From the IMG/VR virus record IMGVR_UViG_3300028840_008160, positions 248,001 to 312,000 of that record: DNA of 64,000 nucleotides; one strand, written 5' to 3'. Made by a program: the position numbers and the translations under genes. The DNA comes from a virus. Below are positions 1 to 64,000 of this stretch, in pieces (position 1 is the stretch's first letter; each line of letters begins with the position of its first letter). Below the pieces are notes generated by a model. The model had not been told where the DNA came from. It did not search any database and saw nothing but the letters and a program-made list of their open reading frames with translations.

Positions 1-1
1 T

Positions 2-679
2 AATGTTAATAAGACTATTTATCGTGATTTGCCAGATTACAAAGTACCTTTAACAGTTAATGGTTTAGAGCAAGCTAAATGTGCCGGACAACAAATTGAT
101 AAGTTTGTAGCTAAGAATAATGAGATGTATGAACTGCCGTTTCCTGGCTGTATGGCTAGAATATATTGTTCTCCATGGTATCGCACAAGACAAACAGCAG
201 ATGCTATTATTAGTCAACTGACATTTGATATTGAGTATAGAGAAGATCCTCGATTACGAGAACAAGAATGGGGCAATTATCAAATTGCTGAAATTGCTGA
301 AAAGATTAAAAATGAACGATATAAATTTGGCACATTTTTTTATCGGATGCCAGACGGAGAATCTGGTGCAGATGTTTTTGATAGAGTGTCAGATTTTTTA
401 GATACACTACATCGTGATTTTCAAAATTCAAATATGCAACCGCATGTAATAATTGTTACACACGGTTTAACGTTACGATTGTTTTTAATGCGTTGGTTTC
501 ATTGGACAGTTGAAGAATTTGAGAGTTTAGAAAACCCTGATAATTGTCAGATTATAAATTTGAAGTTTAATGCAGATAAAGATAAGTATTATTTGGATTC
601 TGAATTAATAACAGTTAATGGTCAAACTTTTCAAGGACCAAAAGACAATGAACGCCGAATCATTCGTAGATCTAATTAA
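2..679 (+). CDS. Histidine phosphatase (phosphoglycerate mutase-like), 5' partial
   Basis: The frame is open from base 2, so the gene starts before the window. The visible part matches the histidine phosphatase superfamily just after its RHG motif: 'PLTVNGLEQA', then 'YCSPWYRTRQTA', a 'GESGADVFDRV' segment and the second catalytic His motif 'VTHGLTLRLFL'. The first catalytic RHG should lie a few codons upstream of base 2. Such enzymes remove phosphate from sugars, nucleotides or proteins; the substrate cannot be read here. The 3' end overlaps the next gene by about 30 bases. A TTG at 29 could act as a start, but that would drop the catalytic His, so I treat the gene as truncated by the window edge. 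Confidence 0.8.
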   Translation, partial: NVNKTIYRDLPDYKVPLTVNGLEQAKCAGQQIDKFVAKNNEMYELPFPGCMARIYCSPWYRTRQTADAIISQLTFDIEYREDPRLREQEWGNYQIAEIAEKIKNERYKFGTFFYRMPDGESGADVFDRVSDFLDTLHRDFQNSNMQPHVIIVTHGLTLRLFLMRWFHWTVEEFESLENPDNCQIINLKFNADKDKYYLDSELITVNGQTFQGPKDNERRIIRRSN

Positions 680-1301
680 AACAATTAATGGGTCTAACAC
701 CAATCAGAACATATTATGTCTTCATATGTTTAAAACAATTATTGAATCATATGCAGAACCTCATAGGTTCTATCATACATGGACACATATTGTACATGGT
801 TTAAATGAAATGATTGAAGAGATTAATGCTGATAACATTAATCTTCTTCGTCTAGCATATATGTATCACGATATTGTGTACATACCGTGCTATGAATATA
901 ATGAAGAAGCAAGTGCAGCAAAATTATGGGTTGACGGACATCATTTAGGTATTGACACAAAAACTTTGTATGTTTTACGAGATCTGATATTAGTAACTGA
1001 TCATAAAAGTCCTGCTAAATTTCGAGATCACAGACTTATTGCAGATGTAGATTTAACAATTTTTGGTCAGGATTATGATACAATAAAAGAGTATAATAAT
1101 GATATTCGAAAAGAATATTTTTGGCTGCCTGACATGACATATTTGCTGGCACGAATCAAGATATTAAGTCGCTTTGTTAAGAAAGATAATATTTTTTATA
1201 CGCAATATTTTAGAACAAAATATGAAGAAATTGCAAGAAATAATTTACATCGTTTAATTGGTTCACTTCAAAGTGATTTATTAGCTGTTCCTCGGTGTTA
1301 A
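648..1301 (+). CDS. HD-domain metal-dependent phosphohydrolase (COG4339-like)
   Basis: About 217 residues. I chose the ATG at 648; a longer in-frame start at 618 lies deeper in the preceding gene. Visible motifs are 'HTWTHI', the HD pair in 'AYMYHDIVY', 'NEEASA' and 'ADVDLTIFG'. This order matches the COG4339 type of small HD hydrolases, which probably act on nucleotides or other phosphoesters. Only 1 base separates it from kptA, so the three genes at 2-2055 look like one transcript. The substrate is unknown. Confidence 0.75.
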   Translation: MNAESFVDLIKTINGSNTNQNILCLHMFKTIIESYAEPHRFYHTWTHIVHGLNEMIEEINADNINLLRLAYMYHDIVYIPCYEYNEEASAAKLWVDGHHLGIDTKTLYVLRDLILVTDHKSPAKFRDHRLIADVDLTIFGQDYDTIKEYNNDIRKEYFWLPDMTYLLARIKILSRFVKKDNIFYTQYFRTKYEEIARNNLHRLIGSLQSDLLAVPRC

Positions 1302-1302
1302 T

Positions 1303-2055
1303 GTGGATATTCAATTAAGTAAAACAATTTCTTATGTCTTGAGACATGGCCCTCACGAGTTTGGTGTTGAACTTGATGATGAAGGTTGGGTAGAACTTGA
1401 TAAATTGTATACAGCATTAGCTAAGCATAGTCGTTTCAAGACTGTCACTGTTCAAGATATTGAAACAATTATTCGTGAATCAAATAAACAACGATTTGAA
1501 TTGAAAAACAACAAAATTCGTGCATTTTATGGCCATTCAATCAAAAAGAAAATACATCGGTCTTCAGTTGTTCCACCCAGCATACTATATCATGGTACAT
1601 CACCAGAAGCAGCAAAGTTAATTTTTGAAAAAGGGCAAGGATTATTGCCTATGGGTCGTCAGCATGTCCATTTAGCATCGACGATCAAGACTGCTATTAT
1701 AACAGGACGAAGAAAAGCAAGAAAGCCTGTGATATTAATTGTTGATGTAGTTGCTGCTCTTGGACATGTCAAATTTTATGCTGGAAATGAAGATATTTGG
1801 TTGGCAGAACCTGTACAAGTTGAGTTTTTGTCAAGATTCGAACCAAGTAAAGTTGTTGTGTCCGAGGGTATTGGTGGTACATGGCACTATCATTTAAGTT
1901 TTGAAAACAGCATTGCTACATCACTGTGCAGTAAACAGACGATGGCTTCGAATTTGTCTAGGAATTCATGGGGAATTAAATCTCACCTTAATGAGCGATA
2001 CTGCAATGAGTGTATAAGCATAGAGCAAAGTGTCATCTCTTTTATAAATTCGTAA
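1303..2055 (+). CDS. kptA: RNA 2'-phosphotransferase KptA/Tpt1
   Basis: Starts with GTG one base after the previous stop. The N-terminal winged-helix part has 'SKTISYVLRHGPHEFGV' with the conserved Arg-His, and the ADP-ribosyltransferase-like half has 'ILYHGTSPEAAKLIFEKG', 'GRQHVHLAS' and 'EDIWLAEPV'. KptA moves an internal 2'-phosphate from RNA to NAD+, the last step of tRNA-splicing type repair. Its phage role would fit the PNKP and RNA ligases at 14.1-16.0 and 41.1 kb. About 50 residues after the core (from 'SIATSLCSKQ') match nothing I know and end just before the next ribosome binding site. Confidence 0.9.
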   Translation: MDIQLSKTISYVLRHGPHEFGVELDDEGWVELDKLYTALAKHSRFKTVTVQDIETIIRESNKQRFELKNNKIRAFYGHSIKKKIHRSSVVPPSILYHGTSPEAAKLIFEKGQGLLPMGRQHVHLASTIKTAIITGRRKARKPVILIVDVVAALGHVKFYAGNEDIWLAEPVQVEFLSRFEPSKVVVSEGIGGTWHYHLSFENSIATSLCSKQTMASNLSRNSWGIKSHLNERYCNECISIEQSVISFINS

Positions 2056-2072
2056 TACTAAAGGAGATTTCT

Positions 2073-2978
2073 ATGCGACATGCACAAATTCAGCAAGAAT
2101 TTTTGAAATACGCAAAGACATATCGGTTGCATCGTGCAATTGGGTCGACAGCAATGCACGTTTTTCCTTTTGGTTTAGGAGGACAAGCTCTTCTAGAGAC
2201 TGAAGAAAAAGAAGCAGAAGTGATTAGTCTGGTACGTAAGGCTTTAGATTTGGGCGTGAATTATTTTGATACTGCTCCAATGTACGGGCCGAGCAGATAT
2301 TATTTAGGAAAAGCTTTAGGTGTTGACAGAGAATATGTAATACTTGCAAGTAAAGTTTATGAGCGAAGTTATACAGGTGCAAAGAAAGAATTAGATGAAT
2401 CATTTGATTTACTTAAGACTGACTTTATTAATTTAGTTCAATTACATGGAATGGAAAAAGAATCCGACAAACGAGCTTTGCAAAAGAATGGTTCATTACA
2501 ATTATTACTTGATGCACAACGTGCAGGAAAGATTGAATATATTGGTGTGACTGGGCATCACAATTCAAGAATTCTCATTGATTGTTTAGACGCATATGAT
2601 TTTGATACTGTTTTGTTACCCATAAATCCAGCAACACCCGAATTTGACAGTGTGCTTGATATATGTATAGCTAGACATATTGGAATAATTGGAATGAAAG
2701 TTATGTCAAGAGGCATTTTGCCATTGCACATACCTTATGAGAAAATCTTGGCAAATGCATATGACAAATGCGATGTAGCTATTATTGGATGCAGTAGTAA
2801 CCGAGATGTCGAACGTAATGTAGCTGCTACGATGAATCATTTTAAAGTTGACATAAGTGATATGAGTATGTCGGATGAAGTTAGACAAGAAGCTGCATTC
2901 TTTTCAGAGCATTCAAACGCTAGATGGCCAAAAACATATCAACCAAATTTGCCGACGATAGATTTTGAAGATGAATAA
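2073..2978 (+). CDS. Aldo/keto reductase with capsid-targeting-like N-terminus
   Basis: 301 residues from the ATG at 2073, behind a strong AAGGAG site. Residues 1-14 ([14 protein letters not shown]) carry the N-terminal motif shared by 12 genes here. The rest is a TIM-barrel aldo/keto reductase with all four catalytic residues in context: Asp and Tyr in 'YFDTAPMYG', Lys in 'ILASKVY', His in 'VQLHGM'. '[11 protein letters not shown]' and '[14 protein letters not shown]' fit the later strands and the NADPH-phosphate site. AKRs reduce carbonyls with NADPH. The leader suggests delivery into the phage head (inference). The end overlaps the next gene by 8 bases. Confidence 0.85.
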
Positions 2979-3189
2979 TGTTCAACTATTAGAAGTCGTA
3001 GATCCAGAATTAGCAGGATATATTCAACAAATTGCTCAGGGAAAACTTAAAGCTGTAGTTCAAGATACTGAAGTTTATGCTAAAACGCCTTTTCAAGGAC
3101 TAATTCGAATAAATCTCGACGTTGGTCGTAACGACCCGTGCATATGTGGGTCTGGCAAAAAATTTAAGAAGTGTTGTGGAAAATCATGA
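2971..3189 (+). CDS. Small SEC-C motif protein
   Basis: 72 residues. The ATG at 2971 overlaps the stop of the reductase gene; a TTG at 2965 is possible but less likely. The C-terminus is a classic SEC-C zinc motif, '[19 protein letters not shown]', as at the end of SecA and in many small proteins that bind zinc and often another protein. The first 50 residues are unrecognised. It closes the first transcription unit before the structured intergenic region. Confidence 0.8.
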
Positions 3190-3216
3190 TGGTGTCGGAT
3201 CTATTTACTATGCTTT

Positions 3217-3261
3217 GCAGGTGAAGGTAGTAATCACGAGCCGGCATCGACGTTCGCCTGC
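3217..3261. other. Structured GC-rich intergenic element (possible small RNA or leader)
   Basis: GCAGGTGAA at 3217-3225 pairs with TTCGCCTGC at 3253-3261 over nine base pairs (one G-T). The enclosed 27 bases hold a smaller CGA/TCG stem around a GCCGGC core. The stretch is much richer in G and C than its surroundings and codes for nothing visible. It could be a processed RNA, a structured leader of the operon at 3345, or part of a compound terminator. No known RNA family is recognised. Confidence 0.3.
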
Positions 3262-3265
3262 CCTT

Positions 3266-3291
3266 GGGGAGTTTACTGCAGTAGACTCCCC
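3266..3291 (+). terminator. Near-perfect 26-base dyad, probable terminator
   Basis: GGGGAGT at 3266 pairs with ACTCCCC ending at 3291. The ten bases between continue the symmetry (TACTG/CAGTA), so the dyad is nearly perfect. A short, impure T-run follows. It probably ends the 2-3189 unit. With no free loop it could also be a protein-binding site. Confidence 0.45.
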
Positions 3292-3298
3292 TTTACTT

Positions 3299-3325
3299 TG
3301 ACAAAAAACTTGACTATTTAGATGT
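3299..3325 (+). promoter_or_regulatory. Candidate promoter of the five-gene operon
   Basis: TTGACA at 3299 is followed by TTGACTATTT at 3311, ahead of the operon starting at 3345. The TGACTAT core recurs before the genes at 32542, 54570 and 59019. The spacing does not fit a normal sigma70 pair, so this may be a phage-specific promoter. Confidence 0.35.
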
Positions 3326-3344
3326 ATTATTTCAAGGATAATAT

Positions 3345-4925
3345 ATGGACATAGAAATTGTTAGGGCATTGCATGAGTTGCACGATTTTGTCAACGAAAA
3401 CACTTCTCAATACTATCATACAAAGCCGCTAGTTTCGTCATCTTCGTCAATCGTTTTACCAACTGCTGTTCATTCGTTTGATGTAGTTTATGGATTGAAA
3501 GATTTGCTTCTTATAGGAGCGATTACTGAAAGTCCAGTGTTAATGACTGGCGGGACTGACCTTGGTAAAACTACATTAGCAAAACTTATGATGAATAGTT
3601 TGTTTGGTAATGATTGGCACAGACTTGATTTTGATCTTGATTTTGGTAAAGATGCATATACAGACATAAGTAGTGATTTCTTTCATGAGAAAGGTAAACG
3701 ATTGTCTGATCTTTACAGTTTACATGATTGGATGCGTTTACCGGGATTTATTGCTGATGAATTGAATGGTGCACATGCTAAGGTTGCAAGAAAAGCGTTA
3801 CATATTATTAAGGAAAAAGACATTACATTGCCAGATGGTAGACGTGCAAAAATAGGACACCCGTTAGATGATTCAGGAAACACATATCAATATCAAATTG
3901 CAACAATAAATGAGGGTAAAGATTATTCTGGTACATTTGATATGGATAAAGCACTGCGCCGGCGTACGACAATAGAAATTCCAATGGATATTTTTAAGCC
4001 AACGCCATTAGATAGATTACTTTTACAAAGGTCAAAGCAAACTGACGTGCAATTTTCAAATTTAGAAAATCATTTGTCAATGGTATTGCATATTCATAGA
4101 CATCTCAATCAATTAAATGTTCATCCAGTAGCAGAGATGTTCCTTGCTTATCTTGAGTCATTTGATTATTGCAAACATTCATTAACCCATGAAAAGTGCA
4201 GTGTAGAATCTAAGAATGGTTCAATTCAACACGTATGCACGCAACCAATTAGAATAGGAGAAACTGCAGCAACTGCAGCTGAACCTATTGGTTGTTTGTT
4301 TATGCGATTATTTGTTAATGAAATGTGTCCAAATGTCAGTGGTATAACTCCCGGTATATCAACTAATCTTGTCGCTGTTGCCCGTGCTTTCGCGCTATTA
4401 AGAGCAGTAAAATTTGTTGAATTAGTTTCTGGTTTTTGTCAAGGACAATTTGAACATCTTCTTAGTTATAAATTGAACAGACATGAATTATTTCGGTCGT
4501 CAATGCAAAAGTATATTGGCGATTATAATATTGATGATAAGCAATTAGCTAAGTTAGTTGTAACAAAATACATAAGTAAACTTGAAGTTGAACAATGCGA
4601 CATTTTGGCTGCAGCACCATTTGTTGCATATTCAAAATTGAATATTAGTTCTATATGGATTCTTAAGCATTATCAAGGAAATAGATTCGGATCTGTAAGT
4701 ACATTTATCAACGAAGCAAATATTAAGTTCAAAGAAGGGTTGTCTAGACCAGAATTTGAACAAATGGAAACTATGATAAAAGGAAATGTATCTAATGAAA
4801 ACATTAGCGAGTTAAAAGCATATTGCGATTCAAGTAATCCGTGGTTATGGCTTGTTATTTCTCCGTATTTGTCAAAATCAAAACCGTTAGATAACGATCA
4901 CATCAAAGCGCTATATGAATCATGA
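3345..4925 (+). CDS. MoxR-type AAA+ ATPase
   Basis: 526 residues. Walker A is GGTDLGKT (69-76), Walker B is 'FIADELNG' with Asp-Glu at about 138-139, a sensor-1 Asn sits in 'ATINEG', and the Arg-rich 'LRRRTTIEI' lies where MoxR proteins have their arginine finger. The AAA core covers about residues 45-240; the helical C-terminal 280 residues are unrecognised. MoxR ATPases usually remodel proteins together with a vWA-domain partner, and one lies two genes downstream. The stop overlaps the next start (ATGA). Starts at ATG 3345 behind AAGGA. Confidence 0.85.
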   Translation: MDIEIVRALHELHDFVNENTSQYYHTKPLVSSSSSIVLPTAVHSFDVVYGLKDLLLIGAITESPVLMTGGTDLGKTTLAKLMMNSLFGNDWHRLDFDLDFGKDAYTDISSDFFHEKGKRLSDLYSLHDWMRLPGFIADELNGAHAKVARKALHIIKEKDITLPDGRRAKIGHPLDDSGNTYQYQIATINEGKDYSGTFDMDKALRRRTTIEIPMDIFKPTPLDRLLLQRSKQTDVQFSNLENHLSMVLHIHRHLNQLNVHPVAEMFLAYLESFDYCKHSLTHEKCSVESKNGSIQHVCTQPIRIGETAATAAEPIGCLFMRLFVNEMCPNVSGITPGISTNLVAVARAFALLRAVKFVELVSGFCQGQFEHLLSYKLNRHELFRSSMQKYIGDYNIDDKQLAKLVVTKYISKLEVEQCDILAAAPFVAYSKLNISSIWILKHYQGNRFGSVSTFINEANIKFKEGLSRPEFEQMETMIKGNVSNENISELKAYCDSSNPWLWLVISPYLSKSKPLDNDHIKALYES

Positions 4926-5770
4926 TCAGTCACGATTTTTCAAGAATCAGAGAAGTTTTTCTCGATGAAGTTGGTGATGCAATTGATGACGTTCGCTTTG
5001 AGAACTTCATTAAGCATGCACTTAAGAGCTTTGCAGATAGATATTTGAGAAGCAGGAGCGTTGTTCATCCGCATAGCATATCTTACCGTAATTCTTCAGC
5101 ATCATTATCATTGACAGTTTTTGGTAGCAATGGACAACCTAATATGAGTAGGTGTCGATTTCAAGGTTTTTTCCATGGATGTACTGATGATGTTGTCAAG
5201 CAAATGCCTGAAGCTATTACTGTAGCTGAGTTTGATGAGGAAGCTAACATCAGCAACTTGACACAATTTTTGCAAAAGCATTTAGTGGAATCTGAAGAGA
5301 GAGATGTAACAATTGGTTTGTTAAATGTTCAAAGATCACAAAGACAGCTGAAGAAATTGACATTGCACCCGTTGACGTTAAACATTTGCAAACATATTGT
5401 AGATGAGAAGAAGCGACATAAATTTATGCATGAACGACATCTCGAGCGATCAGTGTCAAGGTTGTTATTTCATGAAGCAACGAAGCTATCACTTAAGCAG
5501 TCTCGTTATGATGATGATAGTATAAGGTCTCAAATACGGTCAGATGATAGGGGTCAATTAGTTCATGAATCATGCATACTTATAAGAAAAAGTAGTGGTT
5601 ACTATTTTTTGGAATATGAAGTACAATCTGCTTCTGAGATAAGATCACTAACAGCAACGACGATGAAAAACGCTATGCACTTTTTCAGCATGGTTCAAAA
5701 CAGTTTTTCATTGGATATGTTAGGTACTATTCAAATGATTGACAGCACTAGGAAAGCAGTCAATGACTGA
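4922..5770 (+). CDS. Unknown operon protein between the AAA+ and vWA genes
   Basis: 282 residues with no recognised domain. It is soluble-looking and mixed in charge, with a His- and Arg-rich middle ('DEKKRHKFMHERHLERS'). It overlaps the AAA+ gene by four bases and the vWA gene by eight, so all three are translationally coupled and probably work together. By position it could be an adaptor of the ATPase/vWA machine (inference). Confidence 0.75.
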   Translation: MISHDFSRIREVFLDEVGDAIDDVRFENFIKHALKSFADRYLRSRSVVHPHSISYRNSSASLSLTVFGSNGQPNMSRCRFQGFFHGCTDDVVKQMPEAITVAEFDEEANISNLTQFLQKHLVESEERDVTIGLLNVQRSQRQLKKLTLHPLTLNICKHIVDEKKRHKFMHERHLERSVSRLLFHEATKLSLKQSRYDDDSIRSQIRSDDRGQLVHESCILIRKSSGYYFLEYEVQSASEIRSLTATTMKNAMHFFSMVQNSFSLDMLGTIQMIDSTRKAVND

Positions 5771-7715
5771 CTTAAAACAATTCGTCACGCAAAAATGTGT
5801 CGACTTAATCAAACAAAAAGGTTGGCGACCTTTTCGTGATATAAGTGTTAAGTTTGAAAAAGACACGCCTGCTATGTTTATGGCTGCCTTAGGTATTGCG
5901 ACAAGACGGATTCAGATTACTGTGTATGATGAATCTGACAAAATGATTGAACAGCTTATTAGTCGTTATAGGCTTGAAACTACAACTATGGCTTTAATTG
6001 AAGCAATACTATATTTTTGTGTCGTTCATGAGCATTCGCATCATACTTGTTGTCCAAGAACGAAGGAAAATTTCGAAGCAATTATTGAAGGTGCTTACGA
6101 AGTTGTTAGTACGAAAGAATGCAGGAAAGAACGAATAGAATATGCTTGTTTCAACATTCACAATATGTTTTCAGATACTATTTTGAACGTTGTAAACTCT
6201 CATACTGATACTGATAAGATGGAATATCGTCAAGGTCTTGTTGAAACTTATGACACTGATCTATATTTTTCGTTACAAAAACGCCGACCAACAATTTTGG
6301 GATTTAAAGTTCCTGAATTTATGGAGCCAAAACAAGACAAAGCCATGACGCTATTTCTGCAGTCAATTTTTTTGATGTGCATGGTTGATCATAAGGCTAT
6401 TAGTAGAGTACGACAGCATTTCCCGATAGTATTTCTTGGCAACCAAAGATATCTATATAAGTTGATAACTGTGTTTACTGACGATGAAGAATTAACAGAT
6501 CAATTCATCAATGGGAACGTTGATTCTGCTAAATTGCCAATGTTTTTAGATAGAATTCAAGATACTATGTTATGGAAGCCGATGACTGTTGAATATACTA
6601 AGATTATTTATCAGTTTATGCGTCAACGTTACGATCAATTGAGTAATTCATTCACCAAACCACAACAAGGATCTGGACCGGGACAAGGTGCATCTGGCGG
6701 TCAACAACCACAACAATCTTCAGGTGAAAATCAACAGCAAAGTCAAGCGCAGCGAGCAAAAGACCAAAAAAAGACGGACAAATCGGCAGGGCAAGATGAC
6801 AAGAAGAAAAAGATAGAGAAAGACAAAGATGACAAGAATTCAGTAAAAGACTTTCTTGAGAAATTAGAACAGCAATTGAAAGATCGATTGCCGACGCCGT
6901 CACCGTTGTTGTTGAAATTTCCGCACTTAGACGAACTATACAAGCGCAGAGCAGAAAAGATGATGCTTTCGGCTGAAGTTGGTAATGGGCCTAACCCAGA
7001 GTATGTGTATCACTCTGGAAAAGATCAAATGGCGTTGCAAGAATTTGAGTTCAAAAATGTTGACTGGTCATCAACTGTTGTTGTTGATAATCAAGTGACA
7101 TTATTCAAGCGCGACATGCCGTTTTCGTTGCCTTTTGAAGTCGATGCTAAAGAAGGTAGTTTGCCTGATTTAGCTTTTATATATGACAGTAGTATCAGTA
7201 TGAAATTTGACCCTATAGCAGGAACTGGTGAATATCATTATGCTGTATTAGCATTTTATTCGATCTTGGCTGGGCTTGAATCAAAAGCATTGGCATACTA
7301 TCTGAAATATTTAGCTATAAATTTTTCAGAACGAACAATTTCTTCAGATTGGCAGACTTACAGTCGAATTGATCTTGTTAAGAAGACAATATTTGATTAT
7401 CAACATAATTGCACGGTGCTAGATCCAAAAGCGTTGCGTCATTTGAGAGAGAATAGAAGTGACAATGTAATTGTTTTTATGCTGTCAGACACTGATTTTA
7501 ATTTTGAAGAAAACACTCAAGCATTATTGCAAGAGGTAGATGCAATGATTGGTTGTGGCGGCATTGGGTTGTATTTATTTCAGCTTGGTCCACCAACGAC
7601 ATTTTCAATTGGTATTGAACAACGAGGTTTGCCAGTTCAGTATATTACATCTGCGCAAGACTTCATGAATAAAAGTATACAGTTTACAAAAGATTTGTAT
7701 GGGGAAGTTGTTTAA
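5763..7715 (+). CDS. Zincin-like plus vWA-domain protein (COG3864-like)
   Basis: 650 residues from the ATG at 5763, which overlaps the previous stop (ATGACTGA); an in-frame start at 5739 has less support. An HExxH zinc motif lies in 'VVHEHSHHTCC' (about 89-93). A Gln/Gly/Lys-rich linker spans about 300-365. The C-terminal part is a von Willebrand A domain with the metal-site motif DSSIS in 'IYDSSISM' (about 475) and a later 'MLSDTDFNFEENT'. Peptidase-vWA proteins of this kind travel with MoxR AAA+ ATPases. The zincin part may cleave, or only bind, client proteins; the third zinc ligand is not certain. Confidence 0.75.
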   Translation: MTDLKQFVTQKCVDLIKQKGWRPFRDISVKFEKDTPAMFMAALGIATRRIQITVYDESDKMIEQLISRYRLETTTMALIEAILYFCVVHEHSHHTCCPRTKENFEAIIEGAYEVVSTKECRKERIEYACFNIHNMFSDTILNVVNSHTDTDKMEYRQGLVETYDTDLYFSLQKRRPTILGFKVPEFMEPKQDKAMTLFLQSIFLMCMVDHKAISRVRQHFPIVFLGNQRYLYKLITVFTDDEELTDQFINGNVDSAKLPMFLDRIQDTMLWKPMTVEYTKIIYQFMRQRYDQLSNSFTKPQQGSGPGQGASGGQQPQQSSGENQQQSQAQRAKDQKKTDKSAGQDDKKKKIEKDKDDKNSVKDFLEKLEQQLKDRLPTPSPLLLKFPHLDELYKRRAEKMMLSAEVGNGPNPEYVYHSGKDQMALQEFEFKNVDWSSTVVVDNQVTLFKRDMPFSLPFEVDAKEGSLPDLAFIYDSSISMKFDPIAGTGEYHYAVLAFYSILAGLESKALAYYLKYLAINFSERTISSDWQTYSRIDLVKKTIFDYQHNCTVLDPKALRHLRENRSDNVIVFMLSDTDFNFEENTQALLQEVDAMIGCGGIGLYLFQLGPPTTFSIGIEQRGLPVQYITSAQDFMNKSIQFTKDLYGEVV

Positions 7716-9373
7716 TGAAAACATATGATATGCCATTGGTTGACTGGATTAGTGTCACTTTGCATAAAGATAGTCTGGCATTTGTACTCAATACTATTCG
7801 TTGCAATAAGCGATTGAAAAGTGATAATATGGAAAACTTCGAATCGAATAAACAATACATGGAGAAAATTCTACGTGAAGAAGTCATTAAGCAATTTAAT
7901 GACTCGAGACGACCGATTCTTGAAGTAATACTAAATTCTATAGATGCAAGACCAAAAACAGAACAGGAGTATGTTGTAAATGTTCAGATGACTAATAAGC
8001 AAGTTACTATAAATGATAATGGTGCAAGTTTGGATTTAGAACAAATTTTGAAGCTATTAATTATTCCATTTAATACAGAAAAAGATGGTATAGAAGAAAT
8101 TGGCAGGTTTGGTGTAGGTTTTCTGTCTAATTTTTACTATTGTGTGAATGATGTTAATGCTCGAATTGTCGTAAAAACAAAAACAAAGTCTGAGCAATAT
8201 CGCATAACATTCTATTGTGAGGATGAAACTGTTGCCGGTTTACGAATGAGACTGAAAAGACTTAGAGGCAAGGGACAAGAAGGAACGAATGTTGACATTC
8301 AATATTTAACATATGACAAGCACGATACATTTGGTTATTTAGAAAAGCATTTAGCTGATATTCCTTCATATATGGCAAAGGTTGTCATTAACAACTCACA
8401 AGTAAATGATAGAACTGAAAATAAATGGTTTGTTAAACCAGTCGAATTAGATATTCGTGGTAGGAAAATTAAACAAACAGTTGGATTACGTATTACAAAC
8501 GATCACAAAATTAGTTTGACATCACAAGGTGTTCTAGTCCAAACACGTTGCTATGAATCAGAATATGAATCAGAAGCATCAAATAAAACACAAACAGCTA
8601 ATATAGGTGCTACGATATCGTTTCCTGCCGCTGTCAAAGTCGTTGAAGGTCGTGATGAATTCAAACTTGATGACAATTTTACAAGGTGCGTTGCTGCTGT
8701 GTTTGAAGCATATGAAGCCTGCATAGTACAATCAAAATTGAATGATGATTTTGTATTTGACATGACAGGTTTGTTTCCTGAATTATTGGCAGCATTTTCA
8801 ATCACTAACATTCACATGATAGCTAATTTGGATGGTATTCGAACTGCATTATTAACGGACAAAAAATACGTACTTACTCGAAGACAGTATGCAATTTTGC
8901 AACCTTTTCTTGGTGAATCATTAGAAAGAGTAGCATTTCGCGCAACAGCTCAAGCATGTAGTTTTTGGATCGAACTATATGAATCAAAGGATGAGTTGAT
9001 GGAAGATTTGTTGACTCCAGTTAACATTTTGTCTAATGGTGTGCTTTTTCATAGTTCTTTGGCTATGCGAAATTTAGTAACACTATCGCAAATACTGGCA
9101 GACATTAAAGAATTTGTGAATGTTTACTTAGTTAACGTGACACCTCATGGTGAAAATCCTATAATGATATTGCCCAAAACTGAAATTGATGAAGCTCGTG
9201 TGTATATTAATTTGTCTCACCCTACGATTATCAATACTCATAAACTTAATGAGTATCAAATCATATGTGATTATTTCTATTTGCCGTTTATACAATCATT
9301 ACATGAGAAAATCACATCACATGATGATGCTGAAAATGAAGCTGTTACATATATCCCAAAGGTTGTTGCTTGA
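7715..9373 (+). CDS. Hsp90-like GHKL ATPase
   Basis: 552 residues; the start overlaps the previous stop (TAATG). The ATP-binding signature is clear: N-box 'LEVILNSIDA' (Glu, Asn, Asp), G1 box 'INDNGASLDL', and G2 box 'IGRFGVGFLS', which closely follows the GQFGVGFYS box of Hsp90. An Hsp90-like middle region probably follows, but the length is short of full Hsp90 and no MEEVD-type or dimerisation end is recognisable. Inferred role: an ATP-driven clamp handling proteins with the AAA+/vWA partners. Confidence 0.82.
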   Translation: MKTYDMPLVDWISVTLHKDSLAFVLNTIRCNKRLKSDNMENFESNKQYMEKILREEVIKQFNDSRRPILEVILNSIDARPKTEQEYVVNVQMTNKQVTINDNGASLDLEQILKLLIIPFNTEKDGIEEIGRFGVGFLSNFYYCVNDVNARIVVKTKTKSEQYRITFYCEDETVAGLRMRLKRLRGKGQEGTNVDIQYLTYDKHDTFGYLEKHLADIPSYMAKVVINNSQVNDRTENKWFVKPVELDIRGRKIKQTVGLRITNDHKISLTSQGVLVQTRCYESEYESEASNKTQTANIGATISFPAAVKVVEGRDEFKLDDNFTRCVAAVFEAYEACIVQSKLNDDFVFDMTGLFPELLAAFSITNIHMIANLDGIRTALLTDKKYVLTRRQYAILQPFLGESLERVAFRATAQACSFWIELYESKDELMEDLLTPVNILSNGVLFHSSLAMRNLVTLSQILADIKEFVNVYLVNVTPHGENPIMILPKTEIDEARVYINLSHPTIINTHKLNEYQIICDYFYLPFIQSLHEKITSHDDAENEAVTYIPKVVA

Positions 9374-12300
9374 TGGACAAAGAAAAGCTAATTAAACGAG
9401 AAGTTAGGCGATGTAAAGCTGACGGCGGGCGTGTTTACACGATATCATTAGCTGACTTAGTTATGATGCAAATGGTTGGCGATTTTGATGCGTTTCTTAA
9501 TATGATCGTTTCAAGAACAGATCCTGTAGCAATTGCTCAAGTGATTGAAGATACTAGAAAGAATGTGACAACTCCTCGATTGTTTTCTGGGATTGTAAAT
9601 AAAACTATTGAAGCGCAGTTTGGAAATAAATATGCAACTATTAGAGAATTAGGTCAAAATGCTATTGATTCATATCATTTGTCTGACATTCAAAAACCTG
9701 TAAGATTTCATGTTTGTGGTGATACATCTTATTTAGTATTGAGAATTAGAGATTATGGTTGTGGCATGCAGCTTAAAGATTTAGTAAAAGACTTATTGAT
9801 ACCATACAATTCAGGTAAAGAATTTGATCCTACAAAAATTGGTGAGCATGGTATTGGATGGTATTCAATTGTTGACGTTGCTGATCTTGTTAAAGTGACG
9901 ACGCGAACGCAAGGCGTGACATGTCAAGCTTTGATTTACAATAATGGAGAATGGCAAGCTACAATTCATCCTTTGTCGTCAAATGGTTTTAGTAAGAAGT
10001 TTGATCGTCACGATTTTGGTGGAACTGAAGTAAGTGCTTATGTGCAGTCAATGACAAATAATGATATTATTCATCATTTGTATCAATTTTTGGGAACCGT
10101 AGACAGATCATATGATGTAGTTTATAATAGTCATCAAATAAATTCTGTTGCAGAGACTTATAGAAGAGGTATGCCTGTCGAAACTACAATTAATAAAAAA
10201 CACAAACCTCTTGTCATGAGTGTATCTAAGCGTGAAATCCGCGGCAATTATAGTGACGAACGGTTCAAACACAGAAATCAAAATCTTCATAAAGTACTTT
10301 ACACACAACGTGGGTTATTTATCAAATACGATGATCCAAATTTTGAACAAGAGACCATTCATCATAAACTCATTTTTGACATGATGCAAATGGGTTTAGA
10401 TTTTTGGATTGATATACCTGAACATGTCGGTTTGACAAAAGGTCGAAACAATATTGTTGCTGATCATACTCCTATAGTATTAGACAGTACTTATAAAGCG
10501 TTTGAGAATGTATTTTTGGATATATTACTTGAAGACGATGAAGTATTAGAACACTCTTCTGGTGCATTGATGGCTAGTGTTGCTCAGATTTTTGAAAGAA
10601 AATATGCATTTAGAGTCAGAGAAGTTCAAAAGAATCGATACAGCTTAAAACGACGGATGTCGTCGCTATTTGCTGCTGCGCTAAGCAGTTGTATTGACGC
10701 CATTAGATCTGTGCTGACTGTTTTAGCTACTATGATAAAATTTGCTGTTTGTGATTTGCCAAAATTGTTATGGCAGCTCGGCAAACTCGAGGTTAAACTG
10801 TCAAAAGACGTTTTAGTAAAAACAGCATTTGTGATTGGTATATTGTGCTTCGCTGGTTCTAGTACTTGGGGAGTAATGTTATTGTATAAGTCTTTTGGTT
10901 GGGCGCCGTTTTTATACATGCTTTATTTTCTGATAATTGAAGCAGCTGGTTGTGGTGCATATTATTTGTTAAAAAGTATGCTGAAATATTCTGTTCATTG
11001 CGCAATGGGTTTGCGTGTTGTTTTTCAATATTTGGGGACGAATGCTATACGTGATATAATTGACTTTGGTCGCGGAACAAATGTGATATTTCAAACATTA
11101 ATGCGTAATTTATCATGGGATAAGATGTCTGACATTGGTGTAATGGGAATTTGTTTGATTCCAGTATATATTGCGCTTTGTATTGTACAAATAGTTTGGC
11201 ATACAATTAAGTGGCTAGGGTTGTTGATCGTAAAAGGTTTATGTTCATTGAAACATCCGGCGTTACTAGCACTAAGAGGTTTGCTAATTGCTAAAGTATA
11301 TGTAATTAAGTGGTGGATGGCTGGGCTTCATTTTATTGGTTTGTATATTCACATGGAAGAAAAAAGAGAACGAAAACGTTTAAAGTATTGTAGACGCATA
11401 TCAAAACGATATCTATCATTTATGCATAAAGATGCATTCTTCAAGCGCATTGTACATAAGAAAATGATTAATGCAACAACTTATTATAGTGAAGCAGAAG
11501 CAGCAAGACAAAGAGATGATTCAATGTCATCCATGTTGAGAACGTCATTTGTCGAAACACTTAATGATGTTGCTGGAATATTTTCGTTAAGTGATACACT
11601 GGGGCAACTTATTCCAACGCAAGATTATACTAGTCACAGATATCACGGATTGTCAAAACAAATACAAAAACGTCAGGTGAAGATATCAATTGATGATGTT
11701 ATACAATATTATTTAGAAATGCGATTGAAGTATCAAAAGGACAACAGTAGTTTGACGTTTCATCATGGTGATGTGTTTGTTCAGTACAAGAATCCATTAA
11801 TACAATCAATCATTGATAAAATGGAACAAGTATCTGTCGACATCAGGAATCAGTATGATGTATCAATACTTGAAGATCATTTAGATAACATTGGCGCTGT
11901 ACTTGTACTATTTGGTTTGATGTTTTATTTCATGACAGGTATTGGTTTTGCGCATATGATTTTGAGTTTTATATTTAGATCGCGTGTTAACAATCCATTT
12001 CTCAAAGTCAAGTTCTATATTAAGACGCGTGATTTTATTGTAACATCGGCACGGTGGCTATTTATTGAGAAAAAAGTGCATGTACGATTGGTTCGTTACA
12101 TAATAAGAGGAATTAAGCATTGTATTCGACAAATACCGGACACACTGAATGAGTTAAGAAAGCGCGGTGCTAGTGCATTAAAGATAGTTGTTACATTACC
12201 GTTTATTCTTATAGGCAAAACTGCAAGATTTATGTTTGTTAATGTCATTGTTCCTGTTTGTTGCATGCTTAATCCATTAAGATATCCAACGTACGTAGCA

Positions 12301-13344
12301 TTTGTGTTCGAAAAAGTGTCAATTACAGTTATAGATTTTTTTAGGAACATTAGACAACCATCTCGACAACAGGCTAAGCAAAATCATGATGGATATATAG
12401 CAAAACAAAAAGAAACTGAGCGAGCAAAAGTTAAGCAGTCAAAAAAGATGTTGAAAGCTTTGCTAAAAAATGCGAGCATGTTTGAAAAGTTTTATCATTC
12501 ATGGGTTGAATGGTTTCATAATTCAGCTTTGTTCTATTTCTTTGGTGATGGTTCTTATCGAGGTAAAGATTTTGAAGGAATGTCAAAAGCAAAACTTGCT
12601 AATATTGTTCAATTAGTACGAGTAGCTAAAGGATATTACGATTATTACTGTATGATTGAAGCAATGGATGAAGAAATTTGTAGAGCATTACACAAAAAAT
12701 TATACAAGATATCATTTACTCATCATAATAGACTTTCTCATGTACATAGTCATATGATAGCATTAGATAGAGATTTACAAGTTAATATAGGCGCATCGCC
12801 TAACTATGCTACGCCTGTAATACAATCATATTTTAGATCACAAACATTTGATCACAAATCTGAGAAATCAATTGAAACTTTTGCATTACATTTAATGGAT
12901 GCAATGATTCATTTAAGAGCACATCGTCATGCTAGTGACGCAATGCAAAAACAGCATTCGATTACATTTCATAAAGAGAAAGTCGAGTTAAGACGGAGAG
13001 TCGTTAAGTATTTTCTCGAGAACAATATTAGACCATTAGATATTGTTAAAAGACATTTAGGCACAAATGAAGAAATAGAAGATGTATTTTACAAACTAGA
13101 TAGTGTCGAATTTTCATGTTTAGCGAAGATGACAATTAGACGTTTGAAACATGAAAAGTTAAAATATGATGTTGCACGCGAACAAATAAGGTTAGAGAAA
13201 GAGGAACAAAAAAGAAAAGCTGCTGAACGTAAGGCAGAAGAAGCTAAGGAGAAACAAGAAGAAGAGAAAAAGAAACAAGAAGAAAAAGAGGAAAAGAAGG
13301 TCGAGGAGATTGTCGCAAGGATTAACAGACTCCAAGTCATATGA
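9373..13344 (+). CDS. Giant GHKL ATPase with membrane segments and coiled-coil tail
   Basis: 1323 residues; ATG at 9373 overlaps the previous stop (TGATG). An N-terminal GHKL ATPase carries 'IRELGQNAIDS' (N-box), 'IRDYGCGMQL' (G1) and 'IGEHGIGWYS' (G2). Hydrophobic stretches follow at about 482-532, 586-660, 838-870 and 935-970, suggesting several transmembrane helices. The last 60 residues are a Lys/Glu-rich coiled coil. It differs from its Hsp90-like neighbour, so the operon has two separate GHKL ATPases, one probably anchored in the inner membrane. I know no close family with this architecture. Confidence 0.8.
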   Translation: MDKEKLIKREVRRCKADGGRVYTISLADLVMMQMVGDFDAFLNMIVSRTDPVAIAQVIEDTRKNVTTPRLFSGIVNKTIEAQFGNKYATIRELGQNAIDSYHLSDIQKPVRFHVCGDTSYLVLRIRDYGCGMQLKDLVKDLLIPYNSGKEFDPTKIGEHGIGWYSIVDVADLVKVTTRTQGVTCQALIYNNGEWQATIHPLSSNGFSKKFDRHDFGGTEVSAYVQSMTNNDIIHHLYQFLGTVDRSYDVVYNSHQINSVAETYRRGMPVETTINKKHKPLVMSVSKREIRGNYSDERFKHRNQNLHKVLYTQRGLFIKYDDPNFEQETIHHKLIFDMMQMGLDFWIDIPEHVGLTKGRNNIVADHTPIVLDSTYKAFENVFLDILLEDDEVLEHSSGALMASVAQIFERKYAFRVREVQKNRYSLKRRMSSLFAAALSSCIDAIRSVLTVLATMIKFAVCDLPKLLWQLGKLEVKLSKDVLVKTAFVIGILCFAGSSTWGVMLLYKSFGWAPFLYMLYFLIIEAAGCGAYYLLKSMLKYSVHCAMGLRVVFQYLGTNAIRDIIDFGRGTNVIFQTLMRNLSWDKMSDIGVMGICLIPVYIALCIVQIVWHTIKWLGLLIVKGLCSLKHPALLALRGLLIAKVYVIKWWMAGLHFIGLYIHMEEKRERKRLKYCRRISKRYLSFMHKDAFFKRIVHKKMINATTYYSEAEAARQRDDSMSSMLRTSFVETLNDVAGIFSLSDTLGQLIPTQDYTSHRYHGLSKQIQKRQVKISIDDVIQYYLEMRLKYQKDNSSLTFHHGDVFVQYKNPLIQSIIDKMEQVSVDIRNQYDVSILEDHLDNIGAVLVLFGLMFYFMTGIGFAHMILSFIFRSRVNNPFLKVKFYIKTRDFIVTSARWLFIEKKVHVRLVRYIIRGIKHCIRQIPDTLNELRKRGASALKIVVTLPFILIGKTARFMFVNVIVPVCCMLNPLRYPTYVAFVFEKVSITVIDFFRNIRQPSRQQAKQNHDGYIAKQKETERAKVKQSKKMLKALLKNASMFEKFYHSWVEWFHNSALFYFFGDGSYRGKDFEGMSKAKLANIVQLVRVAKGYYDYYCMIEAMDEEICRALHKKLYKISFTHHNRLSHVHSHMIALDRDLQVNIGASPNYATPVIQSYFRSQTFDHKSEKSIETFALHLMDAMIHLRAHRHASDAMQKQHSITFHKEKVELRRRVVKYFLENNIRPLDIVKRHLGTNEEIEDVFYKLDSVEFSCLAKMTIRRLKHEKLKYDVAREQIRLEKEEQKRKAAERKAEEAKEKQEEEKKKQEEKEEKKVEEIVARINRLQVI

Positions 13345-13395
13345 TACCATCTTTATAATTCGGCAATAAATGGATCATTAAACATGGAGTTGTTA

Positions 13396-13710
13396 ATGAA
13401 ACATGCGGCTCAATTACACTGTGAATTTGCTAGATATGCAAAAGATTTTTATGGTGATGATATTGATTTAGCAAGAACAATGCAGGCAAAATTTTTGCCG
13501 CGCATCAATTGCGGTCATTGCGGACAACATATGCGACCTATTATTCAAGTTGCAGATGATGGTAAAGTTTCATATACAATTCCAAACTCGATTAAATGGA
13601 AACAACAGTTGAATTTACCAGCTGCGCTTTGGCCACATGATAATATGATTGTTATGATTTATTGGTGTCCGACATGCGGCGAAATTGATGCAGAATATAA
13701 CCAAGGGTAA
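13396..13710 (+). CDS. Zinc-ribbon protein with capsid-targeting-like N-terminus
   Basis: 104 residues. I chose the ATG at 13396: it has GGAG eight bases upstream and makes the protein begin MKHAAQLHCEFARYA, a divergent copy of the shared N-terminal motif. A start at 13384 would bury it. Two Cys pairs, 'CGHCGQH' and 'CPTCGE', form a probable zinc ribbon. Function unknown; possibly a small packaged head protein. Confidence 0.7.
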   Translation: MKHAAQLHCEFARYAKDFYGDDIDLARTMQAKFLPRINCGHCGQHMRPIIQVADDGKVSYTIPNSIKWKQQLNLPAALWPHDNMIVMIYWCPTCGEIDAEYNQG

Positions 13711-13716
13711 AAATCT

Positions 13717-14028
13717 ATGGCTAATACTAAATTAAGGAAATTCGGACATCTGACCATTCTCTGGACTATATCAGAGGCCGACAAAAGATGTGCAGATATA
13801 ACAATAAAATGGGATGACGTTGATGTAGCATCTGGAAATGTCAAAGCAAATTTTGATCATTTTAATTGGTCAGCTCAAGTTGATTTGTCAAACACTGCAG
13901 GCAGTATGAATGCATCATATGTGCCGTCGACAAACAAAGTTATATTAATGCTACAGTTTCAGAATTATTCACCAGATCATGGTAAAAAGGATTTTATAGG
14001 TCAACTAGATTCTTGGCTATTGAGTTAA
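13717..14028 (+). CDS. Unknown 103-residue protein
   Basis: No recognised domain. Predicted beta-rich, with alternating hydrophobic residues ('HLTILWTIS', 'VILMLQFQ'), no Cys and no membrane segment. It lies six bases after the zinc-ribbon gene and just before a terminator, so it closes the second transcription unit. Confidence 0.65.
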   Translation: MANTKLRKFGHLTILWTISEADKRCADITIKWDDVDVASGNVKANFDHFNWSAQVDLSNTAGSMNASYVPSTNKVILMLQFQNYSPDHGKKDFIGQLDSWLLS

Positions 14029-14048
14029 GTGTCCGACAGTTATAATAG

Positions 14049-14088
14049 AGGGGCGTTGTCCTCATCGACAAATGAGAGCGCCCCTTTT
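14049..14088 (+). terminator. Rho-independent terminator
   Basis: AGGGGCG at 14049-14055 pairs with CGCCCCT at 14079-14085, followed by a short T-run. It separates the 13.4-14.0 kb genes from the RNA-repair genes. Confidence 0.7.
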
Positions 14089-14143
14089 CTATGCCTTTAG
14101 GTTTGATTATTATTATTGTATTATGCATAAGGATATCTAATTT

Positions 14144-15154
14144 ATGACACGAGAAGAATTTAGACAGCAAGTATTCATTCGTGATAGTTATAAGTGTGTC
14201 GTGTGTCGACAATCGGCTGTTGATGCGCATCATATTATAGATCGCAGTTTGTGGTTTGATGGCGGTTATTATTTAGACAATGGTGTAAGTCTTTGCGAAC
14301 AGCATCATCTCGAAGCAGAGAAAACATTAATATCATGTGAACGTTTAAGAGTTTTGGCTAATATTGTTAATCATCTCTATCCTGAACATTTTTATCAAGA
14401 TGAGAAATATGACAAATGGGGAAACATATGTTTACCATCTGGAGCTAGAATAAAAGGCGAATTATTTAGCAATGAAAATGTGCAACAAATTTTAAGAGAC
14501 GCTGGTCAGTTAGATTCATTCTTACCATACATTAAATACCCTCGCACATATCATTTTCCATGGTCTGAGAATCTTAAAAATGATGATAGAATGCATTCTA
14601 ATGTCGATTTTTTTGAAGGCAAAGAAGTTGTTGCTACGATTAAAATGGATGGTGAAAACACGTCCATGTATAGAGATTACATTCATGCAAGATCAGTAGA
14701 TTCAAAGCATCATTTATCGAGAAGTTTAGTAAAACAAATTCATGCAACAATTGCTTTTGACATTCCAGAAGGTTGGCGAATTTGCGGCGAAAATATGTAT
14801 GCTAAGCATTCAATACATTATCATAATTTAAAAAGCTACTTTTATTTGTTTTCAATTTGGAATGAATTTAATATAGCATTAGATTGGAATTCAACATTAG
14901 ATTGGGCAAAATTGTTAGGTCTTAATGTTGTTCCCGTTTTTTACAGAGGACAATGGAATAGAGAAATAATTCATAACGCATATGAACAATTTGAATCATT
15001 TGATGAAAAAGAAGGGTATGTAGTTAGAGTAGTTGGAGAAATTTCGTATAAAGATTTTAGACATTCATTTGGCAAATTTGTACGAAAAAATCATGTACAA
15101 ACTAGTCAATTTTGGATGACGCAACCAGTAGTGCCAAATGAGGTTTTAGTATGA
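14144..15154 (+). CDS. HNH domain fused to ATP-dependent RNA ligase
   Basis: 336 residues. The first 60 form an HNH/zinc-finger domain: 'RDSYKCVVCRQ', 'AHHIIDRSLW', 'LCEQHHLEAE'. The rest is a nucleotidyltransferase-type RNA ligase: motif I 'IKMDGENTSMY' with the AMP-accepting Lys at 167, 'RICGENMYAKHS' around motif III, 'EGYVVRV' (IV) and 'KFVRKNHV' (V). It would seal broken RNA, most likely tRNA, using ends prepared by the kinase-phosphatase encoded next, whose start overlaps this stop. Similar HNH-ligase proteins exist in bacteria as far as I recall. Confidence 0.82.
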   Translation: MTREEFRQQVFIRDSYKCVVCRQSAVDAHHIIDRSLWFDGGYYLDNGVSLCEQHHLEAEKTLISCERLRVLANIVNHLYPEHFYQDEKYDKWGNICLPSGARIKGELFSNENVQQILRDAGQLDSFLPYIKYPRTYHFPWSENLKNDDRMHSNVDFFEGKEVVATIKMDGENTSMYRDYIHARSVDSKHHLSRSLVKQIHATIAFDIPEGWRICGENMYAKHSIHYHNLKSYFYLFSIWNEFNIALDWNSTLDWAKLLGLNVVPVFYRGQWNREIIHNAYEQFESFDEKEGYVVRVVGEISYKDFRHSFGKFVRKNHVQTSQFWMTQPVVPNEVLV

Positions 15155-16047
15155 GAACAATTTGGATGATAAAAGGTATTAGTAGTAGTGGTAAGTCGAC
15201 TTGGGCGCTTGAACAAATGCGAAAGTATCCAGGCCGCTATAAAAGAGTCAATCGTGATTTGTTGAGAGAGATGATTGACGGAAATGCTCTTAGTACTGAA
15301 AATGAAGCATTTTTAAAACGAATTCGAGATTTGTTTATTGAAAAAACTTTATTGCAAGAACATGACATTATTATTGATGATATGAATTTGAACAATGATA
15401 ATTGGAAAACTGTTTGTGATATTGCTTCGCTTATAGGCGATGTAAGAGTTGTTGAAAAATATTTTGAAGTATCATTAAAAGATGCATTGACGAGGAACGC
15501 ATCGAGAAGTAAGCCAGTGCCAGAACACATATTGGAAAATCAATATAAACGATATGTTAGAAATAAACATATTCAAGTGAGAGATGAATATTTTCCGCCG
15601 GTTATTGTAGATTTTACAATTGATCCAAAGAAAAAAATGGCTGCAATTGTCGATATTGATGGCACAATTGCTATGAAGTATAGTGATCGCAGTTATTTTG
15701 ATTTAGAACGTGTTGAAGAAGATACTTTAAATGAACATATATCGACACTTATTGATCTATTAGTTTTAAACGGCAACATGGACATTTTGCTTGTGTCAGG
15801 TCGAGCCGATTTTAATAAAGACAAGACTGAAGCATGGTTACAACAAACTAAACCACACTATGACAAACTTTTTATGAGACGTACTGGTGACCGTCGACCA
15901 GATTGGATTGTAAAGAAAGAAATTTACGAAGATCAAATCAAACCGCATTATAATGTGTTATATGTCATAGATGATAGGCCAATTGTTTGCAGGATGTGGC
16001 GAAACATGGGATTGACAGTTTTGCAAATCAATGATAAAGAAGTTTGA
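15151..16047 (+). CDS. pseT: Polynucleotide 5'-kinase / 3'-phosphatase (T4 PseT-like)
   Basis: 298 residues, close to the 301 of T4 PNKP. The kinase P-loop is 'GISSSGKSTWA' (from 9); 'VNRDLLREM' and 'DDMNLN' match the acceptor-side residues. The C-terminal HAD phosphatase has 'VDIDGTIA' (about 168), 'LLVSGRAD' and 'YVIDDRPIVCRMWR'. It removes 3'-phosphate and 2',3'-cyclic ends and phosphorylates 5'-OH ends, making tRNA halves ligatable after anticodon nuclease attack. It overlaps the ligase gene by four bases, so the pair is one repair unit. Confidence 0.93.
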   Translation: MRTIWMIKGISSSGKSTWALEQMRKYPGRYKRVNRDLLREMIDGNALSTENEAFLKRIRDLFIEKTLLQEHDIIIDDMNLNNDNWKTVCDIASLIGDVRVVEKYFEVSLKDALTRNASRSKPVPEHILENQYKRYVRNKHIQVRDEYFPPVIVDFTIDPKKKMAAIVDIDGTIAMKYSDRSYFDLERVEEDTLNEHISTLIDLLVLNGNMDILLVSGRADFNKDKTEAWLQQTKPHYDKLFMRRTGDRRPDWIVKKEIYEDQIKPHYNVLYVIDDRPIVCRMWRNMGLTVLQINDKEV

Positions 16048-16073
16048 TGTCTATGATTTAAGGATTGATTATT

Positions 16074-16406
16074 ATGAATATGGATGGTAAAACGTTTCTC
16101 AGTTTGCGAGCGCTTTTAGATTATATTTACAATGATGAAAAACAGAATTGTGAAAGTTCTGGAAATCCTAAAAATCATATTTTTCATCATATTGAAAAGC
16201 TTAATGCTTTTTGCAAGAATCATCTATTTGATGAAACCAATTTCATGATAGACACATCATCTGCAAATAATACGCCTGTTATTAAAATGCGAATAGTGCA
16301 TTTGCCAACAGGCGTTATAGTTTCTGGTCAAGGTGAACATGTTCAATCGTTAAAAGCTTTACTGTTGAATAAGATTGTAGATAAAATTGGAATGAAACAT
16401 GATTGA
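16074..16406 (+). CDS. Release-factor-like protein lacking GGQ (tentative)
   Basis: 110 residues from ATG 16074, behind AAGG. The C-terminal half ('MRIVHLPTGVIVSGQGEHVQSL', read in parts: MRIVHLPTGVIV, then SGQGEHVQSL) resembles the second half of the class I release-factor GGQ domain, where families have V-R-x-T-H-x-P-T-G-I-x-V and then Q-x-E-R-S-Q. The GGQ loop that should precede it is replaced by 'SSANNTPV', so peptide release is unlikely. Position beside RNA-repair genes recalls PrfH, a release factor linked to an RNA ligase. The match is by eye; a plain unknown is the alternative. Confidence 0.5.
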   Translation: MNMDGKTFLSLRALLDYIYNDEKQNCESSGNPKNHIFHHIEKLNAFCKNHLFDETNFMIDTSSANNTPVIKMRIVHLPTGVIVSGQGEHVQSLKALLLNKIVDKIGMKHD

Positions 16407-17088
16407 AAAACCGCTTAATGCATACTCTGTGCAAATTGTTTTTGCAGATAAAGCTCTTAAAGCTTTATGGGACATTATTTCTAAGAAGTTAGACGATGTT
16501 ATTGAATCAAGACAGAATCATAATCGTTATAGATCTACTAGAATGAATGCATCGTGGCTTAAAGACGATGTGGCAGTTTATATGGGTGACGAAAATAAAG
16601 TCATTGTATCATCATCAAGTGTTATTGGCAAAAAGTCATTTTCATTTTGGAGATATGTGAGGCGAGATGAAAATCTGACAACAGAAATGCTTCAGGCAAT
16701 TGCAGCATTTAATCATAACTACGGACTACATCATTTACGACAATATTTGAAAACATTAACAATGATGATTCGTAATTGCGATATTGATATTGAAATTCGT
16801 GATAGATTAAGAGCATATACTGCAAAAGTTAAGGAAGAAAAAGAAAAGAAATTAGCAGTCATTGCTAAAAAAATCAAATTCAAAAAACGCGACGCATCAT
16901 TTGTTAAAATATTTCCAAATGGTCAACTTAAATTGAGAGATTGTGATGAAGACGGCACATTGACAATTATATTTGGATCAGATGAATGCTTGTTTCGAGC
17001 TGTGTTGACAATTAAAATTCATGTTGACGAGTTTGATGAGATTGCTAAACATTTTTATCCAATTGCTAAATACATTGCTTTGAGATAG
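16399..17088 (+). CDS. Unknown 229-residue protein
   Basis: Overlaps the preceding stop by eight bases, so it is coupled to the release-factor-like gene. A basic helical middle ('VKEEKEKKLAVIAKKIKFKKR', in part) could bind nucleic acid. No family recognised; no membrane segment. Confidence 0.65.
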   Translation: MIEKPLNAYSVQIVFADKALKALWDIISKKLDDVIESRQNHNRYRSTRMNASWLKDDVAVYMGDENKVIVSSSSVIGKKSFSFWRYVRRDENLTTEMLQAIAAFNHNYGLHHLRQYLKTLTMMIRNCDIDIEIRDRLRAYTAKVKEEKEKKLAVIAKKIKFKKRDASFVKIFPNGQLKLRDCDEDGTLTIIFGSDECLFRAVLTIKIHVDEFDEIAKHFYPIAKYIALR

Positions 17089-17099
17089 GAGGATATATT

Positions 17100-17570
17100 A
17101 TGGTAGCAAAAGCTGATGAATTTGTAAATGAATCTAGTTTATTGCGTCGACATTTTCATATTGTTGAACTTGATCGACATTTTGTTCGTGAGACAAATGA
17201 AGAGGGTCAAATATTTGCATGTCCGTTAATTGGTGAAATACCAATTATTATGGCGCGTGATGAAGCAGTGGCAATTAAAGACAACATATCTCGTAGACTG
17301 TTAAATATACGAGCTGATGGTGGCAAAGTTATTATACCTATGTTTGATGTCGACATTGTTGTTAATTCTGGCTCATTAACAGATTTAGATGTTGAAGCAG
17401 CATATAATGAGTATTGTAAACGACAAGTGGAAGTAGAAAATCAACTTTTTACTATACTTAAGAATTTTGATGGCAAGGGTGTAATGTATATCAGAAATTT
17501 TACAGTTATGCCTAATGATTCTGGTGGCTGGAAATTTACAGATAACATAGGCGTTGCGAAAGTGAAATGA
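17100..17570 (+). CDS. Unknown 156-residue protein
   Basis: Behind a strong AGGAGG site. Mostly beta in appearance, with a single Cys and no membrane segment; no family recognised. It follows the repair genes with an 11-base gap and its stop overlaps a broken small gene. Confidence 0.65.
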   Translation: MVAKADEFVNESSLLRRHFHIVELDRHFVRETNEEGQIFACPLIGEIPIIMARDEAVAIKDNISRRLLNIRADGGKVIIPMFDVDIVVNSGSLTDLDVEAAYNEYCKRQVEVENQLFTILKNFDGKGVMYIRNFTVMPNDSGGWKFTDNIGVAKVK

Positions 17571-17760
17571 ACAAACATTCAAACAGATTGTCGAAGATGT
17601 AAGGGTTTACGCTGAAAGACTTTACAGCAGAGGCTTTATGATCAAAGGCAATTATGTTTGGGTTGTTGAAGATAGAATCGCTCATTATTTATCTGACATG
17701 CTCAATAGTCAAGAACTACTGCCTAAATCGAATCTACCCGAAGATTTCATTGAATTGTGA
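17567..17760 (+). pseudogene. Frameshifted small gene (about 64 codons)
   Basis: ATG 17567 overlaps the previous stop (ATGA) but runs into a stop after 11 codons. In the next frame a coding-like stretch continues to 17760 ('IVEDVRVYAERLYSRGFMIK', then 'VWVVEDRIAHYLSDML'). Adding one A to the run at 17573-17575 joins the two into a clean reading frame beginning MNKTFKQIVEDV. So either one base was lost or the consensus is wrong. A 40-residue product from ATG 17638, behind GAGG, is the other possibility. Function unknown. Confidence 0.5.
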
Positions 17761-17761
17761 A

Positions 17762-17811
17762 CCTCCCTTTATAATTTTGCTAATATGTTGACTAATCTCT
17801 AGTAAGGGAGG
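17762..17811 (+). promoter_or_regulatory. Leader hairpin covering the ribosome binding site
   Basis: CCTCCCTT at 17762-17769 is complementary to AAGGGAGG at 17804-17811, which is the Shine-Dalgarno of the gene at 17815. The 34-base loop contains TTGACTAATCT. If the whole leader is transcribed, pairing would hide the binding site. Confidence 0.45.
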
Positions 17812-17814
17812 CGT

Positions 17815-18066
17815 ATGTCAAAACTATCATCATTACTTAAAGATGGTCAATCTGACAATTGGTCATCGACTAGATTTGCAATGTTATTTACAGTATTATT
17901 GTCTAATATTGTTATTTTTGGTACATGGGCAGCAGTTTGTATTTTGAAGCAAGACATAATAATGATTCCCTCTAGTTTAATTACGTTGTATGGTCTTGCT
18001 AATGGCATAATAGTAACTGGGAAAGTGACGCAAAAACATTTTGAAGGACAGCATACTAAAGTATGA
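17815..18066 (+). CDS. Small membrane protein, possible holin
   Basis: 83 residues with two hydrophobic helices ('FAMLFTVLLSNIVIFGTWAAV' region and 'MIPSSLITLYGLANGIIVTG') joined by a short loop, and charged ends. Size and topology fit a class II holin or another small phage inner-membrane protein. It has a very strong site (AAGGGAGG) that may be hidden by a hairpin, which would suit a protein needing tight control. No endolysin lies beside it, so the holin call is tentative. Confidence 0.5.
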   Translation: MSKLSSLLKDGQSDNWSSTRFAMLFTVLLSNIVIFGTWAAVCILKQDIIMIPSSLITLYGLANGIIVTGKVTQKHFEGQHTKV

Positions 18067-18536
18067 AGCATGTAGCTCAGATACAAACAGAATTTGCGAA
18101 AGAAGCTATTAGTCGTTGGGAAAATCTGTCTTATGAGTCGCAAAAAGCATATTTGAGACGCCATCCTAAGACAAAGCGGCGCGTAACTATGCAACCTATT
18201 AAAGGCACAAAACGACTTGTACGTAGAGCGCTTGACAAGTTTAACAGCTTGAAACGTTTTATGAACAGGTCTAGTAATAAGAAATATGGTTTGAATGAAG
18301 TTAATACGCGAGAAAGAATGTATTCAATATTGACAAAGGCAATTAAAGGAAAAGATGTTAAGTTACTAGATGCTGCTGGTTGGGGCTTATGGTATGAAAA
18401 TGAAAAAGATGTTGAGAATGTAACAACTCAACTTAACAATAAAGTACGTTCACTTATCAGATCTATTAAGAGTATACGCAACCAATTACATAGAGAAAAC
18501 ATGAAAAAAATTAAAGAACAGGTGGAGGCTGTATGA
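18063..18536 (+). CDS. Motif-bearing protein, candidate head cargo
   Basis: 157 residues; overlaps the holin-like gene by four bases. Residues 1-15 (MKHVAQIQTEFAKEA) carry the shared N-terminal motif, followed by the second module: 'RWENLSYESQKAYL', then RHPKTKRR. The rest is basic and helical (pI clearly high by inspection), as in phage internal head proteins. No enzyme domain seen. Confidence 0.75.
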   Translation: MKHVAQIQTEFAKEAISRWENLSYESQKAYLRRHPKTKRRVTMQPIKGTKRLVRRALDKFNSLKRFMNRSSNKKYGLNEVNTRERMYSILTKAIKGKDVKLLDAAGWGLWYENEKDVENVTTQLNNKVRSLIRSIKSIRNQLHRENMKKIKEQVEAV

Positions 18537-20629
18537 ATCACACTGCTCAAATTCAGAAAGAATTTGTAAAAGAGGCACGCAAGTGGGACGATCTTACGTA
18601 TGAGGAACAAAAAGGATATCTTTCAAGGCATCCTGCTTCAAAAAGAAAGATAACTGCAAAGCAGGGTATGCCGTCAAAGAAAAAACTGAAAGAAAAACTT
18701 GAGAAACGAATTCCTGGCAGTAAGAAAGAAAAAGTTGATGCAGCAACTACTGAAAGACAACAGAAATTAAAAGAGAGAGCTGAAGAACGAAAAAAAGAGA
18801 AAGACATTAGTAAGCGTCAACAAGAACGAGCTGTAAAAAAATCATATCCACCATCACCAGTTTTAGATAAAGCACTTGGTAAATTATATACAAAGTATGT
18901 TGCATTGTTTGAAGCTCATGGACCAATATCAAAATATAATGAATCTTCCCCAGTGACTGCAAAAATTAATCAAATGTGGAAAGCTGCTTTTCCAAGTGAA
19001 AAGATTGAAGGTGAATATGTTTTTGATGCAGTTGAACGTGAATTAGGGCTGGCATCAAAAAGTCATGGTCCTGGAAGAAAAAAGGGTAAACCTACACGTA
19101 AAACGTTACCGACTAAAGAAGAATTTATTGACGCGATGAAAGAAACGTTTATTAATACTGATCGCGAATATCCAAAAGTTGAGGGCGAAAAAGATCCTCT
19201 GATAGCTGAAAACAAAAAATATGGATTTAGTGAACCGATATCTGGTAGTGAAAGAACAAGACTTACAGCAATAGAAGAATCATTGCCAGATGACCAAAAG
19301 AAATTTGCTAAACATTTAGTTGTTAAAGATAGAACATATGGTGTAGATGATAGAGGTCATGATTGGAATGGTCAACGTGAACTAGTTGATACTAGTGATG
19401 ATAGACCTATTATCAAATCAACATATAACAGTCCAAATTATACTGACAAACGAGAAATTACACATTTTCTTGTGCCTATAACTAGTCGATTTGCTGTGAA
19501 AAACTGGGCTCGTGGAATAGGTGGATTAGAGTACGCGCAATTCGATACGCTTGAAAAAGCAAAAGCTGGTATGAGTCAATTGCCAGAACAAGAAACAAAA
19601 GCAAAACTTCGTAATGAAATAGAAGAACTAACAAAGAAGATTAACAAAACTTCTGAAACTATTATTAAAGAAGGATATGGTGAAAATGATCCACCATCTG
19701 GCAGTACTGTAAGAATGATTGCCAGATCAATTTTGGAAGCACCTCGAGAAGATGTGTATTCAACAAATTACAATTCGCAAGGAAAAGTTATTGGTAAATC
19801 GCTTTACAGAAAAGGTCGCGAATTTTTGTTGACTCCTGAACAACAAAAACAGGTTGTAAAAGTAATATCTAATCCGTCTTCTGCTAGTGCTGAAGATATT
19901 GTTGTAGCAAAAGAACACTTCGATTACTTTGTTGACGATTTAGAAAGTAATAAAGATTTACAATCTGAATATGATAAAAAGTATTTGAATAGATTTTTAC
20001 AGCACAAAGACAAATATAAGAAAGCAATTGATAAGATTGAACCAATTGTTATTTTAAGACAGAAGCTGTCAGACCAGCATGGTCATCAAACAAAAGAAGA
20101 TGTCAAACTTCCAGAAGGTTTTGAATTTGCTGATAAGCCGACAATGTCTCATGAATTTAGTGGAGCTGATTTCTTTGTGAAAAGTAAAGATGGTGATATT
20201 GAAATGGCAATAAGCACAAGTGAACCAGCTGTGGGTGGTTATTCGCCAGTTTATGGTGAAGTTTTCTATAAAGTACCAGGGCAAGACGGACTTTATACGC
20301 TTGGTCGAAGAGGAGTTGATTCTGGACTAGATGGCGACTGGAATGATGATGTCAATGATGTAATTAATGAAGCAATCGGACGAGTTAGAGAAAAACAGGA
20401 TAGAATATCAAGATCAGTAACTGTATCAGTGGGTAAGAGCTCTTGGCATGTTACACCAGAAAATTTAGAAAAAATGAAAGAAAAGCTTCGTAATGGTAAA
20501 ACTGTGACTTTCATGCCGCATGGTTTTGGCACAGGATATTATGTGAAAGCTAGACTGGGTCAACCAACAACTGAAACTGAACAAATATTTGGTTTGCCTA
20601 TATCTGTTAGTTCGTTTGACGCTGATTAA
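18533..20629 (+). CDS. Large motif-bearing protein, candidate head cargo
   Basis: 698 residues; overlaps the previous gene by four bases and has GGTGGAGG upstream. It starts MNHTAQIQKEFVKEA, then 'RKWDDLTYEEQKGYL' and RHPASKRK. A Lys/Glu-rich segment (about 40-105) follows, then a long mixed region without a recognised domain. 'ISGSERTRL' at about 240 also appears as 'ISGSERTGL' in the motif protein at 52450. A strong terminator follows. Candidate internal virion protein; activity unknown. Confidence 0.75.
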   Translation: MNHTAQIQKEFVKEARKWDDLTYEEQKGYLSRHPASKRKITAKQGMPSKKKLKEKLEKRIPGSKKEKVDAATTERQQKLKERAEERKKEKDISKRQQERAVKKSYPPSPVLDKALGKLYTKYVALFEAHGPISKYNESSPVTAKINQMWKAAFPSEKIEGEYVFDAVERELGLASKSHGPGRKKGKPTRKTLPTKEEFIDAMKETFINTDREYPKVEGEKDPLIAENKKYGFSEPISGSERTRLTAIEESLPDDQKKFAKHLVVKDRTYGVDDRGHDWNGQRELVDTSDDRPIIKSTYNSPNYTDKREITHFLVPITSRFAVKNWARGIGGLEYAQFDTLEKAKAGMSQLPEQETKAKLRNEIEELTKKINKTSETIIKEGYGENDPPSGSTVRMIARSILEAPREDVYSTNYNSQGKVIGKSLYRKGREFLLTPEQQKQVVKVISNPSSASAEDIVVAKEHFDYFVDDLESNKDLQSEYDKKYLNRFLQHKDKYKKAIDKIEPIVILRQKLSDQHGHQTKEDVKLPEGFEFADKPTMSHEFSGADFFVKSKDGDIEMAISTSEPAVGGYSPVYGEVFYKVPGQDGLYTLGRRGVDSGLDGDWNDDVNDVINEAIGRVREKQDRISRSVTVSVGKSSWHVTPENLEKMKEKLRNGKTVTFMPHGFGTGYYVKARLGQPTTETEQIFGLPISVSSFDAD

Positions 20630-20655
20630 CTATCTTGTAAACTGGTTTGTAAATT

Positions 20656-20685
20656 GAGCTGCTATTTTTTAGCAGCTCTTTTTTT
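20656..20685 (+). terminator. Strong rho-independent terminator
   Basis: GAGCTGCTA at 20656-20664 pairs with TAGCAGCTC at 20670-20678, followed by seven T. It ends the 17.8-20.6 kb unit. Confidence 0.9.
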
Positions 20686-21005
20686 GTCATCTAATATTTA
20701 TTAGTTATGCTAAACTATTAGCAAAAAGTTGCAGTTTTTCATATTCAATGTAATGTAACTTACTGTCAAAAAGGAGGTTTTGGTTCATTATAGACATGTT
20801 GGATTATACTTTGATAAAAGCACTAATTGTATAGGATTCAAATATTGAAAATTGAAGACAAGAACTGTAAACAATTCACTAAGAGCAATAATAGCTTTAG
20901 TAAGTTTTTTAATTACTATAGATTACGATACTATTGAAAACAACAAGGTTCAAATTACAAGAAAATGATGAGCAAATTATATTTATCAGATACAAGGAGT
21001 GTTGA
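20686..21005. other. 320-base intergenic region without a gene
   Basis: No open frame of note. An isolated GGAGG at 20773 is followed by ATG only 18 bases later, and that frame stops after 12 codons. The end of the region holds the AAGGAG of the gene at 21006. I see no stable long hairpin here; a small RNA or promoter is possible but not supported. Confidence 0.4.
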
Positions 21006-21200
21006 ATGCATATTAAAATAGATGGAGATAAACGATTAGTGTCAATGAATGGTGAAGAGCTGGCTGATACATTATTAACTCGATATAAAGCGTCACAAGG
21101 CATTGTGAATTTTAGATTGTTAGTTGATCCGTCTAATATTAAAGTTGAGACAAAAGACGGTAAAATCTCTGACGTGCGATTTGTTGTTACTAGTGAATAA
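21006..21200 (+). CDS. Unknown 64-residue protein
   Basis: Behind CAAGGAG. Beta/alpha/beta-like small protein with no Cys ('MHIKIDGDKRLVSM' start, 'ISDVRFVVTSE' end). First gene of a coupled cluster running to 22223; the next gene starts with GTG inside its last codons. Confidence 0.65.
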   Translation: MHIKIDGDKRLVSMNGEELADTLLTRYKASQGIVNFRLLVDPSNIKVETKDGKISDVRFVVTSE

Positions 21201-21426
21201 TAAAGCAATATATCTCATTCAAATTGAACAGATTAGAAATGTCTCTAAAGATGTGACTCAAGATGGTATTGAGAAATATGTTGAGATGCTAAAGAATGAT
21301 AAACTAATCCAGCCGATTGTTGTCAAGAAAATTACAGAAGATTTGTATATGCTAAAAGATGGTTCCCACAGAATTTGTGCGCATTTACAATGCGGAAAAG
21401 ATTCAGTTTTAGCACATATCATATAA
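21193..21426 (+). CDS. ParB-like (ParB/sulfiredoxin fold) small protein
   Basis: 77 residues from GTG 21193, overlapping the previous stop. 'IEKYVEMLKNDKLIQPIVV' followed by 'YMLKDGSHRICAHLQCGKD' matches the ParB N-terminal fold: a helix, a strand ending in P-I-V/L-V, then the D-G-x-H-R signature. ParB-like domains bind nucleotides (CTP in ParB) or act as nucleases. There is no helix-turn-helix part, so it is not a full partition protein. Such short ParB-like proteins are common in phages, with unknown roles. Confidence 0.7.
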   Translation: MNNKAIYLIQIEQIRNVSKDVTQDGIEKYVEMLKNDKLIQPIVVKKITEDLYMLKDGSHRICAHLQCGKDSVLAHII

Positions 21427-21435
21427 GGAGATGAC

Positions 21436-21795
21436 ATGAGTGACCTATTACAATTTAAAGCAGCAAGCGGCCATGTTTTCTTTTTAGATAATTTGATTGC
21501 GTTTGTCATTGGAACTGCATCTATGATGTATTTGTGTTGGATGACAGTAAAGAAGCAGTATGACAAAATATTTCATTGTGTATTGAGTGCGCTTATTACA
21601 TTTGTAATAGGTTATGTTCTTCAGATTATTGGTTGGCCGTGGTGGATAGCACCGATAGTGGCTTTAACTATCGGCTTCAGTAAAGAAATGGCTGACAAGC
21701 TCAATAAGAAAAAACAATTATTTGATTGGTTTGACATTGTGGCTGATGTTATTGGCATCACTTCAGTGACAATACCATATTTAGTATTGAAATGA
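21436..21795 (+). CDS. Membrane protein (DUF2279/YfiM-like)
   Basis: 119 residues with AGGAG upstream. Three hydrophobic segments ('LIAFVIGTASMMYLCW', 'CVLSALITFVIGYVLQIIGW', 'DVIGITSVTIPYLVL') and a conserved-looking 'GFSKEMADKLN...FDWFDIVAD' region that recalls the YfiM/DUF2279 type. Location: inner membrane; role unknown. Overlaps the next gene by four bases. Confidence 0.55.
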   Translation: MSDLLQFKAASGHVFFLDNLIAFVIGTASMMYLCWMTVKKQYDKIFHCVLSALITFVIGYVLQIIGWPWWIAPIVALTIGFSKEMADKLNKKKQLFDWFDIVADVIGITSVTIPYLVLK

Positions 21796-22223
21796 ATTAT
21801 AGTTATTCTGACTGGTGTATGCATTATTATGGATATGAACTGAACGAGGAATGTTTGTTAGAACAAGAAGAATCTAGTTTAAGACGAGATGCATTCTTTT
21901 CTGGAATACGAAGTCAAGTATATAAAAACGTTTGTAAAGGTGTAGATGGACGATATCAGTGGAATTTAGTTTCAGGTAAACGACATTACAGAAAAGATGG
22001 TAGTAAAATTCATTTAGCAAAAGAGACGACATCAGTCTTGTCACGAATTTTTGAACGTTTTAATGAGACAGAGGGTCGTGATTTACTGTTTGAATTGAAT
22101 ATCAGTGTGCCAGAAAATGAAGATGATGTTATTGAATGGATATCAAATGCTTTACCAAAAAGAGAAATTTCTGCTAGAGCGTTTAGATTTGTGTTAGCTA
22201 AATATAAAAAACAATTTTGTTGA
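21792..22223 (+). CDS. Unknown 143-residue protein
   Basis: Coupled to the membrane protein by an ATGA overlap. Acidic N-terminus, basic middle; 'VSGKRHYRKDGSKIH' looks surface-exposed. No family recognised. Confidence 0.6.
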   Translation: MNYSYSDWCMHYYGYELNEECLLEQEESSLRRDAFFSGIRSQVYKNVCKGVDGRYQWNLVSGKRHYRKDGSKIHLAKETTSVLSRIFERFNETEGRDLLFELNISVPENEDDVIEWISNALPKREISARAFRFVLAKYKKQFC

Positions 22224-22277
22224 AAAGAGTCAACAGTTCTAGCAGTTATGTGTTTGGTCTATTAATAGGAGGTGATT

Positions 22278-22535
22278 ATGTTAGACGTCGACATTAAACC
22301 TGGTACAACAAAAGCAAAACTTCATTTGCGTGATCGTAATAGTTTAATTAGTGTTACTAGTGAAATTATGCGAAATGGTCTATTGGGACCCATTGTTCAA
22401 GGTGCGCCATTTTTATCAATTACTTGCGACTGTGGCAAAATGTTTGAATACAAAACAGATCGTGATGTACCTTGCAGCAATGTCAAATGTGATTGTGGTG
22501 CGCAAATTATTCTTTATGATGCAGAGCTTATATGA
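22278..22535 (+). CDS. Zinc-ribbon protein (paralogue of the gene at 39961)
   Basis: 85 residues. ATG 22278 behind AGGAGG was preferred to GTG 22272, which overlaps that site. The C-terminus has 'CDCGKMFEY', 'CSNVKCDCGAQIILYD', a four-Cys ribbon whose layout and ending (IxLY) match the protein at 39961. Function unknown. Confidence 0.7.
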   Translation: MLDVDIKPGTTKAKLHLRDRNSLISVTSEIMRNGLLGPIVQGAPFLSITCDCGKMFEYKTDRDVPCSNVKCDCGAQIILYDAELI

Positions 22536-22660
22536 GTGATATTGTGTTCGATAGACAAAATGGAAAATACACATGTCTTGACTTTACAAGACAAATGACA
22601 AATGATTGTTCTGAATGTAAAAATTGGAATCAGTTCGATTTATTTACAGATAATGATTGA
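22532..22660 (+). CDS. Small Cys-containing protein, 42 residues
   Basis: ATG overlaps the stop of the zinc-ribbon gene (ATGA), a coupling seen throughout the window. It reads MSDIVFDRQNGKYTCLDF and later 'NDCSECKNWNQFD', with three Cys that may bind a metal. Too short for family assignment; the coupling is the main evidence. Confidence 0.5.
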   Translation: MSDIVFDRQNGKYTCLDFTRQMTNDCSECKNWNQFDLFTDND

Positions 22661-22671
22661 AAGTATGAAAG

Positions 22672-23256
22672 ATGCAATGGGAAGTTCTTGATTTTGTAGA
22701 ATTCTGTAGATCTGTGCCAAAACATGGTTTAGTTGTTGCATCTAGCGGCAATGCTTCTTGTAGGTGTGGCGACGAATCTAATAGATTTATGATTACTAGA
22801 TCAGGCTTGTGGCTTGAAAATATGACAGAAGATGATGTCGCATTCATTCAAGATAATGAAACCTCTAATAATCCGTCAATGGAATTGCCTGTACATCTTG
22901 CTATCTATAATCGACGACCTGAAGCTAAAGTAATTCTTCATTTTCAATCACTTGCAGCTACAGCAATTGCGTGTATAAGGATAATGAATATCCCATTTTG
23001 TATCATTCCTGAAATCAAATACTATTTCAACAAAATCACTTCAATTGGTTATGCAAAACCCGGATCAATTAATCTCATTAATCTTATGACTGTGGCATTT
23101 AAAGAAGCTGATATTGTGCTTGCAGATAATCATGGACAGTTTGTTATTGGAGAATCATTTGAACATGTATTAAGACGAGCTATATTTTTTGAATTTGCTT
23201 GTAACTTGCTTCTTAAGATTGGAGTTGACAATTGGTCAAAAGTGAAAACAATATGA
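22672..23256 (+). CDS. Class II aldolase/adducin-family protein
   Basis: 194 residues. 'LVVASSGNASCRC' matches the substrate-phosphate loop of L-fuculose-phosphate-type aldolases, 'ITRSGLWLENMTEDDVAFI' the next conserved block, and 'PSMELPVHLAIYNRRPEAKVI' the region with the catalytic acid. The usual zinc His-x-His reads 'LHFQSLAA' here, so one metal ligand is replaced, while 'ADNHGQFVIGE' keeps the later His. Activity is therefore uncertain. A second class II aldolase domain lies at 59019. Confidence 0.72.
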   Translation: MQWEVLDFVEFCRSVPKHGLVVASSGNASCRCGDESNRFMITRSGLWLENMTEDDVAFIQDNETSNNPSMELPVHLAIYNRRPEAKVILHFQSLAATAIACIRIMNIPFCIIPEIKYYFNKITSIGYAKPGSINLINLMTVAFKEADIVLADNHGQFVIGESFEHVLRRAIFFEFACNLLLKIGVDNWSKVKTI

Positions 23257-23419
23257 TGCTTTATCATGCTTGATAGAATATGTAAATTTGAAGTGGCTGC
23301 TGAGATGCTAGACAACGCTGTAGAATTGGCCAAAGTTTAGTTGCTTACAAATGGAACGATTGACATCAACAATCAAAGTGTGACTATTATGGCAATCATA
23401 TCGAGAGAAAAGGAGATAT

Positions 23420-23878
23420 ATGATTGAACAGACATATACGATTGAACAGATGCTAAAAGTAATTGATGCAGCTTGCAAAAATTTGATAGAATACAAAGAA
23501 AGATCAAGTGAAGAATTTGCAGAAGCAATGAAGCAAATAATTATAAATACTGCAAAACATTTATTTTCTGTTGAAGAAGATCAAATAAAATTCAAGCAAG
23601 ATCCTAATGATGATAAAATAGCGATTATACCGGCAAATCTTTATACGTTATTACTTATGAGAGGTATCGTTCTACCATTTTCATATGTAGAAAAACATAA
23701 ACGTATTAATGATAATGAAGAAGTTGAATTAGATATTCCTGCAAACATACCATATTATAGTGGTCATACGATGGTATTTAAACCAGATTCGGCAAATCAT
23801 TATTTGCGACTTAATAAAGCTCTACAATATATCAAGCTAGATGTCACATTAAATTCAACATCATTACGCGCAGATTGA
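23420..23878 (+). CDS. Unknown 152-residue protein
   Basis: Strong site AAAAGGAG. Helical N-terminal half, mixed C-terminal half ('LYTLLLMRGIVLPFSYVEKH'). No family recognised. The 163 bases before it contain only a 24-codon ORF (23266-23340) that I do not call. Confidence 0.65.
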   Translation: MIEQTYTIEQMLKVIDAACKNLIEYKERSSEEFAEAMKQIIINTAKHLFSVEEDQIKFKQDPNDDKIAIIPANLYTLLLMRGIVLPFSYVEKHKRINDNEEVELDIPANIPYYSGHTMVFKPDSANHYLRLNKALQYIKLDVTLNSTSLRAD

Positions 23879-23945
23879 TAAGAAGCTACAATAAAATCTC
23901 TTCAAGACAGATTTATTCTACTTAAATCACTAGTTTCATTTCATT

Positions 23946-23965
23946 TGATAGATTACTATCTATCA
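23946..23965 (+). promoter_or_regulatory. 8-base dyad overlapping a start codon
   Basis: TGATAGAT, four bases, ATCTATCA: a perfect dyad whose last base is the A of the ATG at 23965. A related TTTGATAGAT...TTACTAT lies at about 28108-28131. It may be an operator or promoter element, and there is no usual Shine-Dalgarno just upstream. Confidence 0.4.
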
Positions 23966-24309
23966 TGAAATATTTAGCTCAAATACAAGCTGAATTTCTT
24001 AAGTTGTCGCGGTCATTTGAAGAAATGACTATGGAACAACAACAAGAATATCTAAATATGCATCCTAGATCTAAAAAGTCACTTAGGGGTCAAGCGTTAA
24101 ACATTGCGCGTAAATTAGGATTGTATTACAACGGTTATCAACCAGAAATTCATGCGTTCATGTTTACAGAACCCGAAACTGAATCATCGTTTTATGCAAG
24201 AAATTTTGAAGAAGCTGAACATAAGATTCATGAAAAATGCGTGCTTTTTGGTCTTAAACATGCGTCTATCATCAAGCATGAGTATAAGTATCTCGCTACG
24301 CATTGTTAA
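23965..24309 (+). CDS. Motif-bearing protein, candidate head cargo
   Basis: 114 residues. MKYLAQIQAEFLKLS is the shared N-terminal motif, then a diverged second module ('FEEMTMEQQQEYL', 'HPRSKKS'). The rest is short and unrecognised ('ARNFEEAEHKIHEKC'). After the TAA the same frame stays open for another 22 codons, which may mean a recent C-terminal truncation. Confidence 0.7.
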   Translation: MKYLAQIQAEFLKLSRSFEEMTMEQQQEYLNMHPRSKKSLRGQALNIARKLGLYYNGYQPEIHAFMFTEPETESSFYARNFEEAEHKIHEKCVLFGLKHASIIKHEYKYLATHC

Positions 24310-24380
24310 ATATATGATCCAGGCAATCTTGAAATGATGCAAGATCTTAAAAGGAAAATAAAAGAGATGAGGAGTTAGTT

Positions 24381-25526
24381 GTGAATCATAAAGCACTTAT
24401 TCAACAAGAATTCGAGAAAGTAGCACGTAAGTGGAATGATCTTACGTTGGAAGAGCAAAAAGCGTATCTTAAGAGACATCCTGCATCTAAACGTCGGCTT
24501 ACTGCTAAACCAAGAAGTAAGATACTAACTAAAAGTGAAGAATTAAAAAGAAAAATGCCTAGTCAAAGGATTAAAGAACGTAGGACAAAAGTTAAGCTGG
24601 ATGAGATGCGAGGTGTCGCAAGATTTCATGATCATCTTAGTCGACTTGAAAAATTAGCTGACAAAAATAGTTTAAACCGGCAAAAACTCGTATGGGTTCT
24701 TAATAATGCTCTTAAAAGTAAACGGCCTAGTGGTGGTAAACCAAGAACATATGGTATGTATGATTGGGGTAAAAATAAAGAAGTAGCTAAGAAGCTAGAT
24801 GTTGTTGTCAATAAAATAGCAGATGCTGTTAATGACATGGATGATAGACATTATGGTGCTAATAAAGCTGCTAAAGAATGGATCAACAATCATTTTTATG
24901 TTGAACGTAATGTAAGTGGTAAGAAAACTCCAAAAAGTATTAAAGAAATACGAGAATCAAAACCAAAGAAGTCAAAAGTAGTGAAGAAAAGTAAGACACC
25001 TGAGCATGTGACTACTGGTGATCGTGTAAGTTTTAGTTCTCGCAAAGGTCATATTGAAGGAACAATTACTGACGTTAGACATGGTAATAAATACATTAAG
25101 TATTTAGTCGAAACAGATGATGGACAACATTGGTGGGTAAAACGTCGTGAATCTGGTTATGCTCATGCTGGAATGAAATATTTAGGTAAAACATCTGAAA
25201 AAGATGCTAAACGGCTTCAGACTAACAGACAAGAATTTGATCAAGCATTGCAACACGAAAAACATGAGCGAACTCTCGATGGTCGAGAAAAACTTGAGCA
25301 GTTAGGTGTTCAAAGAGGTGACACAGTAACAATTAAAGGCACTAGATATAATTGGACAGCAAAAGTTATGGATATAGATTATCACAAAGGTGGTGTACGG
25401 ATAGATCAAGAAAGAACTAGACGTCAACGAGGCAGTTGGTTTAGTGATGTTCCTGGAAAGGTGACAACGCATTATAGATTTATACCTGCAAGGTTTATAA
25501 TAAGTTCAAGGAGAGAGGAGATTTGA
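24381..25526 (+). CDS. Motif-bearing protein with SH3-like domains
   Basis: 381 residues from GTG 24381, behind GAGGAG. It begins MNHKALIQQEFEKVA, then 'RKWNDLTLEEQKAYL' and RHPASKRR. The long middle is Lys/Arg-rich. Two C-terminal segments look like SH3/KOW-type barrels: 'TGDRVSFSSRKGHIEGTITD' and 'QRGDTVTIKGTRYNWTAKVMD'. A similar pair occurs in the broken gene at 53439. Basic charge plus small barrels suggests DNA or wall binding; candidate internal head protein. Confidence 0.72.
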   Translation: MNHKALIQQEFEKVARKWNDLTLEEQKAYLKRHPASKRRLTAKPRSKILTKSEELKRKMPSQRIKERRTKVKLDEMRGVARFHDHLSRLEKLADKNSLNRQKLVWVLNNALKSKRPSGGKPRTYGMYDWGKNKEVAKKLDVVVNKIADAVNDMDDRHYGANKAAKEWINNHFYVERNVSGKKTPKSIKEIRESKPKKSKVVKKSKTPEHVTTGDRVSFSSRKGHIEGTITDVRHGNKYIKYLVETDDGQHWWVKRRESGYAHAGMKYLGKTSEKDAKRLQTNRQEFDQALQHEKHERTLDGREKLEQLGVQRGDTVTIKGTRYNWTAKVMDIDYHKGGVRIDQERTRRQRGSWFSDVPGKVTTHYRFIPARFIISSRREEI

Positions 25527-25611
25527 GCGTTGACATTAGTGATGAGCCCAAGAGTTGACTGAATTCTTTTTAATTTGCAGAACAGTTTCTCAAAAGAAAT
25601 GGAGCTAACGT

Positions 25612-27420
25612 ATGGCAACATTTTATGTAGATATTGATGACAGTTTTACGCAGGCAGTGGATGCGGATGGTACGCCGTCTAAGCCGTATGATTATAATTG
25701 GTTTACGGGCCCCGCGCCTGCAGGCACACATACTTTTTACTTTCGCGGCAGCAGGACGCTATCAACGAACTTTGCATATAATCCAGCTTTTCAGTTATCA
25801 AGCGTACTTCCTTGGGATATGTCACTATACGGGCCTTGGCGTATAAATGGTGGTTCAAGTTATGAGATGTACATAACAGCTACAATGAAAGGCGGGATAA
25901 TATATTGTCCACGTATACATAGCGCAAGTGGGCCGCCTATGTCTGTTCCAATAGTACTTGAAGATTTATTTATTAACGCTCGATTCGACTTCGACAATCA
26001 GCAGTCGACACCTAATTACCCTACATTTCGTCGTTGTACTGTCTATAACGCAGATATCGCCTCTCAAATTGCAGCTATTTCAGCAGACACATGTGGGGCT
26101 TTTGACAGCTCTCTCTTAAATTGTGGTCTTATTGATAACAACGGGAATATGTTTGGTTCTGTTGACATGTCTGGGACTGCGTCTACAAAAGCTGGATTTA
26201 ACTCTCAGTTTGTTTGGGACGGGGGTCTAGATCCCTACTTAACTCTCAACGATCTTGGCGGAAATGTTTGGGGCGCAACACTTGAGAAATCTCTACCAGC
26301 ATGGGATAGCACGAATCTAACAGATTTTAATTTATTAGATGGTTATGGTGTTGGGGCTACAGGAAGCTGGGCGACAACAACAGCACCAAATTGGGCTTCA
26401 ACATATCCAAAAACTGGTACTATTGGTGGAACGTCTGTAGAGATTTTGTCACAAACAGATATGGACGGAACTTCGTATGCAGTTGTAGCACCTGATGGTG
26501 CAAGCGCACCAACTGCTCAGCAAGTAAAAGATGGCGAAGATAGTACAGGAACGCCTGTTGCTGCTGGTTTTGCTAATTCAGTAGCTTTAATAGCTGATAC
26601 AGAAGCAAATATGTTTTTAACTAATTTGGTATCAGAGACTGCTTATGATATTTATGTTGTAGCTGAAGGTGCATTATTACAAGATAATCCTATTAAGCTA
26701 GATGTAACAACTAGCGATATTACTGATCCTATCAACGCAGCTGGTTATCCGAAAGTAAATACGCTTGGTGAGACGACAGCCTCGTTTTTGACTAAAACCA
26801 ATGAAAATGGTATGGCTTATGTGGTGATAATACCAAGAGGAGCTAATAGTCCTACATCGGTGCAAGTGAAAGCTGGACAAGATAGTACGGGAACGTCAGT
26901 AGCTGCTGGATTTTCTGGATCTGCTTCGTTAGTAGCAAATACAGAAGCTACGTTAAATGTATCAAATTTATCTATAGGTACTCGATATGATGCATATATC
27001 GTTGCTGAAGACGCGCCGTATAATTTGCAAGATTCACCGATTAAAGTTGAATTTTCAACGATACCAAAAATTGTAAGTCAAATGAACGTGCCAAAGTCAT
27101 ATATTGGATCGTATGTTGTGATTAATGTAAATGGGCTTATTGTTACAACAGATAAAACGTATCCTGGGTCATTTACTATTGATGTAGAAGTTGGTAATCA
27201 ATATGAGATCGTACCATATACAGGATTAGACGCGACTGATGTAAAAGTTAGAATAAAAGTGTTGTCGCAGACTAATGATGAATGTCTTGTTTTAATAAAA
27301 GTAAATGATGGTGAGAATGATAGTAATACATTCTATTATAAGATTGTTATTGTAGCTGGAACAGAGAAGCCAAAGACAAAACCCGTGGGTTATGGCATTG
27401 ATGTAACAACTAGACAATAA
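25612..27420 (+). CDS. Fibre-like adhesin: beta-helix head, FN3-like repeats
   Basis: 602 residues. The first 260 look like a right-handed beta-helix or similar surface domain ('FRGSRTLSTNF', 'RRCTVYNADIASQ'). Two FN3-like modules follow, at about 265-360 and 375-475, each with the '(P)T-x-QVK-x-GxDSTGTPVAAGF' pattern, then a C-terminal beta domain from about 485. It probably binds host surface glycans or serves as a tail fibre. The first 600 bases look richer in G and C than the rest of the gene, which suggests the head was acquired separately. GGAG upstream. Confidence 0.7.
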   Translation: MATFYVDIDDSFTQAVDADGTPSKPYDYNWFTGPAPAGTHTFYFRGSRTLSTNFAYNPAFQLSSVLPWDMSLYGPWRINGGSSYEMYITATMKGGIIYCPRIHSASGPPMSVPIVLEDLFINARFDFDNQQSTPNYPTFRRCTVYNADIASQIAAISADTCGAFDSSLLNCGLIDNNGNMFGSVDMSGTASTKAGFNSQFVWDGGLDPYLTLNDLGGNVWGATLEKSLPAWDSTNLTDFNLLDGYGVGATGSWATTTAPNWASTYPKTGTIGGTSVEILSQTDMDGTSYAVVAPDGASAPTAQQVKDGEDSTGTPVAAGFANSVALIADTEANMFLTNLVSETAYDIYVVAEGALLQDNPIKLDVTTSDITDPINAAGYPKVNTLGETTASFLTKTNENGMAYVVIIPRGANSPTSVQVKAGQDSTGTSVAAGFSGSASLVANTEATLNVSNLSIGTRYDAYIVAEDAPYNLQDSPIKVEFSTIPKIVSQMNVPKSYIGSYVVINVNGLIVTTDKTYPGSFTIDVEVGNQYEIVPYTGLDATDVKVRIKVLSQTNDECLVLIKVNDGENDSNTFYYKIVIVAGTEKPKTKPVGYGIDVTTRQ

Positions 27421-27594
27421 AATATGATATTAATTATTACAGCGATATTGTAATCAAGATATTTGTTATACATCTATATTCTTGATACAATGTTCTTGCA
27501 TCACCTACAATTCATTGCAATGGCTTAAGAATAATAGACTTAATGATAATAAGTTGTTAGCACAAATTGAACGAAGTGTTATGACGGGCATAAC

Positions 27595-28059
27595 ATGAAA
27601 CATTTTGCCAAGATACAACAAGAGTTCATTGAATAGATCTTCGCTAAAGATGGTTCAATAGAGAAGATTATTAATGGTGATTTAGAATTGGTTTGTGTGC
27701 CTGAAGATGAGACAAAAGATCATGTTAGTGGATCAGAAGCTAACAAGAATATGGTAAATCGTGTTATCTATATTAACAAACCAATTAAAGAAGTTGCTGA
27801 AAAATTTGATATCAAACTTTGTTTATGCCGTTGTAAAATGCAACAAGCAAGTGATACAGGAAATAAAGTTGCATTATATCACGGAAATGGCACTTTACCA
27901 GGTGGGTTTAGATATTGGATAGCTAATGAGCGATCTGATCTAGAAAATCAAGGATTTCTTGAGAACTCAACTCAATTTTGTTGGTTAAAACCTCATAAAG
28001 TTGCATCTACAAATAAGAATGACAAGAAATTACTAATTCAATTGAGTGGAAAGTTATAG
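27595..28059 (+). pseudogene. Motif-bearing gene interrupted by an amber codon
   Basis: ATG 27595 gives MKHFAKIQQEFIE, the shared N-terminal motif, then TAG at 27634. The same frame stays open to 28059 and reads like protein ('IFAKDGSIEKIINGDLELV', 'VIYINKPIKEVAEKFDIKL', Cys pair in 'LCLCRCKM'). One base change to CAG or AAG would restore a 154-residue protein. TAG is an ordinary stop elsewhere here (e.g. 53429, 56428), so general recoding is unlikely. Internal restart at TTG 27688 is possible. Confidence 0.6.
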
Positions 28060-28150
28060 CAGGCATAATGTGAGATCATTAATTTTGGGTTATGGCAGAT
28101 TATTAGAAGTCATTTGATAGATAGATTACTATTATATGAAAAATACATAA

Positions 28151-28510
28151 TTAAACAAAATATTTAACTTCTTGCAAGTCAGAATCTTTATTAAGTTGTT
28201 GTTTTATTTCAGATCGCAATTTATTTAGAATTATAATTCGTTTACTTACATCTGCGAATACGACGTCAGGCATTCTATCAGATAGTTTGTGATATTGAAC
28301 TGCTATTAATCTCCACAATTCTCTGTTGATTTCAAACAGTTTCCAAAATTCTTCATGGTATTTATCAATTATTGTAGGATGAAGTTTGTACAACTCATTG
28401 AGTTCTTTGAAGACACTTTCTGGGACGTCTGTAATATTTCTACTTTTAATTTCTAAAATAGTTACTTTATCAATAAATTCGCCAATTGAGATTGGACACA
28501 TGAGCTTCAT
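28151..28510 (-). CDS. DUF6165 family protein
   Basis: 119 residues on the minus strand. 'PISIGEFIDKVTILEIK' at the N-terminus is the hallmark of DUF6165, a helical family usually found beside glycosyltransferases. The start overlaps the end of the glycosyltransferase gene by four bases, so the two are co-translated. Function unknown, probably linked to glycan synthesis. Confidence 0.8.
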   Translation of the reverse strand: MKLMCPISIGEFIDKVTILEIKSRNITDVPESVFKELNELYKLHPTIIDKYHEEFWKLFEINRELWRLIAVQYHKLSDRMPDVVFADVSKRIIILNKLRSEIKQQLNKDSDLQEVKYFV

Positions 28511-29430
28511 AATATAGCTTCTATTGCAGATTGTATGTAATTTAATTGAATATGATTACAATCTTCAGTAGGATGCTCTAGTGAAAAAAATGGTGCTTCA
28601 ATATCAAGCGGTTTTGTAAAGTTTGATCCGTATGAATATAGTACAACTGCAGGCTTACCTAAAGCAAATGCTAGATGAGAAAAATAACTATCTACTGTAA
28701 TTACAGCATCAGCCATATCAACAATAGCACTAACATTTCTTAATGTACCACATGCATGAGTACAAGGTAAATTAAATGGATCTGATTGATTAAGATAAAT
28801 GACATTATGATGTTTAATAAGTTCATAAATACTTCTAACTATTTTTTCGTTTAGAGACCGAATAGATACTGATGCTAATGGTGCAAAACAAATATTTTTC
28901 TTTTCATCTGATAAAAATGGTACTACACTAAAACATTCTTCGTCTACTACTTTGTATAAATATTTCCAGCTTGATGGATTAATGCCCATCATTGCAGCAA
29001 AGATTTTTGATGTAGGGCCGTCAATTAGTTTGCTGTATTTTTTACATAATGGTACAATTTCAGGATTGCTTTTACCGCCAGTTTTTTGTAATTGCGCGAA
29101 TTGATTCATAAATTCTACATAAGTGTTGCCAGGGTCGTGATGTGTACCGGTAAATCTATTTTTTGGGCCGATAATACCTCGCCAAATACATTCATCTTTT
29201 GTTGTTTCTGGTCGAATGTCTGTAAAATTGAGAACTACATCGTAGTGTTTGTGGAAGTTCATAGGTAGAACTTGAATAAAGCCAACATCAAACACGTTTT
29301 GCAATGGCTCTGGCGAACTAGTAAAGTCAAAGTGACAAGGGCCAATTTCTTCTTCTAATTTTTTAAAAATAGGAGAGAACCGAATACAATCACCAAGACC
29401 AAAATACGATAAAACGCAGACTTTTTTCAT
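28507..29430 (-). CDS. Glycosyltransferase family 9-like protein
   Basis: 307 residues from the ATG at 29430, chosen because AAAGG lies six bases upstream; an upstream ATG at 29448 has none. 'VLSYFGLGDCIRFSPIFKKL' is the N-terminal loop of heptosyltransferase-type GT9 enzymes. 'ICFAPLASVSIRSLNEKI' and 'AVITVDSYFSHLAFALGKPAV' match the donor-binding half. It may modify host LPS or a phage structure. With DUF6165 it forms a minus-strand cassette inside + strand genes, so it is probably late-acquired cargo. Confidence 0.78.
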   Translation of the reverse strand: MKKVCVLSYFGLGDCIRFSPIFKKLEEEIGPCHFDFTSSPEPLQNVFDVGFIQVLPMNFHKHYDVVLNFTDIRPETTKDECIWRGIIGPKNRFTGTHHDPGNTYVEFMNQFAQLQKTGGKSNPEIVPLCKKYSKLIDGPTSKIFAAMMGINPSSWKYLYKVVDEECFSVVPFLSDEKKNICFAPLASVSIRSLNEKIVRSIYELIKHHNVIYLNQSDPFNLPCTHACGTLRNVSAIVDMADAVITVDSYFSHLAFALGKPAVVLYSYGSNFTKPLDIEAPFFSLEHPTEDCNHIQLNYIQSAIEAIL

Positions 29431-29485
29431 GACTATGCCTTTCGTCATGACTATTTTTGTATATTCTCAGCATAGGATTTACAAG

Positions 29486-29710
29486 ATGATCTCAATTGAT
29501 AATGGACAAATCTGGAAAAATAATGAACATTTTGCAAAAGTCGAGATGAAATTAGCACCTAACTCTAGACATTTTCTTTTTCGAGTTGTCGTGTTTACGC
29601 ATCGATTAGATTTTGTTAAAGTAACAACATGGGTGAAGAAACAGATGTTAGAGCGATATTTGAAAAACGAAGATTATGAAGAAACTAACTATAAATTTGA
29701 TATGCATTGA
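29486..29710 (+). CDS. Unknown 74-residue protein
   Basis: ATG 29486 with GGAT upstream; an earlier ATG at 29429 overlaps the divergent gene and is less likely. Basic, beta/alpha mix ('HFLFRVVVFTHRLDFVKV'). Transcribed divergently from the glycosyltransferase, with TGACTAT copies between them. No family recognised. Confidence 0.55.
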   Translation: MISIDNGQIWKNNEHFAKVEMKLAPNSRHFLFRVVVFTHRLDFVKVTTWVKKQMLERYLKNEDYEETNYKFDMH

Positions 29711-29742
29711 AAAGCAAATTGATTACTACATAAAGGTTCAAA

Positions 29743-29880
29743 ATGAGATTACTAAAGTTATCAAAGATATTTAGAGACAGATATAACTTAGCAAAAGTGT
29801 TCGGCATCTCTGTACAATTACATTATACTTTTGTTATGTTTTTACTGACAAACAATGGAAATGATGATGGCAATTCCTAA
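29743..29880 (+). CDS. 45-residue protein resembling the start of M50 proteases
   Basis: ATG 29743 behind AAAGG. 'KVFGISVQLHYTFVMFLL' resembles the first membrane segment of site-2-type (M50) proteases, where F-G-I-x-V-x-x-H-x-x-F-x-x-L is common. No HExxH follows and the frame ends, so this is at best a remnant or a small membrane peptide. The similarity could be chance. Confidence 0.4.
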   Translation: MRLLKLSKIFRDRYNLAKVFGISVQLHYTFVMFLLTNNGNDDGNS

Positions 29881-29986
29881 ATTAGTTAAAAACATAAAAC
29901 CAAGAGAACGAGATGAAGCTATTATTTGGATTGATGGTCAACCTCAACGATGCAAGGTGCAAAAATGCCAGCAGTCAAATGTTTAA
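29855..29986 (+). CDS. Small 43-codon ORF
   Basis: Overlaps its neighbours by 26 and 22 bases. Begins MEMMMAIPKLVKNIKPRE and has one Cys pair in 'RCKVQKCQ'. A weak GGA precedes the third Met. Open-frame spacing fits the cluster, but support is thin. Confidence 0.35.
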   Translation: MEMMMAIPKLVKNIKPRERDEAIIWIDGQPQRCKVQKCQQSNV

Positions 29987-30174
29987 GTTGTGGACGGATA
30001 ACAAATACGGCTGTTGCTGATTGGTTAGATTGCAAACAAAATTATCAAGATAATAAAACATCTCCAGAATTTGCAGACCGATGTTTTGCTGCTGTTGATA
30101 GCAAAAATAATGTATGGGTAAAAGGTTGTGCTTATGATGACGACGATAATTATAAAATGTCATTTGTGAATTAG
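29965..30174 (+). CDS. Small Cys-rich protein, 69 residues
   Basis: I chose ATG 29965, with AAGG seven bases upstream, over ATG 29950. It reads MPAVKCLSCGRITNTAVADW, with later Cys in 'WLDCKQNY', 'ADRCFAAVD' and 'VKGCAYDDDD'. Probably a small zinc-binding protein. No family recognised. Confidence 0.6.
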   Translation: MPAVKCLSCGRITNTAVADWLDCKQNYQDNKTSPEFADRCFAAVDSKNNVWVKGCAYDDDDNYKMSFVN

Positions 30175-30244
30175 ATTTTAGGTAGTTCGACGTTGCCAAA
30201 AACGCGGGAACAAATGCTGCAAGAATTGGAAGAGTTAACAAAAA

Positions 30245-30628
30245 ATGAGAAAAAAGTTAAGTAGCTTTGTTGAGACATGCCGTCTAACTAAAGAAAATTG
30301 TAAAATTCCAGATTACAAGTTCATCAGCTCGAAAGATGATGGCAACAATGGTTTATTTATGTTTTCTTTGACTGATAAGAAGTCGGGTCAAAAACGATAT
30401 TTAAGATGTTTGGTTTGTGACGAGGGTGATTGGGATCATGTATCAATATCAGAAGAAACTAGTATGCCAACATGGGAAGAAATATTATTAGTTAAAAGAA
30501 TGTTTTTTGATGAGTCTGAAATTGTATTTCAGTTATATTCATCAGATTTTAAATATGACAACAATGTAATTCATTTGTGGAGGTCTCATAAACTCGATAT
30601 TCCTGTACCACCGAAGGATTATATATGA
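30245..30628 (+). CDS. DUF7694-like phage protein
   Basis: 127 residues. 'LVCDEGDWDHVSIS', 'MPTWEEILLVKRMFFDESEIV' (read in parts) and the ending 'HLWRSHKLDIPVPP' match the layout of DUF7694, a small phage family of unknown function with W-x-H-V-S, P-T-W-x-E-M and a final H-L-W-R. It overlaps the next gene by four bases. Confidence 0.65.
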   Translation: MRKKLSSFVETCRLTKENCKIPDYKFISSKDDGNNGLFMFSLTDKKSGQKRYLRCLVCDEGDWDHVSISEETSMPTWEEILLVKRMFFDESEIVFQLYSSDFKYDNNVIHLWRSHKLDIPVPPKDYI

Positions 30629-30906
30629 ATGGGTTCAAAGTTAAATTAGTCGACGATCAACTTATTGTGGAACCAATGAATGAGCCAAATGATATTAATT
30701 GGGATAAGATCATTTGTTACGACGATATTGTACTGATTTATATTGAAGCTATAAATGTTAGTACTGCAAAACGTAAAGCTATGGAAAAAATCAGTAAATT
30801 TCTTCCATTGTTGGATAGATGTCAAGTTATGTTAGAAACAAAACCATTGGTTGGTGTAAAGATTGACGAATGTAAGAAACAACTTTTAAGAAAGGAAAAA
30901 CAGTAA
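30625..30906 (+). CDS. Unknown 93-residue protein
   Basis: Coupled on both sides (ATGA with the DUF7694 gene, TAATG with the next). 'KIICYDDIVLIYIEAINVS' then a basic helical tail. No family recognised. Confidence 0.6.
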   Translation: MNGFKVKLVDDQLIVEPMNEPNDINWDKIICYDDIVLIYIEAINVSTAKRKAMEKISKFLPLLDRCQVMLETKPLVGVKIDECKKQLLRKEKQ

Positions 30907-31097
30907 TGGATGCTTATCGGCGTGAACTTACGAAACATCGCACGCATGTAGCCGAAGACAAAAAGAAGAAGCAGGAAAAGATTGCACGAATTCGTGAGAC
31001 TTTACTCACGCACAAAGAAAAAAATGGAGATGTTCCATGTACACATGTTCATGGATATGCTCTCGATGAAGTTAACAATATCGTAAAGGTTGTTTAA
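30906..31097 (+). CDS. Small basic protein, 63 residues
   Basis: Starts in the stop of the previous gene. Very Lys/Arg/Glu-rich helix first ('EDKKKKQEKIARIRETLL'), then 'VPCTHVHGYALDEVNN'. Could bind nucleic acid or a partner; not recognised. AGGAAAA upstream. Confidence 0.55.
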   Translation: MDAYRRELTKHRTHVAEDKKKKQEKIARIRETLLTHKEKNGDVPCTHVHGYALDEVNNIVKVV

Positions 31098-31490
31098 ATG
31101 AGTTTGCCAGAAGTTATCAAAGGCAAAATGGTAATGGAAGTTAGTCCTCAGATACAAATTATTCTATTTCCAGATTATGAGGGTCAGCCGAAAATCGACG
31201 TTGTTCAGGTTGATTTTACTCAGCTTGAAGGTAAAAAGACATCGTTGTTTATGACACCATGCGAAGCATTAGAATTGTTATCGGCTCTTGCCACAGCTGT
31301 ACAATTTTATCTTTACAATCAAGAACAATACCGTAAAGAAATTCTTGAACCAAGAGAAGCGATAGTTGATTCAAGAATTATGTGTCGACGTATCAAATCA
31401 GAATGTCATCACAAAGATTTAAGTGCAAAGTATGAGTGCGAGAAAGAAGATCGCGAATGTGCTTTACGAAATAGTGTTGTAGAAGATTAA
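31098..31490 (+). CDS. Unknown 130-residue protein
   Basis: Starts right after the previous stop. Helical middle 'CEALELLSALATAVQFYLYN', and a C-terminus with spaced Cys ('MCRRIKSECHH', 'YECEKEDRECA'). No family recognised. It converges with the minus-strand gene at 31487 (four-base overlap of stops), with no terminator between. Confidence 0.6.
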   Translation: MSLPEVIKGKMVMEVSPQIQIILFPDYEGQPKIDVVQVDFTQLEGKKTSLFMTPCEALELLSALATAVQFYLYNQEQYRKEILEPREAIVDSRIMCRRIKSECHHKDLSAKYECEKEDRECALRNSVVED

Positions 31491-31831
31491 GTAGAAAATT
31501 CAACTTTAGTAGGATTATCTTGCAAATTTGATACAGAATCTTCTGATACAACGTATGCATCGTAATTAGTACTTTCTGCTAAATTGATTGCTGCACTATA
31601 AGCTTCAAAATTAGCCACTTGAATTGCTGCACCAGATAAACCAAATGCAACCGGTGTTCCGGTACTATCTTGACCATTTTTTACTTGCTGTGAAGTTGGA
31701 GCTGTGGCACTTCTGTCAACAATAACAAAAAATGTACAGCCGTTTTCGTTCGTTTGCGATGTAATGTCGACAGTTGTCGGTGTTCTATTTACAATTGACG
31801 GATATCCTGATTCATTTATTGGTTTTGTCAT
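31487..31831 (-). CDS. Single FN3-like module protein
   Basis: 114 residues on the minus strand. It is one module of the type repeated in the fibre at 25612: 'YPSIVNRTPTTVDI', 'TSQQVKNGQDSTGTPVAFGL', 'NYDAYVVSEDSVSNLQDNP', and the same V-E-F-S-T end. No signal peptide. It may be a small decoration or fibre-associated protein, or a detached copy of a fibre module. Co-oriented with the STAS gene 10 bases upstream. Confidence 0.7.
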   Translation of the reverse strand: MTKPINESGYPSIVNRTPTTVDITSQTNENGCTFFVIVDRSATAPTSQQVKNGQDSTGTPVAFGLSGAAIQVANFEAYSAAINLAESTNYDAYVVSEDSVSNLQDNPTKVEFST

Positions 31832-31841
31832 CGATTACTCC

Positions 31842-32171
31842 TTAAAAAGCATTGTCTATATTTTCTAAAAAGTCTTGTTCGTGTGGATATATATTTAAAA
31901 TGTGTTGCATTCCTGTTAGATGAAAAGTGTCCATTATATCTTTATTTAACCCATATATGCATAAATTTACTTTTGTACTGTATTCTACTAACAATCCTAA
32001 TGCAGAACTGTCAATTGTATTTACACCAGTTAGATCTAGTACGATATTTGATCTGCCTTGTTTTATAATGGCTTGTAGTCTATCAGCAATGTTGTTAACT
32101 TCGCCATTAGTTATTGAACCTTGAATTGTCAGAACTAGATACATCTCATTTGACGATTCTTGAATCTGCAT
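31842..32171 (-). CDS. STAS-domain protein (anti-sigma factor antagonist-like)
   Basis: 109 residues from ATG 32171, with a perfect AGGAGG; the longer frame from 32219 has no site. 'IVLDLTGVNTIDSSALGLLV' carries the STAS signature, including the Ser that SpoIIAA-type proteins have phosphorylated. STAS proteins bind anti-sigma factors or act in sensing complexes. No anti-sigma kinase is visible in the window. It might tune host transcription; that is inference. Confidence 0.8.
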   Translation of the reverse strand: MQIQESSNEMYLVLTIQGSITNGEVNNIADRLQAIIKQGRSNIVLDLTGVNTIDSSALGLLVEYSTKVNLCIYGLNKDIMDTFHLTGMQHILNIYPHEQDFLENIDNAF

Positions 32172-32303
32172 ATTAAGCCTCCTATGGCCTTTTCTATAAT
32201 TAGCATCTTTATAAAACAACTTATTACAAGTAAAAAGAACTTAACCCATTCATTTGACAGATGAACAAGGGTTCATGTAAAATCAATGAAAGGCATAGAT
32301 AAC

Positions 32304-32465
32304 ATGAGACATCTGGCTCAAATTCAAGAAGAGTTTCTGCGTATTGCTCAGGAAAATACTGTTGACGACACTGTTAGAGACCCACAGAGAGTCCACACCA
32401 TACAAACAGTTAATGACAAGACAACGGGTCATCCTATCGAACCTGCCCGAGCTGACCGAAAATAA
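32304..32465 (+). CDS. 53-residue motif-bearing peptide
   Basis: Begins MRHLAQIQEEFLRIA, a strong copy of the shared N-terminal motif, then only 38 more residues ('TVNDKTTGHPIEPARADRK' end). So the motif also heads a very small protein, as in small phage internal proteins. AAAGG lies upstream. It may be a true small cargo peptide or a truncated gene. Confidence 0.6.
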   Translation: MRHLAQIQEEFLRIAQENTVDDTVRDPQRVHTIQTVNDKTTGHPIEPARADRK

Positions 32466-32484
32466 CTACAGTTGACAGACTTTC

Positions 32485-32505
32485 TTTGTCTTCATGAGTG
32501 ACTAT
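32485..32505 (+). promoter_or_regulatory. Candidate phage promoter element
   Basis: TTTGTCTTC, then ATGAGTGACTAT. The 21 bases match the element at 58963-58983 at all but two positions, and both sit about 35 bases upstream of a gene start. Confidence 0.5.
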
Positions 32506-32541
32506 AAACTTATGATGTGGTAGACTAGAGACGGAAGAGTA

Positions 32542-32700
32542 ATGAATATCAAAGACATGGATGCGCAGCATTTGCATAATGTAATTGCTATGTTAGAGCG
32601 AGAAAAACGTCAACCAGATGTTATTGAAGAATTACGCAAAGAATTAGATAGTAGGCAATCTCAAGTGAACAAATTTTCGTTTATTTTAGATCACAATTAA
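32542..32700 (+). CDS. Small helical protein, 52 residues
   Basis: ATG 32542 behind GGAAGAG and downstream of the candidate promoter. It reads 'MDAQHLHNVIAMLEREKR', then 'VIEELRKELDSRQ': a short helical hairpin or coiled coil. The interrupted gene at 44754 has a similar opening (TQHLHTLTAYN), so the two may be related. Function unknown. Confidence 0.6.
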   Translation: MNIKDMDAQHLHNVIAMLEREKRQPDVIEELRKELDSRQSQVNKFSFILDHN

Positions 32701-32719
32701 CTTTTCATGGAGGTGTCGT

Positions 32720-33262
32720 ATGAAGTGGATAGTGCCAAGTGTCATTATGGGTGTTGTCGTTGTCGGAATTGTGATTGTCGTTTTTATGAAGATTGGTTAC
32801 ACGAATCAAGCAATTGACTATGAAACACAGTACGAAGCGCAGACAGATGCGAACAAAGCTATTTATGATGAAGTCTGGAAAGTACTTCAACAGAAAGCTG
32901 GAGTTGTAAGTCAGTACGCTGATGATTTTAAAAGCGTGTATCAACCTCTTATGGAAGCCAGATATGAGGGTGATGCTAAAGGTGCCCCAATGTTCAAATG
33001 GATTCAGGAACGAAATCCTACGTTTTCAATTGATTTATACAATTCGTTGTCTGATGCAATTTCTGCACAACGCGCTAAGTTTACTCGAGTTCAACTCAAA
33101 TTGAGAGATATCAAGCGTGAACACGATAAATTACGGCTGTCAATTCCGTCATCATGGTTTGTTGGTGGTCGTGATGAATTAGAGGTAGTGCTTGTAACAT
33201 CTGCTAAGACCGAACAGACATTCGAAACTGGCCAAGAAAATGATGTAGAACTTTTTAAATAA
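32720..33262 (+). CDS. LemA-like membrane-anchored protein
   Basis: 180 residues. One N-terminal membrane helix ('SVIMGVVVVGIVIVVFM'), then a helical bundle: 'QYEAQTDANKAIYDEVWKVL', 'YADDFKSVYQPLMEARY', and 'LRDIKREHDKLRLSIPSSWF'. This pattern matches LemA proteins, which several big phages carry. Probably faces the periplasm. GGAG upstream. The neighbour at 33272 is a membrane protein likely acting with it. Confidence 0.75.
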   Translation: MKWIVPSVIMGVVVVGIVIVVFMKIGYTNQAIDYETQYEAQTDANKAIYDEVWKVLQQKAGVVSQYADDFKSVYQPLMEARYEGDAKGAPMFKWIQERNPTFSIDLYNSLSDAISAQRAKFTRVQLKLRDIKREHDKLRLSIPSSWFVGGRDELEVVLVTSAKTEQTFETGQENDVELFK

Positions 33263-33271
33263 GGGGCAATT

Positions 33272-34471
33272 GTGAATGGGTTAATGTATGGTTGTTTATT
33301 AGTTCCATTAATAGCTATCATTTTTTTGGCTATCAAATTCAAGGCTAGAATGGCTATTTGGGAATATGTGATCCTTTTCGTAGTGCCGTTGATTACAATC
33401 ATCATTGGTAAGGTTATTTCTATTCATTCGCAGACAGTTGATACGGAATATTGGAACACATATGGCATTAAAGCAATCTATTATGAGGCATGGAATGAAT
33501 GGATAACAAAAACATGCGAAGATTGTACTGAGACATGTACTGGTTCAGGCGAAGATCGGACTTGTACGGAGACATGTGTAGAATATGACTGTTCATATTG
33601 CGACAATAATTCAGCATATTGGGAATTGATAGATAATACTGGTACATCTTTTGGTATTCCGTCATATGAATTTGAACGCATAACAGCACTTTGGGGAAAC
33701 GTAAAACGTGTTGATAGAGGCAAAAGATGTGAATGTGAATGTTTTGGTAATGGTGATCAATTAGACGGCGATCAATATATTACAGTAATGAGCAATGCAA
33801 ATGATATTGATATGACAGTGCCGATATGCAAACAACATACATATGAAAATAAAGTTCAATGTTCTAAATCTGTATTTAACTTTCAAGAGATTGATAGTAC
33901 GACAATAGCTGATTATAAACTATATTGTTATCCTCATTATGAGAGCATGGGCATTCTTCATTATAATCCTCTTATAGGTACAAAAGATGGAAAAGCCGCT
34001 GATAGATTAAACAAGCATAATGCTCGACTAGGCTCTTTTAAACAAGTTCATATGATGATTGTCGTATTTCATAATCAACCATATGATGCAGCACTTCTAC
34101 AAGAGGCATATTGGAAAAAAGGCAATAAGAATGAATTCATTTTATGTATTGGACTTTCTGGTAATAAAATTGTATGGACTTATGTTATATCATGGACTGA
34201 TGAAGAAGAGCTGAAGATTAGAGTAGCTAGAAAAGTAAAAGAAATGGATTATGATCTTATAGCTATAGCTGACTACATGGCTGATGAAGTAAAGAAAAAT
34301 TATGTAAGAAAGCAATTTGTTGATTTTAGTTATATTTCAGTTGAGCCAACATTGAAAGCTGTTTTAATAACTTTCTTTGTGACATTGATCGTTACTATTG
34401 CAATCTCAATTTTTGCAATAGCAAATGATTTCAATTTTGGTGATATGACTAAAGGCCGTCGTAGGTGGTGA
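33272..34471 (+). CDS. Membrane protein with Cys-rich outer domain, LemA partner
   Basis: 399 residues, starting GTG or TTG-type near GGGGCAATT. Two N-terminal helices ('LLVPLIAIIFLAIKF', 'YVILFVVPLITIIIG') and one C-terminal ('AVLITFFVTLIVTIAISIFA'). Between them is a domain with many Cys ('CEDCTETCTGSG', 'CVEYDCSYCDN', 'CECECFG') that may form disulfides outside the cytoplasm. No enzyme motif. Its position suggests a complex with the LemA-like protein. Confidence 0.65.
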   Translation: MNGLMYGCLLVPLIAIIFLAIKFKARMAIWEYVILFVVPLITIIIGKVISIHSQTVDTEYWNTYGIKAIYYEAWNEWITKTCEDCTETCTGSGEDRTCTETCVEYDCSYCDNNSAYWELIDNTGTSFGIPSYEFERITALWGNVKRVDRGKRCECECFGNGDQLDGDQYITVMSNANDIDMTVPICKQHTYENKVQCSKSVFNFQEIDSTTIADYKLYCYPHYESMGILHYNPLIGTKDGKAADRLNKHNARLGSFKQVHMMIVVFHNQPYDAALLQEAYWKKGNKNEFILCIGLSGNKIVWTYVISWTDEEELKIRVARKVKEMDYDLIAIADYMADEVKKNYVRKQFVDFSYISVEPTLKAVLITFFVTLIVTIAISIFAIANDFNFGDMTKGRRRW

Positions 34472-34589
34472 TTCAGTGCGCATAGTTAAGCTATAGCACG
34501 AGTTATTAATCATCTTTTGACAAATCACTAAAAGACAGGAGGCTCAATATAATTGCATACTATATAAGGCTAAAACTAAGGAGTTAAAC

Positions 34590-34802
34590 GTGAGACTTGA
34601 AGTAGATTTTCCTGACGAATTACTGGCACAAGTACCAGATGAAACAGATGAGCGAATCGTCGCATTAGCTATAAGAGACACTGTGACTAGACTTGTTAAA
34701 GATAATAAAGAAACAGTGCCAGATTTGTTACGTCAAAATATCAGTGAAAACGAACAATGGTTGAAAGATATAGTTAATGAAGTAAAAAGCAAAAACGATT
34801 AA
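34590..34802 (+). CDS. Unknown 70-residue acidic protein
   Basis: Starts GTG with a perfect AAGGAG site seven bases upstream. Helical ('IVALAIRDTVTRLVKDN'). No family recognised. Followed by a terminator, so it is probably expressed alone. Confidence 0.65.
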   Translation: MRLEVDFPDELLAQVPDETDERIVALAIRDTVTRLVKDNKETVPDLLRQNISENEQWLKDIVNEVKSKND

Positions 34803-34828
34803 CGTCTGACATAATTACTTATTTGATA

Positions 34829-34862
34829 AAGTAACTACTATTAAGTGGTTACTTTTCTTTTG
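34829..34862 (+). terminator. Rho-independent terminator
   Basis: AAGTAAC at 34829-34835 pairs with GTTACTT at 34848-34854, followed by a T-rich run. Confidence 0.65.
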
Positions 34863-34882
34863 TCTTCATTTTTAGGTCGAAT

Positions 34883-35863
34883 ATGATTGATTTTTTTAAA
34901 CGACTAATTCAATATTTGCGAAATTTATTTTTGGCAAAACAAGCATTTTGGCCAGAGAGTACGTTTGACATTCTTAACAAGGAGAGTACCGTGAGATGTC
35001 CAAAACTGGGTTGGATGCGTGATCTTCCAGATATTAGAGACTATAGTGTTGATACGCCAAAAGTACAAGAAACGTTAAAGATGTATCCTCAATATGGTTC
35101 AACAATACCAGACACTGTTGATTTAAGACAATGGTGCTCTCCTATAGAAGATCAACAAGCTTTAGGTTCTTGCACAGCCAATGCTGCAGTTGGCGCAGTC
35201 GAGTTGTTACAAAGGGCATATTATGGTAATCATATTGATATGTCTAGATTATTTGTTTACAAAACTACAAGAAATCTTATGCAAAGAACAGGTGATACTG
35301 GTGCTACTATTCGTGGAACAATGAAAGCTCTTGCAATGTTTGGTTCGCCACCGGAGCAATATTGGGATTATGATATTCAAGATTTTGATCTTGAACCATC
35401 ACAATTTGCTTATGCAATGGGTCAAAACTACAAGGCAATTAGTTATTACAGATTAGATCCACAAATAAAAACCACAGAAGCTATGAGTCAAACAGTTCAG
35501 CGTATTCAACAACAACTAGCTTGGGGTATTCCTTGTGTGTTTGGTTTCATAGTTTTTTACTCAGTTCCAAGACCTGGTGATGGGAAAATTGATATTCCAA
35601 TGCCAACGCCCGGTGATTATCCAATGGGAGGTCATGCTGTACTAGCTGTTGGTTATGATAATAACCGTATGATGCCAACGACTACTCCTGGCAAATCTGT
35701 GAAAGGTGCGTTTCTTATTCGTAATTCGTGGGGAACTTCATGGGGTGATGGTGGATATGGCTGGTTGCCCTATTCATTTGTAAGGTCTGGTCTTGCAGTT
35801 GATTGGTGGGCACTTGCATATACTGATCATATTGATCTTTCACAATTTGACACCAGGAGATAA
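34883..35863 (+). CDS. Papain-like (C1) cysteine peptidase
   Basis: 326 residues from ATG 34883. A GTG at 34991 with a perfect AAGGAG also fits as start and would remove a 36-residue extension ('MIDFFKRLIQYLRNLFLA'). The catalytic set is complete: Gln and Cys in 'DQQALGSCTANAAVGA', His in 'GGHAVLAVGYD', Asn in 'IRNSWGTSWGDGGYG'. C1 peptidases cut proteins; in phages they may process structural proteins or attack host proteins. A second copy lies at 51617. No signal peptide is obvious. Confidence 0.85.
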   Translation: MIDFFKRLIQYLRNLFLAKQAFWPESTFDILNKESTVRCPKLGWMRDLPDIRDYSVDTPKVQETLKMYPQYGSTIPDTVDLRQWCSPIEDQQALGSCTANAAVGAVELLQRAYYGNHIDMSRLFVYKTTRNLMQRTGDTGATIRGTMKALAMFGSPPEQYWDYDIQDFDLEPSQFAYAMGQNYKAISYYRLDPQIKTTEAMSQTVQRIQQQLAWGIPCVFGFIVFYSVPRPGDGKIDIPMPTPGDYPMGGHAVLAVGYDNNRMMPTTTPGKSVKGAFLIRNSWGTSWGDGGYGWLPYSFVRSGLAVDWWALAYTDHIDLSQFDTRR

Positions 35864-35865
35864 TC

Positions 35866-36537
35866 ATGAAAAATGTTGATCAGATAGTTAATAGCATTTT
35901 ACAAAAGAGTGCAGCTGATATTGTTGATGATGTAGTGTCGTCGACACTTTTAAGTGAAGCTGTTGTTGATTTCTTGCGCGAAAATCCTAATCCCACAGAC
36001 GCTGATTTGCATAAGTGGGCAGAAGAAAACAATTATAATATACACGAAGTTGAAACAGAAATTTATAAACTAGCAACTAGTTTTGTTCAAGGGTTAAAAG
36101 AGATCAATAAAGAAGCAGAAACAGAACCAGAAGCAAATCCTGATTTGAAAGGATTTGTAACTAACATTGAAGAAGATACAGTTGATAACGATGATTTTAG
36201 ACGTGTTTTGTACACTGGCAAGAACTCTCAATTAGTACTTATGTCAATAGAACCAGGTGATGATATTGGCGTTGAAGTTCATACTGTCGATCAATTCTTT
36301 CGTGTTGATTCTGGTTCTGCACAAGTGATAATTAATGATGTGCCTCATGATGTAGAAGACGGTTTTGCATTCGTTGTGCCAGCAACAGCAAAACATAATG
36401 TTATTAACATAGGTGATGAACCGTTAAAGTTATATTCAATTTATTCACCGCCACAGCATAAAGATGGTACAGTTCATTCTACTAAAGATGAAGCAATGCA
36501 AGCGGAAGAACATTTTGATGGAGAAACTTCAGAATAA
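35866..36537 (+). CDS. Cupin-domain protein with N-terminal phage module
   Basis: 223 residues, two bases after the peptidase. The N-terminal 85 residues include 'NPTDADLHKWAEENNYNIHE' and 'EIYKLATSFVQG', a helical module I associate with phage proteins. The cupin follows: 'MSIEPGDDIGVEVHTVDQFF', 'VDSGSAQVIIND', 'VVPATAKHNVIN', with metal-ligand-type His and Glu. The C-terminus 'IYSPPQHKDGTVHSTKDEA' is typical of one small cupin group. Enzyme or sugar-binding role not clear. Confidence 0.72.
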   Translation: MKNVDQIVNSILQKSAADIVDDVVSSTLLSEAVVDFLRENPNPTDADLHKWAEENNYNIHEVETEIYKLATSFVQGLKEINKEAETEPEANPDLKGFVTNIEEDTVDNDDFRRVLYTGKNSQLVLMSIEPGDDIGVEVHTVDQFFRVDSGSAQVIINDVPHDVEDGFAFVVPATAKHNVINIGDEPLKLYSIYSPPQHKDGTVHSTKDEAMQAEEHFDGETSE

Positions 36538-36669
36538 CTGCTACAATAATCGTCTACGTTACTACAGTTGATTATATCTACAGCTGACTAATTTTGTCTT
36601 GATGTAAAACTCTTGAATGAGTTTTACAACAATATACGGAAAATTATGTATTGAAGACTGGATGTTGCG

Positions 36670-37113
36670 ATGAAAATTGTTAAGTTTTGGTTTTGGTTTC
36701 TCTTAATTTTAGCTTTGTACGCGTCAATTTTTTACAAAGAAATTTATAACGTCGATAATCGATATTTGAATAATCTACATGTAGTATTTTTTGTATATGT
36801 GATGGTAATTAATGTGCTTATGATATTTGCTGCCTTTGGCATATTTACAATGGTAAACGGACATGTGTCTATTGAACCGCAAGACAAACCAAAGATGTTC
36901 AAATTAGTTAAGTCTTCATTTGGTTTGAATTTTGTTTTGAATAGAATTTTTTGGACTGGCATAATAATAGGTCTAGCTATAATAGATGCTTGGTGGTTTT
37001 TTTCATTTTTACTTTTACAAGAATTTGAAGTATGGTACATACGAACAAAGACGAAAGCATTGAGAGAAATGTGTGGATATAAACAGACTAGAGATGAGTC
37101 AGAAGGCAAATGA
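36670..37113 (+). CDS. Integral membrane protein, 147 residues
   Basis: Three or four hydrophobic helices ('FWFWFLLILALYASIF', 'VVFFVYVMVINVLMIFAAFG', 'WTGIIIGLAIIDAWWFFSF'). No family recognised. The 130 bases upstream contain GACTAATTTTGTCTTGATG, a partial match to the candidate promoter element. Overlaps the next gene (ATGATG). Confidence 0.65.
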   Translation: MKIVKFWFWFLLILALYASIFYKEIYNVDNRYLNNLHVVFFVYVMVINVLMIFAAFGIFTMVNGHVSIEPQDKPKMFKLVKSSFGLNFVLNRIFWTGIIIGLAIIDAWWFFSFLLLQEFEVWYIRTKTKALREMCGYKQTRDESEGK

Positions 37114-37427
37114 TGGCAGAAAACAAAGTGCTTGAAAAGTTGATCGACGCATTTGCTACGATAGAAAAGTATGATATAAGAGTTGCTCGAATAAATATGC
37201 CCTATCGTGCATATGATGAAATTGTAAAAGATCAAATATGTCGATTTGATTCATCTAGTCTTATATCAACACAACAATCAATAGCGTTAGATAATACTAG
37301 GACTGAAGCACGTATTGGTAATTTGTATGGTGCTGAAGTGTTCTTTTCTGACAAATTTGAAGTCTTTGGCGAACAAAATTTTGCGCCAGCAAGGGCAACA
37401 GATGTTATTATAGAAGTAATCGAATAA
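37110..37427 (+). CDS. Unknown 105-residue protein, possible N-terminal half of a split protein
   Basis: Starts in the stop of the membrane-protein gene. 'NLYGAEVFFSDKFEVFGEQNF' near the end recalls 'YLFGVNVCVVSDGRCQVIAP' in the first half of the two-domain protein at 43541. The next gene (37442) matches only the second half of that protein. So this pair may be a split version of it. Function unknown. Confidence 0.55.
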   Translation: MMAENKVLEKLIDAFATIEKYDIRVARINMPYRAYDEIVKDQICRFDSSSLISTQQSIALDNTRTEARIGNLYGAEVFFSDKFEVFGEQNFAPARATDVIIEVIE

Positions 37428-37441
37428 AATGTCCAGTACCA

Positions 37442-37819
37442 TTGTACTCATTTATTGGCAATCTTACCATTTATGTTAAATCAAGAGCATTTCCAGTTTC
37501 AAATGTCAGTAAAGAAGAATCAATTGCAATAGAGATGTTACGAGAAATGATCACTGAAGCTGAATACCGTAAGTATATTAAAGATGGATTTATTTGTGTA
37601 AAAGGTGTAAGCGGCAAGATTTATCAAGTTTTTAGACATAACAACCATGTAAGAGTTTGGCATAATGGTAAATTAATTGAAGAAATTTGTTCATATATAT
37701 CTGATACAAGCGTGCCACCGACTGACAAAGTTGTCGCATTTAAAACTATTATTGAAACTGATGAAGAAGAATTTCGTTCACTTGGAAACGTTTACAAAAT
37801 GAGAAGCATGGCAGCATAA
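37442..37819 (+). CDS. Paralogous C-terminal domain protein (copy 1 of 3)
   Basis: 125 residues from TTG 37442; no ATG and no clear Shine-Dalgarno, so the start is doubtful and a frameshift from the gene before is possible. The domain runs 'AIEMLREMITEAEYRKYIKD', 'GKIYQVFR', 'GKLIEEICSYI', 'PPTDKVVAFKTIIETDEEEF'. Copies end the proteins at 43541 and 54570. The pattern matches a widespread phage/bacterial domain with T-P-E-Q, G-S-x-G-x-x-Y and a final P-x-x-D-x-x-A-x-K. Its role is unknown to me. Confidence 0.6.
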   Translation: MYSFIGNLTIYVKSRAFPVSNVSKEESIAIEMLREMITEAEYRKYIKDGFICVKGVSGKIYQVFRHNNHVRVWHNGKLIEEICSYISDTSVPPTDKVVAFKTIIETDEEEFRSLGNVYKMRSMAA

Positions 37820-38292
37820 TGGGACAAGAATTTTGGATTTTGCCAACAAAAAAAGATAGTAAGCATGTCAGGAAACTTGTAGCTCAAATCGGTTCAACGC
37901 CTAGTGATAAAGGTAATTATCGATACGTTGAAGGACCATCAATTGACAAGTATAAGCTTGATTGTTGGATTCATTGGCGAGGACCAAGACTTGAGATAGG
38001 ATATGCTGCGGGCGCATATTTAGGAGAATGGGCTAAAGCAATTGCGCTTGAAATTTGTAAACGATTTAGACCAAAAAGGGCAGGACATGATGCTATTGGT
38101 TATATAAAAGATCTTGATCAGTTTATAACGACGCGACCATTTGATGTGGAAATGAGATTACGCATGGACGCTATGAAACGATCTAGCGCAAGTGAAGAAT
38201 TGAAAAGAAAATGGGAAAAAGAAATTCAAGACATGAAACAATATCAGAAAATTGTAACAGAAGGTGCTGCTGTCGCATTTAAAGATTTATGA
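37819..38292 (+). CDS. Unknown 157-residue protein
   Basis: Starts in the previous stop (TAATG). 'GQEFWILPTKKDSKHV' then 'LDCWIHWRGPRLEIGYA' and a helical, charged C-terminus. No family recognised; overlaps the next gene by four bases. Confidence 0.6.
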   Translation: MGQEFWILPTKKDSKHVRKLVAQIGSTPSDKGNYRYVEGPSIDKYKLDCWIHWRGPRLEIGYAAGAYLGEWAKAIALEICKRFRPKRAGHDAIGYIKDLDQFITTRPFDVEMRLRMDAMKRSSASEELKRKWEKEIQDMKQYQKIVTEGAAVAFKDL

Positions 38293-38480
38293 AAAATTAT
38301 GATAAAGCAAAAGCTGCTGTTGCTGAAGACGAAGATTTACAAAAAGCTGTTGACGAATTAATGTGGCAATATGTTAGCGAAGACGGCATGTCAAAAAGAT
38401 TGGCTAAACGAAAAGCAATGCGAGTAATTGCTAGAACGTTATCAAAATTGCCAAAGGATAAAAATGATCAACCATCCTGA
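38289..38480 (+). CDS. Unknown 63-residue helical protein
   Basis: ATGA overlap with the gene before. Basic helix 'GMSKRLAKRKAMRVIARTL'. No family recognised. Its last 17 bases overlap the next start. Confidence 0.55.
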   Translation: MKNYDKAKAAVAEDEDLQKAVDELMWQYVSEDGMSKRLAKRKAMRVIARTLSKLPKDKNDQPS

Positions 38481-39594
38481 CATCAAGAAAAAGCGGCTGT
38501 CTTCGTATAGCTATATTGAAACTAGAACAGCAAATGATCAACTTTTAGAAGTTCGATGTCCAACTGAATATGTTGATAAAGTTAAAGAAGTTTTAGCTTT
38601 AACTGTATCAATCCAGCCTGCAATAAATCATACAACTAATGTGACTCACGGCGGTTATGGGCGGTATTCAAGATTCAAACTTGACCAGAAAAAATATGCT
38701 GGTGGTCATGGAGGTTATATTGAAGTACTGCGAATTCTAGATGCGCCTGACAACAGATGCCCTAATGTGCTTCATTCAATGTCAGTATATCATGGATCGT
38801 CGTTTACAGAATTCAAAACGATTAAAGACGCTGTTGACGCATGGAATAAGTATTATGGTAAATTATTTGAGAGAGAGTCATTAGAAGAAATACCTGGATT
38901 TATACGACATGTTAAGTGCGGTGTGCTAGATCCTTGGTTTTATGCATTAGGCGATCAGCATATTACAGGGGATTTTGTTTTTCCCGATGTATTTAATGAA
39001 CATCCTCAATATAGAGTAGGGACCAAGTTTATTGTTGATGATAAGGCTGACGGCTGTAGGAAAGTTAAAATGTGTATGGGTGCTGTAACGCGTGAGAAAG
39101 ACAGCGGTAATTATTGGGGCTGCACTGGAAATAAATATCGTGAGACAGAAATCTTCTGGGATGATGGCACGTCGTCATTAGCAACTAATAATGTTCGAAT
39201 ATTACAAGATAATAAATTATGGATTGATGAAGCAATTACGAAATTTAAACGACTCATCTCTGGTACTTGCACGCATTTTGAGATACCATTCGTTGATGGA
39301 AGTAAATTTCTTGGCAGACTTAAATTATGTGATGGAACGTCAAAATCAGAGCCCGGCATTTATGTAATTACTGTCGTCGTCAAGGACAAAAATGGAGAAC
39401 GCACTGTGACAGGGCGACAGTCATTTACGCCAACCGATGACTGCAAAACAATATATGACAGAGTCAAACTGGACGCTGAAATCAAAGGAATTGAATTAGT
39501 TCGATTTGAATCTTGCGTTAAAGAAAACAAACGTAATGAGTCAGCAAAATGGAAAGGCGTTTTCGAGCTTGAAAAAGTTGAAAAAAACATATAA
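38464..39594 (+). CDS. Unknown 376-residue protein
   Basis: ATG 38464 with GGAT upstream; the longer frame from 38428 lies inside the previous gene. 'SVYHGSSFTEFKTIKDAVDAW' and 'CMGAVTREKDSGNYWGCTGN' suggest a globular, partly beta protein. No motif I can assign. The 3' end overlaps the Cys-cluster gene by about 60 bases in another frame, which is unusually long here. Confidence 0.6.
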   Translation: MINHPDIKKKRLSSYSYIETRTANDQLLEVRCPTEYVDKVKEVLALTVSIQPAINHTTNVTHGGYGRYSRFKLDQKKYAGGHGGYIEVLRILDAPDNRCPNVLHSMSVYHGSSFTEFKTIKDAVDAWNKYYGKLFERESLEEIPGFIRHVKCGVLDPWFYALGDQHITGDFVFPDVFNEHPQYRVGTKFIVDDKADGCRKVKMCMGAVTREKDSGNYWGCTGNKYRETEIFWDDGTSSLATNNVRILQDNKLWIDEAITKFKRLISGTCTHFEIPFVDGSKFLGRLKLCDGTSKSEPGIYVITVVVKDKNGERTVTGRQSFTPTDDCKTIYDRVKLDAEIKGIELVRFESCVKENKRNESAKWKGVFELEKVEKNI

Positions 39595-39961
39595 TAAAAT
39601 ACCAAAAATTGATTGCGAACCTGGTTGTACTGAATGTTGTGGTATTGTTCCAATTAGTCGTGATGAAGCTAGAAATATTGGTATTAATGATAGACGTCTT
39701 CTACCAGTTAAAGATGACGGAATAACTTGCGCATATGTTTGTAAGACAGGTTGTTCAATTTACAAGAAGAGACCAGTTTTGTGCAGACTAATGGGCGTTG
39801 TTGAAAAAATGCCTTGTCCAAAACGACAACCTGAACGTATGTTGACGCAAAAAGAAGAAGATGAACTTATGAATGAAATATTTCATGGTAAGATTAGTGG
39901 ACAAATGTCAAATGAACTTAGTAATTTGGTAGAAAAATTGAAATGCCAGACAGAGAAGTAA
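39536..39961 (+). CDS. YkgJ-type cysteine-cluster protein
   Basis: About 141 residues from ATG 39536. 'DCEPGCTECCGIVPIS', 'GITCAYVCKTGCSIYKKRPVLCRLMG' (read in parts) and 'MPCPKRQ' match the YkgJ/CxxCxxxC family, thought to bind zinc or an Fe-S cluster. In bacteria its members are often called oxidoreductase-like, without a proven reaction. The start is uncertain because it lies inside the preceding gene. Confidence 0.7.
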   Translation: MSQQNGKAFSSLKKLKKTYNKIPKIDCEPGCTECCGIVPISRDEARNIGINDRRLLPVKDDGITCAYVCKTGCSIYKKRPVLCRLMGVVEKMPCPKRQPERMLTQKEEDELMNEIFHGKISGQMSNELSNLVEKLKCQTEK

Positions 39962-40290
39962 TGCCGACAATCATAGTTCCAGATAGGTCGTTTCTCGTCG
40001 GCTCAATTCACGGATTGAATGCTGGTCGACGCCTTGAAAAAGGTAATGACATTCAGCCTATTGTTACTGAAACTCAAGGAAATAATGCAAATGAGATTAA
40101 GCATGTACCTTATATGGGTTATTTTTTACATTGCACATGCAGTAAGTGTGGATACATGTTTGCATGGGATGATCCGAATGATATTCCTGAAGAGTCGCTA
40201 GAATGTGGTAATGATGAATGCGATAACATTGTTATTTTGTATGGTGTTGGTAATTCAAATTTGTGGCGAATTGGAACAATAAAACTGTAA
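39961..40290 (+). CDS. Zinc-ribbon protein (paralogue of the gene at 22278)
   Basis: 109 residues from ATG 39961, which overlaps the previous TAA; ATG 39943 is the alternative. 'LHCTCSKCGYMFAWDD', 'LECGNDECDNIVILYG' form a four- to five-Cys ribbon like that at 22278. Function unknown. Confidence 0.65.
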   Translation: MPTIIVPDRSFLVGSIHGLNAGRRLEKGNDIQPIVTETQGNNANEIKHVPYMGYFLHCTCSKCGYMFAWDDPNDIPEESLECGNDECDNIVILYGVGNSNLWRIGTIKL

Positions 40291-40330
40291 ACTTATCTTG
40301 ATTCGCATACAATAAATTAAGGAGCGTTCA

Positions 40331-40453
40331 ATGAGGAGCAACATTTGGTCGTCCGCAACAAAATTGAGAGTGATCGCATCATCCGTGATCTTGGGGTTAA
40401 CTACTCTCCTTTTTGCTTGGTCTATAATCAAAAAGAGGCTGAAAAAGCGATAG
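40331..40453 (+). CDS. Possible 40-residue membrane peptide nested in the next gene
   Basis: ATG 40331 follows a perfect AAGGAG. The frame, different from the gene at 40345, gives MRSNIWSSATKLRVIASSVI and then 'LGLTTLLFAWSIIKKRLKKR': one membrane helix with a basic tail. This is the shape of small phage membrane toxins, holins or antiholins. It may instead be an accident of the overlapping frame, or the true start of the gene at 40345 plus a frameshift. Confidence 0.4.
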   Translation: MRSNIWSSATKLRVIASSVILGLTTLLFAWSIIKKRLKKR

Positions 40454-40917
40454 CTAAGATTAAAGAGCTAATCGGAATTAGAGAAAAACGAGCTGGTGGA
40501 GGTCACTTGATTACAGGATTGACTGTTCCACAAGCTTTTTCTTTTGTAAATTCAAAAAATATGGTTGCTTATCCATGTAGTATTTATCATGATATGCGAG
40601 AAACAGAAGATCATCTTAGATATCAAGGTGAAATTCAATTACACCCTGATGGAACAATGTGCGGCATTTACAATACAACTCCTGGGATAAAAAATAGAGA
40701 GGCGTGCATTAGATCTGAAGCTGTTCGTTTTGGGACATATTACCAAAGTCCAGCTATACTTGATGAAGTTTCATGGGATTGGAGGCCAGTACGTGATATA
40801 GTTGATTATTGTTGCGACTACGATTTAATTGGACCTGTTATTGAATACTCATTATATGATGTGCCTGTTGGTTGGAAGAACGAATTTGTAGTGATTTGGG
40901 AGATAAGGAACTATTGA
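40345..40917 (+). CDS. Unknown 190-residue protein
   Basis: Starts with TTG 40345, six bases after GAGGAG; no ATG is available upstream in frame. 'GGHLITGLTVPQAFSFVNSK', 'EIQLHPDGTMCGIYNTTPG' and 'VSWDWRPVRDIVDYCCDYD'. No family recognised. Shares its first 110 bases with the nested ORF at 40331. Confidence 0.6.
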   Translation: MVVRNKIESDRIIRDLGVNYSPFCLVYNQKEAEKAIAKIKELIGIREKRAGGGHLITGLTVPQAFSFVNSKNMVAYPCSIYHDMRETEDHLRYQGEIQLHPDGTMCGIYNTTPGIKNREACIRSEAVRFGTYYQSPAILDEVSWDWRPVRDIVDYCCDYDLIGPVIEYSLYDVPVGWKNEFVVIWEIRNY

Positions 40918-41102
40918 TGTCATTACTTATTAAACCAACGCCAGTTCTTACTGGTGAAGATGCGCAGCGTTTTGCAAAGGCTATAGAAAATCCAAAGCCT
41001 GTGTTAAAAGAAGAGTATCTTCGTGCCAAGAAGACGTATGAAGCTGTGGTACGAAAGCATAGTCAATTTTCTATAGAAAATGACTTGACTACTCTTCAAT
41101 GA
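40917..41102 (+). CDS. Small 61-residue protein
   Basis: ATG 40917 behind AAGGA, overlapping the previous stop. 'LIKPTPVLTGEDAQRFAKAI' then a helical tail. Small proteins with a similar K-P-T-P-V-L start occur in phages, as far as I recall. Overlaps the ligase gene by four bases. Confidence 0.6.
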   Translation: MSLLIKPTPVLTGEDAQRFAKAIENPKPVLKEEYLRAKKTYEAVVRKHSQFSIENDLTTLQ

Positions 41103-41713
41103 AAGACTATCCAGCAATTTCACGAGACATTCAGTTCGGATTACCTGTTTATGCTTTTGATAAATTGGACGGGTCAAATATTCGAGCAGAGTGGACGCGT
41201 AAGCATGGGTTTAATAAATTCGGCAGTAGAAAACGATTACTTGGCACAGACCAAGAATTTTTGCCAGAAGCGATTAGGCTTGTCAAAGACAATTTTGAAG
41301 AGCAACTTGCGAAGATTTTTGTAAAACAACGATTTGACCGTGTTATGTGCTTCTTCGAATTTTATGGTGAAAACTCGTTTGCCGGAGTGCATGTCAAAGA
41401 ACCCCATCGTGTAGTCTTATTTGATGTTAATCCTTATAAGAAAGGGATAATGTTTCCTCGTGAATTTTTAAGTTTGTTTGGGCATCTCGACATTCCTCGA
41501 TTATTACATCAAGGTAATTGCACTCATCCATTCGTAGATAGTGTCAAAAATAATTCACTTGAAGGACTGACAAGTGAAGGTGTTGTTTGTAAAGCACCGG
41601 GTAAAGGAAAAATGTCATTGCCTATAATGTTCAAAGTTAAGACAGAACAGTGGATCACTAAACTCAAAACATATTGCGGTGATGATGAAAGATTGTTTAG
41701 AGAACTGTTATGA
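41099..41713 (+). CDS. Small ATP-dependent RNA ligase
   Basis: 204 residues; a minimal nucleotidyltransferase. Motif I 'FDKLDGSNIRAEW' with Lys22, motif III-like 'CFFEFYGENSFAG', motif IV 'EGVVCKA', motif V 'MFKVKTEQWITKL'. It is a second ligase, different from the HNH-ligase at 14144 and without extra domains, so it may act on another RNA end type. Start overlaps the small gene before (ATGA), and the stop overlaps the gene after. Confidence 0.8.
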   Translation: MKDYPAISRDIQFGLPVYAFDKLDGSNIRAEWTRKHGFNKFGSRKRLLGTDQEFLPEAIRLVKDNFEEQLAKIFVKQRFDRVMCFFEFYGENSFAGVHVKEPHRVVLFDVNPYKKGIMFPREFLSLFGHLDIPRLLHQGNCTHPFVDSVKNNSLEGLTSEGVVCKAPGKGKMSLPIMFKVKTEQWITKLKTYCGDDERLFRELL

Positions 41714-42207
41714 ACGTTGATCGAGAACTTATTGAGAAATATTTCAGACGCTTACATCGTTTTGAACGTTTAAGTAACTGTGATGCACCAATGTCAATAC
41801 TAGAGAGTGAATTAGAATTGATTGAGGCTGCGCAAGAAGAATTAACAAATGTTGGATTAGATGTCAATTTGTGGATGACAACACCACAGGGTCAAGTTGA
41901 ATTTCGGACGTTTTGTGCAACGACAGATCATCTTGAAAAATGTAGTGCAAGATGTGGTCAATGTTTTGAATTCAAGTATATTGAACATTTTGGTTGTGAA
42001 TTTTCGTCTGCAACACCATTTCGTTGTCCGTACTTCAAAGATTCCGGGTATTATATCGACGATCGAATTCATCGATTTATGATTAATCGTTGTTCAAAAT
42101 GCAAACATCACACTGAACATAAATTAGCAAATGATCTTGGCTTTGAAATTAATTGTTCAAAGAAGCTGGATCAATTAGCAGAAAAATGCGAGACATTTGA
42201 AGAATGA
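41710..42207 (+). CDS. Cys-rich unknown protein, 165 residues
   Basis: Coupled to the RNA ligase by four bases. The C-terminal half holds many Cys/His: 'KCSARCGQCFEF', 'FGCEFSSATPFRCPYF', 'NRCSKCKHHTEH', 'NCSKKL'. Probably binds two or more zinc ions. A helper of the ligase is possible by position. Confidence 0.6.
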   Translation: MNVDRELIEKYFRRLHRFERLSNCDAPMSILESELELIEAAQEELTNVGLDVNLWMTTPQGQVEFRTFCATTDHLEKCSARCGQCFEFKYIEHFGCEFSSATPFRCPYFKDSGYYIDDRIHRFMINRCSKCKHHTEHKLANDLGFEINCSKKLDQLAEKCETFEE

Positions 42208-42231
42208 TAAAAGCAATTGAGTTTTTGTTGA

Positions 42232-42527
42232 ATGGTGAGACGCATCGAATTGATGCAAGACATTACTGACTCTATTAAACCACAACTTAAACTAGAATTG
42301 ATTTGTTTTAAATGTGGTGTAAGAGGCGAGATTGGTAAAGATCAGTTCATTGGAAAAGTAAATGTGAAAATCGACTAGATGAAGCTAGCAGAATAGAGAT
42401 AAATGATGGAACAGCCATTGCAATAATGTCAGAACCTCAAGGTGATAGAAAAATTTGCGCGTTTCATGAAACATACAATTATTTGAAATTAGCTCAAGGT
42501 CATTCCAAGGTTTTGAGAAATGGATAG
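42232..42527 (+). pseudogene. Frameshifted zinc-ribbon gene
   Basis: ATG 42232 opens a 48-codon frame ending at 42378, with 'LICFKCGVRGEIGKDQFIGK'. The next frame, from about 42349 to 42527, reads as protein ('ENRLDEASRIEINDG', 'GDRKICAFHETYNYLKLAQG'). Adding one A near 42350 (in GTAAATG) joins them and also completes a second ribbon half, 'KVKCEN'. So either an A was lost or the consensus is wrong. About 98 residues if intact. Confidence 0.5.
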
Positions 42528-42602
42528 ATGAAGCTAAATAAATCGTTGCTTTATAAACGAGATAATATGTTAAATTCGTTCACATTCACAAGGAGCAACG
42601 AT

Positions 42603-42836
42603 ATGAAAGTATTCGCTATTCTTTTGATTGCGGCAGTGTCAGTTCTTGCAAAAGCAGATACCGTTACTGTCATCAAGTGCGATACAATCATTGCATGCAA
42701 AGTATTAAATGTAGTCACTACAACAAAAGATACAACTGTCGTGTCAAAAATTGACACGATAGAAGTTAAAGATCCAGTAAAGCCTATTAAGAAAGAAGAG
42801 ACTGTTGCATCAAAGAAAGAGAAATCAAAGAAATAG
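42603..42836 (+). CDS. Small secreted protein
   Basis: 77 residues from ATG 42603 behind AAGGAG; an upstream in-frame ATG at 42528 would spoil the signal peptide. Signal peptide 'MKVFAILLIAAVSVLAKA', then a Thr/Val-rich region ('VTVIKCDTIIACK', 'TTTKDTTVVSKIDTIEVKD') and a Lys-rich tail. Two Cys could form a disulfide. There is no lipobox. Probably exported by Sec to the periplasm. Followed by a strong terminator. Confidence 0.7.
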   Translation: MKVFAILLIAAVSVLAKADTVTVIKCDTIIACKVLNVVTTTKDTTVVSKIDTIEVKDPVKPIKKEETVASKKEKSKK

Positions 42837-42862
42837 TCGACTATATATTTATTGTGTATATA

Positions 42863-42893
42863 GGGCACGATGTTTTTCATCGTGCCCTTTTTT
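42863..42893 (+). terminator. Strong rho-independent terminator
   Basis: GGGCACGATG at 42863-42872, loop TTTTT, CATCGTGCCC at 42878-42887, then six T. Confidence 0.92.
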
Positions 42894-42907
42894 GTTTTGG
42901 AGGAATA

Positions 42908-43222
42908 ATGAGTGATGAAAAAGGTTGGTCATATATTTGTTATAGCGGAACAAAGGTATTTAGACGATCTAAATGCGATGAGTCGTTTCAAGATTGGCCG
43001 CTTGTAAAAAACGAATTAAAAGTTGGTGATGAAGTCATTACGTGCGTTTTTGGGACGTATCAACAAGGTATTGTTGTTTGTAAAGACGACTCAGGCTGTC
43101 TATTTGTTGATGCAGGGTCAAATATAACTAACTTGAAATTTGACGAAGATGATCGGCACTGTTGGACAACATCATGTGCTTTTAATAAAGCAGCAATGGT
43201 AAAGGTCAAACGTGAAAATTGA
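42908..43222 (+). CDS. Unknown 104-residue protein
   Basis: ATG 42908 behind GGAGG. 'LKVGDEVITCVFGTYQQGIVV' looks like a small SH3-like barrel; six Cys in all. No family recognised. First gene after the terminator; overlaps the acetyltransferase by 11 bases. Confidence 0.6.
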   Translation: MSDEKGWSYICYSGTKVFRRSKCDESFQDWPLVKNELKVGDEVITCVFGTYQQGIVVCKDDSGCLFVDAGSNITNLKFDEDDRHCWTTSCAFNKAAMVKVKREN

Positions 43223-43553
43223 TGATGGCAAAATTGTTGTTATTTCGCAACCGACCCATGTGACAATTTCGTGGTACGTTGGTAGTGGTTTTGTTGAAAG
43301 AGCAACGGTAAGCGCAGATTTAGTGGATCAATGGTGGATTAATAGAGTGTTAGTTCAACCAGAAAGTAATCGTGGGCTTGGCATTGGAAGTCATTTACTT
43401 AAAATGTTGAAAGAAGAAGTCAAAAAACAAGGTGGAACAAAAATAGTTGTGGCACCTGGTGGATATGATCAAAATAAGGATCGTCAAGTTAGATTTTACA
43501 AAAAACATAATTTTATTGAATATGAGCAAGGGAGTTATATTTGTTTTCTGTGA
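43212..43553 (+). CDS. GNAT-family acetyltransferase
   Basis: 113 residues, GTG start behind AAAGG. 'INRVLVQPESNRGLGIGSHL' holds the acetyl-CoA loop (R-x-x-G-x-G), followed by 'LKMLKEEVKKQGGTKIVV' and 'RFYKKHNFIEYE', the usual GNAT end. It would transfer an acetyl group from acetyl-CoA to an amine. The substrate is unknown. Overlaps the next gene. Confidence 0.8.
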   Translation: MKIDDGKIVVISQPTHVTISWYVGSGFVERATVSADLVDQWWINRVLVQPESNRGLGIGSHLLKMLKEEVKKQGGTKIVVAPGGYDQNKDRQVRFYKKHNFIEYEQGSYICFL

Positions 43554-44203
43554 TTTCCGACCCAAAGAGTAAATTTATTGCTCAAAAGATTGTAAAAACA
43601 GTTAATGACTGCAGATTAAGAAATTTGCCGGCAGAAAAGATTGTATTGACAAAAAAAGTGTTCAATGATTTGAGTCATGATGAAGACTATTTTGCTGGCT
43701 TTGACATATCTGACAATCAAGAATATCTTTTTGGTGTGAATGTTTGCGTTGTTAGCGACGGTAGGTGTCAAGTAATTGCACCAACACAGTTTGGACGACA
43801 AACATTCGACATACAGTGTAGCAAAAAAGACTTTTTCGTTCATACTATACGGCAAAATCTTTATGTTCGTACTATATCTCGATCAGGGGCAGTAAGTAAT
43901 GTATCACCGGCTGAAGAACGAGCAATTGAGCTTCTTCGAGAGATGATTACAGAAGCAGAATTTCGAAGATACCTTAAATATGGTTTCATTCTTGTTCAGG
44001 CACAAAGTAGTCGAATATATCAAGTGTTTAGAGAAGCAAGACACATAAAAGTTTGGCTGAATGGTAAATGTATTGAAGAAATTTGCGTGCGATTGAACGA
44101 ACTGCCTCAAACTGATTACGTAGTGGCTTTCAAAGTTATGATTGAGACAGATGAAATTGAGTTCAGACAATTAGGAAATTTATATAGGTTGGCAGCTTCA
44201 TGA
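43541..44203 (+). CDS. Two-domain protein with paralogous C-terminal domain (copy 2 of 3)
   Basis: 220 residues, TTG start behind GGGAG. The N-terminal 120 residues are unrecognised ('LRNLPAEKIVLTKKVFNDL', 'YLFGVNVCVVSDGRCQVI'). From about 125 comes the shared domain: 'AIELLREMITEAEFRRYLKY', 'RIYQVFREA', 'GKCIEEICVRL', 'YVVAFKVMIETDEIEF'. The same domain ends the genes at 37442 and 54570. Stop overlaps the next start by four bases. Confidence 0.65.
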   Translation: MFSVISDPKSKFIAQKIVKTVNDCRLRNLPAEKIVLTKKVFNDLSHDEDYFAGFDISDNQEYLFGVNVCVVSDGRCQVIAPTQFGRQTFDIQCSKKDFFVHTIRQNLYVRTISRSGAVSNVSPAEERAIELLREMITEAEFRRYLKYGFILVQAQSSRIYQVFREARHIKVWLNGKCIEEICVRLNELPQTDYVVAFKVMIETDEIEFRQLGNLYRLAAS

Positions 44204-44670
44204 GATTAACACAAAAACGACTAGATTTTTTAACGACATTTGTTAGAGACAGATCGTACTCTGTACGATTAAGCAATTGTTTAGAGAACTTTTTGTTTAT
44301 GATTGATGTGTTATTGTATTCACAATCAGAGTTACGCAAATTACCGAATTTTGGTGTAGTAGCTGAAGAAGAATTGAAGCAAGATTTCAAAAATCACGGA
44401 TTGAGTTTACGAACAATATTTAGTAAAGCACAGATGTTAAGAATTCGACAGGTTAGATTTGAGAAAGTACTTCATACACCATGCATCAAATATTGGCGAT
44501 TTTTTGATAGAGTGCTTGAGCGTTTAATACCAAAAGATTGCAAAGATAGAGAAATATTCAAAAAACTACTTGTGAGAAAAATGTGTCATAAATGGGCGCA
44601 TGTAAAAGGTGAAAAAAAACGACAGCAAATTATAGAACTTATGAGGTTTGCAAAGTTGGAACACAATTAG
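44200..44670 (+). CDS. RNA polymerase alpha-CTD-like protein
   Basis: 156 residues. Residues 20-70 ('YSVRLSNCLENFLFMIDVLL', 'SELRKLPNFGVVAEEELKQ', 'HGLSLR') follow the helix-hairpin-helix pattern of the alpha C-terminal domain: S-V-R-x-x-N-x-L, then L-x-x-x-x-N-F-G, then E-(L/V)-x, then G-L-x-L. In bacteria this domain binds UP-element DNA and activators. A free phage copy could redirect host polymerase. The C-terminal 80 residues are basic and unrecognised. Recognition is by pattern only. Confidence 0.55.
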   Translation: MRLTQKRLDFLTTFVRDRSYSVRLSNCLENFLFMIDVLLYSQSELRKLPNFGVVAEEELKQDFKNHGLSLRTIFSKAQMLRIRQVRFEKVLHTPCIKYWRFFDRVLERLIPKDCKDREIFKKLLVRKMCHKWAHVKGEKKRQQIIELMRFAKLEHN

Positions 44671-44753
44671 TTCAAGAGATTGAAGAATTGAGATGGTCTT
44701 GTGAATAGATATTTTATATTTTCAGTAATCAATATACAGCATAAGGTTGCGTA

Positions 44754-44975
44754 ATGAGAATTGATTCAATAAGAACTCAACACTTGCATACACTTACTGC
44801 TTATAATCAAGCGAGAGGCTGAGCTATTGCCGCGTTAAGTCAACGCTTAGTTGAATTGCATAGAAAAGCGTCTGAGACAAATGATCCTATACTTATAAAA
44901 ATTATTAGCAAAATTGAGACAAGAAAGCCATTAACAAATAATCAAATTCAATTTGCTTTTGACCAATTAAAGTGA
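44754..44975 (+). pseudogene. Small gene interrupted by an in-frame TGA
   Basis: ATG 44754 gives 'MRIDSIRTQHLHTLTAYNQARG', read in parts, then TGA at 44820. The same frame continues to 44975 as helical protein ('AIAALSQRLVELHRKASE', 'IIKIISKIETRKPL'-like). TGG instead of TGA would give a 73-residue protein. The first part resembles the protein at 32542. Nonsense mutation, readthrough or consensus error are all possible. Confidence 0.5.
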
Positions 44976-44983
44976 AGGTTTAT

Positions 44984-45280
44984 ATGTTTCACATTTTAGA
45001 ATGGTGGCAATTCAATTTAGCTTTACAAATTGAACTTGACCGTCAAAATGATTTTAAAGAACTTTGTATTGATAAAGCAGAAATTTTAGATTGTTTAAAA
45101 AGAGCAAATAAAAGTATTGATGAGATTAAAAGAATCAAATCAAGTTGTCCGTTATTGAGACAACAATCAAATAAGCGTATTCGCCAATTAAAATCTTTGT
45201 CTCGCAAATTCCGCGGCCAGCTCAGACAAGTACAACAGATGCTGAGCAATTACGATCGCTATGGTGAAATAAATCCATAG
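44984..45280 (+). CDS. Helical 98-residue protein
   Basis: ATG 44984 behind AAGG. Long coiled-coil-like helices with many basic residues ('IDEIKRIKSSCPLLRQQSNK', 'SLSRKFRGQLRQVQQMLS'). No family recognised. The frame overlaps the stop of the interrupted gene if started at GTG 44972. Confidence 0.6.
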   Translation: MFHILEWWQFNLALQIELDRQNDFKELCIDKAEILDCLKRANKSIDEIKRIKSSCPLLRQQSNKRIRQLKSLSRKFRGQLRQVQQMLSNYDRYGEINP

Positions 45281-45310
45281 TCCTGCCTGCTTATCTAAAT
45301 CGTAAATGTG

Positions 45311-45338
45311 TTGAAAAAATTTAAAAAAAATGTACTAT
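45311..45338 (+). promoter_or_regulatory. Candidate sigma70-type promoter
   Basis: TTGAAA at 45311, 16 bases, TACTAT at 45333, ahead of the gene at 45415. This is the best host-like promoter match I found by eye. Confidence 0.4.
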
Positions 45339-45414
45339 AGAAGTGTATTTTTGACAAAGAGTTATTATTATGAAGAGTGATAAAAGAACAACAAAAGAAA
45401 AGTAGGAGGAAGTG

Positions 45415-45804
45415 ATGGCTATTTGTATATCATACAACAGCATTCCTTCATTAGATGAAACAGTTAAAAGAGTTCAAGTTAGTGAAGATGGTTATGTAAT
45501 GTGGGTTACATTATCAAGCGGAAAACAACTCGTTTCTCGTTTTTTTGACACTAATGAATGGCCTAAAGTTAGACGGCATCTTGCACCGCATGTGATTGTT
45601 GATGATGAAAATGTGCCTAATTTTGAACCTGACGCTGGCAAATATTACTGGGCTAAAAATAAACATGAATCAGTATGGCGAGTTTGGTATATCGGATTGG
45701 ATCCAGATGACAACAAATGGGTTCATCAAATAGATATTAAACCATTAAGATTAGATGATATGGATTTAAGTGAATATGATATTAAAGAAGCAAAGCCATG
45801 TTAA
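45415..45804 (+). CDS. Unknown 129-residue protein
   Basis: ATG 45415 behind AGGAGGAAG. 'VSEDGYVMWVTLSSGKQLVS' and 'VWRVWYIGLDPDDNKWVHQ': beta-rich, aromatic. No family recognised. Ten bases before the AAA+ ATPase gene, so probably co-expressed with it. Confidence 0.6.
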   Translation: MAICISYNSIPSLDETVKRVQVSEDGYVMWVTLSSGKQLVSRFFDTNEWPKVRRHLAPHVIVDDENVPNFEPDAGKYYWAKNKHESVWRVWYIGLDPDDNKWVHQIDIKPLRLDDMDLSEYDIKEAKPC

Positions 45805-45813
45805 GGAAAATAT

Positions 45814-47463
45814 ATGTATAATGAACCGAAAGCAGATTGCAGTTTAACAGCAGGATACAGATCTTTAGTAGTTAATCCTAAGAATCCTCTATATCATCTG
45901 TTTAATTTTATTGCAAAAGAATATGCAAATGATACAGAGAAATTATTGAAACATTTTACAGGTTTACTTGCGCTAAGTATAGATACGGGTGTGATTAAGA
46001 ATAAAAATTTGCGTGTTGCTGTTAAATTTTTGAAATTTGGAGTAACTGGTTCAATTTTTGGATCTGAATTTATAATGCACATTCGCAATTATATTCATGA
46101 TCAGAAAAGTATGAAAGCTGATCCATTCAAAAAACGTATGATAAAAGCTTCAAAACTGCTCGAAATAAAAGAAGAAGATGCAATGTATGCTAATTTACCT
46201 CACGCTGAAGTAAATATGAGTACAGAATTTGCTATGTGGTTCGTGAATAGACCTCAAACATACAAAGTCAGAATCAAGGGTTATTACAATATGCAATCTC
46301 TTGAAGAAATAACAAAAGAATTAGAATTTGAACCAGGTCGAACTACAGAAGTTGCAATCATATTTGAAATAAACAAAGAATTTTTTATATGGGACCTTGT
46401 TTTTAAGACTGGTATTTTAGGAATATCAGGAGTATCATCATCATATTTTGTAGGCAAGATGATAAATGAAGATAAAGTTAATGACATTCGAAAGGCTATG
46501 TTGTTTGATTTTGCTCAAAGCTTAAACTATAAAGAAAATACTATTTGGTTTGATGGTTGGGGAGGATTATATTCTAAACCGCGCCGCGTTGTTTTGGAAC
46601 AAATTAATCAGTTTGACACAACAAGACTTATTACTGAAATTGAAGCAGTACTCGAACATGGACGAAAACGAGCTTTTGCTTTTGTCGGCAAACAAGGCGT
46701 GGGAAAATCGTCAATTCTTAGATTAATTGAACAGAGATTAACAAAATATATGATTATACATCTTACGCCAGATGATTTTGAATATGCGTCTCGCATTCGA
46801 GATAGATTTGAAGTTACAAAACTTTTTCAACCATTAGTACTTATGATTGAAGATTTAGATGCTTGTGGTTTAAAAGAGAAAAAGAAAACTACTGGAGCGT
46901 TTCTTGATTGTATTGATGAAGTTAATAAAGATTTGAATATAGTTATTTTAGTATCAATTAATGACACTGCATTGGTTCACCGCACAATTATCAATCGACC
47001 TGGGCGGTTCGATCGTGTGTTTGAAATTTTTCCGCCTAAAACAATTGATGAAGCATTATATGTAGTCAAATCAAAAATAAATGCAATCCAATCAAATTAT
47101 TGTGAACAAATGCAACCGAAATTGTTTGCTGACGATCCGACAAACATAAATAAAGTACTAGACAGATGTATTAAACAAGGATTTACGCAAGCTGAATTAA
47201 CAAATGCAATTGCAGAACAAGCACTTATAGAAATTGGTATTGATTTAAAATGTGGTTTGTTAGCCAAAACGTGGAATGATATTACTCATATTGAATTTGA
47301 ATCATATCTTGATAAAGCTGTAGATAGTCATATAGCTACAAGGACTGCTATCAAAAACTGCAATTTTCATGATACTGACCCTGATGACGATGACGAAGCC
47401 AAATGCGTAGACAAGCAGGCGTCTCCTGGTTATGGGGCAGTAGAAGCTATGTCTTCTAGTTAA
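45814..47463 (+). CDS. AAA+ ATPase (Bcs1/FtsH-type module)
   Basis: 549 residues. The first 280 are unrecognised. The AAA+ core follows: Walker A 'GKQGVGKSS' (292-300), Walker B 'LVLMIEDLDA' (about 341-350), sensor 1 region 'IVILVSINDTALV', and the second region of homology 'NRPGRFDRVFEI'. R-P-G-R-F-D is typical of the classic AAA clade (Cdc48, FtsH, Bcs1). No protease domain, so it is a remodelling ATPase. It differs from the MoxR-type ATPase at 3345. Confidence 0.82.
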   Translation: MYNEPKADCSLTAGYRSLVVNPKNPLYHLFNFIAKEYANDTEKLLKHFTGLLALSIDTGVIKNKNLRVAVKFLKFGVTGSIFGSEFIMHIRNYIHDQKSMKADPFKKRMIKASKLLEIKEEDAMYANLPHAEVNMSTEFAMWFVNRPQTYKVRIKGYYNMQSLEEITKELEFEPGRTTEVAIIFEINKEFFIWDLVFKTGILGISGVSSSYFVGKMINEDKVNDIRKAMLFDFAQSLNYKENTIWFDGWGGLYSKPRRVVLEQINQFDTTRLITEIEAVLEHGRKRAFAFVGKQGVGKSSILRLIEQRLTKYMIIHLTPDDFEYASRIRDRFEVTKLFQPLVLMIEDLDACGLKEKKKTTGAFLDCIDEVNKDLNIVILVSINDTALVHRTIINRPGRFDRVFEIFPPKTIDEALYVVKSKINAIQSNYCEQMQPKLFADDPTNINKVLDRCIKQGFTQAELTNAIAEQALIEIGIDLKCGLLAKTWNDITHIEFESYLDKAVDSHIATRTAIKNCNFHDTDPDDDDEAKCVDKQASPGYGAVEAMSSS

Positions 47464-47492
47464 TCTACGTTTTTAGATATGACTACTCTAAC

Positions 47493-47786
47493 ATGTCTGT
47501 TGTACCTAATTACATTGAATTCACTAATGAAGAGCTTGTTGATTTAAGTTATCGACTTCAAAATTCAAATTCAATTCATGCTAAACAACTTGCCAAAAAG
47601 ATTGATCGTTCGATAGGTCAATTTACTACGACAAATCTCCTTGGTTCACTAAATTCTTCATTTGAAGATCGTATTTGTAAAGATTTGATTTTTTTCATGT
47701 CGATAAACGACGTGGCAAAAATTGATGATAAAGAACCGTTTAAAACAATAGCATTGTGGAGATTACATTTAGGGAGACAACGTTGA
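47493..47786 (+). CDS. Unknown 97-residue protein
   Basis: 'FTNEELVDLSYRLQNSNSIH' then 'LNSSFEDRICKDLIFFMS'. Soluble, helical, no motif. TGACTAC lies just upstream (47479). Overlaps the next start by four bases. Confidence 0.55.
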   Translation: MSVVPNYIEFTNEELVDLSYRLQNSNSIHAKQLAKKIDRSIGQFTTTNLLGSLNSSFEDRICKDLIFFMSINDVAKIDDKEPFKTIALWRLHLGRQR

Positions 47787-48013
47787 TTCAAACAGCAATT
47801 TTGATTTTAAGTGGTTTAGCTATTTGGCTAGCGACGACAAAACAACCCGTTTATCGTTTGATTGGTGGTTGCATTGGTTTAATTGGTCAGTCATTTTGGC
47901 TGTATGAAACATTTGTTAAGATTCAATGGGGAATGTTTTTATTGAGTATATGGTTTTTGATCATATATGTGAAAACAATTATTGTGGCATGTAAAGACAG
48001 GAGGCAATCATGA
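47783..48013 (+). CDS. Small membrane protein, 76 residues
   Basis: TTG start at 47783 with AGGGAG upstream, overlapping the previous TGA. Three hydrophobic segments ('TAILILSGLAIWLA', 'LIGGCIGLIGQSFWLY', 'GMFLLSIWFLIIYV'). Common type in phages; function unknown. Confidence 0.65.
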   Translation: MIQTAILILSGLAIWLATTKQPVYRLIGGCIGLIGQSFWLYETFVKIQWGMFLLSIWFLIIYVKTIIVACKDRRQS

Positions 48014-48426
48014 GTGTTCCAGGGACATTTTCAGTGACAGAACTAGCAAATGCTAGAGCTGCTGTTATTGCTAGCATTGGCAAAGCTCGTCTTACTAAAG
48101 ATGGAAAAATGATTGGTAGTCCATTTATTACGTACACTGAACTTGCTGACAAAATGGGCTGGACAATTGACGATGAATGGGACGGCGATAGAATGGGATC
48201 ACTAGCTGGTCAAATTTCTGAACAAGAAATAAATATGGGCGGACCATTCATTGGTGCAGTTATTGTTAAAAAAGGTGAAATGCGACCTGGTATTGGGTTT
48301 TATCGATATGGTGCACATCTTAAAAGAATGCAAAAAGATGTCGATAAAGTTGACCCAAATGGCATTGAAGAAAACATTTTTTGGACGAAAGAAGTTATTG
48401 CTTCTGTTGAAAAATATGGCAGGTAA
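48010..48426 (+). CDS. Unknown 138-residue protein
   Basis: ATGA overlap with the membrane-protein gene. 'ITYTELADKMGW', 'LAGQISEQEINMGGPFIGAV' and 'MRPGIGFYRYG' recall small bacterial proteins with the pattern Y-x-E-L-A, I-S-E-x-E, P-x-x-x-A-V-V, P-G-x-G-F. I know no proven role for them. Confidence 0.55.
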   Translation: MSVPGTFSVTELANARAAVIASIGKARLTKDGKMIGSPFITYTELADKMGWTIDDEWDGDRMGSLAGQISEQEINMGGPFIGAVIVKKGEMRPGIGFYRYGAHLKRMQKDVDKVDPNGIEENIFWTKEVIASVEKYGR

Positions 48427-48428
48427 TT

Positions 48429-49037
48429 ATGCCAGTAGTAACAGTTGATAAAGTTCGTTTTGTCGTACACTGGAAGTCTGAATGGATCGAAATACTAAGA
48501 TATATTGATGAGAATTTTAAGACACTTTCGGGTAATATTGATTGGAAAGCTGCTGAAAAAGTTGGTTTACTTTCTGGCTTTCCAAATGTGTCACTTAAAT
48601 ATATAAGTAGATATTGGTCGACGAAGAAAAGAAAAAGAGATAGAGTTCAACAATCATGTCGATCTGATAACACGCAGCGATTAAGTGTTCTACATAAAAA
48701 TGGAATTCCTAAACGTATACGTTTTCTATGGACAAGACAACAGCAAATTGTTCTTGATCGACTTGTGCGTCGACATAAAAGAAAGTCTGTTGTAGATTGG
48801 AAAGGCGTTTGGAACGATCCTCAAAGAAAAAAACTACCGACTCATTACACATTAGTTTCTTTACGTAAGTATTGGAACAGCACAAATCACATCGATTCAG
48901 ATTTGAACATTAAATCTTCTTTGGCTTGGCGTAAAGCAAATCCAGAACGATATCGACAGCATCAATTGAAAATTGCTCGACGTAGAAAGAATGAGAAAAA
49001 TGCGTTTCTGTATTCTCGAATGGAATATCGTCGTTAG
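48429..49037 (+). CDS. Myb/SANT-like DNA-binding protein with two repeats
   Basis: 202 residues, strongly basic. Two similar units: 'SEWIEILRYIDENFKTLSGN...VSLKYISRYW' (about 15-65) and 'RQQQIVLDRLVRRHKRKS...TLVSLRKYW' (about 102-152). Each has a first helix, a W in 'DWK', and a final helix ending in YW, like Myb/SANT folds. The tail is Arg/Lys-rich. It lies directly before a tandem repeat (49042-49178), which could be its target. Confidence 0.55.
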   Translation: MPVVTVDKVRFVVHWKSEWIEILRYIDENFKTLSGNIDWKAAEKVGLLSGFPNVSLKYISRYWSTKKRKRDRVQQSCRSDNTQRLSVLHKNGIPKRIRFLWTRQQQIVLDRLVRRHKRKSVVDWKGVWNDPQRKKLPTHYTLVSLRKYWNSTNHIDSDLNIKSSLAWRKANPERYRQHQLKIARRRKNEKNAFLYSRMEYRR

Positions 49038-49041
49038 GCGA

Positions 49042-49178
49042 TTTCGCCATTGAGAAGCTTTATTTTCGTGCACTGAGAAGGTATTACTTCTTTTCGCCAC
49101 TGAGAAGCCTTATTTTCGCCTCTGAGAAGGTATTACTTCTTTTCGCCACTGAGAAGCCTTATTTTCGCCTCTGAGAAG
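49042..49178. repeat. Tandem repeat with hairpins, about 2.8 units of 49-50 bases
   Basis: CGCC recurs at 49045, 49095 and 49144. Each unit holds two copies of a submotif, TTCGCC-x-CTGAGAAG (first copy slightly diverged), so it appears six times about 25 bases apart. AGAAG and CTTCT alternate and can form small hairpins, e.g. around GGTATTA. It lies between a basic DNA-binding protein gene and the acquired gene at 49329. It may be an origin, operator array or recombination site. Confidence 0.75.
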
Positions 49179-49328
49179 TCAATTAAAATACTAACCCTTC
49201 ACAATTAATTTATAATACGTTTAATATCAATAAGTTAGAAGCATTAATAGGATCATTTTGATGGGTTTTGGGCATGACTACAATAATAGGAAGCGTAGGT
49301 AATGCCACTTAACCAAACGGAGGTTAGC

Positions 49329-51482
49329 ATGAAGCTAACGAGTGCAATATGGATGGTCATCATTTTGATGACGGCGAGCGTAAGCTGGGCAGTCGACACC
49401 CAGAAATCAAAGTCGACGAACTATCCTCTATCTACCACACTCGAAACTGCCGATTCGAGTTGGGTGCTTCAACTCATACAAAATGAGTTGTATTGGGGAG
49501 TTCAGGAACTTGAATCTGGTGATTTTGTTGTCACAGCTACTAACGCAACGGTTGGTGGTTCATGGACGAAAGAATCATCATGGAATGGCAACACAGCACC
49601 AGAAGATTTTTTCAATGAATTATCAGCCGGTGTAAAAGAGGTTCGGTTTCTTCCGGTGGGCACCGATTCTGTTGTACTTGTCATTTCAGGTCCAGACAGC
49701 ACATACCTTTATAGACGTTATGCGACATATCAATCGGCACCGTACATCTGGACAAGAACTGCACTGAATGCAGTTTTTGACTCGCTTCAATATACTACAA
49801 TTCAAGGCGATACTATCATCCGGAATTATCCTAATGCTATAAGCGTTGATGTTCCCGGAATGACAATTATCAGCCGAAGTTTTGGAGTTGATATTTTTGG
49901 CAACGAATATTTTGTCGGCGAAATTGCTGGCAAAAAAGTATTTGCTAAAAATGAAGTTAGCTCAGGCAAGGTAATTTATTGGGAGTACGGAATCGACGTG
50001 CTTCCGATTTTTGATCCAACAAACATCTCTTATTTGATCGCTGGCCGCGGCGGAGTCGATAGCATCTACATCAATCATCCTGTGTATGTTGTCGAAGATA
50101 CCATTTATGTATCAGCATTGGCTGATACTCTTTTAAATGGCGATGACATTGTCAGGATTTATCATCCCATTACGATCATAGACGACAATCAAACAATTCA
50201 TCAGTCAGTGCCTATTGTTCCTGTCTTTTCAGATTGGATACGTTATTCTGGCGACACTACATATTTAGAAATCTCAGCTTCACCGGTAACAATTGGTGCA
50301 ACTTATCCTCTTCGATATCGAATCATCGATCGTTCCTCAAGCAATGACACTAGCCCATGGTTAATGGAAGATACGGTTTGCATGATGATCAAAGTCGTTA
50401 ATGATTCAATGAAGGTCACAGATATTGTCGACCAACAGGCCACTGAAAGTCAATCATTTTCGGTAAATGTAGTAGTATCAAATGGAATGTGGCCAGCTGT
50501 CGAATCTTTCACTGGACCAAGCTGGTTGACGATCAACAACTTCACAATTTCTGGAACGCCGACACATTCAGATGTTGGAGGAGAAGTTGTAGTCGCGATC
50601 TTAGACACAATGATTCAATATCGAGGCATTACTCATACTCAAGTTACTCAACGAGATACAGTTCGTTTCAACATTACTGTTGAATACCTGCCCAATGCAA
50701 TTCCGACCATATCAGTTACACAATCAGCTGATACCATTTATATAGATGAATCGTTAGCTTGCACAACACATGTTGCTGATGCTGATGGCGATCAGCTTAT
50801 TACAACTTATGGAATTGTTGCAAATGCTTCATTTACACAAAATAATGATTCATTATATATAGTAACATTTGGAACAACGGGTTCATACGCACTTATATTC
50901 AAAGTGAATGATGGAGAAGATTCGGCATCTGCGCAGATTGATATTGAAGTTATTGACAGACCAACTGTTAATATACCACCAGTTGTTGCTAACGACACTG
51001 TTAGAACGAAACTTGGCGACGGTGATTGGATTCGTAAAGTGATTCAAGCAACTGACGATGACAATGATCAATTGATGTATGATTTTGGTAACGGTTTTAC
51101 ATTGGATTCGACGTACGTATATGAAGTCATTGAGGCTGATACTTTTGATGTCGAAGTCAAAGTTACAGACGGTACAGACACCGTTACATGCATTTTGACT
51201 GTGATGATAGAAGATGTTCCAACAACTACAATAACAAATCTCAATCGCGTGCCTGCAAATGATTTTGCTAAATTACAAGGCTCACGCATTGATTATGGAA
51301 TCAAGTCAGCTGGGCAAATCAAAATTGTAGCAATTACTTTAGATGGTCGCATTGTTGCCAAAGTGAATGCTTACAAATCTGCCGGTTCATACTTTCTTGA
51401 CATTAATTCTTCGACACCGGTAATTGTTCAAGTGATTGTCGGTTCCATTCGTCAAATGATGAAGATCACAACGATCAAATAA
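49329..51482 (+). CDS. Secreted Ig/cadherin-like protein with type IX sorting-like end
   Basis: 717 residues from ATG 49329, behind GGAGG. Signal peptide 'MKLTSAIWMVIILMTASVSWA'-type (positions 1-21). A beta-rich N-terminal region follows, then Ig/cadherin-like modules with 'SGTPTHSDVGG', 'VADADGDQLITTYG', 'VNDGEDSASAQIDI', 'ATDDDNDQLMYDFGN'. The last 70 residues ('IKSAGQIKIVAITLDGRIVA', 'KSAGSYFLDI') resemble the T9SS C-terminal sorting domain. Base composition is less AT-rich than its neighbours, so it was probably taken from an FCB-type host. Confidence 0.75.
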   Translation: MKLTSAIWMVIILMTASVSWAVDTQKSKSTNYPLSTTLETADSSWVLQLIQNELYWGVQELESGDFVVTATNATVGGSWTKESSWNGNTAPEDFFNELSAGVKEVRFLPVGTDSVVLVISGPDSTYLYRRYATYQSAPYIWTRTALNAVFDSLQYTTIQGDTIIRNYPNAISVDVPGMTIISRSFGVDIFGNEYFVGEIAGKKVFAKNEVSSGKVIYWEYGIDVLPIFDPTNISYLIAGRGGVDSIYINHPVYVVEDTIYVSALADTLLNGDDIVRIYHPITIIDDNQTIHQSVPIVPVFSDWIRYSGDTTYLEISASPVTIGATYPLRYRIIDRSSSNDTSPWLMEDTVCMMIKVVNDSMKVTDIVDQQATESQSFSVNVVVSNGMWPAVESFTGPSWLTINNFTISGTPTHSDVGGEVVVAILDTMIQYRGITHTQVTQRDTVRFNITVEYLPNAIPTISVTQSADTIYIDESLACTTHVADADGDQLITTYGIVANASFTQNNDSLYIVTFGTTGSYALIFKVNDGEDSASAQIDIEVIDRPTVNIPPVVANDTVRTKLGDGDWIRKVIQATDDDNDQLMYDFGNGFTLDSTYVYEVIEADTFDVEVKVTDGTDTVTCILTVMIEDVPTTTITNLNRVPANDFAKLQGSRIDYGIKSAGQIKIVAITLDGRIVAKVNAYKSAGSYFLDINSSTPVIVQVIVGSIRQMMKITTIK

Positions 51483-51509
51483 AAATCCAGCAATCCATGC
51501 TGTGCTGGT

Positions 51510-51537
51510 GGGTGAGCTTTTTGCTCACCCTTTTTTT
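51510..51537 (+). terminator. Strong rho-independent terminator
   Basis: GGGTGAGC at 51510-51517, TTTTT loop, GCTCACCC at 51523-51530, then seven T. Confidence 0.92.
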
Positions 51538-51616
51538 GCGATTTGATACGGCCACATTTTGAGGTTCTCCTTGTTTGATAAGTTCACAAATATGATACTT
51601 TAAAAAGGGAGATATT

Positions 51617-52453
51617 ATGATGAGTTATAATTTGAATTTGATGAAGGATCCGGACGACAAACGCGACTTTCCTTTTTTAGCTAGTTTTACACCAGAAGAA
51701 CTAAAAGCAGGTCGTTTGTCAAACATTCCTGAAATAATTGATCATAGTGATTTGATGTCACCTGTAAAAGATCAAGGTCAACTCGGTAGTTGTGTAGGAT
51801 TTGCTGTTACGGCATTGAAAGAATGGCAAGAGCAGAGAGAACATAAAGAAGAAGTTGAATCGGGTAAGTTTGATCATCGCGATGAAAAGTATTACGACTT
51901 ATCTGAATCTTGGGTATATTGGATGTCAAAAAAGATTGACTGTTGGCCAGGGCTTGAAGGAACATCAATTCGTTATGCTATGAAAGTACTTAATACACTC
52001 GGCGTGCCTTGTGAAAAAGCTTGGCCTTATGACGACAAAGTTAAGGGCGAACCTAAAAGTTGGGCTAAACTCGTTGCTAGATGGTCACTTATTGGTTCAT
52101 ATTATAGAGTAAACACATTGAATGAACTTATCACTGCGTTAGCTCAACACCCAGTAGCAATCGGTATTGCTTGTTTTGAAGGCATTTTCTTTGTTGGTGA
52201 AGATGGCATTGTGCCGATGCCAAGAGATTCTGCTTATTGCTATGGTGGACATGCTGTTTGTGCTGTTGGCTATGATCAACATAAGAAGTTAATAAAGTTC
52301 AAGAATAGTTGGAGTACGAATTGGGGAGAAAAGGGTTACGGTTACTTACATTATGATTATGTAGGTACGAACAATTACATGTGGGATGCTTGGTATTGTA
52401 AAGACCTTTCTGTAACAAAAGACATGCTTGAAGGCACTAGGAATTTGATATGA
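51617..52453 (+). CDS. Papain-like (C1) cysteine peptidase, second copy
   Basis: 278 residues behind AGGGAG. Catalytic residues are complete: Gln/Cys in 'VKDQGQLGSCVGFAV', His in 'YGGHAVCAVGYD', Asn in 'FKNSWSTNWGEKGYG'. 'DPDDKRDFPF' at the N-terminus fits phage-type C1 peptidases. It is clearly diverged from the copy at 34883. Its stop overlaps the next gene, a motif-bearing candidate head protein, so processing of virion or leader sequences is one possible role. Confidence 0.87.
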   Translation: MMSYNLNLMKDPDDKRDFPFLASFTPEELKAGRLSNIPEIIDHSDLMSPVKDQGQLGSCVGFAVTALKEWQEQREHKEEVESGKFDHRDEKYYDLSESWVYWMSKKIDCWPGLEGTSIRYAMKVLNTLGVPCEKAWPYDDKVKGEPKSWAKLVARWSLIGSYYRVNTLNELITALAQHPVAIGIACFEGIFFVGEDGIVPMPRDSAYCYGGHAVCAVGYDQHKKLIKFKNSWSTNWGEKGYGYLHYDYVGTNNYMWDAWYCKDLSVTKDMLEGTRNLI

Positions 52454-53061
52454 AACACTTGGCAAGAATTCAAACAGACTTTCTTAAACAAGCTGCTGGT
52501 TGGGAAGATTTTTCAAGACAACGGCAATTGGAATACTTAGGTCAGCATCCTAAATCAAAAAGGCACATTACTGCTGATCTTGTGAATGCAAGCAAAGATA
52601 CAAAAGATAGCTATTTAAGTGGGATGAATAGTTGGGTACAAAATGAAAAACATCATAAACCGTTAGCAATTGTATTGAAAAATTTCATGCACAAATATTT
52701 ACCTGAACGATTCTATAAAAAATTGTACGATGAAGATTTACACGGTGATTTACCGCCAGATTTGTTTGAACGTCTTGCTAACAAATATGATTTACCAATT
52801 TATTTGGATGAAACATCTGGAAAACTGCCTGAAAGCGCGTTAGCTCTTATTAATGAAAAGACAGAAACTGTCTTACCAGGACAAGCGAGCGGAGAGTATT
52901 TGAGGATTAAAGTTGCTACTGGTGTTGTTAATGGCAAGAGAATGATAATTTCGGGCAGTGAAAGAACGGGTTTGGCTGATATCAAAGACAAAGAGGGCAA
53001 AGTAATTGGGCATCATCCATATAAGAGTCATGCAGTTGAATTGATTTTGGGGGCAAAATGA
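52450..53061 (+). CDS. Motif-bearing protein, candidate head cargo
   Basis: 203 residues; ATGA overlap with the peptidase. MKHLARIQTDFLKQA, then 'GWEDFSRQRQLEYL' and HPKSKRH: both shared modules. The rest includes 'ISGSERTGLADIKDKEGK', close to a stretch in the protein at 18533. No enzyme motif. Its own stop overlaps the next motif-bearing gene. Confidence 0.72.
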   Translation: MKHLARIQTDFLKQAAGWEDFSRQRQLEYLGQHPKSKRHITADLVNASKDTKDSYLSGMNSWVQNEKHHKPLAIVLKNFMHKYLPERFYKKLYDEDLHGDLPPDLFERLANKYDLPIYLDETSGKLPESALALINEKTETVLPGQASGEYLRIKVATGVVNGKRMIISGSERTGLADIKDKEGKVIGHHPYKSHAVELILGAK

Positions 53062-53429
53062 AACATTTAGCTCAAATTCAAACTGAATTTTTACAGCAAC
53101 AGCCTGAATGTGGTCGTTTTCTTACTCCAAGGCAACGTCATCGCCGCAAAATGTTACGCCGAATGCAACAGCGACGTGATCCCGAATGTATTGAAGCTTC
53201 TCACCATAAAGAAGCTGCAGATAAAAAGATGAAAGTTATCACTGTAACATGTCGAGATTATGATGACAAATTAGAAAATTTGTTGAATCATATTAAAGAT
53301 ATAGGCAATGTTGGTCATTCATTTCCAATTGTTATTGATGAAGGCTCAGAAACTGAAGGGAAATTTGGTTGGGATGGTGATGGAGCAGATTACATAAAAG
53401 AAATCAAAATGACTTATGAAGACGAGTAG
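53058..53429 (+). CDS. Motif-bearing protein, candidate head cargo
   Basis: 123 residues; ATGA overlap. MKHLAQIQTEFLQQQ gives the shared motif; the second module is missing or replaced by a very basic stretch ('RQRHRRKMLRRMQQRRD'). A separate C-terminal domain follows: 'MKVITVTCRDYDDKLENLLN', 'GNVGHSFPIVIDEG', 'GWDGDGADYI', which looks folded but is unrecognised. Confidence 0.7.
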   Translation: MKHLAQIQTEFLQQQPECGRFLTPRQRHRRKMLRRMQQRRDPECIEASHHKEAADKKMKVITVTCRDYDDKLENLLNHIKDIGNVGHSFPIVIDEGSETEGKFGWDGDGADYIKEIKMTYEDE

Positions 53430-53438
53430 GAGAATGAA

Positions 53439-54471
53439 ATGCGGCATCTAGCGCAAATACAAATTGAATTCTTGAAAGAAGCTCGTAAGTGGGATGATCT
53501 TACGTATGAAGAACAAAAGGGATCTTAAGCGTCATCCTAAATCAAAACGAAAGTTGACAGCTAGACCTGGAAAAGGTACACAAAAGAAAGAAGCACCTGA
53601 CGAAGTACGAAAGAAGCTTAAAGATAAGAAAAAAGAAGTAAAGCCAAAAGTTGAATTTGAGCCTGAGTCATGGGACAATATTGCTTCAAAGCTATCTAAT
53701 AAATCAAGATCAGATATTCAATCCGAGATTGTTAAATTAGAAACAAAAATGGAGAAAAGAAATCAAGCTGCAATACGAAGAGAGCAACGTGCTCAAGGTA
53801 ATTTAGATGGAACAGCTATTGATGCTGCTTATGAAAGAAATAGACCTGATGAAATGAGAACAAAGTTACTCAAACATTATTTGCAAAATGGTTCAAAACC
53901 ATTGCCCAAAAATCTTAAAGAAGAGTTTGAGCAATATCAAAAAGATCAAGAATGGCGACAAGAACATAAAGAGAAGCGAAAAGAGCGACGTGAACAAGAA
54001 ATGAGTGAACATGGTCATTTGATGGATAAGATGGTTACATGGACTTCAAAGAAGAATTTTGGCCGTGAGATGATAGGCAGAGTCACAGCTGTTAAGTCCG
54101 GTAAGCGCGGTCCATATGTAAAGACAGACACAGGTTGGAAAGTACCAGTATCCATGATAACAAAATCAAAAACTGCTCCAATAGAGGAGCGCCACAAAAC
54201 TAGAGTACAACCGAAATCATTGGTAGGTAAAAAAATTACATGGCCGACTAAACATAGACCACAAATATTTAGGCGACCTCGTCGAATGAGACCAGGACGA
54301 TTGTATAGAGTTGGCCCAAAGCCTGCACCTCCAGGATACGACGCAACTTCAGGAACGGCATCTGGTGTCGTGACTGGAGTAAAAGGCAGTAAGTTGTTAG
54401 TTGATAATTGGACAGTGCCAATAACATTAGTTAAGAAAGTAGATGATAAAGATTTCACTGGGTGGGTATGA
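53439..54471 (+). pseudogene. Frameshifted motif-bearing gene with SH3-like domains
   Basis: ATG 53439 behind TAGGAG gives MRHLAQIQIEFLKEA and 'RKWDDLTYEEQKG', then stops at 53526. From 53521 the next frame continues 'DLKRHPKSKRKLTARPGKG' to 54471. Compared with sister genes (EEQKGYLSRHP), two bases (AT of GATATC) are missing. The long remainder is basic and ends in SH3-like segments ('KMVTWTSKKNFGREMIGRVT', 'SGVVTGVKGSKLLVDNWTVP'), like the protein at 24381. About 344 residues if repaired. Confidence 0.65.
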
Positions 54472-54554
54472 TTGGTATGTTGATATTTGAAATATATGGG
54501 TTAAATAATGATAATGATAAACTTAGTTTGAACTAATTTTCTATGTTCTGTCGC

Positions 54555-54571
54555 ATGACTATATAAGTCAT
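54555..54571 (+). promoter_or_regulatory. Dyad with TGACTAT at a start codon
   Basis: ATGACT, ATATA, AGTCAT: a perfect 6-base dyad whose last two bases are in the ATG at 54570. It contains the TGACTAT core seen before other genes. Possible operator/promoter; no Shine-Dalgarno lies between it and the start. Confidence 0.45.
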
Positions 54572-55289
54572 GAATATGACAGATCAAATCAGACACGTAG
54601 CAAGATTGCCGCAACGACTTCTTCGTGAACGAGCAATGATTGCAGAGCTTGCTGCAAAGACAGTCCATGTAACAATTCGTGACTTTAAAGCGAAGAATGC
54701 TCCTCCCCCACAAAGTCTAAGTATTTCTCCAGTACTTTCAAGACATCTTAGAAAAGACCCACAACTCGGTTTTCGTGAAAAACCGACGTTTATGGGCATA
54801 CTTATCAAAGTTGATGAAAATCTACGGGAAGGTGAAATTAGACTTAGCTCAGTTGATACATCACGACAACTTAGATACACAGCAAGTTCGATAATTTCAC
54901 CTTATCTTTTTTCAATATTTGGTAATGATTGTTACAATATTGTTATCAAAACTAGAGGCCATCCTGTTAATTTTCACAGCGCCGGACCGGAGCAAACAGC
55001 GCTTGAAATGTTACGAGAAATGATCACTGAAAAAGAGTTTTTTAAGTACCTTAAGTATGGCTTTCTTATTGTTGAAGGTAAAAGTGGTAAACAGTATCAA
55101 GTTTTCAGACTAAATGCACACACAAAAGTTTGGATGAGAGGTAAACTCGTCGAAGAAATTTGTGTAAGAATAAACAATAAAGCAGACGTACCACCAACTG
55201 ACAATGTGATTGCGTTCAAAGTCATGATTGAAAGTAATGAAGATGAATTCAGACGGATAGGAAACGTTTATAGAATGAAGGTTGCATGA
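54570..55289 (+). CDS. Two-domain protein with paralogous C-terminal domain (copy 3 of 3)
   Basis: 239 residues from ATG 54570 (or 54576). The N-terminal 140 residues are unrecognised ('ARLPQRLLRERAMIAELAAK'). The shared domain follows: 'ALEMLREMITEKEFFKYLKY', 'GKQYQVFRLN', 'GKLVEEICVRI', 'PPTDNVIAFKVMIESNEDEF'. Each of the three copies has a different N-terminal partner, which suggests a reusable module. Stop overlaps the next gene (ATGATC). Confidence 0.65.
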   Translation: MNMTDQIRHVARLPQRLLRERAMIAELAAKTVHVTIRDFKAKNAPPPQSLSISPVLSRHLRKDPQLGFREKPTFMGILIKVDENLREGEIRLSSVDTSRQLRYTASSIISPYLFSIFGNDCYNIVIKTRGHPVNFHSAGPEQTALEMLREMITEKEFFKYLKYGFLIVEGKSGKQYQVFRLNAHTKVWMRGKLVEEICVRINNKADVPPTDNVIAFKVMIESNEDEFRRIGNVYRMKVA

Positions 55290-55687
55290 TCATTACACCT
55301 CAAACAAAATCAATCTTTCTTGCCGGGCCAATTCCCAGAGTCACTGTTGATTTTCAAGAAACATGGCAGCATGCCGCCGCATTGATTTCAAGACTTGACG
55401 AGAATGTTGTCGTATATTGCCCAATGCCTTTTTCACTTGATGGTTATGAGTCGCAAATTGAATGGGAAGAAGACCATCTTGAAGAAGCATCTGTTATTTT
55501 GTTTTGGGTGCCTAGACATATAGCTGCGTCGGTACCTGAAGTTGACATGTCTGCTTTCACAACAAATGTTGAATTTGGTGACTATTATTTGATTGCTTTG
55601 TACTCTAAATATCGCATTTTTGGAGCATCTTTTGGAAAACCTAGAACTATTTTGCCTGATCTACAAACAGATCCAAGAACTAATTGA
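55286..55687 (+). CDS. Nucleoside 2-deoxyribosyltransferase-like protein
   Basis: 133 residues. 'SIFLAGPIPR' opens the fold; 'VVVYCPMPFSL', 'QIEWEEDHLEEASVILFWVP' (acidic residues of the active site) and 'FTTNVEFGDYYL' match the Nuc_deoxyri_tr2 group, which exchange bases on deoxynucleosides or act on modified nucleotides. The C-terminus looks short, and the frame overlaps the next ORF, so the end may be altered. Confidence 0.75.
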   Translation: MIITPQTKSIFLAGPIPRVTVDFQETWQHAAALISRLDENVVVYCPMPFSLDGYESQIEWEEDHLEEASVILFWVPRHIAASVPEVDMSAFTTNVEFGDYYLIALYSKYRIFGASFGKPRTILPDLQTDPRTN

Positions 55688-55895
55688 AGCTGGCAAAGAG
55701 TTCTATTTGCGTGGGTTGCTTAATCTTATAGAACCTATTGATAAAACAAACGACTACGATCGCGCATTAGAAATGTTACAAATGAGCGTTGATGATGTGG
55801 TTGAAATTTCCGATACTGAATTCCAATGTTTTGTGCAAGATCAATGGGCTTGGACTCAACAAGCATTCATGTCAAATACGAAGTATCTAAAATGA
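55620..55895 (+). CDS. Unknown protein, uncertain start
   Basis: About 91 residues if started at TTG 55620; no ATG exists and the frame is open from further upstream (TTG 55593). 'QIQELIEAGKEFYLRGLLNL' and 'LEMLQMSVDDVVEISDTEFQ' are coding-like and helical. It overlaps the deoxyribosyltransferase-like gene by nearly 70 bases, so a frameshift that once joined them is possible. Stop overlaps the next start (ATGA). Confidence 0.45.
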   Translation: MEHLLENLELFCLIYKQIQELIEAGKEFYLRGLLNLIEPIDKTNDYDRALEMLQMSVDDVVEISDTEFQCFVQDQWAWTQQAFMSNTKYLK

Positions 55896-56428
55896 GTGGT
55901 GAACAATCATTAAATTTATGTGCGACTAAACGTTTTGGTCTTGATTTGTCGCCAGAAGAGCAAAAATACAAAGAACAATTAAAAGATTTTTTGCTTGCAT
56001 TAAATCATCGGACTGTCAGAATCATAAGGCGCAGTGATTTACCGCTCGAAATAGAACAAGCATTAAAGACATTCAAAGAAAAAGCTGCAAAAATAACGGA
56101 TGAAATTACAGCTAAAGCATGTCAAATTAAAGACGGACAATGCATTAGAACAAGAAAAAACCCAGAAAATAATACTGATTTTTGTTGTTGTAACGAATGT
56201 GGTTGGGGCGTAGGTTATATTAAACAAATTTCGACACAAGAAATTAACGAACGTGCTAAATTTTGGGATAATGAAAAGGGGTTTCACAGAGTTGACGGTT
56301 GTGCGCTTCCTAAAGAAGAACGATCTATAACTTGTCTTTATTACTTATGTGATGATGCGATTGAGAATATTTCAAAATTCGAGCTTGACGTGCTTTATCT
56401 GATAGGTTCGTTTAGAGAAATAATGTAG
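55892..56428 (+). CDS. Cys-rich unknown protein, 178 residues
   Basis: ATG 55892 overlaps the previous stop; the longer frame from 55826 is less likely. Many Cys in the second half: 'KACQIKDGQCIRTRKN', 'FCCCNECGWGVGYI', 'VDGCALPKEERSITCLYYLC'. A metal or disulfide protein of unknown role, nine bases before a thioredoxin gene, which might act on it. Confidence 0.6.
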   Translation: MSGEQSLNLCATKRFGLDLSPEEQKYKEQLKDFLLALNHRTVRIIRRSDLPLEIEQALKTFKEKAAKITDEITAKACQIKDGQCIRTRKNPENNTDFCCCNECGWGVGYIKQISTQEINERAKFWDNEKGFHRVDGCALPKEERSITCLYYLCDDAIENISKFELDVLYLIGSFREIM

Positions 56429-56436
56429 GAGATAAA

Positions 56437-56835
56437 ATGAGCATATTAATTGTGACAGATGAGACATTTGATAAAGAAGTACTAAAAGCTGATAAGCTCG
56501 TGTTAATTGCTTTTTGTGCGCCATGGTGTTCTCATTGTAAGTATCTTGATCGAGTGTTTGAAAGAGTTGAGAAAAAGTTTGGTGAAGCTAAGTATTGCGT
56601 GATCAATATAGATGAAAATCCTCTAACGACTCAAACATTCGATATTGTTGCTATTCCTACTGTGTTTTTTATTAAAGATGGTGAATGTAAAAAGCAAACA
56701 ATAGGCTCGCGATCAGATACTGAATATTTGACAGATATTGCCAAGATACTCGGTAGAAATAAAGATGAAGTTTTGCATACTGACTATCAATGGTCAGTCA
56801 GTCGACATCTAAAACCAAAACCAATATTATTATAA
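56437..56835 (+). CDS. Thioredoxin
   Basis: 132 residues behind AGGAG. Active site 'FCAPWCSHCKYL' (CSHC instead of CGPC, so a shifted redox potential is likely), cis-Pro in 'AIPTVFFIKDGE', and the fold length fits, with about 25 extra residues at the end. It reduces disulfides, perhaps in a phage ribonucleotide reductase outside the window or in neighbouring Cys-rich proteins. Confidence 0.88.
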   Translation: MSILIVTDETFDKEVLKADKLVLIAFCAPWCSHCKYLDRVFERVEKKFGEAKYCVINIDENPLTTQTFDIVAIPTVFFIKDGECKKQTIGSRSDTEYLTDIAKILGRNKDEVLHTDYQWSVSRHLKPKPILL

Positions 56836-56878
56836 AACTGTATGAGAGATTTTTGATTTCACTTCATTTTATATCTCA

Positions 56879-56906
56879 GCTCCCTTATAGCTAACTATAA
56901 GGGAGC
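56879..56906 (+). promoter_or_regulatory. Perfect hairpin hiding the Shine-Dalgarno of the gene at 56910
   Basis: GCTCCCTTATAG, loop CTAA, CTATAAGGGAGC: 12 perfect base pairs. The 3' arm is the Shine-Dalgarno (AAGGGAG), four bases before the ATG. There is no T-run after it, so it is more likely a translation switch than a terminator. Confidence 0.6.
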
Positions 56907-56909
56907 ATT

Positions 56910-58841
56910 ATGAATCATTTCTCACAAATTAGCAAAGAATTTTCAAAGCATGCAATTGCAAAAGTTGCTAAAAGTTGGGATGAGTTGTCATTAAATAAGC
57001 AGTATGAGTATCTAAAGAAGCATGCATCAGTGACAAAAACTGCTAGAAAATGGGATGACTTGTCCTATGATGAACAACGAGCTTATTTAAAACGGCATCC
57101 AAAAAGCAAACGTAAAATAACTGCTAGGCCTTCTGCAAGAAAAGAAGCCCCGCAAGAAGATATCAAAAAACCAAAAGTAAAACCTTCTGGCACATCTGAT
57201 ATTAATGAAAACACTTTTCCATTTTTGAAATATTATACACGCGAGTCGGCAAGACAAAAAGTGTTGAGTGCTTTGTCAGCTGCTCAAGAAGCTGTCACTA
57301 GTGGTACAGCATATTTTGATGATTTGAATACATTGTCTAAATTAATTTCAAATGATCCTAATTTACATCTTGATAGAATTATTGGAAGACTTGATAAAAG
57401 AATGTCGAAGGAAGACGTTAAATCATTGTCAAGTAAATTAGGACTCGGATGGTCGACTGATTCACCTAAGGGTGTTAAACAGGTTTGGAGATTTCTTCGT
57501 TCTGGTGAAGATTTGCAAAAAGCGACTAAACAACTTGCTAGTAATATAGCTGCAGTAAAGTTCAATGATAATGAACGACCAATAGTTAATAAATTGCAGC
57601 AGGTTCTTAAAGATTATAAGCCTCTTCTTGAATTACATGACAAATTAAAACAGACAAGAATGGAAAAAGGCTATAGGCCCAAAGAAAAGAAGCCTATTGA
57701 AGTTAATATTGATCAGCCTTTAGAAAAACGTTATCCATTTGTTGGATCTGTCGAAACACATGTTCATAAATTGAGGCAATCTGGAGATGAAAAATCTGTA
57801 GAATCATGGCAACATCGACATGACAAACTAGTTCAAGCACTCGAAGTTGCAGATGAAAGTTTGCAAGAAGGACAAATCTTCAACATTGATTATAAAGAAT
57901 TGAAAGATCGCATTAGTTCTGCTATGCCAAAAGTTGAGATCTATAATTTAGTTGAAAAACATGGTGGTGATAGACAGGCATCACCTGATATTTATTTTTA
58001 TGGACTGAATGAGTTGCCAAAAGCTGTTAGAACTGCAGAAGGATATACTAATAGTAGAAACCCTGCAATTGCTGCTGCAGCAAAAGAATGGCTAGAAATT
58101 TATCAACCATTTTTGGCTGCTAGAGAATTGTTAAAGCAACTCAAGCCTATGATTGTGAAAGGTCGTAAGCCTGATCCAAATGCACCAGAAAAATATGTTC
58201 CACCTGCAGGAGCAATAAAAGATCTTAGAAAAGTAAATGAATTATTAACAGGCATGACTGATAATATTCGTAAGCGCGTAATTGATAGTTCAAAACGTTA
58301 CTATCGTGATGTTGTTGATACGTATATAAATGAAACAAATGGAATGATATCACCTCATGAATGGGCGAAAGAAAAACGAAATAACTTTTATCCACAAGTA
58401 TTAAATGTATTAGTACATCAAACTGGTGATTATGGTAAACAAATATATAAGCCGATTGATGCAATAGATAAGAGAATTGATTTAATGGCAGAACGAGACG
58501 GAGAAGCCGTATTACAAAGATTCATTGCTAAAAATGCTGATAAGTTAGCATCTATTATTGGAGAAAAAGGTGGATTGAAACAGGCATCTTCGCTTGGTAT
58601 TCAAATTGAAGGTCATGACATCAGTGGTAAAATGAGGTTTAAGTTTGATGATGGTAGTATGTTTGATGTTTGGAGCAGTGTAGTACTTCATTTTAGTAGT
58701 GGTGGGAGACTAACTTCTGGTCAGCCATTTTATAGGTATCCAACAACTTTTCATAATATTGTTACACCAAATGGTGAAACAATGAGGGCAGCAACGGAAG
58801 AATGGATGAATGAAACGTTTACTGAATTAAAAACTGCATGA
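56910..58841 (+). CDS. Large motif-bearing protein with duplicated second module
   Basis: 643 residues. MNHFSQISKEFSKHA is the shared N-terminal motif. The second module occurs twice: 'KSWDELSLNKQYEYLKKH' at about 21-38, then 'RKWDDLSYDEQRAYL' and RHPKSKRK at about 47-69. The rest is a long helical protein without known motif, ending in a beta-rich part ('MRFKFDDGSMFDVWSSVVLH'). Candidate major internal head protein, probably controlled by the hairpin over its ribosome binding site. A terminator follows. Confidence 0.75.
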   Translation: MNHFSQISKEFSKHAIAKVAKSWDELSLNKQYEYLKKHASVTKTARKWDDLSYDEQRAYLKRHPKSKRKITARPSARKEAPQEDIKKPKVKPSGTSDINENTFPFLKYYTRESARQKVLSALSAAQEAVTSGTAYFDDLNTLSKLISNDPNLHLDRIIGRLDKRMSKEDVKSLSSKLGLGWSTDSPKGVKQVWRFLRSGEDLQKATKQLASNIAAVKFNDNERPIVNKLQQVLKDYKPLLELHDKLKQTRMEKGYRPKEKKPIEVNIDQPLEKRYPFVGSVETHVHKLRQSGDEKSVESWQHRHDKLVQALEVADESLQEGQIFNIDYKELKDRISSAMPKVEIYNLVEKHGGDRQASPDIYFYGLNELPKAVRTAEGYTNSRNPAIAAAAKEWLEIYQPFLAARELLKQLKPMIVKGRKPDPNAPEKYVPPAGAIKDLRKVNELLTGMTDNIRKRVIDSSKRYYRDVVDTYINETNGMISPHEWAKEKRNNFYPQVLNVLVHQTGDYGKQIYKPIDAIDKRIDLMAERDGEAVLQRFIAKNADKLASIIGEKGGLKQASSLGIQIEGHDISGKMRFKFDDGSMFDVWSSVVLHFSSGGRLTSGQPFYRYPTTFHNIVTPNGETMRAATEEWMNETFTELKTA

Positions 58842-58868
58842 GTTAATCTCTCCTTATGTTTGTGAAAG

Positions 58869-58909
58869 AAAAGCTACTCATCTTCCTTATTTGAGTAGCT
58901 TTTTCTTTT
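58869..58909 (+). terminator. Rho-independent terminator
   Basis: AAGCTACTCA pairs with TGAGTAGCTT across a ten-base loop, flanked by A-run and T-run (could serve both directions). Confidence 0.8.
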
Positions 58910-58962
58910 GTTTCGATGTTAGCTATGATAATTCACATAGTGAATTTGAATCTAAGAATTTC

Positions 58963-58983
58963 TTTGTCTTCTTGAATGACTAT
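58963..58983 (+). promoter_or_regulatory. Candidate phage promoter element
   Basis: TTTGTCTTC, then TTGAATGACTAT; the partner of the element at 32485. It lies 36 bases before the gene at 59019 and is followed by a TATTATTCAATAATA dyad. Confidence 0.5.
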
Positions 58984-59018
58984 TATTCAATAATAAGAGT
59001 TTTATCAAGGACTAAGTT

Positions 59019-60089
59019 ATGAACATATTGTTTGTAGGTGGCACGTTTGATGATACTGGTGGAAAAGCATCTGGCTATATGACAAAACTTAGCAGCGCAG
59101 TTCATCGAATTTTTCAGTCACAAATGAAAGACGGTGATTCGTTTGTAATACAAAACGGCGGTAATTATAATGACTTGTCAGCTATAAGTTGCGCATGTGA
59201 TCTTTTATTTTGGTTTCCTAACATACCAAATGATAAACCCAAAATTGTTGACAACATTAAGATGAGCTATCCCAAAATGATTTTGGTCGAATCTAAAAAT
59301 AATAAGCAGGAAAAGTACACACATTTTCATCTTATTGCTAGAATGTTGAAGCACAAAACTAATTTAATGATCGAGTTTACTGGAACACGTGTAACATGCG
59401 CTTCAATTCTAGATCCTTTAGGTAACGCATTTACAATGCATGATGATAATATTGATTCAGTGGCAGTAAGATTAGCGTCACGTTGTATAGAATTATTATC
59501 ATTTACTCGAGTGAAAAGCGTTAGTATAGGTGGCGCGATACAATGTGATGATATTCCAGAATTTTTTAAAATTGTTAGAGAACGATCAGACACATTTCAT
59601 GAACTTATACATGCAGCTAATACGTCAAGATTTTTGGGTAACATATCATTTAGATGCGAATCAGGATTTCCTTCTCTTAGACGAGGTGATTTGATATTTG
59701 TATCGCAACGAAACGTTGACAAGCGACAAATTTCTGCTGAATCAATGGTAGCTGTATTAATGACTTCAACGCCAGATGTTCGATATTATGGACATACTAA
59801 GCCATCTGTTGACACGCCTATTCAACGTTTGTTGTATGATTATTATCCAAATGTCAACTACATGTTGCACTCGCATGTATATGTTGACGGTATGATGATG
59901 ACACAGAATGTCATTCCTTGTGGAGCGATAGAAGAGTTTCTAGAAGTTATATCATTGAATACCAATCATGAATCATCTGATTTTTGCGTTAATTTGAAAG
60001 GTCATGGATCACTTGTGTTAGCAAACAGTCTTGCCTATTTGAATCACGTGACATATATAGCAAGACCTTTTCCAGAAGCGCAAATATGA
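59019..60089 (+). CDS. Two-domain protein ending in a class II aldolase domain
   Basis: 356 residues. The first 180 form a nucleotide-fold-like domain ('NILFVGGTFDDTGGKASGYM', 'CDLLFWFPNIPNDKPKIVDN'), a layout I associate with aldolase-like proteins of large phages. The second half is class II aldolase: 'RFLGNISFRCESGFPSLRRGD', 'DTPIQRLLYDYYPNVNYMLHSHVYVDG' (in parts, with the zinc H-S-H) and 'LKGHGSLVLANS'. It begins a coupled unit with the CoaD-CoaE gene, so a link to CoA or pantothenate chemistry is possible but unproven. Confidence 0.7.
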   Translation: MNILFVGGTFDDTGGKASGYMTKLSSAVHRIFQSQMKDGDSFVIQNGGNYNDLSAISCACDLLFWFPNIPNDKPKIVDNIKMSYPKMILVESKNNKQEKYTHFHLIARMLKHKTNLMIEFTGTRVTCASILDPLGNAFTMHDDNIDSVAVRLASRCIELLSFTRVKSVSIGGAIQCDDIPEFFKIVRERSDTFHELIHAANTSRFLGNISFRCESGFPSLRRGDLIFVSQRNVDKRQISAESMVAVLMTSTPDVRYYGHTKPSVDTPIQRLLYDYYPNVNYMLHSHVYVDGMMMTQNVIPCGAIEEFLEVISLNTNHESSDFCVNLKGHGSLVLANSLAYLNHVTYIARPFPEAQI

Positions 60090-60280
60090 AATTTGTTAAG
60101 GAAATCATAAGAAAACATAAATTGAGAAAGATGAATCAGCTAATTAGAGATACTGAAAACTTTATAGCATGTGCAGATAGTGATAATGCTCTGTCATTAG
60201 CTAGAAACTGTCGCAAACGAAGATCTGAATTAGTTGATTTGTTAGAAAAGCTCGAACAAAAGAAACGAGAACTAGAATGA
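60086..60280 (+). CDS. Small coiled-coil protein, 64 residues
   Basis: ATGA overlaps on both sides link it to the aldolase and CoaD-CoaE genes. Basic helix ('VKEIIRKHKLRKMNQLIRD') and a final coiled coil ('LVDLLEKLEQKKRELE'). No family recognised. Confidence 0.6.
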   Translation: MKFVKEIIRKHKLRKMNQLIRDTENFIACADSDNALSLARNCRKRRSELVDLLEKLEQKKRELE

Positions 60281-61440
60281 AGACAGCAATTTACGCTTTG
60301 TCAGCTGATCCAATTACATATGGCCATATCAATATTGTTGATCGAGCATTAGCAGTATTCGATAAAGTTGTTGTAGCTATTGGAAATAATCAGACCAAAA
60401 AGTATACGTTTACATTGGATGAGAGAGAACAACTTGCAAAAGCTGTTTTTTCTGGTAAAAAGTATGAAAATCGTATTGAGGTTGCATCATTTAGAGGCTT
60501 ATTAGTTGATTTTGCGTTTGAACAAAGCATCACGACGATCATTCGCGGTGTGCGAAATACGACTGATTTTACTTTTGAACAGGTGTTAAATGATGTTAAT
60601 CAGTCACAACGTCTTGGTGTAGACATTTATATACTTATAGCAGATCAAACATTGTCACATGTGAGTTCGAGTGCTGTTAAAGAATTACAAGCTAATTCTG
60701 GTAAGAATATTTTAGACTATGTACCTTTAGCAATCAAAGAAGCTTTAGAGATAAGAATAAGTAAACAATTTAGAATCGGGATTACTGGCTCAATTGGTGC
60801 TGGCAAATCATTTGTGTCTAAAAAATTGCGAAAGTATAATAATGATATTAAACATATCAATATCGATGATATTGGCAGATACATTGTTACTGAGTCACAA
60901 CATCCAATAGATGTTCGAACTAGAGAGCAATTAGCTAAAATGTTAAATCTTAGTTTACCGATGTCATTAGATACATTAACTAATTGCATCTTTGGCAATG
61001 CTAATGCATTGCATACATTTAATGAACTTATGCAGGAACCTATTTTATTGAAATTAAGACAACAATTATTTGGTCTTAAAGGCATTATACTTATCGAGTC
61101 TGCAATTTTCGCAGAAACTCATACATCTCATGTTGTCAACAATAATATGATATTAGTAAGCGCATCTAATGATGTTTGTTACGAACGACTTAAATCTAGA
61201 TACAAATTTTTAGCTGATATAAGTGATTCAAAAATAGATGAAGACATTGTACGCAGAATGAGTAGTCAATTTTGTACTGATGACAAACGACGTAGTTTAG
61301 AAGCTGACATCGCAAAAGCAGGACACGGAACAATTATTGATTTTTGTAATGATAAACCATATCAAAGTGATTTTGAAGATTTACTTGTGCGAGTTGAAAA
61401 ATTATCTAAATTGAAAATAACAGGTGATGTAAATGAGTAG
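60277..61440 (+). CDS. coaD-coaE: Bifunctional CoaD-CoaE fusion (last two steps of CoA synthesis)
   Basis: 387 residues. Residues 1-160 are phosphopantetheine adenylyltransferase: 'ALSADPITYGHINIVDRAL' with the T-x-G-H motif (14-17), 'FTLDEREQLAKAVF', 'IIRGVRNTTDFTFEQ' and 'LSHVSSSAVKEL'. From 165 on it is dephospho-CoA kinase: P-loop 'GITGSIGAGKSFVSKKL' (168-), 'HINIDDIGRYIV', 'GIILIESAIFAET', and a later Arg-rich lid. Together they turn 4'-phosphopantetheine into CoA. The order matches human COASY, but both domains look bacterial. Start overlaps the small gene before it. Confidence 0.85.
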   Translation: MKTAIYALSADPITYGHINIVDRALAVFDKVVVAIGNNQTKKYTFTLDEREQLAKAVFSGKKYENRIEVASFRGLLVDFAFEQSITTIIRGVRNTTDFTFEQVLNDVNQSQRLGVDIYILIADQTLSHVSSSAVKELQANSGKNILDYVPLAIKEALEIRISKQFRIGITGSIGAGKSFVSKKLRKYNNDIKHINIDDIGRYIVTESQHPIDVRTREQLAKMLNLSLPMSLDTLTNCIFGNANALHTFNELMQEPILLKLRQQLFGLKGIILIESAIFAETHTSHVVNNNMILVSASNDVCYERLKSRYKFLADISDSKIDEDIVRRMSSQFCTDDKRRSLEADIAKAGHGTIIDFCNDKPYQSDFEDLLVRVEKLSKLKITGDVNE

Positions 61441-61565
61441 TAATATTTTTAAATGTAAAAAAACATGGTTGGTCTTTATTTGTTCAAAAAGATAATTCGC
61501 GCCCTTGTAACATATATGCGTGTTTAGCTTGTAAAGAAGAAAAAGAAAAAAGAAAGAAGACCTTC
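61433..61565 (+). pseudogene. Frameshifted zinc-ribbon leader ahead of the HAD-like gene
   Basis: ATG 61433 overlaps the CoaD-CoaE stop and gives MSSNIFKCKK, then reaches an out-of-frame stop. Removing one A from the seven at 61457-61463 restores 'KCKKHGWSLFVQKDNSRPC', 'YACLACKEEKEKRKK', a four-Cys ribbon, running in frame into the ATG at 61566. So the original gene may have been a ribbon-HAD fusion, or a small gene whose stop was lost. Confidence 0.45.
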
Positions 61566-61958
61566 ATGAAATACGGTCTTGATTTTCATGGTGTTATAGA
61601 CACATTTCCACAGCAGTTTTGTGATTTTAGTCATACTATGGCTAAACAAGGTCATGAAATTCATGTCATTACTGGAAGCATGTTTAACGAGAAGTTCAAA
61701 GCTAAGTTAGATAGTTTTAATATTCATTATGACAAAATCTTTTCTGTGTCTAATTATTTGATTGCAGAACACAGAAAAGTCCATTTTTCTAGCCCTGACA
61801 ATCCATGGTTTGACGAAACCGAATGGCGACAACAAAAAGGGTTATATTGTAAACGTGAAAAGATTGATATGCATTTTGATGATGGAGAAGAGTATGCTCC
61901 ATATTTTGAACCACCAACAATATTTATGTTGGTAAAACCACCGATTGTAAGATCATGA
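61566..61958 (+). CDS. HAD-like phosphatase-family protein
   Basis: 130 residues. 'GLDFHGVIDTFP' matches HAD motif I (D-x-x-G-V/T), 'IHVITGSM' motif II, and 'MHFDDGEEYAPYF' the acidic motif IV. The motif-I Asp is present but the second acid is His, so catalytic activity is uncertain. Small HAD-like proteins of this type are common in phages. Overlaps smpB by four bases. Confidence 0.65.
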   Translation: MKYGLDFHGVIDTFPQQFCDFSHTMAKQGHEIHVITGSMFNEKFKAKLDSFNIHYDKIFSVSNYLIAEHRKVHFSSPDNPWFDETEWRQQKGLYCKREKIDMHFDDGEEYAPYFEPPTIFMLVKPPIVRS

Positions 61959-62389
61959 AAATTGTAGTTAATAACAGAAAGGCTTTTCATGACTACAGTG
62001 TGATTGACACGATCGAAGCCGGTATTGAATTGGTTGGCACAGAAGTCAAGTCAATTCGTGTAGGTAAAATCAACTTAATGGACAGTTATGCGCAATGCTT
62101 AAATGGTGAAGCTTACATCATACATTTGCATATCAGTCCATACAAACAAGGTTATGATAATCATGACCCATATCGAAAGCGCAAATTATTATTGCGCAAA
62201 CGTGAAATATCAAAATTGAAATCTGATATAGATCAGAAAGGTCTCACTCTAATTCCACTCAAAGTGTATTTTAAAGGACAACGTGTTAAGATTGAGTTGG
62301 GATTGTGTCGAGGCAAAAAGAAATATGACAAACGAGAATCGATCAGAGCAAAAGAAACAAAACGACAACTTTCTAGGTTAGGAGTTTGA
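61955..62389 (+). CDS. smpB: SsrA-binding protein SmpB
   Basis: 144 residues, full length for the family. 'NRKAFHDYSVIDTIEAGIEL', 'GTEVKSIRVGKINLMDSYA', 'HISPYKQG', 'PYRKRKLLLRKREI', 'GLTLIPLKVYF', and the basic tail 'KKKYDKRESIRAKETKRQL' all match SmpB. It binds tmRNA and fits its tRNA-like end into stalled ribosomes. No tmRNA gene is seen in the window, so it would work with the host's. Start overlaps the HAD-like gene (ATGA). Confidence 0.95.
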   Translation: MKIVVNNRKAFHDYSVIDTIEAGIELVGTEVKSIRVGKINLMDSYAQCLNGEAYIIHLHISPYKQGYDNHDPYRKRKLLLRKREISKLKSDIDQKGLTLIPLKVYFKGQRVKIELGLCRGKKKYDKRESIRAKETKRQLSRLGV

Positions 62390-62390
62390 T

Positions 62391-62594
62391 ATGCTTGGTA
62401 GAGTAGTTGTTTGGACAGTACTCGGTGGAAAAGGTTTCGCATTAGGGCCTATTTTGTTAGTAGGAGCTGCTGTTGGAGCATTACTTACTGGTTTTGGATA
62501 TTTAATGGGAAAAAAATCAGCAATAAATGAGTGTGAAGATGAAAACGAAGTCGAAGTTGACGATGACGACAATACACCTCACGGTATTGGTTAA
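62391..62594 (+). CDS. Small membrane protein with acidic tail
   Basis: 67 residues, TAGGAG upstream. One or two hydrophobic segments ('FALGPILLVGAAVGALLTGF') and an acidic C-terminus ('ECEDENEVEVDDDD'). Function unknown. Followed by a strong terminator. Confidence 0.65.
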   Translation: MLGRVVVWTVLGGKGFALGPILLVGAAVGALLTGFGYLMGKKSAINECEDENEVEVDDDDNTPHGIG

Positions 62595-62613
62595 ACGTTC
62601 GTCTCTGTATAGT

Positions 62614-62641
62614 ATGGCCGGATTTTCCGGCCATTTTTTTT
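62614..62641 (+). terminator. Strong rho-independent terminator
   Basis: ATGGCCGGA at 62614-62622 pairs with TCCGGCCAT at 62626-62634, then a T-run. Confidence 0.9.
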
Positions 62642-62674
62642 GATAACTACGACAATTAGATTGATTACTCTTCT

Positions 62675-62866
62675 ATGACATCAAAAGATGAATATGTAAA
62701 AGCAGCTGAAACTCGAATTGTCCAAACTGCAAAGCAAATTGGCGCAGAAATTCCTGCGTTTGTAAGAACTGCAATTTTGGTCGAGCTTAAAACTTTATAT
62801 GACATTGGACAAAGATCTGTTTCTGAAAGGAACGATTCAGATGCTACAACCTCTTCGATTGAATGA
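62675..62866 (+). CDS. Unknown 63-residue helical protein
   Basis: First gene after the terminator; no clear Shine-Dalgarno (GATTACTCTTCT upstream). 'AETRIVQTAKQIGAEIPAFV', then a Ser/Asp-rich tail. No family recognised. Overlaps the next gene by 26 bases. Confidence 0.5.
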   Translation: MTSKDEYVKAAETRIVQTAKQIGAEIPAFVRTAILVELKTLYDIGQRSVSERNDSDATTSSIE

Positions 62867-63095
62867 TCGCGCACTCAAGAATCTTGGGTTTGCAGATGAC
62901 GATATTCGAAATTTCTCTGAAATTGCTCGATGGGTTGATTTTGTCGAGACGATTGGCACTGGCACGAGTTTATCGAATGCTTTTAGAATTGTAGCTAAAG
63001 GTCGAGAAATGGCCGACAGAATTAGATCATTAAATTCATTATTAGAAAGACTTGGGATACCGAAAGTAGATGAAGCGTCAACGAGCGAACAATGA
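62841..63095 (+). CDS. Unknown 84-residue protein
   Basis: ATG 62841 behind AAAGGA; the longer frame from 62799 lies within the gene before. 'LKNLGFADDDIRNFSEIARW' and 'RIRSLNSLLERLGIPKV': helical, soluble. No family recognised. Confidence 0.55.
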   Translation: MLQPLRLNDRALKNLGFADDDIRNFSEIARWVDFVETIGTGTSLSNAFRIVAKGREMADRIRSLNSLLERLGIPKVDEASTSEQ

Positions 63096-63210
63096 GTGTT
63101 TATGTTAAATCCAGATATCAATATTGATAGTAACTCTACACGAAGAAACTGCTGAATAGATCAAATTTTGATAATATAACTATTTCTTTACGATTGAAGG
63201 TTAATGTTAA

Positions 63211-63486
63211 ATGAATGTGCCTCGCAAATGTAGTCTTTCAACAAATCACAGTCCAAAAGGTCGTAAAGCTCCTCACAAAGGTCATCCGAAAGGTCCGTGG
63301 CGATTTGAGAATGGGATGTCATTAAGTCAACGAATTACACAGATGAAAATTGATGAAGTTCTTAAAATACGTGCTTATGGATATAAATATAGAACTGTAT
63401 TCAAAATTGCTAAAGATCACGATTTTAAAATTGCTACTAGACTTGTTGGCGATGGTAAATATGTTAACATTTACAGACTTACTTGA
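63211..63486 (+). CDS. Basic 91-residue protein
   Basis: N-terminus rich in Lys, His, Pro and Gly ('SPKGRKAPHKGHPKGPWRFE'), then 'SLSQRITQMKIDEVLKIRAY'. Probably binds nucleic acid. GAAGG lies upstream. TAACTATTTC before the gene resembles the TGACTAT elements. Confidence 0.6.
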   Translation: MNVPRKCSLSTNHSPKGRKAPHKGHPKGPWRFENGMSLSQRITQMKIDEVLKIRAYGYKYRTVFKIAKDHDFKIATRLVGDGKYVNIYRLT

Positions 63487-63496
63487 AAACAAAAAT

Positions 63497-63592
63497 ATGA
63501 GTAAATATTCTTTGATACACGTGATTAACGACGACAAAGAATTTACAAAGTATTTTAACTGGCTATTTACACATGCAGAAAACGCATTTTGA
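63497..63592 (+). CDS. Small 31-residue ORF
   Basis: MSKYSLIHVINDDKEF start, 'YFNWLFTHAENAF' end. It lies between two better genes and overlaps the next by 20 bases. Weak ribosome site; listed because the spacing fits the cluster. Confidence 0.35.
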   Translation: MSKYSLIHVINDDKEFTKYFNWLFTHAENAF

Positions 63593-64000
63593 ACGATTTA
63601 AATCGTCACCATTTTGGTATTTGTTTGAAGATCAATTCAAACAATGCGAAATGTTTGACACTAATAAATATCCAATTTCTGAAGTTGCACTTTACAAAGT
63701 GTTTGCTCAAAATAGCACTAATTCATCACTTGATCTCTCATTAGCGATGCATTTATATCATGCATGGAAAGATGGTAATTTTTATGAGCTTACACCTGCT
63801 TTATGCGATGTTTTAACAAAAACTGAATATAGAGATGTTGACACACGATTTATTAGAGTGCCAGAAAGGTCAATGTATTTATCATTACCGAAAGGCAATG
63901 GTCTTGTTGTTCCTTGTAATCAAACAGGGCGATTACACAATGCTGAAGGTATTTATCTAACTTTTCTTGAATTTGAACAGCCATCAACAATTCTTCTAGG
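63573..64000 (+). CDS. Unknown protein, 3' partial
   Basis: ATG 63573; the frame is open to the window end (142 codons). 'SLAMHLYHAWKDGNFYELTP', 'FIRVPERSMYLSLPKGNGLV' and 'NAEGIYLTFLEFEQ'. Soluble, mixed fold; not recognised. The gene continues beyond the window. Confidence 0.6.
   Translation, partial: MQKTHFERFKSSPFWYLFEDQFKQCEMFDTNKYPISEVALYKVFAQNSTNSSLDLSLAMHLYHAWKDGNFYELTPALCDVLTKTEYRDVDTRFIRVPERSMYLSLPKGNGLVVPCNQTGRLHNAEGIYLTFLEFEQPSTILL

Follow-up and report, generated by a model that had tools for sequence, protein, structure and literature searches.

A five-gene operon of a tailed phage, joining MoxR-like, zincin-vWA and Hsp90-like proteins, has a counterpart of the same gene order in Nanoarchaeota

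Why a tailed phage should carry, in one tightly packed operon, a MoxR-like AAA+ ATPase, a zincin-vWA protein and two Hsp90-like ATPases, and with whom it shares this set, are the questions raised by the locus described here. The locus belongs to the giant-phage record IMGVR_UViG_3300028840_008160 (329.8 kb), of which a window of 64,000 nt, corresponding to positions 248,001-312,000, was analyzed; the SmpB, trigger factor and NusG genes encoded by the phage mark its host as bacterial. Five long ORFs occupy positions 3345-13344 of the window (Table 1), and re-reading of the sequence confirmed that all four junctions overlap (ATGA, ATGACTGA, TAATG and TGATG from gene 1/2 to gene 4/5). Overlaps by themselves are unremarkable in this genome: among 303 same-strand neighbours, 91 abut or overlap, and stretches with four or more junctions of this kind in succession occur five times; the five-gene set stands above chance because archaeal genomes show it in the same order and with similar short overlaps. 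A terminator-like hairpin in the intergenic gap at 2979-3344 possibly separates the operon from the upstream gene, its class being weak (4 sites found vs. 4.6 expected in shuffles), and promoter-like sites showed no excess over chance. The GC content of the operon (34.8%) equals that of the phage (35.0%), with 42-47% in the sampled archaeal copies, so that it is not a recent import from the latter.

Table 1. Features of the operon and its upstream region, in positions of the window.
Feature	Position	Strand	Remarks
Terminator-like hairpin	3266..3291	+	GGGGAG...CTCCCC, then T-rich; 5' of the operon
Gene 1, MoxR-like AAA+ ATPase	3345-4925	+	526 aa; Walker A GGTDLGKT, Walker B region LPGFIADELN
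Gene 2, unknown fold	4922-5770	+	282 aa; homologues at the equivalent place in archaeal operons
Gene 3, zincin-like N-terminal region, Gln/Lys-rich linker, C-terminal vWA	5763-7715	+	650 aa counted from the ATG at 5763; the listed ORF begins at an upstream TTG
HEHSHH metallopeptidase motif (gene 3 residues 89-94)	6027..6044	+	H89, E90, H93 invariant in 6 homologues
MIDAS DSSIS of the vWA (gene 3 residues 475-479)	7185..7199	+	D475, S477, S479 invariant in 6 homologues
Gene 4, Hsp90-like GHKL ATPase A	7715-9373	+	552 aa; no hydrophobic segment
Gene 5, Hsp90-like GHKL ATPase B, long C-terminal part	9373-13344	+	1323 aa from ATG; hhalign 98.1% to HtpG
Gene 5 hydrophobic stretches (residues about 476-504, 590-608, 837-867, 938-956)	10798..12240	+	Hydropathy

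The preliminary description had taken these genes for one operon encoding a MoxR ATPase (gene 1), an HExxH-bearing protein (gene 3) and two GHKL/Hsp90-like ATPases (genes 4 and 5), and our analysis agrees with these assignments. Gene 1 has a MoxR-class AAA+ core with Walker A and B motifs: the phage copy scored under the Pfam cut-off for MoxR-like AAA+ and an archaeal copy just at that of AAA_5, and hhalign gave 94.9% to known jumbo-phage MoxRs and 100% to those of Nanoarchaeota. Gene 2 returned no match among the curated Pfam, PHROG and NCBIfam families; its N-terminal stretch is conserved (DFsRIgElFy, then FIkHA), the rest is divergent, and it is a candidate adaptor. The HExxH of gene 3 is present as HEHSHH, with N134/D138/N142 further downstream in the zincin-like region, for which profile searches gave no significant match to a known peptidase. 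The HExxH and the MIDAS DxSxS residues are kept across homologues, and the activity of both domains is a prediction. AlphaFold models made from two-row alignments were unusable for genes 2 and 3 (pLDDT 45 and 36, respectively).

Gene 4 exceeded the HATPase_c_3 cut-off (29.8 vs. 25 bits) and was matched by hhalign at 96.7% to HtpG and 93.3% to rIIA. Genes 4 and 5 are paralogous (BLASTP 1e-10 over 390 aa) and adjacent in each copy in which both are visible, the GHKL residues predicted in them are kept in homologues, and profile comparison placed Hsp90 nearest to both. The hydrophobic stretches of gene 5 probably form a membrane part; hydropathy of the phage copy supports the membrane segments ascribed to it earlier, which in the archaeal copies are less pronounced or missing.

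The order of the five genes is not confined to this phage, so that the refutation foreseen in the preliminary description, a lack of this order elsewhere, falls away. It was found, identical and with similar short overlaps or near-overlaps at the junctions, in genomes of Nanoarchaeota (Nanobdellota), where three copies are complete, homologous and in the same order (loci L101, L136 and L176) and three are cut by contig ends (L137 with genes 1-3, L177 with genes 2-5 and L180 with genes 4-5). The identity of L101 to the phage was 51% for gene 1, 22% for gene 2, 41% for gene 3, 39% for gene 4 and 58/41/28% for gene 5. In trees, the archaeal rows were set apart together by a branch whose support, 49/61 and 67/82, was too low to indicate a direction of transfer. 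With regard to its identity and archaeal kinship, we consider it almost certain that each gene of the phage cassette has its homologue in the Nanoarchaeota cassette, in the same order. The distribution of the latter was patchy, with 2/371, 2/103 and 6/353 genomes in three overlapping samples, and a two-gene version, MoxR and zincin-vWA, is commoner in Nanoarchaeota than the five-gene set. As many of these genomes have this pair without genes 4-5, and L179 has genes 4-5 without genes 1-3, the two halves can exist apart. A fusion of genes 3 and 4 in L178 was discarded as evidence, because the halves are separated by unread bases and the frame probably shifts between them. Among the neighbours, genes for archaeal-type eIF-6 (aIF6), prefoldin and FtsY flank L136, HEPN/nucleotidyltransferase genes lie in the vicinity of L101 and a PIN gene in that of L176, and in L173 a SecF and a SecD-like gene adjoin the GHKL pair; no fixed client gene accompanied the operon in the examined archaeal loci.

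For a phage, the set looks new, as had been supposed: tblastn against 50,697 phage records found nothing of it. Gene 1 had no match among 72,556 plasmids (tblastn), and in IMG/VR neither 8-mer scans with genes 1, 3, 4 and 5 singly nor degenerate GHKL and MoxR patterns confirmed a relative. Weak MoxR/GHKL matches in fecal fragments were rejected, their contigs being without other genes of the set, as were the MoxR-type genes of two huge phages and a Microcystis phage, which had no relatives of genes 2-5 alongside; in a Planctomycetota sample without a positive control, 0/382 had the set. All five genes are absent from a 416-kb sister phage, with which 59 of the 66 ORFs in the structural block at 42-135 kb are common (among them sheath and terminase, roughly 70% identical), and the operon is located where the genome varies most, with 26/103 ORFs common to the sister. 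In the phage the cassette is an accessory element, and among archaea its occurrence is patchy. Its absence from the sister phage and its occurrence in archaea therefore indicate a patchily distributed cross-domain module, and probably not a virion-assembly cassette.

Of the known kinds, the MoxR/metallopeptidase-vWA pair of jumbo phages and the MoxR-vWA conflict systems come nearest. In the former, known from Agrobacterium phage Atu_ph07 (ASV44729.1/ASV44728.2; Iyer et al., 2021, PMC7824862) and re-found here in five jumbo phages, an AAA+ MoxR gene lies close to a gene with an N-terminal metallopeptidase and a C-terminal vWA, an arrangement also seen in genes 1 and 3, with one gene between them. 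However, none of the five inspected phages has an annotated GHKL/rIIA-type partner pair alongside, and the peptidase is DUF2201 (PF13203), whose profile matches five other jumbo phages but misses gene 3; from the wider archaeal gene 3 family, the vWA halves alone match the protein of the jumbo-phage pair. The MoxR-vWA ternary conflict systems, with VMAP, iSTAND, FtsH and beta-propeller components (PMC7159879, the text of which nowhere mentions Hsp90), have the MoxR and vWA core and sometimes peptidases in common with the phage set, which has a GHKL pair in place of VMAP/iSTAND/FtsH. A third component of the VMAP, iSTAND, FtsH or beta-propeller kind was not detected in genes 2, 4 and 5, with the reservation that a divergent VMAP in gene 2 could escape. 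No description of a GHKL pair alongside either kind was found, and the five-gene set seems previously undescribed. With Hsp90/HtpG, genes 4 and 5 have in common the GHKL ATPase domain and an IGxFGVGF-type lid motif, but the hhalign match is confined to this domain, HtpG middle and C-terminal dimerisation domains not being recognisable, and the phage has two different subunits. RavA-ViaA, NorQ-NorD and CoxD-CoxE likewise combine a MoxR ring with a vWA partner and are, to our knowledge, without zincin and without GHKL partners.

What the five proteins do together can be answered tentatively: our favoured reading, which we hold as quite possible, is that they assemble into one ATP-driven chaperone-protease machine located at the membrane. 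We propose that the products of genes 4 and 5 would pair as a hetero-clamp gripping clients, brought to the membrane by the hydrophobic C-terminal part of gene 5, and that the client would be remodelled by the MoxR ring (gene 1), while the vWA half of gene 3 would dock client or ring via its MIDAS, the zincin half would cleave the client or an inhibitor, and gene 2, with its conserved N-terminal stretch and divergent body, would be the adaptor that sets specificity. Less confidence attaches to the target than to this joint mechanism: the phage would most likely use the machine to remodel or destroy, in the course of infection, membrane-linked proteins of the host or of competitors instead of building the virion with it, and it is possibly employed in conflict. 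Of the chaperone-protease machine for virion assembly suggested earlier, the first part is retained as the best reading, whereas the second is disfavoured. If the proposal is true, an entire five-gene protein-remodelling machine would be common to small-genome archaea and a bacterial virus with its gene order kept, which would offer a tractable model of how MoxR-vWA systems and Hsp90-like ATPases act together and would newly connect the cell biology of DPANN with the biology of phages; the role of jumbo-phage MoxR/vWA pairs, so far predicted only, would become directly testable.

Possible, although rather unlikely, is a conflict system for defence or superinfection exclusion, aimed at competing phages or the host, in which a MoxR-vWA-GHKL core would restrain a protease effector as long as no invader is detected at the membrane. 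A defence or counter-defence role keeps some weight because of the patchy distribution and the toxin-antitoxin-type neighbours of two archaeal copies (HEPN/nucleotidyltransferase and PIN genes), and both the variable genomic location of the phage copy and the precedent of the ternary systems (PMC7159879) are in line with it. Contrarily, the putative zincin is the sole effector domain, the third component that defines ternary systems was not found, PADLOC gave weak matches only (TmtA at 1e-5 for gene 4, mad8 at 0.014 for gene 1), and one copy adjoins aIF6/prefoldin/FtsY and another SecF/SecD-like genes. Unlikely, too, in our estimation, is the broader view that paired, membrane-tethered Hsp90-like ATPases with a MoxR-zincin-vWA unfoldase-protease constitute an undescribed class of machine that DPANN-type archaea and giant phages of bacteria have exchanged and that serves inter-genome conflict, be it in host takeover, in superinfection exclusion or in antiviral immunity of archaea.

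An envelope or export quality-control machine, maturing membrane complexes in the style of RavA-ViaA or NorQ-NorD and acquired by the phage as cargo for host takeover, is improbable. Characterised MoxR-vWA pairs serve the maturation of membrane or metal-bearing complexes (PMC3893208, PMC9976466), and the SecF and SecD-like neighbours in L173 as well as the phage-encoded trigger factor would fit such a role, but the Sec-type neighbour occurs at one copy only and the operon has no fixed client gene. Still more improbable is a chaperone-protease for virion assembly, as proposed for the pair in Atu_ph07-type phages (PMC7824862) and suggested by its recurrence in five jumbo phages: the sister phage keeps the structural block without the five genes, the full set is found in cellular, archaeal genomes, and the DUF2201 profile misses gene 3. 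Finally, that the GHKL proteins are a duplicated rIIA-type exclusion or lysis-inhibition factor, functionally unrelated to genes 1-3, is very improbable, as, despite the N-terminal GHKL domain and variable C-terminus of rIIA, weak tblastn matches of genes 4 and 5 to T4-type rIIA and a joint-profile match to rIIA-like genes of phiW-14, ME3 and XacN1, the Hsp90 profile is closer to genes 4 and 5 than rIIA, both lack the GLGSKSP-like motif that the phiW-14 and ME3 proteins have, no rIIB family match was obtained for a partner, and the archaeal GHKL copies travel with genes 1-3.

Relatives of genes 1 to 5 (MoxR-like AAA+ ATPase, 282-residue protein, zincin-vWA protein and two GHKL ATPases) were found in Nanoarchaeota. 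A pattern built from a motif common to both GHKL proteins and run over GTDB genomes first matched contig JAUYDG010000053.1 (locus L101), labelled Nanoarchaeota, where all five genes are present in the phage order, with identities to the phage proteins of 51% (gene 1), 22% (gene 2), 41% (gene 3), 39% (gene 4) and 58/41/28% (gene 5). Its gene 5 copy is split by an in-frame TAA at L101:7488, which would reflect either a broken or decaying gene or mis-assembly. Profile searches detected all five genes in two further loci, namely L136, where gene 5 extends to the contig end and the set adjoins eIF-6, prefoldin and FtsY genes, and L176, where the contig end cuts gene 5, as well as partial copies at contig ends (L137, L177, L180). 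The GHKL pair stands without genes 1-3 in L179, and in L173 it is preceded by an unclassified HExxH-bearing ORF and followed by SecF and a PDZ/SecD-like gene. The archaeal genes, too, meet in comparable short overlaps or come close to overlapping. For L101 there is a risk of mis-binning; for L136 this is unlikely, since its neighbours are archaeal-type genes.

The window corresponds to positions 248,001-312,000 of the 329,800-base parent record, which is identified as a tailed phage because its terminase large subunit matches known phages and it encodes a tail sheath, a tape measure and a head-maturation-protease-like protein; the encoded SmpB, trigger factor and NusG show that the host is bacterial. 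The preliminary description had reported four overlapping junctions among the five ORFs at 3345-13344, and these indeed lie head to tail and overlap at all four. In this phage, 30% of same-strand neighbours touch or overlap and there are five runs with four or more junctions of this kind, which leaves the overlaps little weight by themselves. Upstream, a Tpt1/KptA RNA 2'-phosphotransferase with a C-terminal extension is encoded at 1303-2055. Since the phage-archaeal distance is about equal to distances among archaeal copies, trees give no direction and the GC of the operon agrees with that of the phage, we claim only that genes 1-5 are common to a bacterial phage and archaea, and assign no donor or recipient.

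The search for the same gene order proposed earlier succeeded in Nanoarchaeota and yielded no relative in the phage records searched: genes 1, 3 and 4 had no tblastn match in 50,697 phage records, the GHKL parts matched rIIA genes weakly (tblastn), and no relative was confirmed by IMG/VR pattern scans, which reach close kin or shared motifs only. The closest phage by terminase (69%) was a 416-kb sister record, sharing 183/331 ORFs overall and, within the structural block at 42-135 kb, 59 of 66. None of genes 1-5 occurs in this sister record, which may be incomplete, and the least shared long stretch (26/103 ORFs) covers 82 kb, reaching from the first base of the window to the end of the record. 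The absence of the genes despite the shared structural block argues against a core role in virion assembly, one of the uses suggested previously. Virion assembly was also proposed as the role of the MoxR and metallopeptidase-vWA pairs described in jumbo phages (Iyer et al., PMC7824862), which we re-found in Atu_ph07, SCTP-2, phage G (genes non-adjacent), GAP32 and PBS1 (with a topoisomerase IV subunit nearby). Those pairs carry a DUF2201 peptidase, whose profile did not detect gene 3, and none of the five phages has an annotated GHKL pair like genes 4-5 beside them; the wider archaeal family is linked to them through the vWA halves only (90.9%, profile comparison). MoxR-vWA ternary conflict systems have third partners that differ from those in the present set (PMC7159879). 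No account of these five genes as a set turned up in text searches of the open-access literature.

Gene 1 is classed as a MoxR-like AAA+ ATPase: alone it scores below the Pfam cut-off, and profile comparison relates it to known phage MoxRs (94.9%) and, over most of its length, to Nanoarchaeota MoxRs (100%). Gene 2 matched no known family in family searches. Gene 3 combines an HEHSHH region with a C-terminal vWA domain; H89, E90, H93 and D138 as well as the MIDAS residues D475, S477 and S479 are invariant in an alignment of six homologues. Genes 4 and 5 are paralogous across about 390 residues, and by profile comparison their ATPase domains are nearest Hsp90 (96.7% and 98.1%), with rIIA less near (93.3% and 88.9%). 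The C-terminal part of phage gene 5 contains hydrophobic stretches, the archaeal copies being less hydrophobic, and the extreme C-terminus LAxMTxRRL is kept between them. Other nanoarchaeal genomes (L181, L182) contain distant GHKL pairs and large GHKL proteins in alternating arrays, with no MoxR or vWA nearby.

The zincin-vWA profile matched 32/371 genomes of the phylum, most of the inspected ones having the MoxR and zincin-vWA pair only. The gene 4 profile matched, at a strict cut-off, 2/371, 2/103 and 6/353 genomes in three overlapping samples, and 0/382 in Planctomycetota. In some zincin-vWA genomes, several paralogues of roughly 280 residues have a short motif in common at their N-termini (for example VLGQRTRKxNIDYGLAxRLN); those flanking the pair in L141, L146, L152 and L153 are candidate adaptors or substrates.

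As families, MoxR rings act together with vWA partners to remodel client proteins, GHKL/Hsp90 ATPases hold clients in a clamp and a zincin is able to cut them. The occurrence of each half without the other suggests that two sub-machines, MoxR/zincin-vWA and the GHKL pair, would be joined here. Genes 4 and 5, being paralogous and adjacent, may act as a hetero-pair, the membrane is a probable site of action in view of the hydrophobic part of gene 5, and gene 2, with its conserved N-terminal stretch and divergent body, could be an adaptor. The machine may serve conflict, envelope maturation or takeover.

MKHxAQIQxEFxKxA at the very start, W(D/N)DLSYEEQxxYLxRHPxSKR near the N-terminus, or both, recur in about 20 phage proteins that are otherwise dissimilar. 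This looks like a common tag that perhaps directs proteins to the virion; the sister phage seems to carry it too, since the short stretch has BLAST matches among its proteins. Further genes are listed in the table. Those at L002 are reminiscent of the TerY vWA/PP2C/kinase triad, the kinase by appearance only.

Coordinates of further genes (window positions unless a locus is named)
Feature	Location	Remark
Proteins with the tag-like N-terminus	18063-18536, 18533-20629, 23965-24309, 52450-53061	many more across the record
PP2C phosphatase	L002:7803-8549	confirmed by domain check
Kinase-looking gene	L002:8521-10380	overlaps the PP2C gene
vWA gene	L002:18353-19081	about 8 kb on; the only other domain confirmed
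Papain-like cysteine protease	34883-35863	the one of the two on which Pfam was run; best similarity to one sister-phage gene
Papain-like cysteine protease	51617-52453	best similarity to the same sister-phage gene
CoaD-CoaE-like fusion (nucleotidyltransferase + dephospho-CoA kinase)	60277-61440	phage-encoded
SmpB	61955-62389	phage-encoded
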